64,000 nucleotides of DNA from Synechococcus sp. WH 8020 (GTDB lineage Bacteria; Cyanobacteriota; Cyanobacteriia; PCC-6307; Cyanobiaceae), in assembly GCF_001040845.1 (NCBI RefSeq), contig NZ_CP011941.1, positions 1,373,676-1,437,675 of the forward strand. The letters run 5' to 3'. A program made the position numbers and the translations under genes. Below the pieces are notes generated by a model. It saw nothing but the letters and a program-made list of their open reading frames with translations. It was not told where the DNA came from and ran no database searches. Below, piece by piece: positions 1-64,000 of the stretch (position 1 is its first letter; each line of letters starts with the position of its first letter).

Positions 1-54
1 AATTCATACTAAGGACCACCAACTTCAAACGAAAATCTGAGCAGAAACTGAAAT

Positions 55-549
55 TCAGCGATAATTTTCAAATTGAAGCGGAACATCTAACTCTTCTTCC
101 TTACTTTTCACGAGTTGAATTGCAGCCTGAAGGTCATCCTTACTCTTACCCGTGACACGAAGGCTTTCCCCTTGAATCGCAACCGTGACCTTCTTCAATT
201 CATCGCGGACCATTTTGCTGAGCTTTTTAGCAAGCTCTTGACTGAGCCCCTTGCGCAATTGAATAACCTGCTTCACACGATTCCCCCCAACAGCTTCAGG
301 AGTTTGGAAGTCAAAAATCTTGAGAGAAAGATCTCGCTTCGTTGCTTTAGTCCTCAAAATATCTTCAACAGCTTGCAATGTCATGTCACTAGCTGTGGTG
401 ATAACCACTTCCGTTTCCGCCAGTTCAATCTCTGTACCTGAATCCTTAAGGTCGTAGCGATTGCCAACATCTCGTCGAACTTGATCCAAAGTATTGACCA
501 GCTCCTGGCGGTCAAAATCGGAAACCACATCAAATGAATATGACGCCAT
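55..549 (-). CDS. yajQ: YajQ family nucleotide-binding protein
   Basis: The 164-residue product begins MASYSFDVVSDFDRQEL and has the compact alpha/beta repeat typical of the YajQ (UPF0234) family, including the central ATKRDLSLKIFDFQ and the terminal DVPLQFENYR. Family members bind nucleotides; some proteobacterial homologues bind cyclic di-GMP. The cyanobacterial role is unknown. Length and both termini match the family, so the ATG at 549 is a safe start. It is transcribed leftward and not obviously in an operon. Confidence 0.93.
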   Translation of the reverse strand: MASYSFDVVSDFDRQELVNTLDQVRRDVGNRYDLKDSGTEIELAETEVVITTASDMTLQAVEDILRTKATKRDLSLKIFDFQTPEAVGGNRVKQVIQLRKGLSQELAKKLSKMVRDELKKVTVAIQGESLRVTGKSKDDLQAAIQLVKSKEEELDVPLQFENYR

Positions 550-873
550 AGTGCTTTGCTGCTAGTCCGAACAGGTCTTCGCTCAACTTACTCACGTTGA
601 GCGTTCATGGCAGGATCAACAAACAAACTCATAGCACCCCGGTGGTTCTGAACCTGAAAAGGAGAGTTTCAGAGCCCTAAAGCCCGCAAGCCATTGCAAC
701 GCCCATGCCATGCTGGTCGTTGCGACAGGAGTTGCAAAAGAACAAACCAAGCAAAGCCAGCAAAGATTGAGTCAATATTATTTTAAAAGGATTTACCAAG
801 GTTTGAGATTAAGAATATTTCGCAACTAATTTATAATTGCCAAAGGCTACCGACGCAGCATTTCAGGATCTCC
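550..873. other. Intergenic region between divergent genes
   Basis: This 324-base gap separates the divergent starts of yajQ and the 80-residue gene at 874, so it must carry both promoters. I see no convincing ORF, RNA gene or strong hairpin. The part just before 874 is AT-rich, as expected for a promoter. Confidence 0.5.
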
Positions 874-1116
874 ATGACAACACCTCTCGATCAAGCACGC
901 GCCATTGCCAATGAGATGGAAAAACTTGCGGATCAGCTAACGCCTAATGTAATTCGAGCCGCTCGGTCTGATAAAGAGGGACGCAAAAATCTCGATCGTC
1001 TTGAATACGCCCTTGGAACGATTGGGAAGGCACTCATCCTTACTGATTACAGCGTAGATGAGCAAAAAGATCTCGATAAACTAGAGGAGTTCAGAGAACT
1101 GCATGGAAAGAAGTAA
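874..1116 (+). CDS. Small conserved-type hypothetical protein (80 aa)
   Basis: The 80-residue product starts MTTPLDQARAIANEMEKLAD and is charged, soluble and predicted mostly helical. It has no signal peptide or membrane segment. I do not recognise the family. Even codon use, a clear ATG after an AT-rich leader and a helical protein-like composition support a real gene. Confidence 0.7.
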   Translation: MTTPLDQARAIANEMEKLADQLTPNVIRAARSDKEGRKNLDRLEYALGTIGKALILTDYSVDEQKDLDKLEEFRELHGKK

Positions 1117-1159
1117 GACAGCGAAGTCTTAAAGAAACCTGCGCAAACAAAGATCCACG

Positions 1160-1345
1160 CTATGAGTTTGACATTTCGAATGCAGCTTGCTCTAGGTCTT
1201 TCCAGGTCAAATCAATCAAAGGGAGTGCTTCATCAATTTCTTTTTTCAAGCATGAGGCCTCATCACTTAGACCCTGCTCGATGTACTGCTGATATTTAAG
1301 GTATTGGTTGACCCAGATCAGGATCGTGGGGGTGTTGTTCGTCAT
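1160..1345 (-). CDS. Small hypothetical protein (61 aa)
   Basis: The product starts MTNNTPTILIWVNQYLKYQQ and ends DLEQAAFEMSNS. The frame stays open 40 codons further upstream, but that stretch is Ser/Arg-rich and not protein-like, so I chose the internal ATG at 1345. The likely product is a soluble helical protein of unknown function. Confidence 0.6.
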   Translation of the reverse strand: MTNNTPTILIWVNQYLKYQQYIEQGLSDEASCLKKEIDEALPLIDLTWKDLEQAAFEMSNS

Positions 1346-1694
1346 GCTTCTCGTATGGCGAGACATTCCATCAACAGGGGACGAAGATGAAATGCCATTG
1401 GGCATCATCAAAACCAAAGCTAATCGATTCATCCGCTTGTAAGGCCTGGATGAGCGAGAGCTCACTTGCTATCTCGCGAGTCAAGCCTGCCCCAGAGGGG
1501 ATCAGTGGCCGAATTCCAGAAACTACAGGGTTTCCCTGTTCCAAGAACTGAGCATCAGAGTGTTGTCAAAGACACCACTGTGAACCCAAAAAATTGATCA
1601 ATCACCTCAAAGAATCAAAAGCATTCAACTGGCTTGGACGAATCAAGTCCATTCCTTCTAAAGCGATTCTCAATCAATGCCCCCAAGCAAAACA

Positions 1695-2060
1695 CTAAAA
1701 ATCATGTTTTTCACCCTCAACCACCATCGAAACCAATAAAGGCCAGTAGCGATAGCTCGATCGAATCAAGAGAGCCCAAATGAACCAGAGAAGCCAAAAA
1801 TTAACGCTTTCATCGATGGCTTGACCACAGTCCTGATCCAACCGCTTGGCCACAGAACTTGAAACTTGCTCTTGCAACGAGCGATTCATCGCTGCGCACA
1901 CCCTCCCGGCGGGAAGACGGAACAGTTCTGCAGAAAGCCAGGCTGGAGCCAAAGCCACTGGGATCGCAACCAACCATCTGCCGACAAATCGCTCTAAGGA
2001 ACGACTCGGCACAATGCGTCTCGGCTTGGGAGAGGGCATCGAACGCCAATCCAGACGCAC
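1695..2060 (-). CDS. Hypothetical protein with two membrane segments
   Basis: This 121-residue frame starts at a GTG (2060); an ATG seven codons in is an alternative. Two hydrophobic stretches, about residues 28-45 (LVAIPVALAPAWLSAEL) and 87-100 (NFWLLWFIWALLI), suggest a small inner-membrane protein. A polar, Gln/Asp-rich loop with two cysteines (Cys55 and Cys78 by rough count) separates them. No family recognised. Confidence 0.6.
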   Translation of the reverse strand: MRLDWRSMPSPKPRRIVPSRSLERFVGRWLVAIPVALAPAWLSAELFRLPAGRVCAAMNRSLQEQVSSSVAKRLDQDCGQAIDESVNFWLLWFIWALLIRSSYRYWPLLVSMVVEGEKHDF

Positions 2061-2109
2061 ACTGATCTGAAATTAGAAACGACTGGCCAACTAGACCAGC
2101 GGATTGACA

Positions 2110-2418
2110 TCAAGCGAAAGCTTTGTCATCAGTGATGCGTTGACAAACCAGGCTATCCAACGCTGAAGGAGTCAGCATCACACAGCTTGAATCAAGAAAG
2201 TGAGGATGATTGCGTCGATAGGTTGTTGCATCCTCTGCCCAAAACTCACTCCTGCAAGCCGTTCCAACTGAAATGGGGTAGAGGCTTAAACTATTTCGAC
2301 CGACGTTGATCGCGATTAACAACGACCGCGCTTGTGGATTTGCCATAGAAGGATCAATACTCACCTCACCAAGGTCTCCGCAGCGATCCACCACCTGCTC
2401 CAAGGCCAAGGCATTCAC
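2110..2418 (-). CDS. Hypothetical protein (102 aa)
   Basis: A 102-residue soluble product from a GTG start, containing ARSLLIAINVGRNSLSLYPI and ending RITDDKAFA. Alternating hydrophobic stretches look like a beta-rich fold. No family recognised. It lies 49 bases downstream of the preceding minus-strand gene, so the two could share a transcript. Confidence 0.6.
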   Translation of the reverse strand: MNALALEQVVDRCGDLGEVSIDPSMANPQARSLLIAINVGRNSLSLYPISVGTACRSEFWAEDATTYRRNHPHFLDSSCVMLTPSALDSLVCQRITDDKAFA

Positions 2419-2648
2419 AGGGAAAGTCCAAACAACCTCAAGCAGTGACTATTAGGACATTGTGTATTAACACATCATTGATCATCGACGAGAAAGAGCG
2501 ATGATCACATTGACAAACGTGAACGCTTGTCCAGCCATTGAGAAAATATCAAAACAACGAATATCAGTTGAATCAAACACATTACTCAAACAAGGAAGCT
2601 TTGCTCTCGCAAAGTTTTATTTAAGTCGATTTTTCACACCCTCAGCTA

Positions 2649-2885
2649 TTAAGATTTACGTTTAAACGTATAGCAACCACCGTGATACCCAGTGAAGGGC
2701 TGGGCATAGGTAATCAGTTCCCAACCTTGCTGTCCAAGCTCGTTCATCAAGCCCACCAAAGTGACATCATGCTGAGGATGTCTTCGAGAAATCAACTGCT
2801 TTTCATCAAGCCAAAGTTCCTCGATTTCTCCAGTCCACGACTTTCCTTTCGGAACAAAACGCAATTGCGTGTATTCCCAAGTCAT
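2649..2885 (-). CDS. DUF4177-like small protein (78 aa)
   Basis: The product starts MTWEYTQLRFVPKGKSWTG and contains LMNELGQQGWELITYAQPF followed by an aromatic YTFKRKS end. The pattern of an initial W-E-Y strand, then LN-LG--GWELV, then a final F-F-R strand is characteristic of the small DUF4177 fold. Function is unknown. The family call rests on pattern only. Confidence 0.75.
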   Translation of the reverse strand: MTWEYTQLRFVPKGKSWTGEIEELWLDEKQLISRRHPQHDVTLVGLMNELGQQGWELITYAQPFTGYHGGCYTFKRKS

Positions 2886-3038
2886 TGAGGTCTGCCATCA
2901 TCGCATTGACTGTAAAGCAAAGATCGAGCTGACCAACCGTAGACGGCACAATCTCAATCGACCCCAAAGCAGCTAGCCCAACGCAACCATGTGCTTCAGG
3001 CCATTCTGACCAAGTGGTAAGCGTTCGGGCCTTAACCC

Positions 3039-3131
3039 TTAGCCAACGACAAACACGGCCGTGATAAAGACAGCAGAAATAGCTGCTAAAAAGCTGCCAA
3101 TACCGGCTGCTTGAATCCAGTTTGGGCTCAT
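3039..3131 (-). CDS. Single-pass membrane microprotein (30 aa)
   Basis: An ATG at 3131 follows a good ribosome binding site (GAGGAC, about six bases upstream on the minus strand). It encodes 30 residues starting MSPNWIQAAGIGSFLAAISA and ending VFITAVFVVG. Nearly the whole peptide is one hydrophobic helix, like the tiny photosystem and cytochrome complex subunits of cyanobacteria. It does not match PsaM, PsbM, PsbX, PetN or Ycf12 as I remember them. No function assigned. Confidence 0.55.
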   Translation of the reverse strand: MSPNWIQAAGIGSFLAAISAVFITAVFVVG

Positions 3132-3414
3132 CAAAAGTCCTCGATGCCTTTGTTCTGGCTCAAGCCAAGCTCTGACATCAAGGTCTGTCGTGAAACGGAA
3201 ACGAAAAAGCAACCAGAAGAAGAGAGGCCGCCCCTCCCGGATGGAAGAGACGGCCTAGCTCGCTCGTTTGTGCATATCGCTAACCAATCTTCAGTGAATG
3301 TGTATCGGAGAAGCGTGAACCTCGAAACGACAACAGTGAACTGAAAGAGGAGTGAGAAGCGTCTGGCGTGTGGCGCCTGGGGCCTGGTTCCTAAGTGGTG
3401 AGTGGTTGAACTCC

Positions 3415-3577
3415 TTAGGGCACCTGTTTCGGTGCAGATGGAGTGTCGATCGACGTGGCTGTCAAGAGATTGACTGCCGAAGGACGGACCTCACCGTTGG
3501 GTGAGAAAACTGTTGGAGCAGGGGCCAAGTAGTCAGGCTGCTTCTTTGATCTGCTCAGGTGGAGTATCGGCCGTCAT
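3415..3577 (-). pseudogene. Frameshifted small gene, about 54 codons
   Basis: The ATG at 3577 follows a strong Shine-Dalgarno (GGAGGA). It encodes MTADTPPEQIKEAA and then hits TGA at 3533-3535. Skipping one base, the next frame continues DYLAPAPTVFSPNGEV and runs about 25 further codons to the stop at 3415. Both halves are protein-like and join without a gap. The simplest reading is a one-base indel (mutation or sequencing error). A programmed +1 shift at TGA-C is possible but lacks the usual slippery codon. Confidence 0.5.
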
Positions 3578-3769
3578 GGCTCCTCCGATCTCGATACAGC
3601 AAGTGTGGCGCAGGCGAGCGAAAAGCACATCGGTGCAATGGCGCATTGCTATCAGAACCAAAACCGACGAGATTAGGAATGGCGTGCGTGAAGACTCCAT
3701 TCCCTTTGAGCTGGAATGAGACGCCCCTAACGTTGATCTAGCGACTGCTGATCGAACATTCAGCCAACA

Positions 3770-3952
3770 TCAAATTTTGATGGCTGAACGATTCAGAGCT
3801 TCGTCATCGACGATCCACTCGCTCAAGCGGGAAGCAACTGGACAAAAGCTCATAAAACTAGGTTCACTATGCGTGTAAGTCGAAAAGATTTCGACTGTTG
3901 CTAAGCAACATTTGGGGCCACAGACAGAAGACCCATAGCGAGGACAAATCAT
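3770..3952 (-). CDS. Cysteine-containing small hypothetical protein (60 aa)
   Basis: The ATG at 3952 is preceded by AGGAGG at ideal spacing, the best evidence that this frame is used. The 60-residue product starts MICPRYGSSVCGPKCCLATV and ends DDEALNRSAIKI. Cysteines at about positions 3, 11, 15 and 16 could bind metal. No family recognised. Confidence 0.6.
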   Translation of the reverse strand: MICPRYGSSVCGPKCCLATVEIFSTYTHSEPSFMSFCPVASRLSEWIVDDEALNRSAIKI

Positions 3953-4057
3953 GACTTCCCTCCTTTTCCAATATCATCTCGCTTTCTCATGACGACAACT
4001 GAACAAAGCATGAGACATCCACCAGAAAGCGATGAATGATGCACGCGGAGAGATCAC

Positions 4058-4264
4058 CTAATCGACCAATTTCAAAGCTTTCAGGACTTTCAGGCGAATC
4101 CCTCCAAGTTTTTCCCAAGCAGCTAAAGCATCAGTCTTGGAGGCATATGGCCTCCAATCGTCTTCGACAATACGCCGTTGGATATGAGCCGCTACGCGTT
4201 GAACAACTGCTTTATCACTAGGGCGATCGAGATGGATCGTTGTCCCGTTTAACTCAACATCCAT
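4058..4264 (-). CDS. Small hypothetical protein (68 aa)
   Basis: The product starts MDVELNGTTIHLDRPSDKAV and continues with a basic amphipathic helix (VQRVAAHIQRRI), ending RLKVLKALKLVD. It looks like a soluble beta-then-helix protein. An AGGAG lies about 14 bases upstream of the ATG, rather far. No family recognised. Confidence 0.65.
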   Translation of the reverse strand: MDVELNGTTIHLDRPSDKAVVQRVAAHIQRRIVEDDWRPYASKTDALAAWEKLGGIRLKVLKALKLVD

Positions 4265-4477
4265 ATCAGTTCGAGTCTCCTAGCAAAGTAAAGATTTTTG
4301 AGTTGCGGAGGATGACCTCAATTTAGCTTCGCATGGTCGAGCCCTCCCCTGTGCCTCCGCTCCAGGCTCTAACACAGAGGAAGGCTTACCTCTCGATCCA
4401 GGACAACACTTGGAAGAACAGGACCGTACCTCTAACCGAACAGCAGCCACAGATCAAAACTCAATAGATTGCGCTGA

Positions 4478-4717
4478 ATGCTGAAAACACCAATGACTAA
4501 TCACCGTTTATCAATCGAACAAAAGTTCCAACTCGAAGCAGCTTTTAGAGATATTGATGCTTGCGATGACATTGAAAGACTTCGCAAGATCACCAAAGAA
4601 ATCATCACAGCACAGGAAAACGAGAAGGCCTTTGCAAGAGAAGCCATTGCACGAATGCGCCATGAGATCGAGGCGCATTCAACCTCTACATTTGGATTCA
4701 ATCGCGCAGCAGGCTAA
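4478..4717 (+). CDS. Small helical protein with NblA-like layout
   Basis: The 79-residue product (ATG at 4478 or 4493) is almost entirely helical. Its core begins LSIEQKFQLEAAFRDIDAC and continues ERLRKITKEIITAQENEKAF. The opening L-S-I-E-Q--F-L motif and two-helix layout resemble the NblA/Ycf18 phycobilisome-degradation family, but the second-helix residues are not a clear match. The fold is plausible; the role is unproven. Confidence 0.6.
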   Translation: MLKTPMTNHRLSIEQKFQLEAAFRDIDACDDIERLRKITKEIITAQENEKAFAREAIARMRHEIEAHSTSTFGFNRAAG

Positions 4718-4939
4718 GCAAACATTCAATGGCCTAGTTTCTGGATCCTCCCCTCAAATCGATTAATTGCTCAATGTCAATCTGGTTTCATAATGCTTGC
4801 ATCTGGCTTCTGAAGACACCCATGAAGGCTATGACTAAGATCAGCCATCAACTGGAAGAGCATCTGCTCACGCAACAGCAGAAAAACGTGACAAAGCATG
4901 CAGTCTGAGGCATAACGAGTTGACACAGCAGATCGACCC

Positions 4940-5125
4940 ATGCCCCTACCCAAATGGGAAATGATGACGGACGAAAGTCAATCGATGGTTAAGAAGACCG
5001 GGATTGGATTAGGTATTGGCATCTTGGTGGTTTGGGTTGCCCTGGGGTTCATCAAAGCAATCCTTCCGATCATTTTTCTTGGCGGTGCAGGATATTTGGG
5101 TTGGAAGGTCCTTAACAAAAAATAG
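4940..5125 (+). CDS. Small single- or double-pass membrane protein (61 aa)
   Basis: The product has a polar N-terminus, a long hydrophobic stretch (residues about 20-54, starting KKTGIGLGIGILVVWVALGF) with a central Lys-Ala break, and a short basic tail ending VLNKK. It is probably a hairpin membrane protein. ATGs at codons 8 and 9 are alternative starts. Unknown function. Confidence 0.65.
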   Translation: MPLPKWEMMTDESQSMVKKTGIGLGIGILVVWVALGFIKAILPIIFLGGAGYLGWKVLNKK

Positions 5126-5131
5126 TTCTAG

Positions 5132-5530
5132 TTGCTGAAAGGCCTTGGAGATACGGCATTGAATCTGAGGAAGACAAGGAGCGATCGCTACGATCATTTG
5201 AGAAGAAACCTATCGACATCTGCAGTGATCCCAGAGGACTTTGATTATTCGGCTTCCATTTCCTTGATGGACATCAGGGAGAATTTGCCTTTCATCGATC
5301 CGGAGGACCTCTCGTCCCAAGACGTGTTGGAGATACTTCTGCATCTCTTTCGGAAAAAGCCAGGCTTTATTGACCGGGGCCACGAAATTAATAACAAGGA
5401 AACAGCCTGGGTGAATGCATTCTTGTTTCGACTCACGCCTGCCATCGATCACGATGCCAGAGAAGCCTTCGTCGTAGAGGTCATCGGCTCGAGTGTCGAC
5501 CGAATGACAAGTTTACGTTCAGAATCTTGA
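5132..5530 (+). CDS. Hypothetical protein (up to 132 aa)
   Basis: A soluble acidic product from a TTG start only six bases after the preceding stop. The central part (FIDPEDLSSQDVLEILLHLF) and the helical C-terminus (AIDHDAREAFVVEVIGSSVD) look genuine. The first 30 codons are less certain, since no strong start signal is visible. Close spacing suggests co-transcription with the membrane protein at 4940. Unknown function. Confidence 0.6.
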   Translation: MLKGLGDTALNLRKTRSDRYDHLRRNLSTSAVIPEDFDYSASISLMDIRENLPFIDPEDLSSQDVLEILLHLFRKKPGFIDRGHEINNKETAWVNAFLFRLTPAIDHDAREAFVVEVIGSSVDRMTSLRSES

Positions 5531-5764
5531 ACACAAGAAATGGATGAAGAAAATCCAAGGCTCTCTAGACTAAGCCTGTCAATCAAGAGTCATTGAACCT
5601 GGGAAGCTACATCAAAGGGAGTAACAGAAACAGACATCATCATTCCCCATCAACAAGAGAAGATTAGGCTTCATAGAAGCGATAAGATATCAATGCAGCG
5701 TGGACGAATTGTCCATCCTTTCAAACAAGTTGAGATTCCGATCAGGCGTTTATCTTCTATTGAT

Positions 5765-6289
5765 TTAATAGCCCTTTGACCATTGATAGCACTCATGGGA
5801 GCCAAGCTGCAGACCATCCAGCGATCGGACAATGTGCTTGACCTCATCACCGTTCACCCAATGAATGAAGCCATCGTCGACATCTGAGACTTGAAGCATT
5901 GTGTTCACCATCGGATCCCTGAAGCCTCCATCACAGCCCAGCACCTGTCCCATCCACCAATTGCCATCAGCCTTGGGTGCATCCTGGTGGACCGCCTGCA
6001 CAATGACAAAGTCGCCAGCAGTTACTCCCAGGGCTGCGGGAGCAGCCTGGCCAGAAAACTGACTTCGACCCTGGAGAGAACGATCAGCACTCACTAGTAC
6101 TCCTGCACTGCTAGGCACTTTTTTAGGGCGCCTGCGCCAGTTGTCAAGCCCATGACGGATCTGGAATTGGAGAGCTTTTGAATGCCAACCAACATCCCTA
6201 TATGCTCCCGCGCCAACCATCTGGGAAGAGCCTGAAACCGAACTCCTGGATACGGGTGGCCCCTCTTCCAGGCCAAGCGATGCGGACAT
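5765..6289 (-). CDS. DUF3104-type protein
   Basis: The C-terminal half carries the pattern I associate with DUF3104 of marine Synechococcus: GVTAGDFVIVQAVHQDAP, then GNWWMGQVLGCDGG-RDP, then VNTMLQVSDVDDG followed by a W-V-N. Spacing of the W-W-M-G-Q and D-V-D elements fits. The first 80 residues are Ser/Arg-rich and low in conservation signals, so the true start may be further in. The function of the family is unknown. Confidence 0.65.
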   Translation of the reverse strand: MSASLGLEEGPPVSRSSVSGSSQMVGAGAYRDVGWHSKALQFQIRHGLDNWRRRPKKVPSSAGVLVSADRSLQGRSQFSGQAAPAALGVTAGDFVIVQAVHQDAPKADGNWWMGQVLGCDGGFRDPMVNTMLQVSDVDDGFIHWVNGDEVKHIVRSLDGLQLGSHECYQWSKGY

Positions 6290-6319
6290 AGACCGATCAA
6301 GTCCCTCTCGGAGACACCC

Positions 6320-6505
6320 ATGACAACAGCATCCCTCCTAGCCCAAGAACGCTATTGGAATGATCTTGCATCAGAACAAATCCGACGTGAACGATTGGTC
6401 AAAGCTGAACGCCTCAACGGACGTTTGGCAATGCTCGGATTTGTGGCTCTTATCGCCACTGAGGACCTTTTACATCAGGGCCTTTTGCAGTCCTTGGGCT
6501 TCTAA
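6320..6505 (+). CDS. hli: High-light-inducible protein (one-helix Cab-like)
   Basis: The 61-residue product has the diagnostic Hli helix ERLNGRLAMLGFVALIATE. Its E, N and R residues are the chlorophyll-binding residues of the Cab/ELIP/Hli superfamily. Such proteins bind chlorophyll and carotenoid, protect photosystems and assist chlorophyll handling under light stress in the thylakoid. GGAGA precedes the ATG. A second hli gene follows 45 bases downstream in the same direction. Confidence 0.92.
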   Translation: MTTASLLAQERYWNDLASEQIRRERLVKAERLNGRLAMLGFVALIATEDLLHQGLLQSLGF

Positions 6506-6550
6506 ACCAAAACAAGAGACCAACGAATTCAATGTTTTTGAGAGCAACCC

Positions 6551-6694
6551 ATGATGAACAACACAAAATCACGCTTCGGTTTCGTGAATTTTGCTGAAAC
6601 CTGGAACGGGCGTCTTGCAATGCTTGGTTTTGCAATCGGCCTCGGGACCGAGCTGCTAACGGGTCAAGGAATCCTCAACCAAATCGGCCTCTAA
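6551..6694 (+). CDS. hli: Short high-light-inducible protein (47 aa)
   Basis: The product starts MMNNTKSRFGFVNFAETWNG and continues RLAMLGFAIGLGTELL, ending ILNQIGL. The helix motif E-x-x-N-G-R-x-A-M-x-G-F is complete, so this is a minimal Hli protein with almost nothing outside the pigment-binding helix. It directly follows another hli gene, a common tandem arrangement in marine picocyanobacteria. Confidence 0.9.
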   Translation: MMNNTKSRFGFVNFAETWNGRLAMLGFAIGLGTELLTGQGILNQIGL

Positions 6695-6852
6695 GTCGAT
6701 CGTCACACCATCTGAGGCGACAATCCGAGCCAATTGTCGCCTGCTCCCAAGATCTAATCGATGGAACGACGCCACCAGTCTCTTAACGGTGATCACTCGC
6801 TCCTCCCTCAAGGCTTGAGACAACCGTCAGAGTGAAAGGCTGAGTCATTTCT

Positions 6853-7242
6853 TCAAAGTGGAATCGTGATCGACCACTTGTTGCGTCTAAACCGCCAACG
6901 CTTCCCTGAATCCTCGGCCTTAGGGACACTGTCGGAATAAAAACCCTTCGGATCATCCAGGTTTTGACCGATCTCTGTTGCTCCACCCAGAGGAATCTGA
7001 AAGCCAACGTAGTGATCACCTTCCTTACGGCATAAACGCACCGGAGACTGCGAGTAACTGGTCCAAACCCCTGCTCTCTTCACTGTGTATTTGCCAGCAC
7101 TCTCCGCCCATTGATTGCAAGCTCTAAACGCAGCCTCTGGAGACTCATAGCGGTTAAGACCATAAATAAAACTGATGCAATTAGGCACTTGCGTAATAAC
7201 CAATGCTGCCAAAAGGAGCTGTGTGATTCGACTGGAAGCCAT
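6853..7242 (-). CDS. Exported hypothetical protein (129 aa)
   Basis: The start is supported by AGGAG six bases upstream of the ATG. A signal peptide or membrane anchor covers about residues 6-28 (ITQLLLAALVITQVPNCISF). The mature part has two cysteines (by rough count Cys42 and Cys70) and many aromatic/basic residues, ending FRRNKWSITIPL. It is probably exported or membrane-anchored. No family recognised. Confidence 0.7.
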   Translation of the reverse strand: MASSRITQLLLAALVITQVPNCISFIYGLNRYESPEAAFRACNQWAESAGKYTVKRAGVWTSYSQSPVRLCRKEGDHYVGFQIPLGGATEIGQNLDDPKGFYSDSVPKAEDSGKRWRFRRNKWSITIPL

Positions 7243-7408
7243 AGGAGCTCCTGGTTATGAAATAACTTTGATCATGGTCAACCCTTTCCATGACATAGGT
7301 GGACTCCCTTCAAACTCAAAGCAACGTTCTTCTCAATCAAACAATCGCTCGCTCCCACCTTCAAAGAGAGCAACACACAGAAGCAAAACCAACCCATCCA
7401 ATCAAAAA

Positions 7409-7945
7409 TTAAAATTTATTGTTCAGCCTGTAAATATCTAAGCGCAGGACTGGTCCTTGAGATTGAGAGGGGGGCAGGGAAGGAGATTCGGGGTAAAAAC
7501 TGGACGACCATTCGTAAATCCCCTGCCTTGGATTAATGCTTGGAATCACAACACTAATAGTCTGACCAGGCTTTACAGAAGGACTAAAGACAATCTCAGT
7601 GATTCCACGTTCATCATCGAATTGTATCGTTGCGAGCCCTTTTTTTCCCCGCTTCCTTAGATTATAAAATCCAGAATAAACAGTGAGATCCTTGTCTCCC
7701 CACTTCCACCTTTCAGTGCCAGTAATTTGCGACAAAGCAATTCTTTCAAGATTTGCTCCAGCATTGGCGGGCAATTCCAATGAGATCACAGGATACGATC
7801 TCTGATAAGAATTTGAGTATGAATTATGAATGGAAATACTTCTAGGAGGATTTTCAAAAAACTCCTGACCGTATAGCTCCGTCGAATGCGCGCTCAAGGG
7901 CTGGGCACAAAGAAAAAGGAGAGAGAGTGTGGCAGCCTTATTCAC
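7409..7945 (-). CDS. Exported DUF2808 family protein
   Basis: Starting from the GTG at 7945 gives a clean signal peptide (NKAATLSLLFLCAQPLSA); a TTG at 7999 is an upstream alternative. The mature part matches the DUF2808 layout: SLELPANAGANLERIALSQI, a charged strand, then ITEIVFSPSVKPGQTISVVI and a final N-P-R/YEW segment. DUF2808 is a cyanobacterial secreted family of unknown role. A second member occurs at 47522. Confidence 0.75.
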   Translation of the reverse strand: MNKAATLSLLFLCAQPLSAHSTELYGQEFFENPPRSISIHNSYSNSYQRSYPVISLELPANAGANLERIALSQITGTERWKWGDKDLTVYSGFYNLRKRGKKGLATIQFDDERGITEIVFSPSVKPGQTISVVIPSINPRQGIYEWSSSFYPESPSLPPSQSQGPVLRLDIYRLNNKF

Positions 7946-8339
7946 GGGTCTATTTTTTGTGATTCTAGTAGAGAACTCAAGGGGAGAGAGAGCCGTCAAA
8001 TAGGCAATACATCTAACCTATGAACTAATTTTGTAGGCAGATCGAGCAATTTCTATTGATCTTTTGAGACTGCCTCATCACAAACACCAGGCCTTAGCCA
8101 ACAGCATGACCAAGATCGCCGGCCAGTCGATCCTGCCGTTTAGCTCTATCACTCCGGTTCGCATCGAACCAACAGTGACCACACGATGCATTGCGATTGA
8201 AACCGCATCAAATTTGGCAACCGAGGTTAACGCAAGAAACTGATCTTTCTGGATGCATTGACAGAAGAGGGCTCAGCCAACAGAAAGGATTTAACGAGTG
8301 GTTCAGACACCATGAACCCGTATGAGCTGCGGAGAGCTT

Positions 8340-8498
8340 CTAATAACCACCAAAACGCAGCGCCAGCTCTAAGGCCCCATAACCAAAAAGAAATGTGCTG
8401 CCCAGCAGCGCCAACTCTTTTTTAGAACTTGCCATGGAAAGAAGGGACGAACCCACCAACAACGCTCCGAAGAATCTAAAGGAAATCTGAAGCTCCAA
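8340..8498 (-). CDS. Small membrane protein (52 aa)
   Basis: From a TTG at 8498 this frame encodes MELQISFRFFGALLVGSSLL, then a polar turn (MASSKKE), then a second hydrophobic run (LALLGSTFLFGYGALELAL) ending RFGGY. The regular hydrophobic-turn-hydrophobic layout supports a two-helix membrane protein. The start is weak: no Shine-Dalgarno and not ATG. Low to moderate confidence. Confidence 0.45.
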   Translation of the reverse strand: MELQISFRFFGALLVGSSLLSMASSKKELALLGSTFLFGYGALELALRFGGY

Positions 8499-8792
8499 TA
8501 TTTAGAAAGCTATCAATCTGACCGTTGAGAGGAAGTTGTTTACTCAAATTCATGAAAAAAGCGTAACAAGGGGTGCTTTCAAGTCTCGGCGCAATGTTTC
8601 TATTTATATTTGATCAGATAAAAATTGATGGGCCCCTGATCGCCACTGCATGTAACGAACGCAGCCCTGATCGCCCACATTCTTGGCTTATCCAGTGGTT
8701 TTGGCCAGTGATTCTGCAAGGCAACAGCCTGACCTGCCGCAAATCACTGGCTTCACTGAAGTTTTGGTGGTTGCAGTGAAGGCGAGAAGCTT

Positions 8793-9020
8793 TTGACACC
8801 TGCCTTTTGCTTGCTTTCTGGTGTTCGCTTGGCAGACTGGGCCACCTATCCGATTGTCCTTTTGCCAGTCGATCGCAACTTAAGAGCTGTCGCGGCCACT
8901 TCTCCCGCAGAGGCAGCCCTTCTTCAGCAGGAGGAGCGTCTCCGCATGCCAGGGATCCGTGGAACCAAGGCTGCACCGAGAACGGATCTCGACGGAATAG
9001 GAGCGAGCGCTCCCTCTTAG
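8793..9020 (+). CDS. Possible hypothetical protein (75 aa)
   Basis: An open frame from TTG (GAGAAG about seven bases upstream) encodes LADWATYPIVLLPVDRNLRA followed by an Ala/Glu-rich stretch (AATSPAEAALLQQEERLRMP). Composition is reasonably protein-like, but start and family are both unclear. Another frame overlaps it. Treat as tentative. Confidence 0.35.
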   Translation: MTPAFCLLSGVRLADWATYPIVLLPVDRNLRAVAATSPAEAALLQQEERLRMPGIRGTKAAPRTDLDGIGASAPS

Positions 9021-9446
9021 AAATCTGGGTGAAACAGCACTTTCAAAGCCAGCGACTCTCAGGCTGGCCTCAGAGCAACCGATGCTCCGTCAATTGCATC
9101 CATCACACAATGTCCAAGTTGGACGTGGTTTGTCTGCGTTGCCGTCAGCTACCTGACCAAAGACAAAGCCTGTAACGATCAACATTGGGCAGAATTGAAT
9201 CCGGAGATAAAAAAACGAGCGGATTGGTTTCAATTAGTTGGTTAATTCAATGTCGAGAATCCTGCAGCCCGTTGGAGGAACGTCAAACAACACCCACAAG
9301 AAAAAGCGAGGAGCTTTGGTTTCCCTATAGATCTCCCAACTAAATCATGACATCTCCAACGCGAGCAGATTTTCTTAGTAAAGAGATGACAGCTTGACAA
9401 GCAAAAGCCTTCTGCTTGGTTTCAGATCACCTTTCTCAAAAAAATT
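9021..9446. other. Non-coding or decayed stretch
   Basis: I see no convincing gene here. Short frames exist on both strands but lack start signals and protein-like composition. The region separates the tentative gene at 8793 from the pterin dehydratase gene, which reads toward it. Confidence 0.4.
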
Positions 9447-9773
9447 CTACACGTCAATTCCATTCAGCTTTGCTGCCAAGACAGCATCGGCTTGCGTTAG
9501 GCCATCAACTTTATGGGTGTAAATCACAGCTTCCGCATGTGCCCAGCCCAGGGAAAACTCAGCATGGTGTCCCTCAACCTCACAGATTGCTCCTGCTGCA
9601 TTCACCCAATCAAGGGCAGTCTGGAAGTCGATAAATCGCAGTGATCGAGAGAGGTGGTGGTTATCGACCACCTCCCACCCAGGCAATTGAGGCAGCAGAT
9701 CAGCAAGTTCCGCTTCTGTGAGCTTAGGAGCACCTTCTTGACAGGGGATACAGGTCTGTTTTGCCAAATTCAT
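9447..9773 (-). CDS. Pterin-4a-carbinolamine dehydratase
   Basis: The 108-residue product matches the PCD/DCoH family: LPGWEVVDNHHLSRSLRFID, then AAGAICEVEGHHAEFSLGW and VIYTHKVDGLTQADAVLAAK. The catalytic E-x-x-x-H-H motif is present. The enzyme dehydrates 4a-hydroxytetrahydropterin and recycles pterin cofactors. AGGAG lies seven bases before the ATG. The CQEGAPKLTEAEL N-terminus is normal for bacterial members. It appears monocistronic. Confidence 0.92.
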   Translation of the reverse strand: MNLAKQTCIPCQEGAPKLTEAELADLLPQLPGWEVVDNHHLSRSLRFIDFQTALDWVNAAGAICEVEGHHAEFSLGWAHAEAVIYTHKVDGLTQADAVLAAKLNGIDV

Positions 9774-9902
9774 TGAGATCTCCTGCCGCTTTTGAAGTAT
9801 GGCCGTAATACTGAAAACAGTGACGCGGGAGCTGAGGCAAACACTCCAGCTCCTAAATAGACCCCCTACTTCCGTAGCCTCAAGATCAAGTGCCGGTGAC
9901 GC

Positions 9903-10046
9903 ATGGACGAAGACAGCAGAAAAGCCAGACGAACTACTTTTGCCTGGGTTATCGGCGCCAACATCGCCGCATGGGGCCTTTACCTCGTCCTAACGAAGGT
10001 CGTGGGAATGGATTTCGACATGATTCGCCAGGCCAACTACGGTTGA
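9903..10046 (+). CDS. Single-pass membrane microprotein (47 aa)
   Basis: The product starts MDEDSRKARRTTFAWVIGAN, continues IAAWGLYLVLTKVVGM and ends DMIRQANYG. A charged N-terminus precedes one transmembrane helix (about 12-35) and a short polar tail, typical of small cyanobacterial thylakoid or inner-membrane proteins. It lies 129 bases from the divergent pterin dehydratase start. Function unknown. Confidence 0.6.
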   Translation: MDEDSRKARRTTFAWVIGANIAAWGLYLVLTKVVGMDFDMIRQANYG

Positions 10047-10588
10047 ATCAAGTAGACGTTCCAGTTCTCCCTTGCTGTCAACCGGTCGTTTGCTGTCTGG
10101 TTGTTTGCCTTGATCGACTCCCACCACAACAACGGCCACACGGCAGGTAATCGCCCCTTTCGATCCGAATACCACCCAGCACAGATGGAGCGCCATACAA
10201 CCCGCTCACCCAGAACGACTCCACACCCAGCCCACCTCTGAACCACCCCAGCACCAGCAGTTCGGCTGCGTCGTGGATTGCTTGGCTGCCACTTGAGCTG
10301 CCTATGAGCACGGAGCATAGGGGGCTTTATAAGTTATCACCTGGGAATCAAGAAAATGGGCCAGATTTTTTCTCTGCTGCCCATGGCTAAGTATTGACAG
10401 AGAGGAAGCTGGGAAGAGGTGGATTACGAATACGAGTCGAGACGGTGTAGCGCATAGCTGGTCAGAGTTGAATATGAAGATTGGATCATTGAGGCTAATT
10501 GATATAGACAACAAAGTTGAGTTGAAGGGTAACTGCTTCAGGAATTGACCAATCTCTCGAAAGCGCATCGAGAAGACTGAAGCGGAAT
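10047..10588. other. Non-coding stretch, no supported gene
   Basis: About 540 bases with only shadow-like frames on both strands (Trp/Arg-rich or low complexity). No RNA gene or strong terminator was recognised. It may contain decayed sequence. Confidence 0.4.
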
Positions 10589-10981
10589 TTACTTGATAAT
10601 TTTGTCTACCAAGACATCATCAAAATACACCCGTACCCTGTGAAACATTTTGCCATCAAACTCTAATATCCAGGCATATTGGTTGTTGTAAGGCTGCCCG
10701 CTTTTAGCAACAGCTTTGGAAGTCATCTCCAGCACAACGAAGGCACCATCAACGATAACATTATTTACCTTCCACTGAATTCCGCCGTCCAAAGAGGACT
10801 TTAGCCTTGAGACTGCTGCATCAATGAAGTGCGCCCTAGATGTATAAACACCAGCAAGAATGCTTGAGCCTGTGATAGCCCATTGGACGTCCTCCGCTAC
10901 AAAATTGGCCAAAAACTGATCAATAGCGCCAATTTCAAGCAGATTAATAGCATTGTCAACGTAATCACGAGTGACCTGCAT
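10589..10981 (-). CDS. SnoaL/NTF2-like protein
   Basis: The 130-residue product (ATG at 10981) starts MQVTRDYVDNAINLLEIGAI. It has the NTF2-like cone fold signature: two helices, FVAEDVQWAITG, a helix, then strands WKVNNVIVDGAFVVLEMTSK and YAWILEFDGKMFHRVRVYFD. This resembles ketosteroid-isomerase-related proteins, which bind small hydrophobic ligands or act as isomerases. The substrate cannot be read from the sequence. Confidence 0.75.
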   Translation of the reverse strand: MQVTRDYVDNAINLLEIGAIDQFLANFVAEDVQWAITGSSILAGVYTSRAHFIDAAVSRLKSSLDGGIQWKVNNVIVDGAFVVLEMTSKAVAKSGQPYNNQYAWILEFDGKMFHRVRVYFDDVLVDKIIK

Positions 10982-11185
10982 AGCAACAAGCACGAAGCGA
11001 AAATCAATTGTAGAAGATTTCGGAAGAATCTTGATTGTTCAAATCATTTTGGAATGTCACTGACTTAGGCAATTGCAATGCATGGAGCTACAGAGCGATT
11101 CAATAGACAAGCTGGGGCAATGCAATACCTCAAACAATTGGAAAGACTGCATTAGACATGCATATAACGCCAATCCTTTGCAGGG

Positions 11186-11352
11186 ATGACTGAAGCGATG
11201 AACGCGAGGCTGAGCTCACTGCCCTCATCAACAAGCTCTGTCGGATCAATGGCAAAGACTGGCCACGCGGGCATGCCGCAGAACTTGCACGACGGGCCGG
11301 TGTCTCCACTCAGGCCATCGACAGCCGCCGCAACACTGCCCTGAAAACGTAA
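11186..11352 (+). pseudogene. Frameshifted small helix-turn-helix-like gene
   Basis: The ATG at 11186 encodes MTEA, and the good coding frame then lies in another phase: DEREAELTALINKLCRINGK followed by DWPRGHAAELARRAGVSTQA and a stop at 11350-11352. The second half looks like a helix-turn-helix (AELARRAGVSTQAI). One missing base near codon 3-4 would join them. This is either a decayed gene or a sequencing indel. Confidence 0.4.
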
Positions 11353-11366
11353 GCCGAGGAGAACAC

Positions 11367-11464
11367 ATGGTCCGCACCACGCTCACCGCAGCAGCACTCG
11401 CCATCGGATCACCTTCAACCGAGATGGTCAATACACCCTGAATGTGTTCTGGAAAAAGCCGTAA
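11367..11464 (+). pseudogene. Frameshifted microgene
   Basis: The ATG at 11367 follows a strong GAGGAG site and encodes MVRTTLTAAALAI, then runs to a TGA at 11439-11441. The adjacent frame encodes ITFNRDGQYTLNVFWKKP and stops at 11462-11464. A signal-like N-terminus joined to a beta-strand end suggests a small exported protein broken by a frameshift. It lies 14 bases after the previous frameshifted gene. Confidence 0.35.
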
Positions 11465-11584
11465 CCCGTGAGCCAGGCTGCTGGGGCGAAGGTGCGTGCT
11501 GGTGGGGATGAAAGCAGCAGTGTGATCAGCTGACAGACCAGCCAAAGCTGATGAAGATGAAAGTCATCGCGCCTGCTCGAAGCC

Positions 11585-12244
11585 ATGACAAACGATTGCG
11601 TTGTGACCCCCGAACAGATCATGGGAACGTCGCAACAGAGTGCTAATGGCCACCGAAAAGGGACCACCTCGGCCTTTTTTCTCAACGCGGAATGGGCCCT
11701 CCGCAGGCCGTTGATAACGGATCAAGATCGACTGCAGGCTGAAGCCTGCAAACGCATGCTTAGGCGTCAAATGGTCGACATTGTGCGTTCCAACGGCGTC
11801 GGTGACCTGTTCGACTGGCGCGACCAGGACATCGCTGAGATCTGCCTGGAGGAGATGGCCAAGCGTGGCGATGAGGAGGTTCAGGGCTTTGACGATGAGA
11901 ATCTCAAGGCGCTGGCCTCAGGTGAGGTGTGCGGATTCACCGGTGAGGATCTGTTGCCGGGTGCTCAGGATTTCGGAGCATCAGCTGCCCAGACAGCTAC
12001 CAGTAGCCATCGCACCGATGCTTTGCTGCAGGAGCATCTCGAACGACAGCGGGGGGTGCGCAAGGGGACGTTCGGTGCTTTTTGCGCGAACTATCGACTG
12101 GCCAGGACGCAGCCGGATCCGGCTGCGACAGCAGCTGCGGCGATGATGCTTGAGCTGCTGCCTCACGTGCATCAGCTCGGATACCTCAAGTGGTGGGTGT
12201 GCCGTGATGCCTGGGCCGAGGCTCTGGTCGCGGCGGGGGCTTGA
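11585..12244 (+). CDS. Hypothetical protein (219 aa)
   Basis: A soluble 219-residue product, from ATG, clearly protein-like throughout: RRPLITDQDRLQAEACKRML, LFDWRDQDIAEICLEEMAKR and MMLELLPHVHQLGYLKWWVC. It contains a Ser/Ala/Thr linker in the middle and is Glu/Asp-rich. I do not recognise the family. It looks GC-richer than its neighbours and sits beside two frameshifted microgenes, which hints at acquisition. Confidence 0.65.
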   Translation: MTNDCVVTPEQIMGTSQQSANGHRKGTTSAFFLNAEWALRRPLITDQDRLQAEACKRMLRRQMVDIVRSNGVGDLFDWRDQDIAEICLEEMAKRGDEEVQGFDDENLKALASGEVCGFTGEDLLPGAQDFGASAAQTATSSHRTDALLQEHLERQRGVRKGTFGAFCANYRLARTQPDPAATAAAAMMLELLPHVHQLGYLKWWVCRDAWAEALVAAGA

Positions 12245-12328
12245 TGGCGGGCAAATCCCCCTATCGGGTGATGTCAGGACCGATCACCGCGATCAGCGTC
12301 CTTGCTCATAGGGAGCCCATAGCGCAGT

Positions 12329-12481
12329 ATGGAAAATCAAAAAACAAATGTCGAAGATATTGGATTAGAGGAGATCAGAGCAATCCGCGGTCAAATGAAG
12401 GATGCCAAAGAGAAAACCACTAGAACTGATGCCGAATTAGATGAACTTGCTGCAAGGCAAGCACAACATGCTGTTCTCTGA
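12329..12481 (+). CDS. Small coiled-coil protein (50 aa)
   Basis: The product starts MENQKTNVEDIGLEEIRAIR and continues GQMKDAKEKTTRTDAELDEL, ending AQHAVL. Heptad-like spacing of I/L/A residues predicts one amphipathic coiled-coil helix. The ATG has only a weak Shine-Dalgarno. Function unknown. Confidence 0.5.
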   Translation: MENQKTNVEDIGLEEIRAIRGQMKDAKEKTTRTDAELDELAARQAQHAVL

Positions 12482-12654
12482 GCAATCTCAGACTTGCAAA
12501 GTCGAATGTACGAATCTCCTTGATCATTGGTGGTGCATCAAGGCTTATTACTGCAATTGTTAATTGTGATCCGATGCTTAATTCCACTGGACGAGGGAAG
12601 AGTGCATTGGAAGACGAGAAGGCAGAGCAGACCGCTAGATGACATGATTGGCAG

Positions 12655-13188
12655 ATGAGTATTCGAAGTGTCCTGCGAATTGGTCACCCGTCTTTACGCG
12701 GGCGCTCGACGGAAATCCCTGATGATTGGTTCGGCAGTCAACGCTTGCAGACGCTGATAGACGACTTATTCGATACCAAATCAGCATGCTCTGGTGCAGG
12801 GATAGCGGCACCTCAGATCGGTGAGCCGTGGAGGGTTTTTGTGCTCGGAATGAAGCACAACCCTCGTTATCCCGAGGCTCCTCCATTGCCTGAGCGAGTA
12901 GTCATCAATCCTGTATTCAAAGCAATTGGCGAAGAATCGACGACTTTCTGGGAGGGGTGTCTAAGTGTCCCTGGATTGCGTGGTGAGGTAAAAAGATCCA
13001 AATACATTCACCTGCAGTATCAAGACCAAGACGGGGCTTCCCATCAGGAAGAATTGGAGGGGTTTCATGCACGAGCTATTCAGCATGAAGTTGATCACTT
13101 AGATGGAGTATTTTTCACTGACCGCTTAACCAGAACAGTGGCCTTTGGCTTTATTGATGAGCTTCAGGCTCATGGGCTTATTCCTTGA
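12655..13188 (+). CDS. def: Peptide deformylase
   Basis: All three PDF motifs are present: GAGIAAPQIG (motif 1), EGCLSVPG (motif 2, metal-ligand Cys) and QHEVDHLDG (motif 3, HExxH metal ligands and catalytic Glu). The enzyme removes the formyl group from nascent protein N-termini in the cytoplasm. The 177-residue length is normal. The sequence is slightly off the standard type (GAGIAAPQIG instead of GVGLAAPQ), which could mean it is a second paralogue. An inverted repeat follows five bases after the stop. Confidence 0.93.
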   Translation: MSIRSVLRIGHPSLRGRSTEIPDDWFGSQRLQTLIDDLFDTKSACSGAGIAAPQIGEPWRVFVLGMKHNPRYPEAPPLPERVVINPVFKAIGEESTTFWEGCLSVPGLRGEVKRSKYIHLQYQDQDGASHQEELEGFHARAIQHEVDHLDGVFFTDRLTRTVAFGFIDELQAHGLIP

Positions 13189-13192
13189 ATAA

Positions 13193-13239
13193 GCACCATT
13201 GGTATGCGGACAACGAGTTTGCACGTATACCAATGGTGC
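13193..13239. repeat. Perfect 13-bp inverted repeat after def
   Basis: GCACCATTGGTAT (13193-13205) is perfectly inverted at 13227-13239 with a 21-base loop. It starts five bases after the def stop codon. There is no T-run, so it is not a classic Rho-independent terminator. It may be a transcript-end hairpin, an operator or a remnant of a small element. Confidence 0.65.
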
Positions 13240-13758
13240 GATCTGATCGATGGTGGTGTCGCTGCCGTGGACTGGGTGAAGCGGTATGCGCAGAAGTGAC
13301 TCCCAAATCAGAGGAATTTGCAGTGGTTCAAGGCAGCAGCTGCACGGCTTGCTCCCAGCCACTGCTCGAAACTAAGAGCGATGCCATGAGGTCAAAAACG
13401 AATGATCCATGCGGTCTCCAATTTGGATTCACCATCGATCAGACGGTCTCAATCCACATCCCACCATCCGGGGCAAAGCCTCCACCTGGGCGGGCACCGT
13501 TTCCCAGGCTTCGATGGCGTTGTGGCGAAGCATCCTGCGAACGCCTGGCTGGGTGCAAGGACTGAGTTTGATGTGGTAGATCCAGCTATATCCAGAATGA
13601 GCATTACTCGGCTGAAAAGGTATTCACGGTAAATGTCATTGCTGTAGAGCCTTGACTTCCAATACATTCGCCATCCTCACCATTGAAGGAGTTACGGATT
13701 TAGCCAAAGCAATGACACCTCGCAATTGTTGGGCATCATTGCTTTGCAAAAAGAATAT
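13240..13758. other. Non-coding or decayed stretch
   Basis: About 520 bases without a convincing gene. Plus-strand frames run through but are Pro/Arg/Cys-rich with no start signal, and they begin inside the inverted repeat. I regard them as chance frames. Confidence 0.4.
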
Positions 13759-14142
13759 CTAGTTACCCCCGCAAGTTAGATTTCCATGCTCGTCCAGATC
13801 TGTATTGCCGGTGCAGTCTACAAGTGTTTCTCCTGGGCAACTTTGACCTTTCTCTATCGAGTAGCAGCCCCATCCATGACCATTACCATATGAAGAGCAA
13901 CAAAAAGTTCCTGCTCTATTTGTCCCAGAATTCTGTTTAAAAGAATTCGTTGATGCATGGCGCGTTCTCCTCGTTTTTTGCTTCTTTGTGCGAAGTTCCG
14001 CTTGAGCTGTTCTTCTAGACTGTGCCAATAGCAAATTGCAATTTTCATTTGCCTTGGCTTCACCTAATGCCAAAACCGCGCAAGGAAGAAACGCCAGTCC
14101 AATTAATTTTGTGATTAATTTAGGGTGAAAAAGAGAATTCAT
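13759..14142 (-). CDS. Exported cysteine-rich protein (127 aa)
   Basis: From ATG 14142 the product has a signal peptide (MNSLFHPKLITKLIGLAFLP then CAVLALGEAKA). The mature part has a basic middle (RTKKQKTRRTRHA) and a Cys/Gly-rich end: CCSSYGNGHGWGCYS, CPGETLVDC and LTCGGN. The six C-terminal cysteines suggest disulfides after export. The upstream in-frame extension is not protein-like. No family recognised. Confidence 0.6.
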   Translation of the reverse strand: MNSLFHPKLITKLIGLAFLPCAVLALGEAKANENCNLLLAQSRRTAQAELRTKKQKTRRTRHASTNSFKQNSGTNRAGTFCCSSYGNGHGWGCYSIEKGQSCPGETLVDCTGNTDLDEHGNLTCGGN

Positions 14143-14362
14143 TGTGATAGTTAAGTGAGTCAAAAGAGGATTGCTCCCCTGTGAACTCACCATCGCCGAA
14201 TTGACTGCATCACTCGATGACCACGCTCATAAGCGCCTGTGATCTTGCCCACACCCGAGAAGCCAGATCGCCACTTAGGTTGACAACGCATGAAACCCAA
14301 GCCGGTGTCTTCCGTTTCGCAGGCATCCGGGCAAATGCAGCCGGACCGACCCTTGATTCGAG

Positions 14363-14400
14363 GCTCCTACCTTTGCAAATTCGTTTGTAAACGTAGGAGC
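14363..14400. repeat. Long imperfect hairpin with TTCG loop
   Basis: Two 17-base arms, 14363-14379 and 14384-14400, pair with only two mismatches around a TTCG tetraloop. The outer eight bases (GCTCCTAC/GTAGGAGC) are perfect. It lies about 75 bases outside the left island repeat. A UUCG loop would be very stable in plus-strand RNA, but no T-run follows. Confidence 0.6.
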
Positions 14401-14474
14401 GATTTGATGCAGTAAGTGGTTTCAAGCATCTCGGTGTTTTCCGACAATGCCTGTCCTGGCTTGGTTTTTTGAAA

Positions 14475-14521
14475 CGCCCCCTGCTGGATTCGAACCAGCG
14501 ACCGACTGCTTAGAAGGCAGT
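14475..14521 (-). repeat. Distal att repeat: displaced tRNA-Arg 3' half
   Basis: This matches the anticodon-arm-to-acceptor part of the intact tRNA-Arg at 34809-34855 in the same orientation. The two differences, at 14484 and 14497, fall on opposite sides of the T-arm stem and keep it paired (C-G in place of A-U). No 5' half follows, so it is not a tRNA gene but the scar of integration. Confidence 0.92.
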
Positions 14522-14621
14522 CAACGAGCCCAGTAGCGGTGGGCATATTTGAATGAGCCACTGGATTCTCGTCAATCGGTGCTTGCCTCTGCAATCCTCT
14601 GCAAGCGTGATTTGACATAAA

Positions 14622-14645
14622 AGTGAGAGCACTGCTCTCACTCTC
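14622..14645. promoter_or_regulatory. Putative integrase arm sites, distal end
   Basis: AGTGAGAGC (14622-14630) and its inverted copy GCTCTCACT (14634-14642) sit three bases apart, and the inverted copy extends to GCTCTCACTCTC. The same 12-mer, GAGAGTGAGAGC, occurs at 34685-34696 beside the integrase start. Matching short repeats near both island ends are what arm-type recombinase binding sites look like. The role is inferred. Confidence 0.6.
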
Positions 14646-15330
14646 TTGCCGGTGTGTTTCAGGCCTTTGCAGCACCGTGCTCGAGCTTGCATTTGAGGGG
14701 TTGATGCGCCTGCAAACGTGGAGCGGATGAGCCCTGTTCATGGTGTTGCCTCAAAACAACAGCAAGTCGCCCACCAATAGCTCGATATTTGTTTTACGAC
14801 GGGGGGGGTACTGATTTTGGGTGTAATTTTGAACAAGATTCATTTAAGCACCAACAAGCTTCTGCCTCTTCACTAGGGGGATTACTGAAGATCAGCATCG
14901 CTCTAAGGAGCGATGCTGATCAACTCCTTATACAAGCTCTAAAAAGAATTTAGCTGGGCATCGGGGTTCAAGGAGATGATTACTATAAAAAGTGCCTCGC
15001 GCAGTAAATCGAAGAGGTGACACAGATTGGCGAGCGCGAAATGGCGGAAAAGTAAGGTAAGAGCTCTAAGGCCTTCAGTTTCTGTTTGAAACAAATACCT
15101 AATCAGTCGAGCTACTTAGGAATGCAGAGCTTCAAGCAAGCAAGCTGGTCAGGAAAGTGACCTTTGGCAAGGATGAACTCAAAGACTTCTGACAGGAGAT
15201 CATCGAGCTCAGAGAATAAGCTCTTAAGAGAAGATCCCAGGGTTAAAAGAAAGAGAAATGGTTAATCCATATGGGTCCAGTCTTCAGGTTTTACTTAGAG
15301 CTATACAAATAAAAAAATAAATCGCGAATT
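14646..15330. other. Island left interior with decayed coding remnants
   Basis: No intact gene is visible. At 15112-15231 (plus strand) a broken frame reads LLRNAELQASKLVRKVTFGK then DELKDF, a stop, QEIIELRE, a stop, and ALKRRSQ. It looks like the tail of a helical protein ruined by nonsense mutations. A perfect hairpin lies at 14890-14921. Confidence 0.4.
14890..14921. terminator. Perfect 14-bp hairpin, possible terminator
   Basis: GATCAGCATCGCTC at 14890-14903 is perfectly inverted at 14908-14921 with a TAAG loop. The stem is strong enough for a terminator, but it is not followed by a T-run on either strand. It could also be a recombination remnant. Confidence 0.45.
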
Positions 15331-17289
15331 TCATAAACAAACGGTCGCGATAAGTCTGTTAAGTTCCCTTGTTCGTTCTTTACGAATCACATAGAGATTT
15401 AAAGCCTGTCGAAAGGATGAGCATGCCCGTGGGCGGTCATTCATCTCAAGATAGGTAGCACCAAGTTTCTCATAACCCACGGGGTTTTTAGGCTCACTTT
15501 GTATTGCAGACCGAAGATCACTAAGAGCACTTTTGTAAGAATTCTGAGCCAAGCTAATCATTGCTCTATTCCTAAGTGCCTTAGCATGCATCGGATCAGA
15601 TTCAATTGCTCGATTGAGATCTAATAGCTCACGTCGATCAAATCCTTGCCTTCGATGAATAACACTTCGCTCGAAAAACGCCTCAGCAAGTCTATACTCA
15701 GAAGATATAGCAACCTCTAGATCAATCCTAGCCCCATTAAGATCATTGATATGTTGCTTAAAAAGAGCTCGATCAAAATATCGTGCAGGGTTTTGCGGGT
15801 CTAATGCAACAGCCTTGTCAAAGTCAGCCAAGGCTTGAGACTTACTACCCCTCCTTGAATGAAATTGTGCCCGAAACAAGTAAACCTGAGGGTCAACGGG
15901 GGTAAGCTGTACTGCCTTATTTAAGTCCGAGATAGCACCATCTGGATCACCAAGCAACTCCTTTAAGAGCCCACGATTCATATATGCATTGCCATAGTTA
16001 GGCTGAAGCTTGATCGCCCTATTGAAAAGAGAAAGAGCTTTGAGATAGTCGCGTCGATTCATGAGGGAAGCTCCCTTGTTAGCCATAGCGGAAGCATTCG
16101 TAGGCGAAATTTCAATAGCCAAGGAATAGTATTCAGAAGCCTTAGCCCGATCGCCAAGCTGATCTACAACCAATCCCAAATTATTTACGACAGCTGAAGC
16201 CTGACTATTAAACTTTGGCTTGTCGATACCCATAGCAATGAGCTCAAAGGACTTTTCCAAAGCAGTCCTAGCCAAGTGCAGCTCTCCGACTGCAGCGTAG
16301 GAAAGGCCAATACTCGACCAGTTGTTATAACTATTTGGATCTAGCCTTGCAATCTGAAATAAGTCAGCTCGAGACTCTTTATAGTTGCCAAGTACATAAT
16401 TAGCCACAGCCCTAAGTTCAAGAGGCTCCTGTCTGGTTGCAATATCACGAATTTGAGACAAAAGTTTGATGGCAAGCTGATATCCGGTGTCTTCACGCAT
16501 AGCAAGAATGCTTTGAGCAACAAGCAAACTGGCTTTCTCGTCAGCGTCAACAGATGACTTACGCTTATAAGGAGTCCCCTTAAATTGAAGATAGTGAGTT
16601 AAGGGAATACCAATATTTACTCCAGTTTTCGTGGTTTTATCAAAGGCGATTGATCGCCTTTGATCGGCGTCACCTCTACCATGAATGCCGACAAGAGTTC
16701 CATCCGGTAGGAATACACCTCCTCCACTCATACCAGAAGAAGTCCGAATGCGATAAAAGAGCTCATATCCTTGATCAAGACCTATATTCGTATAAGCAAC
16801 AAGATCACCGTCATTTATGGTGATTTGATTTGGATTATCAAGGGGAAAGCCAGCGACAGCAAGTGACGCTAAAGAAGAGTCTGAGAACTTAGAAGCAAGA
16901 TTTGAAACCGGATAGGGCTTGACCGTTTGGACTTTGATAACAGCAAGATCAAGTTGTTTTATGCGATTGACATTTACTCCAAGAGTAGTGTGCATAATTC
17001 CATCAAATGTTTCGATATCAATTTCTTCATTATCCGAGAGACCATCAACAACATGCCATGCTGTTAAAATGTAGTGAAAGTTTTCATCTCTAGAAACAAT
17101 AGTCCCGGAACCGGGCGCACCTGGACCAAAGACGCGAACAGAATATGAGCTTATCAAGCTTATTGAGCTGGCTGAAATAGACCTTGCCCCCAAAGCAAGC
17201 ACACCAAAAGTACTGTTAAAACAAATGAGGATGAGCCAAAACAAGAAAGTTTTTTGAACGCTATGATTTTTAAGTAAACCACTAAACAT
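15331..17289 (-). CDS. Exported trypsin-like protease with C-terminal TPR array
   Basis: The 652-residue product has an N-terminal signal or anchor (about 12-34), a trypsin-like domain (about 48-235) and a long TPR array (about 265-640). The catalytic triad is visible: His79 (LTAWHVVDG), Asp114 (QLDLAVIKV) and Ser188 (SSGMSGGGVF). The TPRs repeat patterns such as ALSLFNRAIKLQPNYGNAYM and ALADFDKAVALDPQNPARYF, about ten copies, normally a protein-binding scaffold. It should act in the periplasm, with the TPRs recruiting substrates or partners. It is divergently transcribed, 54 bases away, from a small secreted TPR protein. The gene is noticeably AT-rich. Confidence 0.9.
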   Translation of the reverse strand: MFSGLLKNHSVQKTFLFWLILICFNSTFGVLALGARSISASSISLISSYSVRVFGPGAPGSGTIVSRDENFHYILTAWHVVDGLSDNEEIDIETFDGIMHTTLGVNVNRIKQLDLAVIKVQTVKPYPVSNLASKFSDSSLASLAVAGFPLDNPNQITINDGDLVAYTNIGLDQGYELFYRIRTSSGMSGGGVFLPDGTLVGIHGRGDADQRRSIAFDKTTKTGVNIGIPLTHYLQFKGTPYKRKSSVDADEKASLLVAQSILAMREDTGYQLAIKLLSQIRDIATRQEPLELRAVANYVLGNYKESRADLFQIARLDPNSYNNWSSIGLSYAAVGELHLARTALEKSFELIAMGIDKPKFNSQASAVVNNLGLVVDQLGDRAKASEYYSLAIEISPTNASAMANKGASLMNRRDYLKALSLFNRAIKLQPNYGNAYMNRGLLKELLGDPDGAISDLNKAVQLTPVDPQVYLFRAQFHSRRGSKSQALADFDKAVALDPQNPARYFDRALFKQHINDLNGARIDLEVAISSEYRLAEAFFERSVIHRRQGFDRRELLDLNRAIESDPMHAKALRNRAMISLAQNSYKSALSDLRSAIQSEPKNPVGYEKLGATYLEMNDRPRACSSFRQALNLYVIRKERTRELNRLIATVCL

Positions 17290-17343
17290 TCAGCTTATTT
17301 ACAATGGTGTACATTAGATCCGAAACAACGCAAAACAACACTT

Positions 17344-17772
17344 GTGCCTAAGATCACAACATTTGTAATGCCAGCTAGTTATGGATTGCTGGGTTGTATC
17401 GCTGCTGTTGCTCTAACTGGCAAAGTAGTGGCTCAAGAAGCGCTGCTCGAGAGAGGAATTGCGGAATACCAGTCAGGTAATCAATATGCTGCACTGCAGT
17501 CTCTAAGCACTTATGTAAATGCAAATTCAAGGGATTTTAGAGGATACTTCTGGAGAAGTAAGCTCTTTATACGAACATCTTCAAACGATAACGCGCTGAA
17601 TGATTTAAACCGAGTGATAGAGCTAAGCCCAGAGAATCCAGATGCCCATTATCTACGCGGAATCGTTCTCATGATAAAAGGAGAGCGCGTAAATGCTTGT
17701 CGTGACCTAGTACGTGCGTCAGAGCTAGGACAGGAAATGGCACGAGGAGAAGTAAAGAAATACTGCAGCTAG
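17344..17772 (+). CDS. Exported TPR protein (142 aa)
   Basis: The product (GTG at 17344, or ATG at 17368) starts with a signal-like segment (ASYGLLGCIAAVALTGKVVA) followed by about three TPR motifs: RGIAEYQSGNQYAALQSLST, NDNALNDLNRVIELSPENPD and AHYLRGIVLMIKGERVNACR. Its TPRs resemble those on the divergent protease-TPR protein, with which it shares a 54-base promoter region. It may be an adaptor for the same complex; that is inference. Confidence 0.8.
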   Translation: MPKITTFVMPASYGLLGCIAAVALTGKVVAQEALLERGIAEYQSGNQYAALQSLSTYVNANSRDFRGYFWRSKLFIRTSSNDNALNDLNRVIELSPENPDAHYLRGIVLMIKGERVNACRDLVRASELGQEMARGEVKKYCS

Positions 17773-17801
17773 GTGATTCGTACAATGAAACAATATCTGA
17801 C

Positions 17802-18161
17802 TTAGTTGTCTCTCATAAGCTTGTTAATGAGTTTATCTGACGCTTTACAGAAGATCATCTGAGCTGCTGCTTGTCCTTCATTAGCTTTTAAGTCGCCATA
17901 CATCTCAGATATATTACTTGTTGTCTTCCGAATAACCGCATTCATTTCATTAGTTCTAAGACCAGATCTATCCCAGGATTGCTTCGCGTTTATTCCATAG
18001 ACCTTAATGAATTGGGCTTGATTCTTGGTAATCGAGCATGTAACCTCAATGGCTTTAAGGTTTACCCATGTCGCTAACTGTTGACGCGGAGTTGGCATCG
18101 CGAGCACTGGCAAAGCACTTATCGCGAGGAATGAACCGGCAAAGAGTAAATTCTTCAACAC
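17802..18161 (-). CDS. Exported hypothetical protein (119 aa)
   Basis: A clean signal peptide (MLKNLLFAGSFLAISALPVL then AMPTP) is followed by about 95 mostly helical residues with two cysteines (CSITKNQAQF and IFCKASDKL), likely one disulfide. It ends INKLMRDN. No family recognised. It converges on the TPR gene at 17344. Confidence 0.7.
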   Translation of the reverse strand: MLKNLLFAGSFLAISALPVLAMPTPRQQLATWVNLKAIEVTCSITKNQAQFIKVYGINAKQSWDRSGLRTNEMNAVIRKTTSNISEMYGDLKANEGQAAAQMIFCKASDKLINKLMRDN

Positions 18162-18509
18162 CCTAATATTTCAACCTCACAAACATAAGAGACATCGGCC
18201 AAAATTGCAAGATTTCCGTAAATTCAGATAATCTCTTGACTAGACATGCCAAAGAGAATTGGAAAAAGAAAATGCGTGCAAAAAAGTCGACCGTTAAATG
18301 CAGAATTTAATGGGATAACGCTTGAGAACAGACACCTTCAGTGCTGCCTTGCAATCCAACTATCTTGACCTCACCCTCAACCTCGAATAAAACGAGGAAT
18401 TACTGCACTTACTACTTAGGCCATTAATAATTACTTTATTGCAAGGACTAGATCCTCACTCTGTTCTTGTTACAAAGAATGTCGACATCTTCCAAATTCA
18501 GAGTATTAA
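18162..18509. other. Intergenic region within the island
   Basis: This AT-rich gap follows the protease gene at 18510-19508 (minus) and holds the promoter of the 119-residue exported protein (start at 18161). I see no additional gene or strong structure. Confidence 0.4.
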
Positions 18510-19508
18510 TCACCACGGAGGAGTCCAAAGCTGCCCTTCTTTAACGATTATTTTCTTTCGTCTATCGCCAGTACCCGAGAAACATGCTTGGTCATTAGCA
18601 CCAGTTTGGTTGTTTCCTACTAGGGTGCAAAACCATTTTTCAAAAGGGTCTGAACATATGGCTTTTAGGGTTCTTGAAATCGAAATATTGCCTTTCTGTC
18701 GTATGTCAATTCTCGCAAGCGAAGGCTGACTCCTAAAGCTTGATTCCATCAGGTCATAAGCTTTGTTTGCCGGAACTGCATAATTAAAGCCTGTTTTGGC
18801 AAAGCCCCTCATTTCGTCTCTTTCTCCTGATCCGTGAGTACCGATAAGTACTAGCCCATTGCTCCATACAAAAACACCTCCTCCGCTCATGCCTCTAGCG
18901 GTGGGCGAGCTATATGAAAACTGATAGCCATTAATTGCTTCTTCTTCGGGAAGAATGCTTGTTACTGTTCCATTACTAAAGCGTAGCGCTGGCTTTCTGG
19001 TCAAATTACTATCGGTAGATGCAAAGCCTGCGACTGTGATTGCAGTTCCTTGATCAATTTGGCTAAGCACTTTGTTTGAAGTCTCGCCAAAAGTAGCAGG
19101 AACTATGCAGGCTTTTCCAAGCCTTTCTGCAACTATGAAGGAAACATCAGAATTTGCAGATGATTTAACCTCTGAACCGATTGCTCTACCAATCTCTTTA
19201 CCCTCCCAATTATATATGCCAATTTCTTCGCTTCTTCCTGTTCCTTTGACTACATGTTTGGAAGTCAAAATAACCACCCTGCCCTTTATTAGGCCAACGA
19301 TTGTTCCTGATCCATTTCCACCAGGAGTTTGAATCCTGACCAAGGCTCTTCTAATAAAATCTATTTTTCCATCTTCCCCACGAGTATTGAGTTGTCCATA
19401 TGCTCTTAGGGGATTAATGGAACAAAACAGAGTGACCAATGCCACATTGGCAAATACGATTTTCTTCGTCTTTTTGCTTGGATGCATAAAAAGGTTTAAG
19501 ACCTGCAC
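18510..19508 (-). CDS. Exported trypsin-like protease with Cys-containing tail
   Basis: This 332-residue protease has a signal or anchor at about 16-36 (KIVFANVALVTLFCSINPLR). The triad is His85 (LTSKHVVKG), Asp121 (NSDVSFIVA) and Ser208 (RGMSGGGVF), with the usual GTHG strand after the Ser. A C-terminal extension of about 70 residues carries three cysteines (ICSDPFEKWFC and ACFSGTGDR), probably disulfide-bonded. It should act in the periplasm. It is one of six protease genes in the island. The start could also be ATG at residue 8. Confidence 0.88.
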   Translation of the reverse strand: MQVLNLFMHPSKKTKKIVFANVALVTLFCSINPLRAYGQLNTRGEDGKIDFIRRALVRIQTPGGNGSGTIVGLIKGRVVILTSKHVVKGTGRSEEIGIYNWEGKEIGRAIGSEVKSSANSDVSFIVAERLGKACIVPATFGETSNKVLSQIDQGTAITVAGFASTDSNLTRKPALRFSNGTVTSILPEEEAINGYQFSYSSPTARGMSGGGVFVWSNGLVLIGTHGSGERDEMRGFAKTGFNYAVPANKAYDLMESSFRSQPSLARIDIRQKGNISISRTLKAICSDPFEKWFCTLVGNNQTGANDQACFSGTGDRRKKIIVKEGQLWTPPW

Positions 19509-19687
19509 GAGCGCTAAATAACTTTCTTACTTTAATCTACACCACTTTCTTTATCTATTCTCTTGGATACGAATATTCCTTGGATTCTTCAATGGCCCCC
19601 TCAAGCCTTCTTCGACGGTCTGCGAACGCATGCGTCCTGGCTGGATCGACTACTGATTGGCAAAATATTATCCGGATGGCGCACTAC

Positions 19688-19782
19688 TAAGCAACGTGAT
19701 TGTAAAAAGGAGGCTTGTTCGCGCAACAAATATGCCTGCCACATTTATTGCGCGCAGCCACCGCATAACGCTACGTTGCTTA
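19688..19782. repeat. Nested inverted-repeat element (about 95 bp)
   Basis: The outer arms TAAGCAACGT (19688-19697) and ACGTTGCTTA (19773-19782) are perfect inverses. An inner pair, GGCT (19712-19715) and AGCC (19756-19759), encloses GCGCAACAAATAT (19721-19733) and ACATTTATTGCGC (19741-19753), which pair with two mismatches around a short loop. The result is a two-tier stem, as in a structured RNA or a small non-autonomous element. It lies just downstream of the FHA-PBP gene. Confidence 0.55.
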
Positions 19783-19815
19783 TTAAGCCTAAAAAATTTG
19801 TCTTTTCTGCAGTGT

Positions 19816-21951
19816 TCATCCATTTGATGCGACGACTGCAGCTGCTTTTTGCATGTAGCTGCCCCACAGCTCAGCAACGAGACCTCCACTTGCGCCTTTT
19901 GAAGGGGTGTTGTCGTCGTTCCCCATCCAGATCGCCGTAACTAACTGACTTGATGGTGAATAACCGATAAACAAGGCATCCACCCCATTGTTAGTGGTAC
20001 CGGTTTTGCCGCGGGCATCGGCAACAACAGAAGAAGCCCTACCCGTACCGCTCTGAGCTGCATTGAAAAGAAGCCTGTCCATTGCCTTGGCATGTTCAGA
20101 TTTAATCAGCTGGCGGGAAAGTTCCCCGATAGGCACTGTGATGCCTCGCTCTGAACATTTCTGCAGGCTCTTGACTGAACCGCAGATTCCTAGGTCATAG
20201 ATGCGGCTAACACCATGCATCGGGACCGAACGGCCTCCATTCGCCACCACGGCATAAGCGCGGGCCAGCTCATACAAGTAAGTCTCACGACCTCCAAGCA
20301 TTGTGTTGTAATCGCTTTCAAGAGGTGTAGATACCCCCATTCGACGTGCCAACTTCACTGCGTTGGTAATACCGGCACGGTCGGCTAATCGCAGCGCTAC
20401 CACGTTTTCCGAGAAGGCAAAGCCGTTATCCATGGAGGTGTTCCCAGCCCCATTGCGGCAGCCAGCCACGTAAGCCAGCGGTGAGCAGGAGATTTGCTCA
20501 TTTGGACTAACCCCAGCTTCCAGAGCTGCAAGAAATGGAAAGAGCTTGAACGTGGAACCCGGCTGCCGCAGAGCCTGAACTCGATCAAAGCTTGATCGGC
20601 TGTAATCTCCGCCGCCCACATAGGCAAGTATTTCGCCAGTGTTGATATTGAGGGTTATAAGTGCACCTTGAGTCAGCCCAACTGCACCAGCGGGCCCCTT
20701 CAGAAAACTCTGAAGCTGAATATTCGCAAGCTCTTGAAGACGAGGATTGATGGTGCTGATCACCGCGTAGTTGCCAACGGATTCTTCAGTGCTGAGATTG
20801 AGGCCGAAGCGTGTGCCTTCAAGTTCCCCGCGCACGTAATCACTAAAGAAAGGGAAGCTGCTGAAGCTGGATTCGCGGCAGGCGGAGGGATCAATGTTGA
20901 GAGGCCGTCTCTGCGTATCAATTAGGCCTTGATCGCTCAATCCTCCCTGCTTATGCATCAGCTTGAGCACTAAATTTCGTCGCTCAAGACCAGCTCCAGG
21001 ATCTTTGCTATTGCAGGGGCTATAGCCGTTGGGGTTCGGAAGTAAGCCCACTAGGAAAGCGGATTGGCTTACATCAAGTTCGCTTGCCGACTTGCGGAAA
21101 TAAAGTTGTGAAGCTTGTTCAAAGCCTTCACTGCCAAGGCCAAGGTAGGCGCGATCGAGATAGAGCTTGAGGATGCGGTTTTTACTGAACCCCACCTCCA
21201 GCTGTAGCGCTACCCATAACTCTCTTAACTTTCGGGTAATTGTGAAATCGCGTCCCACTTCTGGGTAAACCATCCGTGCCACCTGCTGGGTGAGGCCGCT
21301 TCCACCTCCTGTACCCAGCAGGGCTGAACGGAAGGTCCCAAAAAAATCAATACCGCTGTTCCAGCCAAAGCGGGCTTCTTCTGAAGCAATCAGAGCTTGA
21401 CGTAAATGCAGGGGATAACTCCTCAGGCTGGGGAGTGCAGTTGAGGATCCCTCTTTGGCATCGATCTGACGGCCATCGAGAGAAAAGATCTTCACGGGGC
21501 CTGAAATGGAGCGGATCTTCGAGCCACCGCCAATACTTGCGGTCATGAGCATCCCGCCCACCAGAAGCGCCGAGCTGGCAAGAGCTGCAAGGCCCAGTAA
21601 ATAAACCAGCTGCCCTATCGGGCTGCGCGGATGCCTGTATCTGAATTCTGGAGCCTCTCCCCTCAGAGGCGAGCCAATGTTGACCGTATCCCCGTCTCGC
21701 AGCTGAATCCGGCGGATGCGACGGTCGCGGTGAAACAATCCATTCGCGGAGTTGAAATCCTCAAGAGTGAACTCTCGATCGCTGGGGCGCTGCTTCTCAA
21801 GGATCGCGTGAACTCTGCTGAGACTCAGCTCAGCCAGTGGAAGTTCACAGGCAGGGTCCCGTCCCAGTCGGTATCGAGAATCTTTTAGTTCAAGCGCATG
21901 TAAGCAACGTCCGCCAACCCATAGCTCCACATGGGCCTGGCTGTAATTCAA
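19816..21951 (-). CDS. FHA-domain class A penicillin-binding protein
   Basis: The 711-residue protein has an N-terminal FHA domain (about 20-95: GRD at 30-32, SRVH at 45-48, Asn70-Gly71), one membrane helix (about 114-137), a transglycosylase domain (about 165-350) and a transpeptidase domain (about 395-705). The FHA domain should bind phosphothreonine; the rest polymerises and cross-links peptidoglycan outside the membrane. Transpeptidase motifs are intact: STFK (Ser466), SEN (514-516) and KTGT (649-652). Transglycosylase has EEARF at 191-195 and GLTQQ, but the usual His-His after the Glu is Asn-Ser. It starts at TTG, divergent from the kinase operon. FHA-PBP fusions are known in cyanobacteria. 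Confidence 0.92.
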   Translation of the reverse strand: MNYSQAHVELWVGGRCLHALELKDSRYRLGRDPACELPLAELSLSRVHAILEKQRPSDREFTLEDFNSANGLFHRDRRIRRIQLRDGDTVNIGSPLRGEAPEFRYRHPRSPIGQLVYLLGLAALASSALLVGGMLMTASIGGGSKIRSISGPVKIFSLDGRQIDAKEGSSTALPSLRSYPLHLRQALIASEEARFGWNSGIDFFGTFRSALLGTGGGSGLTQQVARMVYPEVGRDFTITRKLRELWVALQLEVGFSKNRILKLYLDRAYLGLGSEGFEQASQLYFRKSASELDVSQSAFLVGLLPNPNGYSPCNSKDPGAGLERRNLVLKLMHKQGGLSDQGLIDTQRRPLNIDPSACRESSFSSFPFFSDYVRGELEGTRFGLNLSTEESVGNYAVISTINPRLQELANIQLQSFLKGPAGAVGLTQGALITLNINTGEILAYVGGGDYSRSSFDRVQALRQPGSTFKLFPFLAALEAGVSPNEQISCSPLAYVAGCRNGAGNTSMDNGFAFSENVVALRLADRAGITNAVKLARRMGVSTPLESDYNTMLGGRETYLYELARAYAVVANGGRSVPMHGVSRIYDLGICGSVKSLQKCSERGITVPIGELSRQLIKSEHAKAMDRLLFNAAQSGTGRASSVVADARGKTGTTNNGVDALFIGYSPSSQLVTAIWMGNDDNTPSKGASGGLVAELWGSYMQKAAAVVASNG

Positions 21952-22106
21952 CAGCCCCCAAGCCTTGGCGATGGCCGCAGGTCTTTTGCGCAGGGGGCCG
22001 CGCAGGGCACCCCCAACCAGCTGACGCCAAAGTTTGAGTTGGGAAGAAGTGGCCAGGCTGGGATTGCGGTCAAGCCATAGGCTACGTCTAGCTGTAGGAC
22101 CAATCG

Positions 22107-22382
22107 TTGCAACGCCAACGGGACCCGTGGGAACCCTTCCGGCTTTGGCTGGCGTTCACGATCGGGCTTTATGCGATCCGAGCTTTCTTTGCCGCTACAT
22201 GGGTGGGGGCGATTCCAGGTTGGGTACTTTTAGTGATGGTGCTAATTGCGCTTGCTCTGGCTAGCTCAGCATTGCTGTTCCCCAGTCGGGTGGTGCCGTG
22301 GCGTGCTGACGATGGCGGTTGGTGGAACGATGTGTATGACGACTGGCGACTTTGGTGGCGCCGGCGGCAGGGTGAACCATGA
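22107..22382 (+). CDS. Small membrane protein leading the kinase operon
   Basis: The 91-residue product (TTG start, AGGA about eight bases upstream) has two membrane helices (RLWLAFTIGLYAIRAF and GWVLLVMVLIALALASSALL) and a short cytoplasmic Trp/Asp/Arg-rich tail ending WRLWWRRRQGEP. It overlaps the FHA gene by four bases (ATGA), so the two are translationally coupled. Function unknown; the position suggests a membrane partner of the kinase module. Confidence 0.75.
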   Translation: MQRQRDPWEPFRLWLAFTIGLYAIRAFFAATWVGAIPGWVLLVMVLIALALASSALLFPSRVVPWRADDGGWWNDVYDDWRLWWRRRQGEP

Positions 22383-23083
22383 AGAGTCCAGCCCGGCTGG
22401 TGCTTGCGAGTGATCGCAGCAAGGCGGCTCCTCTGGACCCGGTCCAACAACTCACAATTGGCTGCGCCAAGTCCAATGTTCTCTGCCTAGCCAACCAGAA
22501 AGGCGTATCCGACCACCACGCTGTTGTGCGCTATTCCCGCAGCCAGGGTTGGCTGGTGTGCAACTGGCAGAGCAGTGACGGCACCTTTTTGGAAGGGCGG
22601 CCTGTAAAACGTTGCCAGCGCCTTGAGGACGGCGACGAGATTCGCCTTGGTCTCAAAGGTCCGGTGCTGGTGTTCGAGCTGTCGGAAGCAGCACTTCCGT
22701 CACCGACTTCAACGGCAAACGCAGCAGCCGTTGCTTCAGCCCCTCAAAGCAGTATTCAACTCGGAGAAAACAACTTGGCTGTGGCCGAGATCCGCTCTGT
22801 GGCTGTGCAGAGCCTTCCCCGCAATCCACATGTTTTCAGTTGGTGGTTGCTGATTTGCCTCGGGGGGCTGCTTCTGCTTCCGTTCCCGCTGGTGTTCTGG
22901 CCACTGCAGCTATCCGCCCTGGCGGTCTTGATCGTGCTGGGGTCTCGTAAGCAGCACCTACTGAGCGTGGTGCTGCTCGACGGTCGAGCTTTCCGCCATG
23001 GCTTTGCCAACTGGCGCACGGCATTGGCACATCGCAACGGCATCCGCCGGGCCATCGGCCACCAAGGATCTGAAACCAAATGA
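22379..23083 (+). CDS. FHA-like domain membrane protein
   Basis: The 234-residue product has an N-terminal FHA-like domain (about 8-100) and one or two membrane segments at about 152-195 (FSWWLLICLGGLLLLPFPLV). FHA landmarks are partly degenerate: the usual Gly-Arg is Gly-Cys (28-29), Ser-x-x-His is SDHH (44-47), and the Asn loop is SDGTF (66-70). The missing Arg normally contacts phosphate, so binding may be altered or lost. It overlaps both neighbours by four bases, so it is part of the kinase-vWA-PP2C operon. Confidence 0.85.
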   Translation: MKSPARLVLASDRSKAAPLDPVQQLTIGCAKSNVLCLANQKGVSDHHAVVRYSRSQGWLVCNWQSSDGTFLEGRPVKRCQRLEDGDEIRLGLKGPVLVFELSEAALPSPTSTANAAAVASAPQSSIQLGENNLAVAEIRSVAVQSLPRNPHVFSWWLLICLGGLLLLPFPLVFWPLQLSALAVLIVLGSRKQHLLSVVLLDGRAFRHGFANWRTALAHRNGIRRAIGHQGSETK

Positions 23084-24405
23084 CTTGGCTACTCCCCCAA
23101 GGCAAGAGCCTGATGTTTGAAGGTCTTGATCATCCGCTTCACATTGTGCGGGGGATCGGAGGCGGAACCCAGGGCCAGGTGTACTCAGTGGAGTTGGGCC
23201 AGCCCGGCATCGGCGAACAGTTGGCGCTGAAGTGGTATCTGCCCGGTTGCATCGCCAGGGATCCGCAGCTTCGGAACCGTCTCAGCCAGAGCATCAGGCT
23301 GGGAGCCCCCAACAGCGATTTCCTCTGGCCGATGGCTTTACTTGAGCCGCTGGAATCCCAGCAGCGTGGTTTTGGCTATCTGATGGCACTGCGTCCGGAA
23401 GGCTTCGTGGGTGCCAACCTGCACGCCGGTGGCGCCTTAGAGATCAGCCTCCAGAACGTGCTTAAGGCCTGTTTTCACTTGGCGGAGGCCTTTCATCAGT
23501 TGCACCTCAAAGGTCTCTGCTACAAAGACATTTCGCTCGGCAATTTGTTCCTTGCAGCCCGTAGCGGGCGGATCCTGATCTGCGACAACGACAACGTTGA
23601 CATCGATGGCAAGAGCCGCGGCAGCGTACTTGGCACACCGGGGTTTATGGCTCCTGAGGTGCTGCTTGGGCAATCACGGCCAGGAACTAGCAGCGATTTG
23701 TTCTCGTTGGCGGTACTGCTATTTCGTCTTTTAACTCGCCATGATCCCTTCCGCGGTGCCCGGGAGCTGGCTGTGCGCTGCCTGGATGAACCAGCAAGGC
23801 GCCGCCTCTACGGAGAAGAAGCCTTGTTTATTTTCGATCCGGATGATGCCGCTAACCGGCCTGACCCCGTCGAGCACAGCGCTCCTTTAATTACCTGGCC
23901 GATCTATCCCCGCGGATTGCAGCAGCTGTTCGAGTTGAGCTTCGGGGCCGGCCTGCGCCAGCCTGAGGAAAGAGCGCTTACCGGGCAATGGAAGCAGGCT
24001 CTAGCTCGCTGCCTTGATCAACGGCAACTTTGTCATCACTGCGGTCAGGAGGTCTTTGCGGATCTCGATAGCTCAAACTGCTGCTGGAATTGCGGCAGTG
24101 CTCTGCAGCAGCCAATGGAGCTTCAGCTACCCCGTGGACGAGTAGTAGCCGCTGCGGGCAACGCAGTTCAGCCACATCATTTCAATCTCTTGGCAGGTGA
24201 GGCGATTGATCTGCCGCTGGCAGAGTTTGTGCCCCATCCGAGCGATCCGCAGCTACTAGGGCTGAAAAACCTCAGCGATTATTCCTGGCAAGGCGTGCTC
24301 ATCGATGGCCGCAGGATCACGTTGGAACCAGGGAAAAGCTTTAATTTTGCTGCCCTACAACAGGTAGAGAGCCACACCGGAGCGATGCTGGTGATGCGCC
24401 CGTAA
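23080..24405 (+). CDS. Ser/Thr-kinase-like protein with zinc ribbon (TerY-P type)
   Basis: The 441-residue protein has a kinase domain (about 18-300) with a Gly-rich loop (GIGGGTQGQVYS), Lys51 (LALKWY), the catalytic loop YKDISLGNL (Asp150, Asn155), a metal loop CDNDN in place of DFG (Asp169), and GTPGFMAPE. A CxxC-x14-CxxC zinc ribbon follows at about 318-339, then a C-terminal domain of about 70 residues. The catalytic Lys, Asp and Asn are kept, so it could be active despite the atypical DND. Zinc-ribbon kinases of this kind occur in TerY-P triads with vWA and PP2C proteins, which follow immediately here. Confidence 0.88.
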   Translation: MTWLLPQGKSLMFEGLDHPLHIVRGIGGGTQGQVYSVELGQPGIGEQLALKWYLPGCIARDPQLRNRLSQSIRLGAPNSDFLWPMALLEPLESQQRGFGYLMALRPEGFVGANLHAGGALEISLQNVLKACFHLAEAFHQLHLKGLCYKDISLGNLFLAARSGRILICDNDNVDIDGKSRGSVLGTPGFMAPEVLLGQSRPGTSSDLFSLAVLLFRLLTRHDPFRGARELAVRCLDEPARRRLYGEEALFIFDPDDAANRPDPVEHSAPLITWPIYPRGLQQLFELSFGAGLRQPEERALTGQWKQALARCLDQRQLCHHCGQEVFADLDSSNCCWNCGSALQQPMELQLPRGRVVAAAGNAVQPHHFNLLAGEAIDLPLAEFVPHPSDPQLLGLKNLSDYSWQGVLIDGRRITLEPGKSFNFAALQQVESHTGAMLVMRP

Positions 24406-24408
24406 GTC

Positions 24409-25164
24409 ATGTCTTTCCCCAACGTTCGGCTGAGCAACCGACCGCTTCACTTCATCTATCTCTGCGACTGCTCAGGCTCGATGGCGGCCCAGGGCAAGAT
24501 TCAGGCGCTTAACCAGGCGATTCGCCAATCGCTTCCAGGAATGGCGGCAGTGGCACAACAGAACCCAGAAGCCAGGGTCCTAGTGCGCGCCGTGAGCTTC
24601 TCCGATCAGGCGATCTGGCACCTAGCCGAACCCACACCGGTGCAAAAGTTGCAATGGCTTGACCTAAAGGCCGACGGCATTACAGCCATGGGCTCTGCTC
24701 TCGAACTGGTAGCCAGTGTCCTGCAATCTCCCCCAATGGAAGAGCGGGCACTGCCGCCGGTGTTGGTACTGATCTCCGATGGCCAGCCCACCGATGACTT
24801 CGAAACCAGCCTGGCCAAACTGATGCGATTGCCTTGGGCCCAAAAGGCAGTACGTCTAGCGATCGCAATGGGGCATGACGCTGACGTCGATGTGCTGCAG
24901 CAATTCATCGGACCAGAGCCGGCAGGGCGCGGCCGATCTCCCCGCAGGCCGTTGCAGGCCAGTAACGCCACCACTCTGGCCGAGTACATCCAGTGGGCTT
25001 CCACTGCCGTGGTAGGTGCAGCCTCAATGCCAGCCAGCCGTGTAGCGATGCCTGGAGAGATTCCTTCGGAGGGTCTCGACGTGAGCGAAGGCAACATCCC
25101 GCTACCGGATCTGCCACCGACCCTGCTTGATCCGATCGATGACGTAGGTCCACTGGTTTGGTGA
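24409..25164 (+). CDS. TerY-like vWA domain protein
   Basis: The 251-residue protein is almost entirely a von Willebrand A domain. The MIDAS metal site begins DCSGSM (Asp20, Ser22, Ser24), continues with the Thr in KADGITAMGSAL, and has LISDGQPTDDFE. This is the TerY-type vWA found beside kinases and PP2C phosphatases. vWA domains bind partners through a divalent metal. It starts three bases after the kinase stop and overlaps the phosphatase start. A Pro-rich C-terminal tail follows. Confidence 0.9.
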   Translation: MSFPNVRLSNRPLHFIYLCDCSGSMAAQGKIQALNQAIRQSLPGMAAVAQQNPEARVLVRAVSFSDQAIWHLAEPTPVQKLQWLDLKADGITAMGSALELVASVLQSPPMEERALPPVLVLISDGQPTDDFETSLAKLMRLPWAQKAVRLAIAMGHDADVDVLQQFIGPEPAGRGRSPRRPLQASNATTLAEYIQWASTAVVGAASMPASRVAMPGEIPSEGLDVSEGNIPLPDLPPTLLDPIDDVGPLVW

Positions 25165-25958
25165 GTGGCGTTTGGGAGCCAGCCCTGGCAAGCAGTGTGA
25201 TCGGTGCGGCGCACCAGCGGCAGGGCAAACCCTGCCAAGACGCCTCTATCTCCTGCATCCTCGAGGCAGGCTGCAATCAATTACAGCTAATGGCTGTAGC
25301 TGATGGCCATGGCGGAAGCCGCTACTGGCTGAGCCAAGTGGGAAGTGCCCTGGCCTGCATCCAGGCAAAAAAGTCAGTGAGCAAGGTGCTGGACCGAACT
25401 CCTCTGACGGCGATCGATCGCTGGCGGCAGCTGTTGCAGCAAGAGCTACCTGCTGCAATCCATAGCGGCTGGATGACCGCGATTGAAGCTGATTGGCGTA
25501 ACCGGCAGGAACAAAATCAGCCTTTTTCTCCGCTCACCTACGGCTGCACTCTTGGCCTAGTTCTGATGGCACCGCAATGGTGGGGCTGCACGGGCCTTGG
25601 AGACTGGGACCTGGCTGGTGTTGAAAGAGGAGGTGAGGTGCGCCTGCTCAGCCAGGAAGGCGATCTCCATCAGGTTGCCGGCGAAGCCACCGCCAGCCTT
25701 TGCCAGCCCATGAATCAGCAGCTCTGGCTAGCTCGGACGCAATTGCATCAGCTCGATGCAGATGATCAATTAAACGTATTAATACTGAGCACAGATGGAG
25801 TGCGCAAATCTTGCGCGACTGATGCCGACTATCTACAGCTGTGCGCAGGCGCGGCAGAACTCAAGGACTCGATGGAACTTTCGCAGGGCCTCGCTCAGAT
25901 CACCGCAGAAGGAAGTGGTGATGACGTGTCGATGGCGATTGCACTACGAAGAAATTAA
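25161..25958 (+). CDS. PP2C-type protein phosphatase
   Basis: A GTG at 25161 overlaps the vWA stop (GTGA), giving 265 residues; a TTG one codon earlier is possible. PP2C motifs: an Asp near the N-terminus (GKPCQDASIS), VADGHGGS, GLGDWDLAG, ILSTDGV and GSGDDVSMAI, so the metal-binding aspartates are all present. It should remove phosphates placed by the upstream kinase. This completes the kinase-vWA-phosphatase triad. It is shorter than stand-alone PP2C signalling proteins but normal for this context. Confidence 0.9.
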   Translation: MSGVWEPALASSVIGAAHQRQGKPCQDASISCILEAGCNQLQLMAVADGHGGSRYWLSQVGSALACIQAKKSVSKVLDRTPLTAIDRWRQLLQQELPAAIHSGWMTAIEADWRNRQEQNQPFSPLTYGCTLGLVLMAPQWWGCTGLGDWDLAGVERGGEVRLLSQEGDLHQVAGEATASLCQPMNQQLWLARTQLHQLDADDQLNVLILSTDGVRKSCATDADYLQLCAGAAELKDSMELSQGLAQITAEGSGDDVSMAIALRRN

Positions 25959-26138
25959 AAAACGTTTAGATAAACTGAACACGAAAGACAAGTCTTCCCC
26001 GACAATTAGCTCATAATCGTGGCTTTCACGCAAAAGATCAGTAAAAACTCCAGACTGCGAGTATTAAGACAACGGAAGCTTAACCAGCCTTCCTAATCAA
26101 GATTGAGTTAGAAATATCATACGCAGAAATCTGGAAGC

Positions 26139-26447
26139 ATGAATCGCCTCTCGCTCAGGATCCATTTCTTGAAATGGTTGCCATTGCTAACTTTTGCGCT
26201 TGTTGCCCTGTCGAGGGCTAACTCTGAGGAGGTCCAATGCACAGCCAAGATCAAGTCCGGAAGGGCTCCTTATAGCCACATCAAAGAAAATGTTAGCACC
26301 AGATTTTGGTCACAAATGCATTCAAATACTGGAGAAGATTCGCAACCCAGGATTTATTATGTTGGAGACAGGATGTTAAGCATTCCAACGCCTGACCTAT
26401 ACGATATCTCACCAACGTGCGACGCATTGCCTCTTTTTTCTGAATAA
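26139..26447 (+). CDS. Exported small hypothetical protein (102 aa)
   Basis: An N-terminal signal (about 9-28, HFLKWLPLLTFALVALSRAN) precedes a short mature region with two cysteines (EVQCTAKIKSG and PTCDALPLF). It is likely periplasmic or secreted, with one disulfide. No family recognised. It lies between the PP2C gene and a convergent protease gene and is AT-richer than the PP2C gene. Confidence 0.65.
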   Translation: MNRLSLRIHFLKWLPLLTFALVALSRANSEEVQCTAKIKSGRAPYSHIKENVSTRFWSQMHSNTGEDSQPRIYYVGDRMLSIPTPDLYDISPTCDALPLFSE

Positions 26448-26469
26448 ATTAAAACAAATCATACTTTAA

Positions 26470-27207
26470 CTAATAGGAACAGCTGGGCTGCAATGATGCA
26501 TTTAATGAATTAGAAATACGCACAGCAGCATTTACTCCGGTTTTAACTTCTGACTTGTAAACAGATGACATTACTGGGTCCAGCTCGCCTGTGACATGAA
26601 TTCCTATGACATCGCCAAAACGTGTCATGACCGGTCCTCCACTTATACCAATCTGAGTCTTATTGGTATATCTAAGGATGTCATCATCTATCCATAAAAG
26701 TCGTCCACGCAAGATTGATATTGTGTTGTTTTTTGCGATCGGGTAGCCAGCGACATGAGCCAAGTCCCCGCGACCAATTCTGCTTACTTTCCTTATACAG
26801 GCAATGGAATACTTCTGTGAACTATTAAAAACAATCAAGGCCATATCCACTTGCCCCAAGCGTTGGATACCGCCTTGCTCTAACTGGTGCTCTTTTCCAT
26901 CAGGGGTATAGATCCCAACCTCTTCTCCAGGTCTATTTCCACTCACCACATGCCATGCAGTCAGCACTGTGTAGCGATTGCCTTCTCGCTTGACGATTAC
27001 CCCTGATCCTTGCGTAGCGCCCTCAATGCGAACAGTGATTGCTTTGGCGATACGGGCAACAGCAGAAGCATCTTGAGCAACTGCTAGTGGTGCTTGCAGA
27101 AGGACTGCTGTTGTTGCTGTTGTGATGCCAAGAGTGCCCAGTAGCAGCGGTTGTCCTAGTGGCAGCAATGAAAGGGCAGCAGCAAGGGCAGTGGTTCTGC
27201 GTCGCAT
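26470..27207 (-). CDS. Exported trypsin-like serine protease (245 aa)
   Basis: A signal peptide (to about residue 45, ending APLAVAQDA) leads into a minimal trypsin-like domain. The triad is His86 (LTAWHVVSG), Asp121 (QVDMALIVF) and Ser189 (QIGISGGPVM), followed by IGIHVTGELD. No extra C-terminal domain is present, so this is the simplest of the island proteases and a good reference copy. It should act in the periplasm or outside the cell. Confidence 0.9.
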   Translation of the reverse strand: MRRRTTALAAALSLLPLGQPLLLGTLGITTATTAVLLQAPLAVAQDASAVARIAKAITVRIEGATQGSGVIVKREGNRYTVLTAWHVVSGNRPGEEVGIYTPDGKEHQLEQGGIQRLGQVDMALIVFNSSQKYSIACIRKVSRIGRGDLAHVAGYPIAKNNTISILRGRLLWIDDDILRYTNKTQIGISGGPVMTRFGDVIGIHVTGELDPVMSSVYKSEVKTGVNAAVRISNSLNASLQPSCSY

Positions 27208-27451
27208 ATGGCGAGTGCTGATGGAGGAAGGCTAATTGAGGGGATATTGACTGGACTTCCAGGGACTAGTGATTAGGAATATTGAATAGATTTAATCCCA
27301 ATCCAAAGATCAGTTTTAGGCTGAACGTCTTGATCTATCGTTAATAGCAATGCTGTTGGTCTACAGCTGCTTCCCGTAGTGAGCCACGGCTCAAGAAGCA
27401 ACAGCCATTTGGCGCTTTAATAGATGCTGATCAAAAGCAGGAGCAAAATCG

Positions 27452-28627
27452 TTGACACCGCAGGAGCAAAACCAATACCGAGCGATTGGTGGGCGACTTG
27501 CGGTTGTTCTGAGGCAACGCAAGGGCCAGGTCTCATCCGCTGCACGATTGCAGGCAATAGCGGCTGATCTTCTTGGTGATAGAACGGAGTTGCTTGTTCC
27601 GTTGAAAGATCTTGTCAGTCGGCCGGGTTTTGAGTTGCTGGTGGAAAAGGCCGGGAGCGGGCGAGGAGTCGTGGAGCGTCGCGCCCTGCTCGCAGACATG
27701 GAAAGGACTTATTCCCCGGCGGTGATCAATGCCCTAGAGGAGTTAGTGAACGGGTTCTTAGATCTACCTAAGGCTGCCAGTTCATTACCAAAACACGAGA
27801 ACGTTGAACTTGATTCAACTTTGATGACAGATGATGATCTCTCAGAATATTCTGTGAAACAGCAAAGTCAGCGCTTAGTAGCTGCTGAATCTGAAGACAA
27901 GCTGCAGCAACCGATCACCGGCACTAGGCCTTTTGCGTTGGTGCTATCTGGCTGTGCTGCCATTGCAACGTTGGTCGCGATCAGCACGGTAGTCGTACGT
28001 AGCGAATTGATTTGTACTGCTTTCGGGCTTTGCCAAGGAAGTAGCCAGCCCACGGCTGTGCAACAAACTCTGCAGGCTGCTCGCCTTGCTGTATCTGAAC
28101 TGGAGAACGCAGATAGTTTGATGAGCTACCGCAGTGCCGCTAACGAACTGGAGAAGGAACTTCAGAGACTCCGTTCAGAAACCTTGTCGCCAGAGCAACG
28201 GGAGCAGCAATCGAACTTGTCCAAAATCAGACGGGAGGCTCGAGCCGCTGTCTTACAAGGTGAGGCAGACCAGCAGCAGCTGAAAAAAGCCGCTGCTGCA
28301 TTGGCCTCAGCACGTCAATTGAAAGGCGTTGACAAGAAGGTTCAGCTCAACACAGCCGAGAAGACATTGCAGTCAATCGCCGCAGAAAGCTTTACAGCAG
28401 CAGAAGCAAACAGTTTGCGCGCGCAAGTGGCCAAACTCCATGCAGAGTCGCCAAAGATTGCTGAAGAACCAGTTGAGGAGGTTCAGAGCCAAAGACGTCC
28501 GAGTTCTGCAGCTTCGTCTAGTCAATCTCCCACTGGCGCCATCGCTACACCCCCGGCAGCGAGGCCAGCCACGCCAGCGCCTGCAACTGATTCCGGCGGA
28601 GAATGGCGCGATCAGCCCTTATTCTGA
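27452..28627 (+). CDS. Membrane protein with coiled coil and Pro/Ala-rich tail
   Basis: A 391-residue product from TTG. The N-terminal helical region (about 1-105, e.g. RRALLADMERTYSPAVINAL) is predicted cytoplasmic. One membrane helix follows (about 166-187, FALVLSGCAAIATLVAISTV), then a long Gln/Ala/Glu-rich coiled coil (about 205-335) and a Pro/Ala/Ser-rich end. The topology suggests a link between cytoplasm and cell wall. No family recognised; the N-terminal domain may be a protein-interaction module. It sits between the kinase operon and protease genes. Confidence 0.8.
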   Translation: MTPQEQNQYRAIGGRLAVVLRQRKGQVSSAARLQAIAADLLGDRTELLVPLKDLVSRPGFELLVEKAGSGRGVVERRALLADMERTYSPAVINALEELVNGFLDLPKAASSLPKHENVELDSTLMTDDDLSEYSVKQQSQRLVAAESEDKLQQPITGTRPFALVLSGCAAIATLVAISTVVVRSELICTAFGLCQGSSQPTAVQQTLQAARLAVSELENADSLMSYRSAANELEKELQRLRSETLSPEQREQQSNLSKIRREARAAVLQGEADQQQLKKAAAALASARQLKGVDKKVQLNTAEKTLQSIAAESFTAAEANSLRAQVAKLHAESPKIAEEPVEEVQSQRRPSSAASSSQSPTGAIATPPAARPATPAPATDSGGEWRDQPLF

Positions 28628-28728
28628 GGCTAGGTTTGATTTTGCTAGCCCAATGGATGTTTGGGTAGGGGATAAAAATGCGCTTAACATCTAGCTCATT
28701 AGTCTGAACTTAATTGAGGATGCTCAGC

Positions 28729-29289
28729 ATGAAAAGCGGATTAAAGCAGCTTTTGGCGATTCCCTTTTTTGCATTCATTATCGTGCCCACCGCCCACGCG
28801 GCACCTGCCGCTGGCGGTTTTGTCTGCGGTACTGCCCAAGGCGTTCCATCTACTAATGCAATCAAGCGTGATGGCAGTCAGGTCCCTGTGATCCGCTGGA
28901 CTAGTACCACCTTTGAATCAGCAGGTTGGAGTCAAGAACGCCGCTGTAAAGAGGTCTCTAATCGATTCGACACTTATTTAAAGCAAGGCCGCCTGGCCTA
29001 TATCACCACGGGGCGGATAAATGGTCTGCCGGTAATTTGCACCACAAATCGAAGAGGAGGTGCATGCGATGGGCTGCTTTACACCCTGAAGCCTGGTCAG
29101 AACGCCACAGCAACTCTGAGGAATTTGCTTGAAATTCGTGTAAAAGCTCGTGGTCCACTTAACGAAACCACCAGTCGCCTTTACGTAAGTCTTGATGAAT
29201 TGATGAAAACCGCTCAGACCAATAGCAGTGAGGCAGTTTCGCCAAAACCCACTGACACAAAATCTCAATCAACTAGTCCTCTTTGGTGA
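28729..29289 (+). CDS. COP23 domain exported protein
   Basis: The 186-residue product has a signal peptide (MKSGLKQLLAIPFFAFIIVP) and a COP23 domain. Landmarks: FVCGTAQGVPST, PVIRWTSTTFESAGWSQERR, CKEVSNRFDTYL, ITTGRINGLPVICTTNRRG and LLYTLKPGQNATATLRNLLE, with four conserved cysteines. COP23 was named from a circadian-oscillating membrane protein of a unicellular cyanobacterium; its biochemical function is unknown. Its stop overlaps the next gene's ATG (TGATG), so it is coupled to the protease. Earlier starts (28714 TTG, 28720 ATG) are possible. Confidence 0.88.
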   Translation: MKSGLKQLLAIPFFAFIIVPTAHAAPAAGGFVCGTAQGVPSTNAIKRDGSQVPVIRWTSTTFESAGWSQERRCKEVSNRFDTYLKQGRLAYITTGRINGLPVICTTNRRGGACDGLLYTLKPGQNATATLRNLLEIRVKARGPLNETTSRLYVSLDELMKTAQTNSSEAVSPKPTDTKSQSTSPLW

Positions 29290-30110
29290 TGACGGTTAGT
29301 CGCTGGATTAATACCAGTCTGCTCGCGCTTTCAGCTAGCTGCGCGGTAGCGGCACCTCAGCAAACTTCTAAGGAACCTAACCAAGTCACGAAGGTCACCG
29401 ATGCTTTTCGAAGGGAGTCGGCGACGGTCTTGCTACGCGATGCCAACGGCCAACAACTTGGATCAGGTGTGATCGTGGCTGCTGAAAGACATGGGCTTTG
29501 GGTTGTAAGTAACCGACATGTAGTGGGTATAAAAAGGTTGGTGTGTGTGGACTCTATAGATCGCTCATCGATAGCTGGGATGGTGGTTACAAAGCAGCCA
29601 ATGTCACAACAGAAAGAACTGGATGTGGCCCTCATCTGGATGCCCACTACTAAGGAGATGACAGCTCAAACCGCTGTAGTTGCCGAAAAGGGTCTAAAGG
29701 GCAATGATTTCTCCATGGTTGTAGCGACAGGTTTTCCAACACCTCTTAGTACCTCTAGCGATAAACCTGTTTACAGCGAACGTCCAGGATTGCTGATTCC
29801 ATTGCTTCAGACGCCACTACAAGATGGTATTGATCTCGCCTATACAGCCGATATACAAAAAGGGATGAGTGGTGGTGGCTTATTTCACGGCAGCGAGTTA
29901 ATTGGGATCAACAGCGCGCATAGTGAACCACTATGGCCAGGACGTTGGCTTGATGCACGCGGAAAAGAAGTGAATGAGCAACTCAACCAGAAATTGGACT
30001 TGGTCTCTTTAGGTATTTCTACACAGGTGATCAACAAAGCGATCAAAAGGGCTGAATCATCAACTGATGATGAAAAGAAGCGACCTGTTGACGGTCACTG
30101 CAAAGATTGA
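29289..30110 (+). CDS. Exported trypsin-like protease coupled to COP23
   Basis: From ATG 29289 the 273-residue product has a signal peptide (about 6-22, WINTSLLALSASCAVAAPQ) and a trypsin-like domain with His78 (VVSNRHVVG), Asp112 (ELDVALIWM) and Ser194 (KGMSGGGLF). The start overlaps the COP23 stop, so the two proteins are made from one transcript and may form a pair. A charged C-terminal tail ends VDGHCKD. It is predicted periplasmic. TTG/GTG starts six and three bases earlier are possible. Confidence 0.9.
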   Translation: MTVSRWINTSLLALSASCAVAAPQQTSKEPNQVTKVTDAFRRESATVLLRDANGQQLGSGVIVAAERHGLWVVSNRHVVGIKRLVCVDSIDRSSIAGMVVTKQPMSQQKELDVALIWMPTTKEMTAQTAVVAEKGLKGNDFSMVVATGFPTPLSTSSDKPVYSERPGLLIPLLQTPLQDGIDLAYTADIQKGMSGGGLFHGSELIGINSAHSEPLWPGRWLDARGKEVNEQLNQKLDLVSLGISTQVINKAIKRAESSTDDEKKRPVDGHCKD

Positions 30111-30372
30111 TCTCACTATCAAAGCAATATGAGCTCACAATGCAAGACAAATTGACCAATCACTTTCCTTTATCAAAAGCAGTCACTTTATCCGGTTGGC
30201 ATAGCGCTGTTCAGCACAGCTATCATTTACTGGTCCTGAAATTGACGGTTTAATTCACTACTTAATGGTCAACATTTTTTACGCAACAAGAACATACTAA
30301 AAGCAAAGAAAAAATAGACTATTGCGAGCTTTGATGGAATGACCTATGATTTAAAATTCTATTCGAAAGCAA

Positions 30373-31683
30373 ATGACACGCGTTTTCATGGCCATGTCTT
30401 TGTTGTTTTTATTTCCGTTTAGTAGCATGGCTCTTGACCTAAGGACAAGACCTACACCTGACAAATTAGAGAGCAATACTACGGATTTGGCGAATACTCA
30501 AAAAACACCCAGTGTTCAAATCTTATCAGGAGGCGCCTCAGGCTCAGCTGTAGTGATTGGACAAAAAGGTAATACCTATTATGCGCTCACAGCTAATCAT
30601 GTTGTAAAAGACTATGGAGTGTCGGAGCTTTTAATAAAGCTTCAGGACGGAAGCACAATTAATGTAGCAAACAAACAAACCCCTTTTAATGATATTGATC
30701 TTGCGATAATTAAATTTAATTCAAAAAAAGTAATTCCCGTCGCTATTTTGCCCTTTTTAGACGACAGCCTTTGGCAAATAGTTGATTCTTGGCCAACAAT
30801 CCAGGTTATTGGCTTCTCCACTCCAACGCCTGATGCACCATCTATGGTAAAAGTAATCAATGGTACGCCAAATATGGTTCTAAATAAATCCTTGGATGGT
30901 TATAATTTTCTTTATTCAGCCAATACTCAAGTAGGGCTTAGCGGTGGTGGGGTCTATGGTAGTGTTTATACTGTTGTTCCAAAGTTTATAGATTCGGAAA
31001 GCAAAAATAGTGGATTTTATTACACCACACATGATGCTATAAATAAAGCTAGCGAATCAAACCAAAATACTAGCGAATCAAACCAAAATATTGCAGCTAC
31101 ATTGGGGGACTATGCGAAGGAGAGAATGAATGATATTCAAGAGGCTTTAGCAAATTCCACCAATCCAATGGATTTAGCGAAAAGATTCTCACAATCGAGT
31201 TCTTTCTCGAGTTCAAATAAACCTCAGCCAGTTATTGCAACTCAGAAGCACGCAAAGATTGAGGAAAGTTCTTGGCTTCCTAGCCAAAAAGTAATTTTCA
31301 AGCGCTGCATGGCTAACAAGAATTGGAATCCAAAATTCGATGAAAACAACTCCTATCTTAAAACTTCTTGGAATGCAATGAATAGAATGGGGCGATCAGA
31401 TGCGTGCGATTTTATCGCAAAGATGGATAGCGTTTCTAACTGTGAAATCAACTATCTGACATATCCTGATAAAGATCCTCAAAGCTATCTTCTTCTTGCA
31501 ATTCATGGACGATCTGAGCGTAGGGACTTTGAGAGTACTGACAGAACAGGTTCCGGACTTGGGGTATTTTTAGCTTCACCACAAATAGCTAACTATCTAA
31601 AAAATAATAGCAAAAATCTGGGGCTTAGAAAAGCTTTTTCATATGCTAAACAAGTTTGTATCTCCCAAAATTCTTCAATTTGA
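30373..31683 (+). CDS. Trypsin-like protease with replaced C-terminus
   Basis: The 436-residue product has a signal peptide (about 4-20) and most of a trypsin-like domain: His76 (LTANHVVKD), Asp109 (DIDLAIIKF) and Ser190 (VGLSGGGVY). The usual strands after the Ser (V-G-I-H-G) are missing. Instead there is a linker with a duplicated S-E-S-N-Q-N heptad, then a new C-terminal region of about 150 residues with three cysteines (FKRCMANKNWNPKF, DACDF and NCEINY). The fold may be incomplete or the activity changed. The gene is very AT-rich compared with the kinase operon. Confidence 0.82.
   Translation: MTRVFMAMSLLFLFPFSSMALDLRTRPTPDKLESNTTDLANTQKTPSVQILSGGASGSAVVIGQKGNTYYALTANHVVKDYGVSELLIKLQDGSTINVANKQTPFNDIDLAIIKFNSKKVIPVAILPFLDDSLWQIVDSWPTIQVIGFSTPTPDAPSMVKVINGTPNMVLNKSLDGYNFLYSANTQVGLSGGGVYGSVYTVVPKFIDSESKNSGFYYTTHDAINKASESNQNTSESNQNIAATLGDYAKERMNDIQEALANSTNPMDLAKRFSQSSSFSSSNKPQPVIATQKHAKIEESSWLPSQKVIFKRCMANKNWNPKFDENNSYLKTSWNAMNRMGRSDACDFIAKMDSVSNCEINYLTYPDKDPQSYLLLAIHGRSERRDFESTDRTGSGLGVFLASPQIANYLKNNSKNLGLRKAFSYAKQVCISQNSSI
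31049..31090 (+). repeat. Perfect 21-bp tandem duplication
   Basis: CTAGCGAATCAAACCAAAAT followed by A occurs twice in direct succession (31049-31069 and 31070-31090) inside the protease gene at 30373. It adds seven residues in frame to the linker. Identical copies mean the duplication is recent. Confidence 0.9.
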
Positions 31684-31891
31684 GCCTTAATTAATCTCAA
31701 ATAAGATTCTACAAGCCAATAATAATCAATACCTGCCCAGGCTAGTTCGTAATAATCGGCAATAAGCGAAACTACCTTTCGATGCGAAACAAGCACTCGT
31801 CGCTTTACTGAACGAGTCGGGAGGCCATTAAAATATATGTTAAGTTTGAAATTATTTAGACTAAGTGGGTATAGTTTAATTTATCTAAAGC

Positions 31892-32158
31892 ATGTTTGCC
31901 AAGTATCTGCTTTCAGCTTTGTTTCTTATTTCAATTCATGGAGTAAAAGCTGAGCCCACAAACGAAAAACCCTTGATTGGCGCATCTATCATTGAGGGGC
32001 CTGCAGCTTCTGGTACAGGCGTAGTTATTGGAAAAAATAAAAATGTATACACATTTTTAACAGCCGCGCATGTTGTTAGTGATGCATCAAGCGCTGAACC
32101 CATTCGGCACGGGCCAACTGATCGATGTCATCTCCCTGGCCACCGGTCTGATCGTTGA
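31892..32158 (+). pseudogene. Truncated trypsin-like protease
   Basis: The first about 67 codons are a normal exported protease start: a signal peptide (MFAKYLLSALFLISIHGVKA), GTGVVIGKNKNVYTFLTAAH (His60) and VVSDASS. From about 32097 the frame reads SAEPIRHGPTDR and similar, which is the antisense of a neighbouring gene and not protease-like. Asp and Ser of the triad are absent. The gene has been cut at a module junction. Confidence 0.85.
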
Positions 32159-32405
32159 AGTCAGACCACGCCGGATCACCGTTGTGGAGCATCCCCATGG
32201 GGGCGCTGTCTTCAGGATGGAGACAGTTGTTCTCCAAGTAACAGCGGCGGATCGCAACGGCGCATTCATTGCCTAGATGCTCTTGAAATAACAGGTTGGC
32301 CACAGCGTTGTGGAAGCAGCGCACCCGCTCCATGTGATCAGAGCTGGGAGGGCCGCCGAAGCTCATACCTGCTTCGAGCTCAATGGGTTTATTGGTGGTG
32401 GTCAC
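32076..32405 (-). CDS. Hypothetical mobile-module protein (109 aa)
   Basis: The soluble 109-residue product starts MTTTNKPIELEAGMSFGGPP and contains RVRCFHNAVANLLFQEHLGN and CAVAIRRCYLENNCLHPEDS. Its last codons lie inside the truncated protease sequence, so its true C-terminus may have been altered at the junction. It overlaps the next gene by four bases (32402-32405). It belongs to the integrase-side module. No family recognised. Confidence 0.6.
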   Translation of the reverse strand: MTTTNKPIELEAGMSFGGPPSSDHMERVRCFHNAVANLLFQEHLGNECAVAIRRCYLENNCLHPEDSAPMGMLHNGDPAWSDFNDQTGGQGDDIDQLARAEWVQRLMHH

Positions 32406-32668
32406 TTGATGCCTCCCTCTAACTCTTCGTTGATGTCCTGATTGAGGTCCACTACTTCCCGATAGAGGTCTGACCAGCGAGTGATCAGATCAACTGTCTT
32501 GGACTTTCGGTCAGGAGACATGGCATTGATACGGGCTTTATCACGTTCCCCTTGGAACAATCTCGAGCCAGCGGCTATGAGCCCGGTTAGCACCTGGATG
32601 CCAATCCAATCCGGTGAAGCCTTGCGGGCTTCCATCAGTTCCAATTCGTAATTTTTGGTAGTGCTCAT
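32402..32668 (-). CDS. Hypothetical mobile-module protein (88 aa)
   Basis: From ATG 32668 the product starts MSTTKNYELELMEARKASPD and contains VLTGLIAAGSRLFQGERDKA and WSDLYREVVDLNQDINEELE. It is mostly helical and soluble. The start overlaps the stop of the upstream excisionase-like gene (ATGA), so the three small genes form one operon. No family recognised. Confidence 0.65.
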   Translation of the reverse strand: MSTTKNYELELMEARKASPDWIGIQVLTGLIAAGSRLFQGERDKARINAMSPDRKSKTVDLITRWSDLYREVVDLNQDINEELEGGIK

Positions 32669-32880
32669 GCTGCACCTCCACGAGCTACTTCCCAAGCCTT
32701 AAGCGTTAACTCGCGGTTCCAAATCCATGGGGATTTTTCCGCCGGAGTGCTGCGCACGAAATGACGACCGTGCTGCCAGGGCGACTGGTCAGAAGTTCGG
32801 TAATGGTGAATGGTTCGGATAAAGATTCCGAGTTCATCTGCCATCGGCCCAGTTAGGAGCCAAGTGGTGTCGGTAGACAT
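32665..32880 (-). CDS. Excisionase-like DNA-binding protein (71 aa)
   Basis: The product starts MSTDTTWLLTGPMADELGIF and contains RTIHHYRTSDQSPWQHGRHF and STPAEKSPWIWNRELTLKAW. The layout, a short helix-turn-helix (MADELGIFIRTIHHYR) and a wing ending in a P-W-x-W-N motif, resembles small phage excisionases. Its place near the integrase agrees. Recombination directionality is the probable role. Confidence 0.65.
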   Translation of the reverse strand: MSTDTTWLLTGPMADELGIFIRTIHHYRTSDQSPWQHGRHFVRSTPAEKSPWIWNRELTLKAWEVARGGAA

Positions 32881-32890
32881 AAAGATCGAG

Positions 32891-33418
32891 TCAGGTTGAT
32901 TGACTCGATGCAGAAGTGAAGATAGTGCTAGTGAGCGCCCGGAGTGTCTTGCGGAATCGAATCCACTCGTCGTTACCCATTAGCCCCTGCTCTTCCCAAA
33001 ATCGCCAGTTCACACGCGCACGTTGCCGTTCAAGGCTGGCGGCCTGCGCCAGTTGCTCTGAATAGGGCTTCAGAACTTCTTGAACTGATTTCGACGAATA
33101 ACGAATCCGCCCATCAGGCAAAACGGTGAAACCTTTTTGAAAAGCGCGAACAAGTTTGTCCTCAGGGATGGTTCCCTTTGGCGTCCGCACAAGCGTTTGA
33201 TTACCCGTCATCGGGTGAATGAACGTTGCGCCGAGTTTTCTTGTCCACTTAGCGACAGCACTTCTGTATCGAGGACAAGACTTCGCTCCCTGACGCCTTA
33301 CAGCAATCGCTCGCTCCACTGACGAAGGTGGAGGGCCGGGGCTGTAACAGCTCACTCCCGACTCATCTTGGAAACAGACTAGCGGTGCTTCCGGCAGTCG
33401 CATGCGCTTTGGCACCAT
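32891..33418 (-). CDS. Hypothetical mobile-module protein (175 aa)
   Basis: The product is basic. It has a Pro-rich N-terminus (CFQDESGVSCYSPGPPPSSV), a central RSAVAKWTRKLGATFIHPMT and GTIPEDKLVRAFQKGFTVLP, and a helical end. It looks like a DNA- or nucleic-acid-associated protein of a mobile element, but I cannot name the family. The start could be further in. Confidence 0.55.
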   Translation of the reverse strand: MVPKRMRLPEAPLVCFQDESGVSCYSPGPPPSSVERAIAVRRQGAKSCPRYRSAVAKWTRKLGATFIHPMTGNQTLVRTPKGTIPEDKLVRAFQKGFTVLPDGRIRYSSKSVQEVLKPYSEQLAQAASLERQRARVNWRFWEEQGLMGNDEWIRFRKTLRALTSTIFTSASSQST

Positions 33419-33490
33419 CCATGGTGTGCCGAGTCATACGGAGGCATAAAAAGACCCCCGCCGGCGTGACCCAGAAGGAGACGCGACAAA

Positions 33491-34684
33491 TCAGATGTGC
33501 TCCAGCACCGATTCACTTCGAGCCCATTCGTAATTGCTCTCATGGGTGCTAAGGCTGTGACCCATCGCCATGCAGATCACGTCATTGCGATGCCCCAACC
33601 TGTGCGCTCTCAAGCTGTATGCATTGCGGAATGAATAAGGCCTTAACCATTCACCGCGTTCCTCACAGACCTTCTGCAAGCGAAGCCATTCGGGCTGACG
33701 CATGAGAAATGTTTTCACCGATGAGGCATCACTGATTGGAGGAAGGTCCAACTGACCGATCGCCATCGCACCAGCCAAATTCCAATCGACAACATCACCC
33801 GCCAAATCTTTCAGCGGTAGTGGCATCAACCAACGCGGATCGGTCTTGGTGGAGCCGCAAACCTTCTCGTAAGTACAAAATAGCACCTGTTGTCTAGTGG
33901 AGGGATGCTCTCTTGCCACAAGGTGATTCAGCTCTTCAGGCCTTAGGCCGTACAGAGCCATCAATCTCAGGGCGTTCTTCCAGCGTTGGCAGCGAACGTC
34001 ATTGGGCAGGCTGTCGATCAGACGAATCAGCTCTGCATCAGTGGGTGTTGCCACAATGCGGCGCTTGGGCTTGGTGCCCTTCATCTGCTTTGCAACCCGA
34101 GCGGTCACCATCCAAGTTTCAGCTGGCAGTCCATGGACCTCGATGGCGTAATCAAGGAATTTCGAAACCGCGTTGATGGCCACCTCCCGGCGGCGGTGAT
34201 AGTCCTGCCATTTCTCGGCCACATGACTAAGAAGCTCCCTGGCATTAACAGGAGGTGCTGTTGAGCCCAATCGCTCAACCGTGAAAGCTAGAAATGGGCC
34301 GTAATTATCTCTCCAAGTCTTTGGTTTGATTCCATTGGTGATCTGCAAATCAGCCTGGAATTTCTCGGCCAATGAAGTCCAGCGGCTTGGATTAGACGGC
34401 TTGCTTGTTATCGCAGCAGCTGGTGCCTGAACACGAGCCAAGGCATCACGCAAGTCATATCCATTGCTCACCATCTGGTGCAGCTCTGTTATCAGAGCAA
34501 CGGTCTGTGGAACCGTGTCAGCAGCCCATGCGAGCGGCAGCGTGATGGTTGAGGCGCTAGCTCCACCCGCTCCAGAGCGAACACTCAAAAACACCTTCCC
34601 TCGCATGTTTCGCACAGACCAGCCCTTGGGGCAGGAAGTCCTCATACGACAGACCCAGCCTGATGTTTTGGACTTTGCTGCCAT
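33491..34684 (-). CDS. int: Tyrosine recombinase (island integrase)
   Basis: The 397-residue product has a typical integrase layout: arm/core DNA-binding region (about 85-180) and catalytic domain (about 200-395). Catalytic-site elements: Arg in YGLRPEELNHL; Arg in YSFRNAYSLRAHRLG (the usual first His is Tyr or Ser); His in MAMGHSLSTHES; and a likely nucleophile Tyr in NYEWA. It acts at the tRNA-Arg repeat next to it. The upstream region holds three GTGAGAGC-like sites that the protein may bind itself. It reads away from the tRNA, with a terminator between. Confidence 0.9.
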   Translation of the reverse strand: MAAKSKTSGWVCRMRTSCPKGWSVRNMRGKVFLSVRSGAGGASASTITLPLAWAADTVPQTVALITELHQMVSNGYDLRDALARVQAPAAAITSKPSNPSRWTSLAEKFQADLQITNGIKPKTWRDNYGPFLAFTVERLGSTAPPVNARELLSHVAEKWQDYHRRREVAINAVSKFLDYAIEVHGLPAETWMVTARVAKQMKGTKPKRRIVATPTDAELIRLIDSLPNDVRCQRWKNALRLMALYGLRPEELNHLVAREHPSTRQQVLFCTYEKVCGSTKTDPRWLMPLPLKDLAGDVVDWNLAGAMAIGQLDLPPISDASSVKTFLMRQPEWLRLQKVCEERGEWLRPYSFRNAYSLRAHRLGHRNDVICMAMGHSLSTHESNYEWARSESVLEHI

Positions 34685-34747
34685 GAGAGTGAGAGCGCGA
34701 AGCAGTAGGTCTCTTTTTTATAGCACAGGTGAGAGCGGAATGAGAGC
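34685..34747. promoter_or_regulatory. Putative integrase arm sites, proximal end
   Basis: Three direct copies, GAGAGTGAGAGC (34685-34696), GTGAGAGC (34729-34736) and TGAGAGC (34741-34747), lie between the integrase start and the tRNA. The same 12-mer occurs in inverted form at 14634-14645 at the other end. They are good candidates for arm-type binding sites, and they also overlap the integrase promoter. Role inferred. Confidence 0.6.
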
Positions 34748-34763
34748 AGATGCATGTTGGCAA

Positions 34764-34797
34764 TAAAAAAGGGGCTCGGCTTTCACTGAGACCCCTT
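34764..34797 (-). terminator. Rho-independent terminator after tRNA-Arg
   Basis: On the minus strand AAGGGG-T-CTC, a loop, then GAG-CCCCTT followed by TTTT forms a stem with one bulge and a T-run. It lies 12 bases after the tRNA-Arg 3' end and upstream of the integrase, so it should stop tRNA transcripts from running into int. Confidence 0.85.
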
Positions 34798-34808
34798 GCT
34801 GTGATTAG

Positions 34809-34882
34809 CGCCCCCTGATGGATTCGAACCATCGACCGACTGCTTAGAAGGCAGTTGCTCTATCCAGCTGAGCTAAGGGAGC
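34809..34882 (-). tRNA. tRNA-Arg(UCU)
   Basis: On the minus strand the 74-base sequence folds as a full cloverleaf. Acceptor GCTCCCT/AGGGGGC has one G-U pair. The anticodon arm ACTGC-CTTCTAA-GCAGT carries anticodon UCU, and the T-arm GATGG-TTCGAAT-CCATC is standard. The encoded end is the discriminator G. Its 3' half is the island's attachment site, so this copy carries an island-derived 3' end. Confidence 0.97.
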
Positions 34883-34945
34883 ACTCATTCATTTTGACAG
34901 TCGACGCACCCAACCCCGCTTAAGCTTGAAAGCTGTGCGGTACTG

Positions 34946-35773
34946 ATGATGGCCCCCAGCCGGCTTAACGACAGCCACAAGCAGGAGATTGTGGAGCGGT
35001 ACCGCGCTGGAGAAACAAGCGCCCAGATTGCCGCGGCCTATAGCTGCAGCACCAATACGGTGAGTCGAACCGTCAGGTCCCTACTGAGCCCTGAGGAGTA
35101 CGCCGAGCTCAAGACCCAGCGATCCTCGAAAAGCTCTGGTTTAGAGAGCCCTGCTCACGCAAGCTTGTCTTTGAAGGACAGTGTGCCTGAAATCGATACC
35201 GCTGAGGTCAGCTGTCCAGAGAGCACACAAACCAACCTCGAAGATTCCAGAAGCGAGGCACCAAGCGCCAGGGAAGAGGAAGGAGTTAAGAGCAGTGGTA
35301 ACGACGGTAATGATGAGGGCCAAATCCTCGCTCTCGATGATGCCGAGGATTTTGGTGGCTCCGATCTTGACGACAACGAGACCTTCAACACGGACGATGA
35401 GACTGTCTTTCATGAAATAGCGGTACTACCGGTCGACCTTCCTCAGGTCACTACCCAACAAGTGATTTGCCGACCCTTCGCATCTGAACTGTTGCCAGAC
35501 AGCGTCTACATGCTGGTGGACAAAACGGTGGAGCTGGACCCACGGCCGCTCAGTGAGTTCCCTGAATTAGGCCTCAGTGATCCTTCAGAGCAGCAACGTC
35601 AGGCTTTATGCCTTTATGCAAGTCCACGCGCTGCTAAACGCCAATGCAGCCGTAGTCAGCGCGTGATCAAAGTTCCAGACACCCAGGTCTTTGAGCAAAC
35701 ATCCCCTTACCTGCTCGCCCGTGGCATCACGCACTTGGTGGTTGAAGGATCCCTGTTTGCACTCAAGTCCTGA
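34946..35773 (+). CDS. Helix-turn-helix domain protein (275 aa)
   Basis: The N-terminus (about 8-58) is a helix-turn-helix typical of transposase/resolvase-like DNA binding (KQEIVERYRAGETSAQIAAA then CSTNTVSRTVRSLL). A long acidic, low-complexity linker follows (about 60-160, rich in E/D/S), then a C-terminal domain with CRPFASELLPDSVYMLVDKT and PYLLARGITHLVVEGSLFAL. It is probably a conserved cyanobacterial DNA-binding protein of unknown target. Confidence 0.8.
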   Translation: MMAPSRLNDSHKQEIVERYRAGETSAQIAAAYSCSTNTVSRTVRSLLSPEEYAELKTQRSSKSSGLESPAHASLSLKDSVPEIDTAEVSCPESTQTNLEDSRSEAPSAREEEGVKSSGNDGNDEGQILALDDAEDFGGSDLDDNETFNTDDETVFHEIAVLPVDLPQVTTQQVICRPFASELLPDSVYMLVDKTVELDPRPLSEFPELGLSDPSEQQRQALCLYASPRAAKRQCSRSQRVIKVPDTQVFEQTSPYLLARGITHLVVEGSLFALKS

Positions 35774-35774
35774 T

Positions 35775-36029
35775 TCAGCGGTCTTGATCAGGAGCTGGCG
35801 CCAAGACCGCGGCCACACTGCCGCCGCTGACAATCCCCAACACCAAGCTGACACCAACAATGAAGCCTGAGGGAAGGGGCGCAGAACGCCCAACGCCAAG
35901 ATTGAGGCGATGGCGATCATTCAGATTCTGAGCACCAAGGCAGAGAACCAACATCAGAGTGAGCCCAGTCCCCAAACTCAACAAAAGCAGTCTCAGGCGG
36001 ATGAGCATCGCAATCGCTTTTGATTCCAT
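35775..36029 (-). CDS. Small two-helix membrane protein
   Basis: The ATG at 36029 overlaps the rsmI stop (TGATG). It gives 84 residues with two hydrophobic segments (about 9-31, LIRLRLLLLSLGTGLTLMLV; and 54-80, SGFIVGVSLVLGIVSGGSVA), like LapA/DUF1049-type inner-membrane proteins. It is translationally coupled to rsmI. Function unknown. Confidence 0.7.
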   Translation of the reverse strand: MESKAIAMLIRLRLLLLSLGTGLTLMLVLCLGAQNLNDRHRLNLGVGRSAPLPSGFIVGVSLVLGIVSGGSVAAVLAPAPDQDR

Positions 36030-36895
36030 CAGTCTGCCTGTTCGGTCATCGTATGGAGCAACGCGTAGAGCTCGCGTTTTGAGCGTCCAATCCGGCTGGA
36101 TAGCAGCTTGGCTGCATCCTTGGCACTCATCCCCTCGGCCGTGAGTGCAAGTAACTGCTCCAAACACTGCGTATCGCTTAAGGATTCGATCTCAATGGGT
36201 ATGGCTCCACCCAACACCACAGTGCATTCTCCCTGGGGGCTGTTTTCTTGAAAATAATGTCGCGCTGCCCCTACGGTTGGGCCCACCTGTTGCTCATGCC
36301 GCTTCGTGAGTTCTCGAGCCACTTGTAACGGGCGCTCCTCACCACAAAGCTCGAACAGCTCGTTGAGGAGTTGGCACAAGCGATGGGGAGCTTCATAAAT
36401 CACGCTGGTGCGCTGCTCACTGGCAATCAAGACCAGTCGATCCCGGCGTTCCCTGCCTTTTGCAGGCAGAAAACCCTCAAAACAGAAACGGTCGGTGGGA
36501 AGCCCGCTGCTCACCAGTGCCGTTGTCGCCGCACAGGGACCAGGGATAGAAATCACCTCACAGCCCAACTCACGCGCAGCAGCGACCAACTCCTGTCCAG
36601 GGTCACTAATCCCAGGCAAACCTGCATCACTGATCAGCGCAACGCTGCGGCCCCCTTCCAATTCCAGCAACAGCTGAGGAATCCGCGTGCGGGTGTTGTG
36701 CTGATGGAAGGAGCACCGTCGAGCTGCTGACCCGATACGGCTCAGCAGCTGTCCGCTGTGACGCGTGTCTTCACAAGCAATCGTGTCCACAGCAATCAAC
36801 AGATCACGTGCTCGCGGAGACAGGTCACCGAGATGGCCAATCGGAGTGCCTACGACATACAGCACTCCAGCGGCAGGTTCAGCGCGTTGCTTCAC
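36029..36895 (-). CDS. rsmI: 16S rRNA 2'-O-methyltransferase RsmI
   Basis: The 288-residue product has the SAM-dependent tetrapyrrole-methylase fold: GVLYVVGTPIGHLGDLSPRA, then TIACEDTRHSGQLL, ALISDAGLPGISDPGQEL and ISIPGPCAATTALVSSGLPT. RsmI methylates the 2'-O of C1402 in 16S rRNA using SAM. Length and start are normal. A short acidic C-terminal DNA/RNA-binding-like region (EGMSAKDAAKLLSSRIGRSK) is present. Confidence 0.96.
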   Translation of the reverse strand: MKQRAEPAAGVLYVVGTPIGHLGDLSPRARDLLIAVDTIACEDTRHSGQLLSRIGSAARRCSFHQHNTRTRIPQLLLELEGGRSVALISDAGLPGISDPGQELVAAARELGCEVISIPGPCAATTALVSSGLPTDRFCFEGFLPAKGRERRDRLVLIASEQRTSVIYEAPHRLCQLLNELFELCGEERPLQVARELTKRHEQQVGPTVGAARHYFQENSPQGECTVVLGGAIPIEIESLSDTQCLEQLLALTAEGMSAKDAAKLLSSRIGRSKRELYALLHTMTEQAD

Positions 36896-36918
36896 AATGG
36901 CTCCGCCCAGATCAAACC

Positions 36919-37836
36919 ATGATGCCGAGCTCGCCGACCCTTCTTGCCGGTATCAACCTGGAAGATGTTTTGAAGGTTCTTCGCCCTCTCAGCTGGGGGG
37001 CTGCAGACATCCTGCGTGCCTATGCCCGTGGAGAACAGCCACCCCATGGGTTTCCGAAAGCCCTCAGCGTTGACAACGGCGGAGAAGGACCCGTGTCTGC
37101 TGCTGATCTTGCCGTCAATCAATGGCTCCTCGATGGCTTGAAACAATCCTTCCCTGCCGCCGATTGGACCCTCCTCAGTGAAGAAACAGCCAAGGAGCAA
37201 CTCACGGAGGGGCAACCCTTGGCTGCTGATTGGCTATGGATTTTGGACCCACTGGATGGAACCAAAGATTTCCTTCAAGGCACAGGGGAATATGCAGTGC
37301 ATCTGGCCTTAGTGCATCAGCAACGCCCCGTGCTTGGGGTCGTGCTCGTTCCAGAACGAGACGAGCTTTGGATTGGTGTGGTGGGTGAGGGCACCTGGTG
37401 CGAAAACCGCTCTGGAGAACGAACACCCGTTTGTTTCAGTGAGCGGAGGGTCAGCCATGAGCTGATCTTGGTAGCAAGCCGCAGTCACAGGGATCAGCGA
37501 CTGGAACAGTTGATTACAGCCTTAGAACTCGGTGATTCTCATGCGGTCGGCAGTGTCGGCTGCAAAGTGGCCACGATCCTTCGCGGGGAAACCGATCTGT
37601 ACATCTCCCTGTCTGGAAAAAGTGCTCCAAAGGATTGGGACATGGCCGCTCCAGAAGCCGTACTGCTTGCCGCTGGTGGTGCCTTCACCCATGCCAACGG
37701 TGGCGAACTCACCTACAACACCGGCGATGTTCGCCAGGCAGGCTGTTTGATCGCTAGCCATGGAAAAACCCATGCCGCTTTATGTGAACAAGCGACACGG
37801 GCCATGGAACTGATTGATCCAGGTTTTCAGGTCTGA
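36919..37836 (+). CDS. cysQ: 3'(2'),5'-bisphosphate nucleotidase
   Basis: From ATG 36919 the 305-residue product has inositol-phosphatase-superfamily metal sites: LLSEET, WILDPLDGTKDFLQGTGEYA and WDMAAPEAVLLAAGG. CysQ dephosphorylates PAP, the by-product of sulfate assimilation, in the cytoplasm. The upstream extension of the frame lies inside rsmI and is not protein-like. It is divergent from rsmI. Confidence 0.92.
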   Translation: MMPSSPTLLAGINLEDVLKVLRPLSWGAADILRAYARGEQPPHGFPKALSVDNGGEGPVSAADLAVNQWLLDGLKQSFPAADWTLLSEETAKEQLTEGQPLAADWLWILDPLDGTKDFLQGTGEYAVHLALVHQQRPVLGVVLVPERDELWIGVVGEGTWCENRSGERTPVCFSERRVSHELILVASRSHRDQRLEQLITALELGDSHAVGSVGCKVATILRGETDLYISLSGKSAPKDWDMAAPEAVLLAAGGAFTHANGGELTYNTGDVRQAGCLIASHGKTHAALCEQATRAMELIDPGFQV

Positions 37837-37853
37837 ACCTGGGTGGGCGCCTC

Positions 37854-40019
37854 TCAGGAGAGGGGCGCTACTGGAGTTGGAGCCGGTTGAGAGTCGGGTG
37901 ACTCGCCGTTCTGGGGAACGCCCCGCAAGGTGAGGTTGATCCGGCCGCGGTTGTCGATTTCACGGACACGCACCGTGACCTCATCGCCAACCTTGACCAC
38001 ATCTTCGACTTTTTCGACCCTTGCCTCCGAAAGCTGTGAAATGTGAATCATGCCCTCTTTACCAGGCAGGATTTCCACAAAGGCTCCAATCGGAATGATG
38101 CGCGTAATGGAGCCCGTAAACACTTCACCCTCATTCACCTTGCGGGTGAGGCCTTCGATGATCTTCTGAGCTTCCTCGGCGGCAGCACCGTCATGGGAGG
38201 CAATGGTGACGATGCCACTGTCTTCAATATCGATCTTGGTGTTGGTTCGCTCCGTGATGTTCTTGATGGTGCGACCACCAGGACCGATCACAGTGCCAAT
38301 CAGCTCAGGATCAATGCGGAAACTGAGCAGGCGAGGTGCGTGAGGAGAGAGACCCTCACGTGGAGTTTCGATCGCCTCCATCATCTTTTCAAGGATGTGG
38401 AGTCGAGCAGGGCGAGCTTGATTCACAGCATCGGCCACGATGCTGACAGGAAGACCCGTGATCTTCATGTCCATCTGGAGAGCGGTAATCCCCTTATCGG
38501 TACCCGCCACTTTGAAGTCCATGTCTCCAAGAAAGTCTTCAATGCCTTGAATATCGGTGAGGATTTTGACCTCATCTCCCTCCTTGATTAGGCCCATCGC
38601 CGCACCACTGACAGGTGACTTCAAAGGAACACCGGCATCCATGAGAGCCAACGTGCTTCCACACACGGAACCCATCGAAGTGGAGCCATTGGAGCTCAAC
38701 ACTTCGCTGACAACACGAACCACGTAGGGAAAGGTGTCTTTCGCGGGAAGCACGGGCACGATGGCTCGTTCGGCCAATGCGCCGTGGCCGATTTCACGAC
38801 GTCCCGGAGAGCGCATGGGGCGGGTCTCACCGACGGAATATGCCGGGAAGTTGTAATGGTGAAGGTAGGTTTTTTCGTTATTTGGGTTGAGATCATCCAT
38901 CTCCTGGGCATCACTTGGCGTGCCGAGAGTGGCGGTCGACAACACCTGGGTGAGGCCACGTTGAAATAAACCTGAGCCATGCACTCGCTTCGGAAGCACC
39001 CCTGCAGCGGCACTGATTGGACGCACCTGATCAAGGTTGCGACCATCCACCCTTTTGCCGTCCTTAAGGATCTGCTGGCGCATCAAGGTTTTGGTGAGCG
39101 CTTTGAAACTGTTTTGAAGGGCCTTGCCGTTGGCACTAACAGCAACTCGAACAGGATCGGAGTCCTTGAGACCCTGGATCGTTTCGGCAGTTGTGCTGCG
39201 AATAGCATCAAGCTTTTCGTCACGCTCAGCCTTGGTTTGCTCGAACTGGCCAAGCACCTCACCAATCGACTTGCTGCAGGCTTTCTCTAAATAAACAGGC
39301 AGCGTTTTGTCTTGCTCAGGAGCCTCTGGAATCACTTGCTCGATCCCAGCGTCTTTGAGGATGGATTGCTGCGCTTTGATCAACTCAGAAACAGCTTCGT
39401 AGCCAAAGTCGATCGCTTCAATCACATCTCCCTCAGGAAGCTGATTCGCTCCGGCTTCCACCATCACCACACCTTGTGGGGTGCCGGCAACAACAAGGTC
39501 GAGATCGCCGCGCTCAATCTCCCGGAAGCTTGGATTCAGCACAAAATCGTCGCCCAGCAGACCGACGCGAACAGCAGCCATCGGCCCATAGAAGGGAATC
39601 TTTGCCAGGAGGGTGGCCATGGAGGCACCGGTCACGGCAAGCACATCTGCCGGAACCCGCTCATCCAGCGACATGCAAGTCGCAACGATCTGCAAATCGT
39701 CGCGAAGCCAGCTTGGAAACAACGGACGCATCGGCCTGTCGATGAGTCGGCAAATCAGCGTGGCGCGCTCAGGAGGGCGACTCTCACGCCGCATAAAACT
39801 TCCTGGAATCCTTCCTGCTGCATAGAGGCGCTCTTCGTAATCACAGATCAGCGGAAGAAAATCAATTCCATCTCGACCTTTGGAGCGTGTAGCCGTGACC
39901 AGTACGGAGGTGTCTCCGCACTCAATCATCACCGAGCCGCCGGCTTGGGGGGCATACCTCCCAGTGGTCAGCCGTATCTCCCGACCGTCAAAGGAGATCG
40001 ACTGCGTCTGACCTTGCAC
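37854..40019 (-). CDS. pnp: Polyribonucleotide nucleotidyltransferase (PNPase)
   Basis: The 721-residue product starts at GTG ([20 protein letters not shown]). It has two RNase PH domains ([20 protein letters not shown] and [20 protein letters not shown]), a KH domain ([17 protein letters not shown]) and an S1 domain ([20 protein letters not shown]). It degrades RNA 3'-to-5' phosphorolytically and can add tails. It is the third gene of a leftward group after rpsN, from which a terminator separates it. Confidence 0.97.
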
Positions 40020-40133
40020 GTTGGTTTATGTCTTTCTGTCAACTCTGATTCTGACATTTGAGCGGAACCCAGTGTTGGGGTTATCCGGTTAGATCCACAC
40101 AATCCAACAGATCCACCGCCATGCAAAAGTCAC

Positions 40134-40160
40134 AAAAAAAGAGGCGATGACTCACCTCTT
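40134..40160 (-). terminator. Rho-independent terminator after rpsN
   Basis: On the minus strand AAGAGGTGA, a GTCA loop and TCGCCTCTT followed by TTTTT form a strong stem with a T-run, 33 bases after the rpsN stop. It separates rpsN from pnp, which must have its own promoter between here and 40019. Confidence 0.85.
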
Positions 40161-40192
40161 CATTCGATGGATTGCAGAAAAGTGATCTCAAA

Positions 40193-40495
40193 TCACCAGC
40201 TGGACTTCACAACACCAGGAAGCTCACCCTTGTGAGCACGCTCGCGTAGCTGGTTGCGGCAGAGACCAAAATCGCGGTACACACCACGAGGCTTACCAGT
40301 GGCCCAGCAGCGGTTGCGAACACGGTTTGGGGCGCTATTGCGCGGCAAACCTTGAATTTTGCGGTGAATTTCAAGGCGCTCCATCGGATCCTTAGCGGCA
40401 TGGAACGCAGCCATGAGAGCGGCGCGCCTGTCGGAAAAGCGCTCGACCATTTTTTTCCGCTTCACATCGCGGGCAATCATCGACTTCTTGGCCAT
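40193..40495 (-). CDS. rpsN: 30S ribosomal protein S14
   Basis: From ATG 40495 the 100-residue product starts [20 protein letters not shown] and ends LPGVVKSSW, with the conserved [20 protein letters not shown]. It is the long, zinc-free form. S14 sits in the 30S head near the decoding region. The frame is open further upstream, but that part is not S14-like. Confidence 0.97.
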
Positions 40496-40538
40496 GCAGC
40501 GAGTCAGATCAGACGTCTTGAAGCGCCACTCTATCGGT

Positions 40539-41621
40539 TCACTGACCAAGCAAGCGCTGAACAACCGAGAGCTGACTTGTATCGCGCACGATCAAAAGAA
40601 CACTCAGTCCAACCACGAGCAAAAAACTGGACTGCATCACGATCAATTGAAAGCGCTCAGGGACAGGTCGTCCGCGGAACCCCTCCAAAAGAATGAACAC
40701 CAACTGCCCTCCATCCAGAAGAGGCAATGGGAGCGCATTGAGCACCGCGAGGTTGATCGAAATCAAAGCCATGAACAGGGCCAGACCACTTCCTCCCTGA
40801 CTGGAGAGCTGGGCCCCCATCTCCACGATCTTGACCGGACCACTCACCTGCTGAGCTGTCGTTCCAAAGTCCGTGACAAGGGCTCCATATCCGGACACGG
40901 TGCGTTGCAAAAGTCCACCGAACTGCTCCGATCCACTGGCGATCGCTTCACCCAAGCCATGAACAGGGCGAGTGGTTCCACTGAAATTGGCCTGAAGCTG
41001 AGCACCGATGCGTCCCTGTCCTTGATGGTCTTCGGGAGTGAGCTGGATCACTCGAACCAAGCCATGTCTCTGCACCTCAACAGACAGAGCTTTGGAAGGG
41101 TTATCTCTCACTGGCATCACAGCCTCCTTGACGGCCTTCTCGCCACGACCAAGGGACTGTCCATCGATGCTCAGAATTTGATCACCAGGCAGCAAGCCCG
41201 CTTTCTCAGCGGGCTCTCCCTGCTGAACAGCCATCACCATCACACCGGGATCAAGATCTCCTGGGACTCCAGAAAGGGCTGTATGCCCTACGAGAACCAG
41301 CCAGGCGAGCAGCAAATTGGCGAGCACCCCTGCACTAATGACCAGGGCTCTCTGTGGAATCGGGCGGTTGCGCAGAAGATCAGGATCATCCGCAGGAATG
41401 GGACTGTCTTCATCGTCGTCAGGGAAGGAGACGAATCCGCCAAGAGGAAGAGCGCGTAAGGCGTAGGTCACACCTCCACGCTCAAGTTTCCAAAGGGCAG
41501 GTCCAAATCCAATAGAAAATCCGTTCACACGAATGCCCTGACATCTGGCTGCAAGAAAGTGACCGGCCTCATGGATCACGATCAGCAGCCCTAGAACCAA
41601 CAGTGCTGCCAGAACGTTCAT
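40539..41621 (-). CDS. rseP: Site-2 membrane metalloprotease
   Basis: The 360-residue product has HEAGH (17-21) for zinc binding in the first membrane segment, a PDZ domain (about 110-205, [20 protein letters not shown]) and a second metal motif [15 protein letters not shown]. It cleaves membrane anchors such as anti-sigma factors within the bilayer. It follows serS by 20 bases, so probably the same transcript. Confidence 0.95.
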
Positions 41622-41640
41622 ATCGGATCCATGACTGGGT

Positions 41641-42918
41641 TCATTCTGGCTGGAGACGATCGCAACCGAAGTAAGGAACCAAAGCCTGGGGAAGCGTCAC
41701 GCTTCCGTCTGGCTGTTGCCCGTTCTCAAGCAAAGCCGCCATGGTGCGACCAATCGCAAGGCCACTGCCATTGAGCGTGTGAACCAAGCGAGTTGTCTTA
41801 CCGTCTTTCGTGCGGATGGAGGAGCGACGGGCCTGGAAATCGGAACAGACACTGCAGCTTGAAATTTCCCTGTACGAGCCTGCACCCGCCAACCAAACTT
41901 CGAGGTCATAGGTGCGAGCGGCGGAGAAGCCCAAATCACCCGTGCAAAGCTCGAGCACGCGATAGGGCAATTCCAAAGCCTGAAGTACGGCTTCAGCGTC
42001 GGCGGTGATCTGAGCATGAGCCTCTTCAGAGCGCTCTGGATGAACAAACCAATACAGCTCAACTTTGTTGAACTGATGCAGTCGAATGAGGCCCCGGGTG
42101 TCACGTCCATAGCTACCGGCCTCCCTGCGAAAGCAGGGGCTGTAGGCCACATAGCGGAGTGGTAGATGATCCGAAGGAATAATTTCGTCGCGATGCAGCG
42201 AGGTAACCGGAACCTCAGCAGTTGGTGTCAACCAGAGATCATCCTCCGCACAACGAAAGCTTTCTTCCGCAAATTTGGGCAGCTGACCTGATCCCGTCAG
42301 ACTTGCACTATTAACCAAAACAGGAGGAAGCACCTCGCGGTAGCCCTTCGCGGTGTGCAGGTCAAGCATAAAATTGATGAGCGCTCTCTCCAGTCGGGCG
42401 CCTTGCCCAAACAAAGTCACAAAGCGACTCTGGGCAATTCTCACGGAACGCTCCGTGTCGAGCAACGACAGCTGTTCAGCGATTTGCCAATGCTCCAGGA
42501 GTCCCTTTTCCACTCTGGGATCACCCCAGCGACGAACTTCTTTGTTGTCGTCTTCGCTGCGACCATCTGGACAAGCCTCTGACGGCAGGTTGGGGTAGCT
42601 AAGGAGCTCTTCACGGAGTTGCGCCGTGAGCTTCTTCTCCTCATCCTCAAGAACAGCTACCTTCTGCTTGATTTGGTTGCCTTGCAAGCGAAGTTCAGAG
42701 ACTTGAGCACCCTTGGGGTCAGCCCCAGCTTGAATGCGTTGACCAACCTCTTTCCCAATGCGGTTGCCATCGGCTTGAAGGCCGCTCCGACGCTCCTCTA
42801 AGTCACGTTGCTGCTGTGCTATCAGCTGAAGGCCTGTGAGATCAACATCCATCCCCCTACGCGCTAACGCGCGGGAAATCAGTTCGGGGTTATCACGCAG
42901 CAGGCGCTGGTCAAGCAC
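41641..42918 (-). CDS. serS: Seryl-tRNA synthetase
   Basis: The 425-residue product has an N-terminal coiled-coil arm (about 28-105, [20 protein letters not shown]) and class II catalytic motifs: [20 protein letters not shown] (motif 2) and [19 protein letters not shown] (motif 3). It charges tRNA-Ser with serine. Length and start are standard. Confidence 0.98.
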
Positions 42919-42982
42919 GGAAATTCTGAAGGGGGCAGGCTCGAAAGCCTACGTCTCGGTTCAGAACGAACGATCAAAGTTC

Positions 42983-43144
42983 CTAGAGAACTTGTCCAAC
43001 CATCACCGCGGCAACAGCCGAGAACAAGGTGATGCCGAGAGCTGTCAGTGGGTTCTGCCCCTGAGCGACCGCAACGGTGGTGATCACACCAGCACCAAGA
43101 CATGCGGCTGCGAGTTGGGTAGTGAGATCAGAAGAACGATTCAC
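42983..43144 (-). CDS. Small membrane protein (53 aa)
   Basis: From a GTG at 43144 the product reads as a short polar start (NRSSDLTTQ) and two hydrophobic segments separated by AQGQNP (LAAACLGAGVITTVAVAQG and ALGITLFSAVAAVMVGQVL). A TTG start at 43186 is possible. Small conserved-looking membrane protein of unknown role, between serS and ycf46. Confidence 0.6.
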   Translation of the reverse strand: MNRSSDLTTQLAAACLGAGVITTVAVAQGQNPLTALGITLFSAVAAVMVGQVL

Positions 43145-43215
43145 GAACAAATGCAAGCTATTAATGAAACATACGGATGTATCCAAAGCCTGTCTGGAAG
43201 GGAGTCCCTTGTTCG

Positions 43216-44715
43216 TTACGCCCTGTCAGGGTTCGTTACCAGTCGCAATGAAGCAGGACGTGCCCGGCCGCTACTAGCCCATTGCTTCAGGCCTTCCAAT
43301 TGCTCTTTGGCGGTACGCGACAGAGGAACCAATTGAGCCGCAGCCTGAATCAAATCGGACTCAGCCAATTCACGGCCCTCCGCAAAGGCAAGGTGCATCG
43401 CTTCGATCACCGTTTGCTCTAGCTCTGCACCGGAGTAACCATCCGTCCGGTCCACGACAGTTTCAACAGGAAGGTGGAGGCCTGGCCGTCTTCGACTGAT
43501 ATGCAATTCCATGATGCTCTGACGTTCAGAGCGAGCTGGCAAATCAAGGAGAAAAATTTCATCGAAGCGGCCCTTCCTTAGAAGTTCAGCGGGCAGCCGT
43601 TCCACTCCATTGGCCGTAGCCACCACAAACACAGAAGACGTTTTTTCTGCCATCCAGGTCAGAACAGTGGCTAAGACCCGTTGACTGGTTCCACCATCGC
43701 TACGGCCATCACTGCCAAACCCTTTGTCGATTTCATCAATCCAAAGCACGCAGGGAGCCATCGCTTCAGCCCTTTGAATCATTTCGCGCGTGCGTGCTTC
43801 ACTCGCCCCAACGAGTCCAGCAAAAAGACGTCCCACGTCCAGGCGCAGGAGTGGCATGGACCAGCTATGGGCAATCACTCGCGCCGTCAGCGATTTACCC
43901 GTTCCCTGCGGCCCTACCAAGAGAACTCCACGAGGGAGAGGTAAACCAAAACGCCGAGCTTCATCACTGAAGGCCCGATGGCGCTGTTCTAACCATTGCT
44001 TGAGAGCATCCAACCCACCAATATCTGCGGGAGTGGCGTCAGTGCGACAGAACTCCAGCACTTCGCTTCGAGCCAGCGCGAGGCGTTTCTCCTCCAGCAC
44101 ATCAGCAAGGTCCTGGCGGCTTAGCTCACCGCGCTGAGCCAACGCCTTCGCAGCCACGTGACGAACCCGTGATTCACTCAATCCGCAGCACGCATGGGTG
44201 AGCTCCTCAAGCACCTCGCTATTGAGGGGCGATCCAGTGGCTTTCGAAATATTCCCAAGCAGGGTCATCAATTCCTGTTCTTGCGGGAGGGGCAAGTCGA
44301 GCAGGGTGAGAGCTTCTTCTAAATCTGTTGGTGGCGTCCAGCTGCCGCAACCCAGCACGAGCGTGTGAGGGCGTCCACGCAACAAACTTGTGAGATTGCG
44401 CAGCATGCGGGCGATTCCCGGGTCATCGCAGAAGCGATGCACATCTTTGAGCAGAAGCAGCGTGGGACTGTTGCCATCGAGATCCTGCAACCACTGGAGA
44501 ACAACCATCGGCTGGCGAGCACCGAGTCCCTCGCTACCAAGAACACCTAACAGGCCACTCACAAAGTCCCAAGACGCCACTCGACGGCCTGGCAAGCGTT
44601 CCGCTGCTTGACTCAGCAGAGATTCAACACGCTCCTCCTCGTGGCTGCGAATCCAGATCAGAGGAGTGCCCGCGCGAATGAGCAGATCGAGTTGTTGTGC
44701 CCACTGTTCAGTCAC
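43216..44715 (-). CDS. ycf46: Ycf46 AAA+ ATPase
   Basis: The 499-residue product has the Ycf46 N-terminal half (RAGTPLIWIRSHEEERVESL) and a C-terminal AAA+ module: Walker A GPQGTGKSL, Walker B VLWIDEIDKGF, sensor VVATANGVERLPAELLRKGR. Ycf46 is conserved in cyanobacteria and plastids and has been linked to carbon-uptake regulation in Synechocystis. It overlaps the DUF177 gene by eight bases. Confidence 0.94.
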   Translation of the reverse strand: MTEQWAQQLDLLIRAGTPLIWIRSHEEERVESLLSQAAERLPGRRVASWDFVSGLLGVLGSEGLGARQPMVVLQWLQDLDGNSPTLLLLKDVHRFCDDPGIARMLRNLTSLLRGRPHTLVLGCGSWTPPTDLEEALTLLDLPLPQEQELMTLLGNISKATGSPLNSEVLEELTHACCGLSESRVRHVAAKALAQRGELSRQDLADVLEEKRLALARSEVLEFCRTDATPADIGGLDALKQWLEQRHRAFSDEARRFGLPLPRGVLLVGPQGTGKSLTARVIAHSWSMPLLRLDVGRLFAGLVGASEARTREMIQRAEAMAPCVLWIDEIDKGFGSDGRSDGGTSQRVLATVLTWMAEKTSSVFVVATANGVERLPAELLRKGRFDEIFLLDLPARSERQSIMELHISRRRPGLHLPVETVVDRTDGYSGAELEQTVIEAMHLAFAEGRELAESDLIQAAAQLVPLSRTAKEQLEGLKQWASSGRARPASLRLVTNPDRA

Positions 44716-45259
44716 GCGTGACCTCCGACTCCTCGTCTGGGTCCAAGCGCAGGCTCAAGAGAGCCTCCCAACGCGGATCTGCCGCCGGCGTGGGCGAAGC
44801 AGACAGCTCATGGTCAGCTGATTGAGGCATGCCTGGGCAGCCATCACCGCAGAAATTAACGGCTGGCATTTGAAGACTCAATTGCTCGAAGACCCATCGC
44901 TCTGGCTCAAAGCTGCCCCTTGGATCCAGGCACTCCACAAGTCCGTTGATTGAAGACACATCGAGTCCCTCCTCTGCCATCGCCTCTGTGGCTTCACTAT
45001 CGCCAAGCCAGATCAGCTCACTAGCGTCCGTAGACAATTTGCGATTGAACTGATTCAAACAGCGATCGCAGCACAAGCACACGATGGTGTGCGCTGAACC
45101 GGAAACCTCGAGGATATTTCCACGGTGCTCGGCCTGAATACTGCCACGAACTGGGGTTAAGGAGGGCAGCTCATCCAGTTGGCCTGCAAATTCCCACTCA
45201 CGAGCTGAACCAAGAGCTTGTAGCTCGCGAAGGGGAACGGGCTCGAGCCCAGGAATCAT
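44708..45259 (-). CDS. DUF177/YceD family protein
   Basis: The 183-residue product has the YceD/DUF177 pattern: an N-terminal [20 protein letters not shown], the cysteine core [15 protein letters not shown], then an acidic C-terminus ([12 protein letters not shown]). Family members support 23S rRNA and L32 handling in bacteria and plastids. It overlaps yidC by four bases and ycf46 by eight, so the three are coupled. Confidence 0.85.
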
Positions 45260-46404
45260 TTGTTTCCGCCTTTGGGCTCGAAGGGCATGCGTCCTGAGCT
45301 AGACCCACCACCGGCAGAGGCTGAGGCAGCCTGGGATTTCTGCAGCATCTGGGCATCAAGAATGGACTGGAGGTTGTCGGGCAAAGCCTCGCGAGTGAGC
45401 AGGAAGGTTTGAAAAGCCTGAAAGATATTGGCGATCACCATGTACAACAAAACACCGGCAGGGAGAGGGAAGAACAAGAACATCCCAGTGATCATCACAG
45501 GAGTGATCTTGTTGGCGGTGGACTGCTGAGGATTGGCAGGCATCCCCATGCCAGAGAGGAGCTGTGAGACAAACAGGCTCAGACCGAAAGCACCAATCAG
45601 GATCGCAATATCCCAATTGATTGTCCCCTCGGTGTAGAACCCAACCTGACCGAGGGCTTTGATGAACAAGAAGCCGCTGCGTGCTGCCAGTCCAGTGATT
45701 TTCCCTTCAACGGTGGCATCGCCGGTCGTGAGGGCCGTAATTGTTCCTGTCTCACTCACGCTGACAACGCCCTCTCCCTTGGTAACCGTCCATTTAGGGA
45801 GGAACATTTGACCGTTATCAACCCCAGAGATCACATTCCGGAAACTCTCTCCACCACGAGTTTCGAGCTGAATGGGAACACTCTCTCCAGTGCCGAGTTT
45901 GGTGCCACCAGGAAGGCTTGCCACGATCGGGACGTGGTTGGTTTCCGTGATGAAAATTGAGTGGCTGGCACTTGTGAAAGGCTTGGGCTCAACAGCAGCA
46001 ATTTGATCCGCAGGTAGGACCTTCAGATTGAGCGTGTAGGGCACATCTGCGAAGGGTGATCCACGCAACGTCGCAAACAAAGCGAACAGAATCGGCATTT
46101 GAACCAACAGAGGTAGGCAACCCGCCAATGGGCTACCGAACTCCTTCATCAACTTGCCAAGTTCTGCCTGCTGCTTTTGGGGATCGTTCGCATAACGCGC
46201 CTTGATTTCAGCTTGACGCTTCTGCATCACAGGCTGGGCAATCCGCATGCGCCTGGCACTGCGAATGGACCCTGCGCTGAGAGGGAAGAGAGCCAGGCGA
46301 ATTACCACCGTGAGGGCCACGATCGCCAGGCCATAGCTTGGGACCAATCCGTAGAAAAAGTCCAGGATTGGGATCAGCAGATTGTCGGAGATGTACCCGA
46401 TCAC
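45256..46404 (-). CDS. yidC: YidC membrane insertase
   Basis: The 382-residue product has the YidC core ([20 protein letters not shown], then [20 protein letters not shown]) with about five membrane helices and a large loop in the middle (about 130-255). It inserts proteins into the inner and thylakoid membranes (Alb3 homologue). The C-terminal tail is Ser/Ala/Gly-rich and ends EPKGGNK. It belongs to the conserved rpmH-rnpA-yidC cluster. Confidence 0.95.
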
Positions 46405-46493
46405 GATGGAGTTCCGAGTGATTGATGAATGTTGATGCCAGTGTGCAACAGCACAGGAGCCTCTGTGGGAATGGGCTCAGAGAGAAGACGGTT

Positions 46494-46910
46494 TCAAGCG
46501 GCGAAGCCTTTGTTCTCCACGTCCTTTGAAGCCGAGCTCGCACGTCGAGCACTGATTCGCTCTTCGATGAAAGCCTGAAGCTCTCGGAAGCGTGGAACCG
46601 AGCGCAGTTCGAGGCGGGATCCGTCTGTCAAGACAAGAACCATGTCTCCCCAGGCGCCAAACCCCCTCGACACAGTGCGAACCTCCCGAACCTGGCTGTA
46701 TACCACCTGGCTGCGATCTCGTCCCATCCAGCCACCGGTCACAGAAATTCGTCGACTGGTGATGTTGAAACGCAACCAAATGGCGCGAACAATTGCGCCA
46801 ACCGCAAAGGGCAAACCGATCAATGTCAGCCCGAGCAACAGGTTGAGAATCAAGTCACCGACTGCTGGTCCGCCTTCGTAGAACGTGTCTTCTTGGATGG
46901 ATGTTGGCAT
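46494..46910 (-). CDS. PH-like (YdbT-type) membrane protein
   Basis: From ATG 46910 the 138-residue product has one or two membrane helices (about 14-40, VGDLILNLLLGLTLIGLPFA) followed by a bacterial PH domain (RFNITSRRISVTGGWMGRDR and VREVRTVSRGFGAWGDMVLV). It starts three bases after rnpA and precedes yidC, a cyanobacterial arrangement. Exact role unknown. Confidence 0.85.
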   Translation of the reverse strand: MPTSIQEDTFYEGGPAVGDLILNLLLGLTLIGLPFAVGAIVRAIWLRFNITSRRISVTGGWMGRDRSQVVYSQVREVRTVSRGFGAWGDMVLVLTDGSRLELRSVPRFRELQAFIEERISARRASSASKDVENKGFAA

Positions 46911-46912
46911 CG

Positions 46913-47302
46913 TTAGTAACCCGCTTGTTGGAGCAATCTGTCGCATTCTTCCAACATCGGGGCTTCTGAGATCGCCGCACCTGGTTTCAGACTGATCAAA
47001 ACCCAGGTGTTTGCGTGCTGGAAAGACTGCTCAAAATGTTGACGAAGATGGTCGTGCAAACGCCGTCTTAGCCGATTGCGAATGACGGCCCGCTTACTCA
47101 CTTTGCTGCTGATGACAACAGCGCAACGGCACACTGCAGCTTGACCTTGATCCTCCAGTGGACGGCTTTCCGAACGCAGAAGCCTCGGCATCGCAGAAGC
47201 CTTGCGCAACGTCATCAAGGTTCCATGGAACCGTTGACCCTTGCGATACAGGTAATCAAAACAGCGGTGACCACGCAATCTCATTGATGTGGGAAGCACC
47301 AT
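46913..47302 (-). CDS. rnpA: Ribonuclease P protein component
   Basis: The 129-residue product begins VLPTSMRLRGHRCFDYLYRK and has the RNR motif (KRAVIRNRLRRRLHDHLRQH) that binds RNase P RNA, and VLISLKPGAAIS. It helps mature tRNA 5' ends. It lies 27 bases after rpmH as in most bacteria. Confidence 0.95.
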   Translation of the reverse strand: MVLPTSMRLRGHRCFDYLYRKGQRFHGTLMTLRKASAMPRLLRSESRPLEDQGQAAVCRCAVVISSKVSKRAVIRNRLRRRLHDHLRQHFEQSFQHANTWVLISLKPGAAISEAPMLEECDRLLQQAGY

Positions 47303-47329
47303 CGGGGGCTAGGACGAGCTCTAGAGCCC

Positions 47330-47467
47330 TTAAGCAGCCAAACGTGAACGCCCACGCTTTCGGCGCGTGCGAATCACACGACGACCGGTGTGAGAGCGCA
47401 TGCGAACACGGAAACCAGAAACGCGTTTCCGCTTACGGCTGGTGCCTCCAAAAGTTCGTTTGGTCAT
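47330..47467 (-). CDS. rpmH: 50S ribosomal protein L34
   Basis: The 45-residue product starts [20 protein letters not shown] and ends [13 protein letters not shown], the complete L34 sequence. It is the first gene of the rpmH-rnpA-PH-yidC-DUF177-ycf46 cluster. Confidence 0.97.
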
Positions 47468-47521
47468 GGATTCACCCCGGCGCCCAGCCTTTTATCAGTA
47501 GAAGAGCTTATCAGCCAATGC

Positions 47522-48112
47522 TTAGTCGATACTGAAGTTCCAGCTCCCTAAATAGCCAGCCACTGGAACGTCTCCAGGGGCCTGTGCCAGGGCATTGAAC
47601 TGAAACATCCCACTCTTGTTGGGATTGAAGATCGTCATGGACACGGCGTAGGTGTCTTCAGTGGGAATAGGCGTTTCAGGGAAAACCTCAATCGCAGTTT
47701 GGTTCTCGCTGATTTCGAAAACAGCAGGGATGACCTCTTCGCAACGGCTTCTGCTGAGCATGCCGCCCTTCTTCATCTTGCAGAGCTTCAATTTGTTGGG
47801 GCGGATCTTGGCATTGAAGTAATCGGGAACGGTGATGCTTAGTTTCAGGATCGCGGTTTTGCGATCTTTCGGCCGAAGCATCAGAAAGTATTCCGATCGC
47901 TCGCGCGTACGAGTGCTCGTTTGGACGTAGTACAGCTTGCGGTAGTTGTTGTCGCTTTCCCAGCGAAACTCCATCAAAGAGGGAGTGTTCTGGGCTTGAA
48001 CAGCAACGGGTTGGAGCATCTCCACCACAGAAGCAGAAGCAACAACTCCGCAACCGATCACCCCTGCAATAACGGCGAGGCGGCGGATCGGGGTCGTGGG
48101 CAGAAGGTCCAT
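47522..48112 (-). CDS. Exported DUF2808 family protein
   Basis: From ATG 48112 the 196-residue product has a signal peptide (about 12-40, LAVIAGVIGCGVVASASVVE) and a DUF2808-type body: FRWESDNNYRKLYYVQTSTR, ILKLSITVPDYFNAKIRPNK and FEISENQTAIEVFPETPIPT. It is cell-envelope or exported, of unknown role. A second, diverged member lies at 7409. Confidence 0.8.
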   Translation of the reverse strand: MDLLPTTPIRRLAVIAGVIGCGVVASASVVEMLQPVAVQAQNTPSLMEFRWESDNNYRKLYYVQTSTRTRERSEYFLMLRPKDRKTAILKLSITVPDYFNAKIRPNKLKLCKMKKGGMLSRSRCEEVIPAVFEISENQTAIEVFPETPIPTEDTYAVSMTIFNPNKSGMFQFNALAQAPGDVPVAGYLGSWNFSID

Positions 48113-48210
48113 TAATTCAGCTGGTGAAAACAATCACCGCAATGGTTAGTCCCATGATTGTCCTAAGGACAGCGAGCAGCAAGGGGTTCGAAGGGTCGGC
48201 CCGGCATCTG

Positions 48211-48597
48211 TCAGTTGTGACTGGATCTATCTGGCCTGAGGCGACTGGCTTCCCCCAGGTAGGCGTGGCGAACCTCCTGATCGTCTGGCATCCAGGCATG
48301 TGCCAGAAGACGGATGCACCTAGGCAGGTCTCCCTCAACAGCCATCTGCTGACAATCGAGGAGAGCAACGCCATCCCACCCTTCACGGCGCCGTGCAACG
48401 GCAGCTGGAAAGCACGCATCCAGATCGGTGGTCACAGAAAACGTGATCGAAACGATGCAGTCCGGCTTCAGAGCGTTGTGTTTCACCAGCGCATCCATCA
48501 GTTCAGAGACCGCCTGCTCAATCGCAACAACAGTGTTAGCGCTGCAGGTGGTTGCACCACGTAGACCGCGCAAGGCCAATCCGCTCCCCAAGGTCAT
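48211..48597 (-). CDS. aroH: Chorismate mutase, AroH type
   Basis: From ATG 48597 (overlapping the sppA stop, ATGA) the 128-residue product has LALRGLRGATTCSANTVVAI, ALVKHNALKPDCIVSITFSV and CQQMAVEGDLPRCIRLLAHA, typical of the trimeric AroH class. It converts chorismate to prephenate for Phe/Tyr synthesis. The overlap with sppA shows translational coupling. Confidence 0.92.
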   Translation of the reverse strand: MTLGSGLALRGLRGATTCSANTVVAIEQAVSELMDALVKHNALKPDCIVSITFSVTTDLDACFPAAVARRREGWDGVALLDCQQMAVEGDLPRCIRLLAHAWMPDDQEVRHAYLGEASRLRPDRSSHN

Positions 48598-49406
48598 GGC
48601 CGGAACAACCACAAGGGTTGACCGCTGAGCTCCATCTCAATCGAGACGAGCTGCTCGATTCGTACAAGCAGATTGGACCCCGACAACCCTTGCAGCAATG
48701 GCTTACGGGGTTTTCCAAGTGTCACCACGCGGCAGCGCTCCTCATCCAGATCAGCCAACTGTGCCGCAAGCACCCTTGCGCGCTCCTCGTCACCCAGCTC
48801 ATCCACGAGTCCAAGATCTTTGGCCTGGGCACCGCTGAACACCCGACCGTCAGCAAATTCGCGGACGCGGCTTGAATCAAGCTTCCGTCCTTCTGCAACG
48901 GCCGCCACAAATTGCTCATAGCTGCTGTCAATCAAGGCTTGCAGCAACTCACGTTCTTCTGGGCCTAAAGCACGATCTGGAGAAAGGATGTCTTTGAAAG
49001 CACCGCTCTTCACGGTTTCAAATTTGACGCCAACACGATCCAGCAATTTGGAAAGATTGTTGCCGCGAAGGATCACACCGATGGAACCGGTGATCGTCCC
49101 TGGATTGGACACAATCTTTTCTGCGGCAACACCCACATACACCCCACCAGATGCAGAGATATTCCCGAAGCTGGCGACGACGTGACAGCCTTTTTCACGC
49201 AGCCTGAGCAGGGCAGAGTGAATCTCCTGGCTGTCGCCAACAGTCCCTCCAGGACTATCAATTCGTAGCAACAGTGCAGGAAATTCACGCTCCTGAACCT
49301 CTTTCAGAGCTTTGAGGACTCGACGACGGGTGGAGCCAGTGATCGCCCCCTCAATGGCGATCCTCGCCATCGTTCGCCGGGACTTGCGGCGCCAGGGCCA
49401 GATCAT
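48594..49406 (-). CDS. sppA: Signal peptide peptidase SppA (short form)
   Basis: From ATG 49406 the 270-residue product has LRIDSPGGTVGDSQEIHSAL, the nucleophile Ser in NISASGGVYVGVAAEKI, and a Lys region KLLDRVGVKFETVKSGAFKD. It digests leftover signal peptides at the membrane. No clear N-terminal membrane helix follows MIWPWRRKSRR, which is unusual, though the region is basic and amphipathic. It is upstream of and overlaps aroH. Confidence 0.92.
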   Translation of the reverse strand: MIWPWRRKSRRTMARIAIEGAITGSTRRRVLKALKEVQEREFPALLLRIDSPGGTVGDSQEIHSALLRLREKGCHVVASFGNISASGGVYVGVAAEKIVSNPGTITGSIGVILRGNNLSKLLDRVGVKFETVKSGAFKDILSPDRALGPEERELLQALIDSSYEQFVAAVAEGRKLDSSRVREFADGRVFSGAQAKDLGLVDELGDEERARVLAAQLADLDEERCRVVTLGKPRKPLLQGLSGSNLLVRIEQLVSIEMELSGQPLWLFRP

Positions 49407-49460
49407 GGTGGTCAATCGAACACGTCTAGATCTTAAAAAGGAGCCTGTTCGTAGCACCCC

Positions 49461-50423
49461 ATGGGATCTCTCCGCCGAGGGCTGCTGATGATCCTGCCGT
49501 TCGCCCTATGGGGCACAGCGATGACAGCAATGGCTCCTCTGGTCAGCACAGGAGGGCCGATTCTGGTGTCCTGCTTGAGGTTGCTCCCGGCTGGAATCAT
49601 CGTGATCGCCTCTGTTCCGCTTCTCGGGCGTTCCTTAGCCATTGATCCTGGGGATCGGGGTTGGTTTCTCCTGTTCACCCTGATTGATGCCCTGCTGTTT
49701 CAGATCTGTCTGGCCCGCGGACTCGAAGGCACTGGCGCGGGTCTCGGTTCTGTACTGATTGATTCTCAGCCCTTGATGGTTGCACTGCTTGCCCGATGGC
49801 TCTTTGCAGAAACGATCAATCCGATCGGTTGGATGGGATTGATTCTTGGTCTGGTGGGCATTGTCTGCCTGGGCGTTCCCCAACGGCTCCTCCAGCACTG
49901 GTGGCTGTTGGGTGAGGGGGTGTCATTTCAATCGGGTTGGCAGGCTGGCACTGGCTGGATGTTGGCGGCTGCCATTGCGATGGCTGTCGGCACCGTTCTG
50001 AGTCGGTTCGCCTGCCGAAACAGTGATCCTGTGGCCGTCACTGGATGGCACATGCTGCTGGGGGGACTCCCCTTGCTGATTTGGCATGGCCTCGACGGAG
50101 CGTTCCCGTTGATTCCGCCTTGGTCCGCTTTTGCATGGACGCAAATGGCCTATGCATCTTTGATGGGGGGAGCCGTGGCCTACGCACTCTTTTTCTGGTT
50201 TGCAAGCCGTGAGGACCTCACAGGATTCACCACACTGGGATTTCTCACACCCGTTTTTGCACTTGCTTCTGGTGGACTGCTGTTACAAGAACGACTCAAC
50301 AACCTGCAATGGTGTGCGGTGCTTTTGGTTCTGCTTTCGGTGGTATTGGTGAGCCAGCGCAAACGACTTTGGGAGCCGGTTGCTCTCGTCAACGAACCCC
50401 AGCGAAGTGATCTCGGAGCATGA
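49461..50423 (+). CDS. EamA/DMT family transporter
   Basis: The 320-residue product has ten membrane helices in two EamA repeats (FALWGTAMTAMAPLVSTGGP and AYALFFWFASREDLTGFTTL). Members export or exchange small metabolites; the substrate is unknown. It overlaps the next glycosyltransferase by four bases (ATGA). Divergent from sppA with a 54-base gap. Confidence 0.9.
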   Translation: MGSLRRGLLMILPFALWGTAMTAMAPLVSTGGPILVSCLRLLPAGIIVIASVPLLGRSLAIDPGDRGWFLLFTLIDALLFQICLARGLEGTGAGLGSVLIDSQPLMVALLARWLFAETINPIGWMGLILGLVGIVCLGVPQRLLQHWWLLGEGVSFQSGWQAGTGWMLAAAIAMAVGTVLSRFACRNSDPVAVTGWHMLLGGLPLLIWHGLDGAFPLIPPWSAFAWTQMAYASLMGGAVAYALFFWFASREDLTGFTTLGFLTPVFALASGGLLLQERLNNLQWCAVLLVLLSVVLVSQRKRLWEPVALVNEPQRSDLGA

Positions 50424-51532
50424 GCACCACTCCTCTCGATTTAATTCTGGTCAGCACACCCATCGGACACTTGGGAAGTGGGCGCGGAGGAGGGGTGGAA
50501 CTGACGCTGAACTCATTGCTACGAGGTCTCGCCGCAAAGGGGCATCGGATCAGCCTGGTCGCCCCGAACGGCTCAGTTGCGCCTCACGACTGCCCTGGAG
50601 TCTCCCTCCACACCGCTGGGGGCAGCGATCAACCCAGCTGGCAGCACTCCGAACGAGATGCTTCCGTCCAAGTTCCTTTTGATGGTGTGCTTCCCCATCT
50701 ATGGGACCTTGCTTTGTCCTTAGGCGAGGACGCCGATGCGGTGATCAACTTCAGCTACGACTGGTTACCGCTCTGGCTCACCCCCCATGCAAAGCCCTCG
50801 TTATTTCATCTTGTGAGCATGGGTTCGGTCTCGCGAGCGATGGATGAGGTCATCTCTCAAATCGCTCAGTGGGACCAGAGGCGAATGTCATTCCATACTC
50901 AACGACAGGCAGGAGATTTTTCATTGCCTAGTCCACCGTCCGTTGTGGGGAATGGCTTTGACCTCACGCGATACCAGTTGCAGTTGAACCTCAATGGGCC
51001 CCTGGGTTGGGCCGGTCGCATCGCCCCTGAAAAAGGCCTTGAGGATGCTGCAGCTGTTGCCGCAGCTCTGGGAGAAACGCTTCTGGTTTGGGGCTTGGTT
51101 GAAGATGCTGACTATGCGCAATCAGTCGAAGCCGCCGTGCCTCCCGGAACCATTAATTGGCGCGGTTTTCAGCCGACACACCAACTTCAGACAGAGCTTG
51201 GTTGCTGCCGCGCCCTACTCAACACACCGAAATGGAATGAGGCCTACGGCAACGTGGTGGTAGAAGCCATGGCGTGCGGAGTCCCTGTCGTGGCCTATGA
51301 CCGAGGCGGTCCTGGCGAACTCATCCAAGACGGAACAACGGGATGGCTTGTGCAGCCCGATGATCTCGAGGCCCTAACCATGGCTATCAGCAAAGTCGAT
51401 CAAATCGATCGACGCGCTTGCCGCCGTTGGGTGGAACAGAACGCCAGCCATATGGTTTTCGCACAACGCGTTGAGGATTGGATCAGGCAGGGCCTCTCTG
51501 CTGGGAATGGCACGATCGTTCCATGTCGATGA
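50420..51532 (+). CDS. Glycosyltransferase (GT4-like)
   Basis: The 370-residue product has a GT-B layout. N-terminal VSTPIGHLGSGRGGGVELTL and C-terminal GRIAPEKGLEDAAAVAAALG, TPKWNEAYGNVVVEAMACGV and AYDRGGPGELIQDGTTGWLV are standard GT4 signatures for sugar-nucleotide binding. The acceptor is not predictable. It overlaps the transporter and the next glycosyltransferase. Confidence 0.9.
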   Translation: MSTTPLDLILVSTPIGHLGSGRGGGVELTLNSLLRGLAAKGHRISLVAPNGSVAPHDCPGVSLHTAGGSDQPSWQHSERDASVQVPFDGVLPHLWDLALSLGEDADAVINFSYDWLPLWLTPHAKPSLFHLVSMGSVSRAMDEVISQIAQWDQRRMSFHTQRQAGDFSLPSPPSVVGNGFDLTRYQLQLNLNGPLGWAGRIAPEKGLEDAAAVAAALGETLLVWGLVEDADYAQSVEAAVPPGTINWRGFQPTHQLQTELGCCRALLNTPKWNEAYGNVVVEAMACGVPVVAYDRGGPGELIQDGTTGWLVQPDDLEALTMAISKVDQIDRRACRRWVEQNASHMVFAQRVEDWIRQGLSAGNGTIVPCR

Positions 51533-53376
51533 TCAACGCGCCTGCCAACCCACGGATCTCGCCTCGACAGCGCAGCCGGGGGCTGTTGCTGATCTTGGCG
51601 CTTGGCCTTGCCATGTTCTGCTGGCAACTGGGTTCCACCGGTCTCGTCGATGAAACTCCACCGCTCTTTGCAGCCGCTGGCCGTGCCATGGCACGCACGG
51701 GTGACTGGTTAACGCCTCGGGTTAATGGATTGCCCAGATTCGACAAACCGCCCCTGGTGTACTGGCTGATGGGGTTGGGGTACTCGATTCCTGCCAATGA
51801 GCTCTGGGATCCACTTGGCACCTGGGCCGGCAGGCTTCCCTCAGCCCTCGCAAGCGTGGCCACCATGCTGATGCTTGGGGACACCTTGATGGTGCATCCG
51901 GCCGAAAATGACACGCACCCTCGCCGCACCGCGGTGGCAGCAGCACTGGCCTTCGCGCTCTCTCCCTTGGTGCAGCTCTGGAGTCGTACGGCTGTCAGTG
52001 ATCCTTTACTGAGCGGCACTCTCGCTTTGAGCCTGATGTGCCATTGGCGTTGTTATGCCAGCGGCGAATCACGACGATGGTGGCTGGCCTGGGTTCTTCT
52101 CGCCACAGCCGTTCTCACAAAAGGGCCTGTGGCCGTGGTCCTCAGTGGCATGACCCTGGCGCTCTTTGCTCTGATGCGAAGGGATCTCAAGGGCATCTCG
52201 CACTGCATCAAACCGCTACGCGGTCTTGCACTCACCGCCGTGATCAGCGTGCCTTGGTATCTCGCAGAACTGCTGGTCGAAGGTCAGCCTTTTTGGGACA
52301 GCTTTTTTGGCTATCACAACCTTCAACGCTTCACATCGGTCGTGAATAGCCACCTCCAACCCTGGTGGTTTTTCGGGGTGATTTTGGTGGTGGCATCCCT
52401 GCCCTTCACCCCCCTGTTACTCCTTGGGCTGGCGCAAACCTTGCACCCATCAACCCTGAAGCGTGCCTTTTCATCCGTCCAACCCGGCGCATCCTTGTCT
52501 CTTCAGAGTTTTGCCAGTTGCTGGCTTGTTTCTGTCTTTCTGCTGTTCACCACCGCGGCCACCAAACTTCCGAGCTACTGGATTCCGGCAACACCTGCTG
52601 CCGCCATTCTCATCGCCCTTGCAGCAAGGCCCTCCGAACGAGAGAACCGCCTCTCTTTGGATTGGGCCTGGGGCACAACAATCGTGCTCACGTTTGCTTT
52701 GGCAGTGGGGTTCTGGAGTTCCTCGATCTGGGTTCCTCTCATCGATGACCCCGAGATGCCAACGATGCCTGCCGAACTGCTGGCAAGCCGATTGGTGCTA
52801 AGGGCAGCAGTGTGCTTTTCAATCGCTGGCGTTTTGGGCCTCTGGATGATCAAGAGGAAGGCCTCCGGTCGCTTGCTAGCCGTTCAGGGGCCGCTGGTGG
52901 TGTTTCAGCTCATTGCTCTGATCCCCATGATTGGCCTAGGCGATCGTGTGCGTCAGCGTCCAATCCGTGACGTAGCCGCAACTGTGTTGGAGCACCAACG
53001 TCCTGATGAACCTTTGGCGATGGTTGGGGTGATGAAACCGTCTTTGCACTTCTACACAGATCAGGTTGTTGTCTACGAAGGAACATCTAAAAACGCCTTC
53101 CTTAATGTTGCGGATCGCTTTAGCAATGAGAGAAGACAGGGATGGCAAGGGGTCCCAACTAGCAAGGAAGGAGGGTCGCAGACGGCACTAATTGTTATCG
53201 ATTCACTGACAATGAAAAAGAAACATTGGCAGGGCCTCAATCCAGAGCCCCTCGGACAATTTGGAATTTATCAAGTTCTTCGATTCGACAGGAAGACATT
53301 GGATCAAAGAGCTTTAAAGCTCCATGCCAAAGGGGCTCATTCAACATGGGAACGGCCTCGTGCTGAACGTTACTGA
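51523..53376 (+). CDS. ArnT/GT39-like membrane glycosyltransferase
   Basis: From ATG 51523 the 617-residue product has about a dozen membrane helices and the first-loop catalytic acid motif TGLVDETPPLFAAAGRAM, then NGLPRFDKPPLVYWLMGLGY. Such enzymes transfer sugars from polyprenyl-phosphate carriers in the outer leaflet. It overlaps the upstream glycosyltransferase and ends seven bases inside the convergent DUF721 gene. Confidence 0.88.
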   Translation: MSMINAPANPRISPRQRSRGLLLILALGLAMFCWQLGSTGLVDETPPLFAAAGRAMARTGDWLTPRVNGLPRFDKPPLVYWLMGLGYSIPANELWDPLGTWAGRLPSALASVATMLMLGDTLMVHPAENDTHPRRTAVAAALAFALSPLVQLWSRTAVSDPLLSGTLALSLMCHWRCYASGESRRWWLAWVLLATAVLTKGPVAVVLSGMTLALFALMRRDLKGISHCIKPLRGLALTAVISVPWYLAELLVEGQPFWDSFFGYHNLQRFTSVVNSHLQPWWFFGVILVVASLPFTPLLLLGLAQTLHPSTLKRAFSSVQPGASLSLQSFASCWLVSVFLLFTTAATKLPSYWIPATPAAAILIALAARPSERENRLSLDWAWGTTIVLTFALAVGFWSSSIWVPLIDDPEMPTMPAELLASRLVLRAAVCFSIAGVLGLWMIKRKASGRLLAVQGPLVVFQLIALIPMIGLGDRVRQRPIRDVAATVLEHQRPDEPLAMVGVMKPSLHFYTDQVVVYEGTSKNAFLNVADRFSNERRQGWQGVPTSKEGGSQTALIVIDSLTMKKKHWQGLNPEPLGQFGIYQVLRFDRKTLDQRALKLHAKGAHSTWERPRAERY

Positions 53377-53906
53377 CCGCTTCCGAGCGACTCTGACAGC
53401 TTCAGTCGTCGACAGAACCCGCAGTGACCCCAGAGGGCCATCTCTCCTGCCGGAGCTGGGCTGTCACAGCAAGGGCATGACGCCATTCCATGCACATCGA
53501 TCCGGCTCGGATGGCGAGCCCAAACACTTTCTTCTGTCTCTAACTCCGCTGTAGGGGAGGGGTGATGTTGCTGAATCCTCAGATCGCGAACGGCATGGCC
53601 AGCGCTTCGCACTGCTGCCAACAGTTGAGGCTTGCTGTACTGAAGAGCCTGGCGCCATTGGGGGTGGCGCGCTCCAACAGTGAGGACGCCATGGCTCAAA
53701 TTCAGGGGCCTGCAGTGATCAGCCAATGGACGCCCCGCCAACTGGGGCCAGTCCTGCCAAAGCGCAGCCAGTGAGCCTTCTCGTCTCCATGTGCTCCGCA
53801 GAGACTCAAGGCACTCTTGAAGGGGCTGAACCGGCGGCGGTGGCGGCGGCACCAACACCTCTCCCCGACCAAAACGGCGCCGTTGGGATCGAGGTGCTCG
53901 CCCCAT
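53370..53906 (-). CDS. DUF721 (DciA-like) protein
   Basis: From ATG 53906 the 178-residue product has the DUF721 core (WRREGSLAALWQDWPQLAGR then RPLNLSHGVLTVGARHPQWR) and a C-terminal CPCCDSPAPAGEM with a second CGFC: a zinc finger. DUF721 proteins such as DciA act with replicative helicase in other bacteria. A poly-Pro stretch lies near the start. Confidence 0.8.
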   Translation of the reverse strand: MGRAPRSQRRRFGRGEVLVPPPPPPVQPLQECLESLRSTWRREGSLAALWQDWPQLAGRPLADHCRPLNLSHGVLTVGARHPQWRQALQYSKPQLLAAVRSAGHAVRDLRIQQHHPSPTAELETEESVWARHPSRIDVHGMASCPCCDSPAPAGEMALWGHCGFCRRLKLSESLGSGQ

Positions 53907-53985
53907 AACGTCATCCAATGAAATTGGACCTTAGTGGGGAAAGGTGGTCCAGCTCGCTAATCTCTGGCACTGCTCGCACCGATTC

Positions 53986-54753
53986 ATGGGTTTCTTCGAC
54001 CGGCTCAGCCGTCTGCTGCGCGCCAACCTGAATGATCTCGTCAGCAAAGCTGAGGATCCCGTCAAGATCCTTGATCAAGCCGTCTCTGACATGCAAGACG
54101 ACCTGGTCAAGCTCCGACAGGCTGTTGCGATGGCGATCGCCAGTCAAAAACGGCTCCAAAACCAAGCAGAGCAGGCCGAGTCTCAAGCCCGTACCTGGTA
54201 CGAGCGCGCCGAGCTTGCACTCAAGAAAAATGAAGACGAATTAGCGCGCGAGGCCCTCACCCGTCGCAAAACCTTCCAAGAAACGGCCAGTTCTCTTGGC
54301 ACCCAGGTTCAGGCTCAGAGCGCTCAAGTTGAAACGCTCAAAAAAAGCTTGGTCGCTTTGGAAGGAAAGATTGCCGAGGCTCGAACCAAGAAAGACATGC
54401 TCAAAGCCCGGGCTCAAGCCGCCCAGGCCCAACAACAGCTCCAAAGTGCTGTTGGCAGCATGGGAACCAATTCAGCCATGGCTGCCTTCGAGCGCATGGA
54501 AGACAAGGTTCAATCTCTCGAAGCCAGTAGCCAAGCTGCAGCTGAGCTCGCTGGTGCTGACCTCGATAGCCAGTTCGCGGCCCTGGAAGGTGGCGACGAT
54601 GTGGATGATGAACTGGCAGCCCTAAGGAAGCAGGTCAAGGGAGGCGAAGAGACTGCCGCTCTCCCGGCTGCCGACTCCGAGGTGAAACCCGTCAAGGTGG
54701 AAGAGGTGGATGCAGATCTCGAGGAGCTGCGTCGATCTATCGACAAACTGTGA
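53986..54753 (+). CDS. vipp1: Vipp1/PspA (IM30) protein
   Basis: From ATG 53986 the 255-residue product starts MGFFDRLSRLLRANLNDLVS, the membrane-binding helix of the Vipp1/PspA family. It continues with KAEDPVKILDQAVSDMQDDL and a long coiled coil, and has a C-terminal acidic extension ending LEELRRSIDKL. Vipp1 supports thylakoid formation and membrane protection. Confidence 0.94.
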   Translation: MGFFDRLSRLLRANLNDLVSKAEDPVKILDQAVSDMQDDLVKLRQAVAMAIASQKRLQNQAEQAESQARTWYERAELALKKNEDELAREALTRRKTFQETASSLGTQVQAQSAQVETLKKSLVALEGKIAEARTKKDMLKARAQAAQAQQQLQSAVGSMGTNSAMAAFERMEDKVQSLEASSQAAAELAGADLDSQFAALEGGDDVDDELAALRKQVKGGEETAALPAADSEVKPVKVEEVDADLEELRRSIDKL

Positions 54754-54810
54754 TGAATCTGCGCCTTCAGCAGCCGAGTCCATAAGATTCATTCAGTTCA
54801 ACGATCGCCC

Positions 54811-55137
54811 GTGTCTTCAGCTGTTTCCGACTTCACAGATGCAGCGTTCGAGCAGGATGTGTTGACTGCGTCCACAACCGTTTTGGTTGACTTCTGGGCC
54901 CCATGGTGTGGCCCTTGCCGGTTGATGGCGCCATTGATGGACTGGGCTGCTGAGACCTACGCCGAACGCCTTTTGGTAGGGAAGCTTGAAGTGGATGGCA
55001 ACCCGATCACCCGCGATGGGTTCAAAGTTCAAGGCATTCCAACCCTGATCCTGTTCCGTAACGGCCAGGAAATTGCTCGGCACGAAGGGGCCATTGCCCG
55101 CCCTCAGTTGCAATCCTTTCTGGATGCTCACCTCTAA
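54811..55137 (+). CDS. trxA: Thioredoxin
   Basis: The 108-residue product (GTG start) has the active site FWAPWCGPCRLM and the cis-Pro in VQGIPTLILFRNG. It reduces disulfides in the cytoplasm. It overlaps the aminotransferase gene by 14 bases. Confidence 0.95.
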   Translation: MSSAVSDFTDAAFEQDVLTASTTVLVDFWAPWCGPCRLMAPLMDWAAETYAERLLVGKLEVDGNPITRDGFKVQGIPTLILFRNGQEIARHEGAIARPQLQSFLDAHL

Positions 55138-56317
55138 GCGACTGGCTCGCCTCGGGAGCGGAGTGTTTGATCGCAATGATCAGCGCAAGCACTCCTACAA
55201 GCTCGGGGAAACACAACAACATCAACCACTCATCGACCTCTCCCTGGGATGCACCGATTTGCTTCCCCCTCCTGCTGCAGTAGAGGCGATGGAGAACCAC
55301 CTCCAAGAGCCAAGGAGTGCCGCCTACTGCCTCCACGCGGCAACAGCCTCATTTCGGGAGGCAGCCGCGGCCTGGTGTGAACAGCGACTAGGTGTGACGG
55401 TGGATCCTGAGCGTGAGGTTCTTCTCCTGGTTGGATCTCAAGAGGGGACAGCCCATTTCCCGCTGACTGTGTTGGACCCAGGTGATCAAGCCCTGATTCT
55501 TGATCCGTCTTACCCCTCCCATCGCGGAGGCCTTGAATTAGCAGATGCTTCCATCCAGACTCTTCCCCTCTCTCCGGAACAAGGTTGGGCTCCGAACTTC
55601 AAGGCGATCACAGACAGTCAGTGGGCTCAACTGCGACTCTTGATGCTGGGTTTTCCCCACAACCCCACAGCCTGTGTTGGTCAACAATCCTGGCTTGATG
55701 AAGCGATGGGTCAGGCCCAACGCCATGATCTGGTGGTCGCCCACGACAATCCTTATCTAGACCTAGCGCTTGAGGGAGAAGCCCCGTCCCTTTTGCGTTG
55801 TCCCCGCTGGCGCGAACGCGGAATCGAGTTCTTTTCTCTCTCCAAGGGGTGGTGCCTTGGTGGATTTCGTCTGGCATTTGCGATCGGAGCGGAAACCCTA
55901 ATTACGGCCCTGAGGCAGGTCAAAAGCGTGATCGATTTCAATCAATGTCAGGCGCTTCAGCAGGGCGCTGTTGTGGCCCTCTCGGATCACGCCGATTGGC
56001 CAGCCCATCTTCTACCGATCTACCGCGAACGGCGTGACCGCACGCGCGCTGCACTCTCTGAGCTTGGATGGCCGATCCCATCGCCATCCATGGCCCTATA
56101 TCTCTGGGCGCCCATTCCTGACTGGGCCCGCGCCCAAGGATGGGGAGACGAGGAGATGGCCGCTCAGCTTCTCAAGCATTGCGGGGTTGTGGTCACACCT
56201 GGCTCCGGGTTTGGAGAGGCTGGGCGTGATTGGCTGCGCTTTGCCTTGGTCCGTCCAGTGGCCGAACTTGAGGCTGCAATTTCACGACTGACGCCTTGGT
56301 GGCAACAGCAATGCTGA
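55124..56317 (+). CDS. Class I/II aminotransferase
   Basis: From ATG 55124 the 397-residue product has PLP-fold features: DPSYPSHRGGLELADASIQT, LGFPHNPTACVGQQSWLDEA, VAHDNPYLDLALEGEAPSLL and the catalytic Lys in FFSLSKGWCLGGFRLAFAIG. It resembles aminotransferases near the succinyldiaminopimelate or LL-DAP type; substrate uncertain. It overlaps thioredoxin and birA. Confidence 0.88.
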   Translation: MLTSKRLARLGSGVFDRNDQRKHSYKLGETQQHQPLIDLSLGCTDLLPPPAAVEAMENHLQEPRSAAYCLHAATASFREAAAAWCEQRLGVTVDPEREVLLLVGSQEGTAHFPLTVLDPGDQALILDPSYPSHRGGLELADASIQTLPLSPEQGWAPNFKAITDSQWAQLRLLMLGFPHNPTACVGQQSWLDEAMGQAQRHDLVVAHDNPYLDLALEGEAPSLLRCPRWRERGIEFFSLSKGWCLGGFRLAFAIGAETLITALRQVKSVIDFNQCQALQQGAVVALSDHADWPAHLLPIYRERRDRTRAALSELGWPIPSPSMALYLWAPIPDWARAQGWGDEEMAAQLLKHCGVVVTPGSGFGEAGRDWLRFALVRPVAELEAAISRLTPWWQQQC

Positions 56318-57081
56318 ACCATCACCAACGGGCAGGAGGACTCGTCCATCGCCTCCGCAGACAGCAAGCCGATGCTTGGAGGCTGAAATGCAGACCCGTT
56401 TGTGCAAGCACAGAACTTGAACTGAGCCACTGGCTTCAAGCAGTGCCCTGGCGCGGAGACCTGCCTCGAGCTGTTCTGGCCGATCACCAAACCAGAGGAC
56501 AGGGCCAGCGTGGCCGCCGCTGGGAGGCAGAGCGTGGAGGGGTCTGGATCAGCGCTGCTCTTCCCTGGGATTCAAGCAGCGGCCACACCGACATGCTCGG
56601 GCTGATGGTGGCATATGCCTTATGTGAACGCTTGGAAAAGTCGGGACTCACCGTCCGGATCAAATGGCCTAACGACCTCCTTATCGATTCCCGCAAACTG
56701 GCTGGCTTGCTTCCTCGACTGGTTTTTCGTGGCGGTCGTTTACGCATGGTGCGCATTGGAGTTGGAATGAATGTGGCCAACCCGGTTCCCGTTGGGGCCA
56801 TTGCCCTTCGCGATCTCCTGCCGCGTGGATGCGCCAGACGAGACGTGTGGACGGTGGAGGTCTTAAAAGCCTTGGAGAGCATCCAGACCCTGGCCAACCG
56901 TCCAGAGCTTGTGCGTCGTGGAATAGAGAATCGCCTTTGGGCCAATCAGGTGAAGGATCCTCAGAGCAAAGAGATCTGGGAGATCCAAGGATTGGCCCTC
57001 AATGGAGCCCTTCAACTTTGCCAAGGGACCCGGACCACCAGCTGGACCCGCTGGCCTGATGTCAACCATGACAATCTCTAA
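56311..57081 (+). CDS. birA: Biotin-protein ligase
   Basis: From ATG 56311 the 256-residue product has ADHQTRGQGQRGRRWEAERG (biotinyl-AMP binding) and IKWPNDLLIDSRKLAGLLPR. It attaches biotin to acetyl-CoA carboxylase. It has no N-terminal helix-turn-helix, so not a repressor. It overlaps the aminotransferase by seven bases. Confidence 0.93.
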   Translation: MLNHHQRAGGLVHRLRRQQADAWRLKCRPVCASTELELSHWLQAVPWRGDLPRAVLADHQTRGQGQRGRRWEAERGGVWISAALPWDSSSGHTDMLGLMVAYALCERLEKSGLTVRIKWPNDLLIDSRKLAGLLPRLVFRGGRLRMVRIGVGMNVANPVPVGAIALRDLLPRGCARRDVWTVEVLKALESIQTLANRPELVRRGIENRLWANQVKDPQSKEIWEIQGLALNGALQLCQGTRTTSWTRWPDVNHDNL

Positions 57082-57111
57082 AGTCTCGTCTGATAAGACC
57101 TTTGAAACGAA

Positions 57112-58059
57112 GTGGTCCTGCGCTGGCTCGCTGCTCCCTTGGTTCTGACCCTGCCCTCTGCTCCGCAGAGCCCTCAAGGCCTTCCAGCCCCTCAGGCGCC
57201 TCTACGTCCTCCGGCTGAACTTCGCGTCAAGACTCCCCAACGCTTCGATCGCTCGTTGGAGTCTCTCGAACGCAATCAAATCATCACTCCGCAAGAGCGT
57301 CGAACGCTGGAGACAGGAGCGGTTGCCAAGCCCATTGATGTGCCGCGCTTTCAATACGCCTGTCGAAGTGGCGCTCTGTCCAAGCGTGAGTGCGCAACCG
57401 GCGTTGCCTTTCGCGGGCGGTCCAATCGCGCCACGTTCAGCCAAAGGAATCGTCGTCTCTCTCCCATCTCGGTCCCCGTCTCAGCGCTCCTTGCAGGAGC
57501 CGGACATGGCTTTCGATTGGAGTCCGTCTTCTCCGTTTCGCCCAGACCTCTTGCGATCGCAGGAAATGGTGATCAACGCTTGCTCTTCCCCATCATTGGC
57601 TCTGCAATCACCACCAGTGAATTCGGAATGCGTCAACATCCCGTGATCGGCCGTTGGTTGATGCACGCAGGAAAAGACCTCGCCGCCCCAGAAGGAACGC
57701 CTGTCATTGCAGCACTCTCAGGCACGGTTATGAGTAGTGGACTCGCCGGCGGCTATGGCATCGCTGTGGAAATAGAGCACAAGTCCCCCAGGCGGCGGAC
57801 GCTCTATGGACATCTCTCAGAGATCTACGTGAAATCTGGACAGAAGGTCCAACAGGGTGAGGTGATCGGAAGGGTCGGAAGCACCGGCCTCAGCACTGGA
57901 CCTCATCTTCATTTTGAACTGAGAATGAAGCAGGGCAGCGGGTGGGTGGCAAAAAATCCTGGGGAATTTGATCTCAATCCGATTACAGCATCTGGAAGTG
58001 ATGCCGTCTCGATGCTTGTTGGTCAACTCATGAACAGTCTCGAAAGAGACAAAGTCTGA
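57112..58059 (+). CDS. M23 (LytM) family metallopeptidase
   Basis: The 315-residue product (GTG start) has a hydrophobic signal (LRWLAAPLVLTLPSAPQSP), a Pro-rich linker, a middle region and a C-terminal M23 domain: FGMRQHPVIGRWLMHAGKDL (His, Asp ligands) and GPHLHFELR (HxH). It likely cuts peptidoglycan or acts as an activator in the periplasm. It is convergent with the regulator at 58066. Confidence 0.92.
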   Translation: MVLRWLAAPLVLTLPSAPQSPQGLPAPQAPLRPPAELRVKTPQRFDRSLESLERNQIITPQERRTLETGAVAKPIDVPRFQYACRSGALSKRECATGVAFRGRSNRATFSQRNRRLSPISVPVSALLAGAGHGFRLESVFSVSPRPLAIAGNGDQRLLFPIIGSAITTSEFGMRQHPVIGRWLMHAGKDLAAPEGTPVIAALSGTVMSSGLAGGYGIAVEIEHKSPRRRTLYGHLSEIYVKSGQKVQQGEVIGRVGSTGLSTGPHLHFELRMKQGSGWVAKNPGEFDLNPITASGSDAVSMLVGQLMNSLERDKV

Positions 58060-58065
58060 ACCAAT

Positions 58066-58824
58066 TTATGAGCTCGTGGAATCATCTTCATCTCTCAAGA
58101 TGAAGCCAACGCCACGAACGGTATGAATCAAAGATGGAAGATCCTTATGTTCCACTTTTTGCCTTAAGTAGCGTATGTAGACATCAAGCAAATTATCGTC
58201 TCCGTAAAAGTCTTCTCCCCAGACACCCTTCATAATCTCAGACCTCTCCAATACTTTTCCGCTTCCACGCATCAAGAAGCAAAGCAGCTCATACTCCTTA
58301 ACCGAAAGCTGGATTTTTTTACCAGAACGAATGACATCCCTTGTCTGGGTATTGACCGTTAACCCTCCAACTGCCAACAAGTCTGACTCGGTTTCGCTCC
58401 CTTGTGCGGAGCCGGAAAAGCCATGAGCTCTACGCTGAATCGCTCTCAACCGAGCCATCAATTCTTCGGTTGAAAAAGGTTTTACCAAATAATCATCGAC
58501 GCCAGCATCAAGAGCTTTAACACGGTCAGCAATATCATCGTGACCGGTCAACATCAAGATCGGAGTTGTTACTCCGCTACTACGAATTCGCTGACAAATG
58601 TCCACACCGGAAAAATCCGGAAGGTTCCAATCCAAAACAATGAGATCAGGCTCAGGCTGACTTCTAGCTTTGATTAATCCAGTGGCCCCGTCAGATGCAA
58701 CCTCAACGTCATAACCTTCTACGTTCAACTCCAAACACAACAACTCCGTCAAGTGGACTTCGTCATCCACAAGCAGAATTCGAATCGTTTGATCTGAGGG
58801 TTCTGACTGCTTGGCCATTCTCAA
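58066..58824 (-). CDS. OmpR-family response regulator
   Basis: The 252-residue product has a receiver domain (about 16-130) with acidic pocket LLVDDE, phosphorylation Asp in VLDWNLPD and Lys in LVKPFS, then a winged-helix DNA-binding domain (LSVKEYELLCFLMRGSGKVL and DVYIRYLRQKVEHKDLPSLI). It controls transcription after phosphotransfer. Not RpaA or RpaB by sequence as I remember them; the sensor partner is not visible here. Confidence 0.93.
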   Translation of the reverse strand: MRMAKQSEPSDQTIRILLVDDEVHLTELLCLELNVEGYDVEVASDGATGLIKARSQPEPDLIVLDWNLPDFSGVDICQRIRSSGVTTPILMLTGHDDIADRVKALDAGVDDYLVKPFSTEELMARLRAIQRRAHGFSGSAQGSETESDLLAVGGLTVNTQTRDVIRSGKKIQLSVKEYELLCFLMRGSGKVLERSEIMKGVWGEDFYGDDNLLDVYIRYLRQKVEHKDLPSLIHTVRGVGFILRDEDDSTSS

Positions 58825-58855
58825 ACTTCTATCAATTTAATGAGGGGCGGGAGTG

Positions 58856-59569
58856 TTAAACGCGGTTTTGAGCCACACGCTCAACTTTACCGTCGCGAAA
58901 GTGAACCACAGTCTGGGCACGAGCTGCCACATCGTCTTCATGGGTCACGAGAACAATCGTGATGCCTTGAGCGTGCAACTCATCAAACAAGTTCAAAACG
59001 TCATTCGTCGTGCGCGAATCCAAAGCACCGGTGGGCTCATCAGCGAGTAGGAGAGCTGGCTTATTGATAATCGCTCTAGCAATGGCCACCCGCTGTTGCT
59101 GACCACCCGACAGTTGATTGGGACGATTCTCCATTCTTTTGCCAAGCCCAACCTGTTGAAGCGCTGCAACAGCCCTTTGCTCACGCTCCGAGGAGGGCAG
59201 TCCGGCATAAATCATCGGAAGCATCACATTCTCCAGCGCTGTCGCATGAGGAAGGAGATGGAACTGCTGAAACACAAAGCCCAGTTCCTTGTTGCGCAGA
59301 TCTGCCAACGCATCGTCATCAAGCCGCTCAACAGCATTCCCGTTGAGGCAATAGGAGCCACTGGTTGGTCGATCCAAGCAGCCAAGAACATTCATCGCTG
59401 TGCTCTTTCCTGATCCGCTCGCGCCCATCACAGCCAAATAGTCACCGCGAAGTACATCAAGATCAAGTCCATTGAGGGCTTTGACCTCCGTTTCTCCTGA
59501 TCCATAGACCTTGCTGACATCTCGAAGCTGAGCCACCGCTGGGCCGGCTTCATCCAAGAGATCAGCCAA
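58856..59569 (-). CDS. ABC transporter ATP-binding protein (LolD/MacB-like)
   Basis: The 237-residue product (likely TTG 59569) has Walker [10 protein letters not shown], the Q-loop [14 protein letters not shown], signature [14 protein letters not shown] and Walker [13 protein letters not shown]. The sequence resembles the LolD/MacB/DevA type used by lipoprotein or envelope exporters. Its start overlaps the ndhB end by eight bases. The membrane partner is not adjacent. Confidence 0.9.
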
Positions 59570-61133
59570 GGGAGGCCCCTGAAGACGTAGCAATCGCCTG
59601 CTGCAGCAAAGGTGTGCCAGCCACCGTGCTGCTGGCCCACTCAAATAGCGGGTTGGAAAGAATTCCGCCAACGGCCGTGACCAGGACACAAAGCACAAGT
59701 GCCACTCTCAAAGGAGGAAGTCCCATCGTGGTCCAGTCGCTCGGTGGATAGGCCTTTACAACCTCTGAAGCCTCTTGAGGCTCTTTCACCACCATCATTT
59801 TGATGACGCCGATGTAGTAGTAAATCGAAACAACCGAAGTCACAAGGCCCACCACCACCAAGACGTATTGGTGGTCCGCCCAGCCAGCAAAAAACAAATA
59901 AATCTTCCCGAAGAAACCGAGCATCGGTGGAATTCCGCCAAGGGAAAGCAGGCAGAGACTCAGACCAAGCGTGATCAAGGGATCTTTCTGATAAAGGCCC
60001 GCATAGTCAGAAATGCGGTCACTGCCCGTTCTGATCGAGAACAGGATGATGCAAGCGAAAGCACCCAAGTTCATGAAGAGATAGGTGGCCATGTACAGCA
60101 CCATTGCGGCAAAGCCGTCTTCAGTGCCGCACACCAGACCGATCATCACGAATCCGGCCTGTCCGATTGAGCTGTAGGCCAGCATCCTCTTCATCGAGGT
60201 CTGGGCTAATGCCACCACGTTGCCCAGCGTCATGCTGAGAATCGCCAAAACGGTGAATAGAAGTTTCCATTGCGTATCGAAACTTCCAAAACAGCCGACA
60301 AGAAGTCGCAGCGCCAGCGCAAAACCAGCTGCCTTGGAACCCACCGACAAAAACGCCACAACAGGGGTCGGAGACCCCTCATACACATCAGGTGTCCACT
60401 GGTGGAAGGGCACAGCGGCAATCTTGAATGCCACCGTGGCAAGCACAAAAACCAGCGCCAGAGCGGCCAACGGTGTGGGGCTCGTGACCAGAGCATTACC
60501 AATCACTTCCAAACTCGTTGAGCCACTCAGGCCATAGAGAAGCGAAGCTCCATACAGGAATACGGCCGCCGCAGCCGATCCCACCAGCAAATATTTGAGT
60601 GCTGCCTCTGAACTACGCGCATCACGCTTCATGTACCCCGACAACAGGTAACTGGCTACGGAAAGCGTCTCGAGCGAGACGAAAACACTTACCAGATCTG
60701 TTGCACCGCAAAGCAGCATTCCGCCGAGGGTGGCGGCCAGCAGGATCGCAGCGTATTCCCCAACAGGAGTGCCACTTTGCTCGGCATATCGCCAACTAAT
60801 CAGAAGCGAGAGAAGGGTTGACAGGGCAACAACAGCACGGAAGGCAATCGCAAGGTGATCGGAAAGGAAAGCACCTAAAAATGAAGGTTCAAGGGGTGCA
60901 TTCCATTGCAGGGCAAGCAGAACCAGGGCAGTACCCAAACCCGCGTAACAAATAGGGGGAACCCAACGAACTGAAACTTTTTCTCCGGCTAGATCCACCA
61001 ACAACGTGGCGATCATCGCCACTAAAACAGCGGCCTCTGGTCCAACAGTGCCGGCATGCAAAGCAAGGTTGAGAAGCTCCCCAGGAGCTGCCACGGCCTG
61101 GGTGGAGAGAAGCAGAGAACCCAACTCGGGCAT
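59562..61133 (-). CDS. ndhB: NAD(P)H-quinone oxidoreductase subunit NdhB
   Basis: From ATG 61133 the 523-residue product has about 14 membrane helices and the NuoN/NdhB antiporter core ([40 protein letters not shown] and [20 protein letters not shown]). It is a proton-pumping subunit of thylakoid NDH-1, used in respiration, cyclic electron flow and CO2 uptake. The upstream open frame is not ndhB-like. Confidence 0.96.
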
Positions 61134-61259
61134 GGCGAGTCTGGTCAAACCAATTGGAGGGACTGTAGCTGCGCTCCTGCTCTTCCCTGAGTGAATTCCC
61201 TGATTTCGCTGCAGAAAGCTCGGCGGTGCGATAAAGAAGGAGACGGTTACCGACCCCAC

Positions 61260-63977
61260 GTGGCGAACACCCTGGTCATCGTTGAGAGCCCCACAAAGGC
61301 ACGCACCATCCGTGGATTCCTTCCCAAGGGCTATCGGGTGGAAGCTTCGATGGGCCACGTGCGGGATCTGCCGAACAACGCAAGTGAGATTCCTGCAGCC
61401 CAAAAAGGTCAGAAGTGGGCCAACCTTGGAGTCAACACTGAGGCGGACTTCGAACCCCTTTATGTGGTTCCGAAGGACAAGAAAAAAATTGTGCGCGAGC
61501 TTAAAGACGCCCTGAAAGGCGTTGATGAACTGTTGCTAGCGACTGACGAAGACCGCGAAGGAGAAAGCATCAGCTGGCATTTACTCCAGCTGTTGTCACC
61601 GAAAGTCCCGGTGAAACGGATGGTGTTTCACGAGATCACGAAAGAGGCAATCTCCCGGGCACTGGATGACACGCGTGAGCTCGATATGGAGCTGGTGCAT
61701 GCCCAGGAAACCCGAAGAATCCTCGACCGATTGGTGGGCTACACCCTCTCGCCTCTGTTGTGGAAGAAAGTTGCCTGGGGGCTTTCAGCCGGACGTGTTC
61801 AATCCGTGGCGGTCCGACTGCTCGTACAGCGAGAGCGGGCTAGACGCGCCTTTCGCAGCGGTAGCTACTGGGATCTGAAAGCTGCGCTCGAGCAGCAAAG
61901 CATCCGCTTTGATGCCAAGCTCACGCACCTCGGCGGAACGAAAGTCGCCACCGGCACTGACTTTGATGAAAGTACCGGCGGCCTCAAGCAGGACAGCAAG
62001 GTGCGCCTTCTGAGCGAGGACGACGCCCGCTCCCTAGCGCTTGCCCTTCAATCGTCGGATTGGAGCGTCTCCTCGGTTGAGGAAAAGCCAACGGTGCGGA
62101 GGCCCGTTCCGCCGTTCACTACCAGCACGCTGCAGCAAGAATCCAATCGCAAATTGCGTCTGTCAGCGCGGGAGACGATGCGCTGCGCTCAGGGCCTGTA
62201 CGAACGCGGCTACATCACCTACATGCGCACCGATTCGGTGCATCTCTCCGATCAAGCCATTTCGGCAGCGCGCAGCTGTGTGGAATCGCGCTACGGCAAG
62301 GAGTATCTGAGCAAAGGGCCCAGGCAGTTCAGCACGAAGTCACGCAATGCCCAGGAAGCTCATGAGGCGATCCGACCTTCAGGTGAAAGCTTCCGAGCTC
62401 CCTCCGAAACTGGCTTAGAAGGGCGTGATCTGTCCTTGTACGAGCTGATTTGGAAGCGAACAGTCGCGAGCCAAATGGCCGAAGCCCGACTCACCATGCT
62501 CGCGGTGGATCTCACGGTTGGAGAAGCCGTGTTCCGCTCCAATGGAAAGCGCATTGACTTCCCGGGCTTTTTCCGCGCCTACGTCGAAGGCAGCGATGAC
62601 CCTGATGCAGCTTTGGAAGGTCAGGAAGTGTTGTTGCCCGCCCTCAACGTTGGTGACTCACCCAAAGTTCATGACGTCGAAGCGCTCGGACACCAAACGC
62701 AGCCACCTGCTCGCTTCAGCGAAGCTTCCCTGGTGAAAATGCTGGAGAAAGAAGGGATCGGTCGTCCTTCCACCTACGCCAGCATCATCGGCACGATTGT
62801 GGATCGAGGCTATTCCTCGCTCAACAACAATTCGCTCACACCAAGCTTCACAGCCTTTGCTGTGACCGCTCTGCTGGAAGAGCACTTCCCCGATTTGGTG
62901 GATACCGGATTTACGGCCCGCATGGAAACCACGTTGGATGAAATCTCCACCGGCAAAGTGCAATGGCTGCCCTATTTGGATGGATTTTTCAAAGGGGATG
63001 AAGGACTGGAGTCCTTGGTCCAAAAACGCGAGGGAGACATCGACCCGGGAGCATCACGCACGATTGACCTCGAAGGCTTGCCTTGCGTGGTCAGAATTGG
63101 ACGCTTTGGGGCTTATCTCGAATCCAAACGCGTTGGTGACGACGGAGAAGAGGAGCTCATCAAAGCAACCCTGCCCAAAGAGATCACCCCTGGTGAACTG
63201 GATCAGGAACAAGCAGAGCTCATTCTTAAGCACAAAGCGGACGGTCCAGAAGCACTCGGCGAAGATCCCGAAACAGGTGATCTCGTGTACTTGCTCTTCG
63301 GTCAGTACGGCCCCTATGTGCAGAAGGGTCAGGTCAGCGATGAGAACCCCAAGCCGAAACGGGCCTCCTTGCCAAAAGGGGTAAAGCCCGAAGATCTAAC
63401 GCTGGATGAGGCACTTGGGCTGCTGCGCTTGCCCCGTCTACTCGGCGAACATCCAGAGAGCGGAAAGGTTCAAGCTGGCTTGGGTCGCTTTGGACCCTAT
63501 GTGGTTTGGGACAAGGGAAAAGGCGAAAAGGACTATCGCTCTCTCAAGGGTGAAGACGACGTTCTTGCCGTTGGTCTGAGCCGAGCCCTGGAACTACTCG
63601 CGATGCCCAAACGCGGACGAGGTGGAAGGACGGCGCTCAAGGATCTAGGGAAACCGGAGGGAAGCGAAGAAACCGTGCAGGTGTTCGATGGCCCCTATGG
63701 CCTCTATGTCAAACAGGGAAAAGTGAACGCTTCATTGCCGGAAGGGAAAGGGGCCGAAGACATCACCTTGAAAGAAGCGATCGAGCTCCTCGAAGCAAAA
63801 GCCGCCACAAAAAAAACCACAAAGCGCAAAACCTCAACGACCAAGAGCACCAGCAAAGCCAAAAGCACAACCAAGAGCGCAAAAGCCAAACCTGCTGCCC
63901 GTAAAGCACCAGCCACGACGAAAACCGGGCGCCTTCGCGCGAGTGCAGTGCGCGTCATCCGTCCTGGAGACGCTTAA
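61260..63977 (+). CDS. topA: DNA topoisomerase I
   Basis: From GTG 61260 the 905-residue product has TOPRIM ([38 protein letters not shown]), the active-site Tyr in [13 protein letters not shown], and C-terminal repeats of topoisomerase-associated type ([16 protein letters not shown]-like, about 620-850). It relaxes negative supercoils. The last about 60 residues are Lys/Ala/Thr-rich and likely bind DNA non-specifically. Length is normal for cyanobacteria. Confidence 0.97.
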
Positions 63978-64000
63978 TGCGCGCGCGGTGGTTGCTGATG
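63977..64000 (+). CDS. Start of next gene (partial)
   Basis: An ATG overlaps the topA stop (TAATG) and opens MRARWLLM to the end of the window. The overlap implies translational coupling. The start is basic then hydrophobic, possibly a membrane protein. Too short to classify. Confidence 0.5.

What the first reader, a model, noticed from the sequence alone, without database searches (positions are those of the whole stretch)
22107..25958. Kinase-vWA-PP2C (TerY-P) operon with FHA and membrane partners inside an island
Five genes overlap or nearly touch: membrane protein, FHA-like membrane protein, zinc-ribbon kinase, TerY-like vWA and PP2C. The divergent gene is an FHA class A PBP. The kinase-vWA-PP2C triad is known from comparative genomics and has no clear biochemical role. 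A phosphopeptide reader fused to a cell-wall synthase next to it gives a testable output: phosphorylation-controlled peptidoglycan synthesis. Placement on a mobile island with many secreted proteases suggests an envelope stress or conflict system. The functional link is inference.
Basis: partly seen in the sequence, partly recalled or inferred. Interest (0 to 1): 0.88.

Follow-up and report, generated by a model that had tools for sequence, protein, structure and literature searches.

The report
Kinase switch wired to wall synthase
A mobile DNA island in a marine Synechococcus-like cyanobacterium carries a protein kinase, a phosphatase and partner genes that in related cyanobacteria almost always sit beside a cell-wall-building enzyme with a phosphate-reading domain, suggesting that phosphorylation may directly control wall building.

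Summary
At 22107-25958 lie a small membrane protein, an FHA membrane protein, a zinc-ribbon kinase, a TerY-like vWA and a PP2C; divergent at 19816-21951 is an FHA class A PBP. The island is real: 14475-34855, bounded by a 47-bp tRNA-Arg duplication, with an integrase and an empty site in two of six siblings examined. In relatives with enough flank the block sits at a conserved site among core genes, so it is probably physiological rather than a defence cassette. The trypsin link is weak: it recurs only in Prochlorococcus. New details: the kinase ends in a predicted cryptic FHA-fold domain; the PBP's FHA keeps all phosphothreonine-pocket residues checked; the vWA tail carries an invariant LPPT motif, usually LPPTxxD; relatives' PP2C has a C-terminal tail that this copy lacks. 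Best reading: a phosphorylation-gated peptidoglycan synthase, working like PknB-FhaA but not a member. No activity is shown.

The parts
19816..21951 (-). FHA-class A penicillin-binding protein (FHA, one hydrophobic segment, transglycosylase, transpeptidase), block-specific paralogue
   Evidence: Pfam; FHA residues G30 R31 S45 R46 H48 N70 G71 invariant in 31 of 31; catalytic-type residues; orthologues of 53-81% only in kinase-positive genomes
22107..22382 (+). 91-aa membrane protein of unknown function, strongly conserved
   Evidence: no Pfam family above cut-off and no PADLOC, NCBIfam or PHROGs match; hydropathy
22379..23083 (+). FHA domain plus hydrophobic segment; FHA pocket partly degenerate (residue 29 is Cys here, Arg in 25 of 31)
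23080..24405 (+). Ser/Thr kinase, zinc ribbon, C-terminal FHA-fold domain
24031..24093 (+). zinc ribbon of the kinase (CxxC...CxxC, C318 C321 C335 C338)
   Evidence: invariant in 46 of 46
24106..24402 (+). predicted cryptic FHA-fold domain of the kinase (residues 343-441)
   Evidence: AF2 pLDDT 92; Foldseek ranks 1-7 all FHA, best E 0.034; VIA Z 9.6, rmsd 3.2, 94 aligned
24409..25164 (+). TerY-like vWA protein with intact MIDAS residues
25105..25131 (+). conserved vWA tail motif PDLPPTLLD around Thr238 (codon 25120-25122); candidate phospho-docking site
   Evidence: Thr in 30 of 30 named picocyanobacterial loci plus window; Asp at +3 in 26 of 30 plus window
25158..25958 (+). PP2C phosphatase (PP2C_2), lacking the C-terminal tail found in relatives
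27452..28627 (+). partner gene 'G7': N-terminal domain, hydrophobic segment, long tail; related to the gene after PP2C in relatives
   Evidence: iterated profile; direct matches weaker
14475..14521 (-). left island end: 47-bp copy of tRNA-Arg 3' end (96%)
33491..34684 (-). tyrosine-recombinase-like integrase beside the tRNA
   Evidence: phrog_1 E 1e-10; 31% identity, E 2e-45 to the integrase gene near the Prochlorococcus triad
34808..34882 (-). tRNA-Arg(TCT), integration site and right island end

Best explanation
The block is an accessory envelope-control module of picocyanobacteria: a TerY-P-type kinase/vWA/PP2C switch whose output is a dedicated class A PBP. Proposed working: the cytoplasmic kinase, assembled with the metal-binding vWA through its zinc ribbon and FHA-fold tail, phosphorylates Thr in the complex (best candidate: Thr238 in the vWA's LPPTLLD tail). 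The N-terminal cytoplasmic FHA of the PBP binds that phosphothreonine; this recruits or gates the PBP at a membrane complex with the 91-aa membrane protein and the FHA-membrane protein, changing peptidoglycan polymerisation and cross-linking. PP2C, probably membrane-anchored in relatives, reverses it. Shown by sequence: architecture, mostly intact catalytic-type and phospho-reading residues, linkage and co-occurrence. Inferred: joint transfer, kinase activity, phosphosite, FHA-ligand pair, direction of control, stimulus.
For: Same divergent arrangement in 30 of 30 named non-Prochlorococcus loci; FHA, transglycosylase and transpeptidase in one ORF in 29, the 30th (L059) cut by its contig end. 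In one draw of 201 family genomes: kinase in 36, vWA in the same 36, block-type PBP (53-81%) in 34 of those 36 and 0 of the other 165, whose best listed PBP is 44% identical. In the window's genus the kinase is in 1 of 31 genomes and block-type PBP in 1 of the 10 sampled, so the two most simply arrived together; kinase and PBP trees both pair window with L032 (97/93 and 98/93). PBP FHA pocket invariant in 31 of 31. Catalytic-type residues of kinase 33 of 33, vWA MIDAS 31 of 31. vWA tail Thr 30 of 30. Kinase tail FHA-fold by prediction.
Against: No biochemical evidence. A second FHA-PBP paralogue (38-44%) exists in about 63 of the 165 genomes without the triad (my count), so an FHA on a PBP does not need this kinase. 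The window copy shows possible decay: short PP2C, Cys at residue 29 of the FHA-membrane protein. In 3 of 34 genomes (G062, G140, G163) the PBP matches in two pieces, and G062, G132 and G175 show a TGA inside a match. One of 27 aligned PP2Cs lacks the last Asp pair. None of 45 distant loci (L064-L108) shows an FHA-PBP near the kinase, though flanks vary. PADLOC gives only a weak TerY match.
Confidence: 0.55

Rival explanations
1. It is an anti-phage TerY-P defence system; the PBP is a guarded or executed cell-wall component, or a passenger.
For: TerY-P triads (vWA, PP2C, kinase) give phage resistance in published tests (passages in PMC7699616; PMC10889362). In this strain and in Prochlorococcus L052 an integrase gene lies near the triad.
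Against: In relatives with enough flank the block is at a conserved site near groEL/groES and atpD/atpC-like genes, with the FHA-PBP always present. PADLOC: kinase best matches are MAD6 and PD-T4-6 kinases, vWA TerY E 0.002, PP2C none. Kinase tail is zinc ribbon plus predicted FHA-fold, not the OB-fold reported for the defence form (PMC11090510 passage).
Confidence: 0.2
2. The FHA-PBP is simply a neighbour kept by ancestry at one locus; it responds to other kinases, and the triad does something unrelated.
For: A related FHA-PBP exists in about 63 of 165 triad-less family genomes, so PBP FHA domains have other partners. L052, G029 and G120 have the triad genes without block-type PBP.
Against: 34 of 36 versus 0 of 165 co-occurrence with adjacency in all 34; apparent joint transfer into a genus that otherwise lacks the kinase; divergent arrangement; two FHA proteins in one block; conserved vWA Thr tail.
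Confidence: 0.18
3. In this strain the block is a decaying passenger of the island, non-functional although functional in relatives.
For: PP2C tail (146-274 aa in the 26 uncut named relatives) absent here, where GC drops and a trypsin-like gene follows; Cys at residue 29 of the FHA-membrane protein; window end branches 0.23 and 0.25 against medians 0.053 and 0.029.
Against: All ORFs open; catalytic-type residues of kinase, vWA, PP2C and PBP intact in the window; overlapping gene junctions kept.
Confidence: 0.3
4. Island-wide envelope-conflict system in which the triad controls the trypsin-like proteases.
For: Four of six genome matches to one trypsin-like query lie in the island; Prochlorococcus L052 and L053 also have trypsin-like genes beside the triad, and L052 also has COP23, trypsin-TPR and a G7 relative.
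Against: No trypsin-profile hit in any of the 30 non-Prochlorococcus loci that carry the block, though only 17 of them have about 10 kb on both sides.
Confidence: 0.1

Closest known systems
TerY-P phosphorylation triad (Anantharaman 2012 as cited in PMC11090510; Gao 2020 as cited there)
   Same: TerY-like vWA with MIDAS, PP2C, Ser/Thr kinase with C-terminal zinc ribbon
   Different: kinase continues into a predicted FHA-fold domain; linked to FHA-PBP, FHA-membrane protein and 91-aa membrane protein; conserved core site in relatives
Actinobacterial PknB-FhaA control of peptidoglycan (PMC6180346 passages)
   Same: Ser/Thr kinase, FHA phospho-reader, peptidoglycan output
E. coli YegI kinase, PphC phosphatase and YegL vWA (recalled; one search listed no dedicated paper)
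   Same: kinase, PP2C and vWA set with published kinase and phosphatase biochemistry (recalled)
   Different: no FHA-PBP partner recalled; not compared by sequence here
Second FHA-class A PBP of this genome (C1:979347-981413)
   Same: FHA, transglycosylase, transpeptidase; FHA motifs look intact by eye
   Different: 41% identical; relatives occur without the triad
tRNA-integrated islands with tyrosine recombinase of marine picocyanobacteria (tycheposons, recalled)
   Same: tRNA end duplication, recombinase beside the tRNA, variable cargo
   Different: recombinase assigned only by profile and one homologue; no formal tycheposon markers tested

Membership tests
TerY-P triad | adjacent kinase, vWA and PP2C genes | tested here: met
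   kept in 28 of 28 named non-Prochlorococcus loci with DNA beyond the kinase
TerY-P triad | kinase with C-terminal zinc ribbon | tested here: met
   four Cys invariant in 46 of 46
TerY-P triad | vWA MIDAS DxSxS...T...D | tested here: met
   31 of 31
TerY-P anti-phage defence system | recognised by defence profile library | tested here: inconclusive
   TerY E 0.002 for vWA, PP2C none, kinase best to MAD6/PD-T4-6
TerY-P anti-phage defence system | phage protection | not testable with these tools
   needs plaque assays
class A PBP | transglycosylase and transpeptidase domains with catalytic-type residues | tested here: met
   E191 31 of 31; SxxK, SxN, KTG 25 of 25 aligned rows, 6 rows not aligned there; SxxK and KTG seen in 3 of those 6, L050, L054 and L057; motif names recalled
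phosphothreonine-binding FHA domain (PBP) | G-R, S-R-x-H, N-G residues (recalled) | tested here: met
   31 of 31
phosphothreonine-binding FHA domain (FHA-membrane protein) | same residues | tested here: not met
   Arg 25 of 31, Cys in window; Asn position N in 3 of 31, D in 20 of 31 and D in window
FHA fold (kinase C-terminus) | FHA beta-sandwich | tested here: met
   predicted model only; VIA Z 9.6, rmsd 3.2, 94 aligned, listed entries nearly all FHA (the tool notes best Z of 7-8 is usual without a clear match); Foldseek ranks 1-7 FHA, best E 0.034, none at 0.001; sequence profile comparison to block FHA domains negative
PknB-FhaA system | PASTA kinase | tested here: not met
   no PASTA match in Pfam; zinc ribbon and FHA-fold instead
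tRNA-integrated mobile island | tRNA end duplication, recombinase, empty site in sibling | tested here: met

The most novel reading that the evidence does not exclude
TerY-P-type triads are a portable phospho-relay in which the kinase (with its own cryptic FHA-fold tail) phosphorylates the vWA tail, and that tail docks on exchangeable FHA-bearing effectors: a class A PBP in most picocyanobacterial carriers, an FHA-FHA-ABC transporter in Prochlorococcus, a cyclase-FHA protein next to the kinase in some Alphaproteobacteria. Here it would be a direct phosphothreonine switch on a peptidoglycan synthase.
Probability: 0.3. Interest if true: 0.88.

Novelty: new variant of a known kind. Interest (0 to 1): 0.7.

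Why it matters
The passages read here describe TerY-P output as hypothetical beyond phage defence. This variant offers a concrete output (a class A PBP with an intact phosphopeptide-reader pocket), a concrete candidate phosphosite (vWA Thr238) and relatives with strain names that suggest cultures (Synechococcus WH 5701, Vulcanococcus limneticus LL). If right, it would be phosphorylation control wired straight into a cell-wall synthase. A cryptic FHA-fold in this kinase subfamily would change its annotation in the phyla sampled.

Tried and rejected
Proteases as part of the module: rejected for the block, because my trypsin profiles hit named loci only in the two Prochlorococcus ones. Defence-island placement in relatives: not supported. 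The kinase C-terminus as an FHA detectable by sequence: profile comparison failed; only the predicted fold supports it, and the 50 rows shown for the whole kinase were kinases or kinase complexes. The first neighbourhood clustering was noisy because overlapping frames of GC-rich ORFs clustered too; the filtered pass was used beside it. Conserved Thr scan: Thr in enzyme motifs were set aside as probably structural; the vWA tail Thr was kept because the linker before it varies. A pTxxD-like motif in G7 was looked for by eye in a few sequences: seen only in the Prochlorococcus G7, so not claimed. A relation of G7 to the gene beside the PBP rests on an iterated profile; direct comparison gave E 0.002 to the window gene and no hit to the L034 G7. 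Literature joining FHA-PBP or TerY-P with peptidoglycan: the listings showed none in this library; only listings and the named passages were read.
Full report
Observation. The ORFs described are present at the stated coordinates and form a tightly packed set: 22107-22382 (91 aa, membrane), 22379-23083 (FHA plus hydrophobic segment), 23080-24405 (kinase), 24409-25164 (vWA), 25158/25161-25958 (PP2C), with 19816-21951 divergent (FHA, transglycosylase, transpeptidase). GC is 0.58-0.59 over 22-26 kb against 0.38-0.47 in other 2-kb stretches of the island such as 16-20, 26-28 and 30-32 kb, so the island is a mosaic.

The carrier. A 47-bp piece of the tRNA-Arg(TCT) 3' end is duplicated at 14475-14521 and 34809-34855, enclosing 20.4 kb with a tyrosine-recombinase-like gene beside the tRNA. 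I fetched the tRNA site of 6 sibling genomes. In 2 of 6 (L110, L113) window positions up to about 10,049 and from about 34,757 align next to each other, separated by 602 bp and 169 bp. In L111, L112 and L114 the alignment resumes at or near the tRNA but the left edge is not resolved. L115 shares the recombinase region (33490-38339, 89%) but not the cargo. Because the gap starts near 10,050, a further 4.4 kb left of the repeat is also absent there. One sibling has a genome length of 2,606,748 bp, which I recall as that of Synechococcus CC9311; the window's genome is therefore probably a close marine relative. Only 1 of 31 genomes of the genus has the kinase.

The block elsewhere. A scan of named genomes gave 77 loci. 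Of L032-L063 (32 picocyanobacterial loci), 2 are Prochlorococcus; all other 30 show FHA-PBP divergent from membrane protein, FHA protein and kinase. vWA and PP2C follow in the 28 whose contig extends beyond the kinase. FHA, transglycosylase and transpeptidase lie in one ORF in 29; the 30th is cut by its contig end. Of the two Prochlorococcus loci, L052 (10 kb upstream) has neither PBP, FHA-membrane nor 91-aa gene; L053 has only 0.55 kb upstream and cannot tell. Among unnamed family genomes 36 of 201 have the kinase and the same 36 the vWA. Block-type PBP (53-81% identity) is in 34 of these 36; the two exceptions (G029, G120) share a genus. In the 165 others the best listed PBP is 44% identical. 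PBP and kinase are adjacent in all 34, by the fetched locus in 29 and by coordinates in 5. In 3 of the 34 the PBP matches in two pieces and 3 matches contain a TGA (G062 in both groups), so some copies may be broken or misassembled. The named and unnamed sets overlap (for example L013 and L061) and are not independent, and shared ancestry inflates the counts. The stronger argument is the apparent transfer: in a genus where 30 of 30 other genomes lack the kinase and 9 of 9 others sampled lack block-type PBP, this genome has both, and kinase and PBP trees agree on the sister (L032). Loss in all the others is the alternative.

Site in relatives. In three 21-kb loci annotated by conservation (L034, L041, L061) the block lies beyond groEL/groES- and atpD/atpC-like genes on one side, with further conserved genes on the other (names by sequence inspection). 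Those flank genes have matches in 16 to 20 other loci at similar offsets. A rhomboid-domain gene (L034 and L061) sits next to the PBP and another conserved gene, G7, after the PP2C; an iterated profile of window 27452-28627 matches the N-terminal parts of both, weakly by direct comparison. This looks like a stable chromosomal locus, not a variable island; loci with short flanks were not judged.

Protein details. Kinase: K51, D150, N155, D169 and T186 are kept in 33 of 33, the zinc-ribbon Cys in 46 of 46 including Chloroflexi, Methylococcales and Alphaproteobacteria. Its last 99 residues, folded alone at pLDDT 92, match FHA domains: Foldseek ranks 1-7 (best E 0.034; none below 0.001), and VIA-align Z 9.6 over 94 residues at 3.2 A with nearly all listed entries FHA. 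The tool notes that a best Z of 7-8 is usual for models without clear matches, so the uniformity of the list counts more than the score. Sequence profiles do not detect it, and by eye the canonical phosphothreonine residues are not obvious. The PBP's FHA keeps all checked pocket residues in 31 of 31, whereas the separate FHA-membrane protein lacks the Asn in 28 of 31 and the Arg in 6 of 31, Cys here. vWA MIDAS residues are kept in 31 of 31. PP2C metal-binding residues are kept in 31 of 31 for the first sites, 27 of 27 aligned for the middle sites and 26 of 27 aligned for the last pair; 4 rows are not aligned there. The vWA tail ends in N(I/V)PLPDLPPT..D...W: Thr in 30 of 30 named picocyanobacterial loci, Asp at +3 in 26 of 30 (not in L054-L057); L045 has P for N; the linker before it varies. 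pT-x-x-D is a known FHA preference by recollection (Rad53 FHA1). PP2C in 28 of 28 named non-Prochlorococcus loci continues beyond the catalytic domain (146-274 aa; 39 and 83 aa in L042 and L032, cut by contig ends), with a hydrophobic segment passing a simple threshold in 21 of 28; the window and both Prochlorococcus copies have 8-16 aa.

Wider context. Among 45 distant loci (L064-L108) no FHA-PBP was found near the kinase, but FHA proteins occur near a kinase in 4 (L077, L087, L090, L093). In the three alphaproteobacterial ones it is a cyclase-FHA protein divergent from the kinase; in L077 an FHA-FHA-ABC protein, beside another kinase and about 7.5 kb from the triad kinase. Prochlorococcus L052 has an FHA-FHA-ABC transporter 4.8 kb from its triad. 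The other 41 show no FHA hit at the threshold used. This suggests, without proving, that FHA effectors are recurrent partners; flank lengths differ, so absences are weak. In 386 genomes of the phylum the FHA-membrane protein had strong matches (E 1e-32 or better, 51% identity or more) in 7 genomes, all of the window's family; the other 31 matches are FHA-domain-level.

Literature. TerY-P definition, zinc ribbon and OB-fold variant: passages of PMC11090510. Phage defence: passages of PMC7699616 and PMC10889362. Helicobacter island: passages of PMC4978471. Mycobacterial comparison: passages of PMC6180346. Cyanobacterial kinase survey: passages of PMC2176072, which list FHA domains on cyanobacterial kinases but, in what I saw, no FHA-PBP. 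Prokaryotic serine protease survey: passages of PMC2605481.

Verdict. The linked FHA-PBP makes a phosphorylation-gated peptidoglycan synthase the most likely reading (0.55). It is a new variant of the TerY-P kind, working like PknB-FhaA but not a member. Activity, ligand and direction of control are untested.

Noticed in passing
L032-L108 vWA genes; window 25159-25161: Every TerY-like vWA row printed, across phyla, ends in a C-terminal Trp (VW, IW, EW), though one row (L102) looks frame-shifted: a possible general docking signal.
   Followed up: partly
window 25958: PP2C stops before the tail of relatives, where GC drops and a trypsin-like gene follows: a probable cassette edge.
   Followed up: yes
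window 31889-32155: Fragment of a trypsin-like gene that seems cut near 32095, where composition changes: possible junction between cargo and recombinase module.
   Followed up: no
window 14475-14521 versus 34809-34855: The two tRNA-end copies differ at two positions that look compensatory in the T stem, so the incoming element may have brought its own tRNA end.
   Followed up: no
window 10050-14475: A further 4.4 kb left of the island, with a peptide deformylase (12655-13188), is also absent from the empty site; similar deformylase matches, one in two pieces, lie elsewhere in this genome.
   Followed up: partly
window 1-10000: No ORF above about 200 aa although the DNA aligns at 70-94% in 4 of 6 siblings: many small genes or something else.
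   Followed up: no
window 28714-29289: COP23-family gene; a 52% identical gene lies near the Prochlorococcus triad in L052.
   Followed up: partly
L115 (G219): Same recombinase and tRNA with different cargo: the island type is reused.
   Followed up: no
L034 5500-6687 and L061 5226-6554: Rhomboid-domain gene with a G7-type N-terminal region directly beside the FHA-PBP in relatives.
   Followed up: partly
L087, L090, L093: Cyclase-FHA protein divergent from the TerY-P-type kinase in Alphaproteobacteria.
   Followed up: partly
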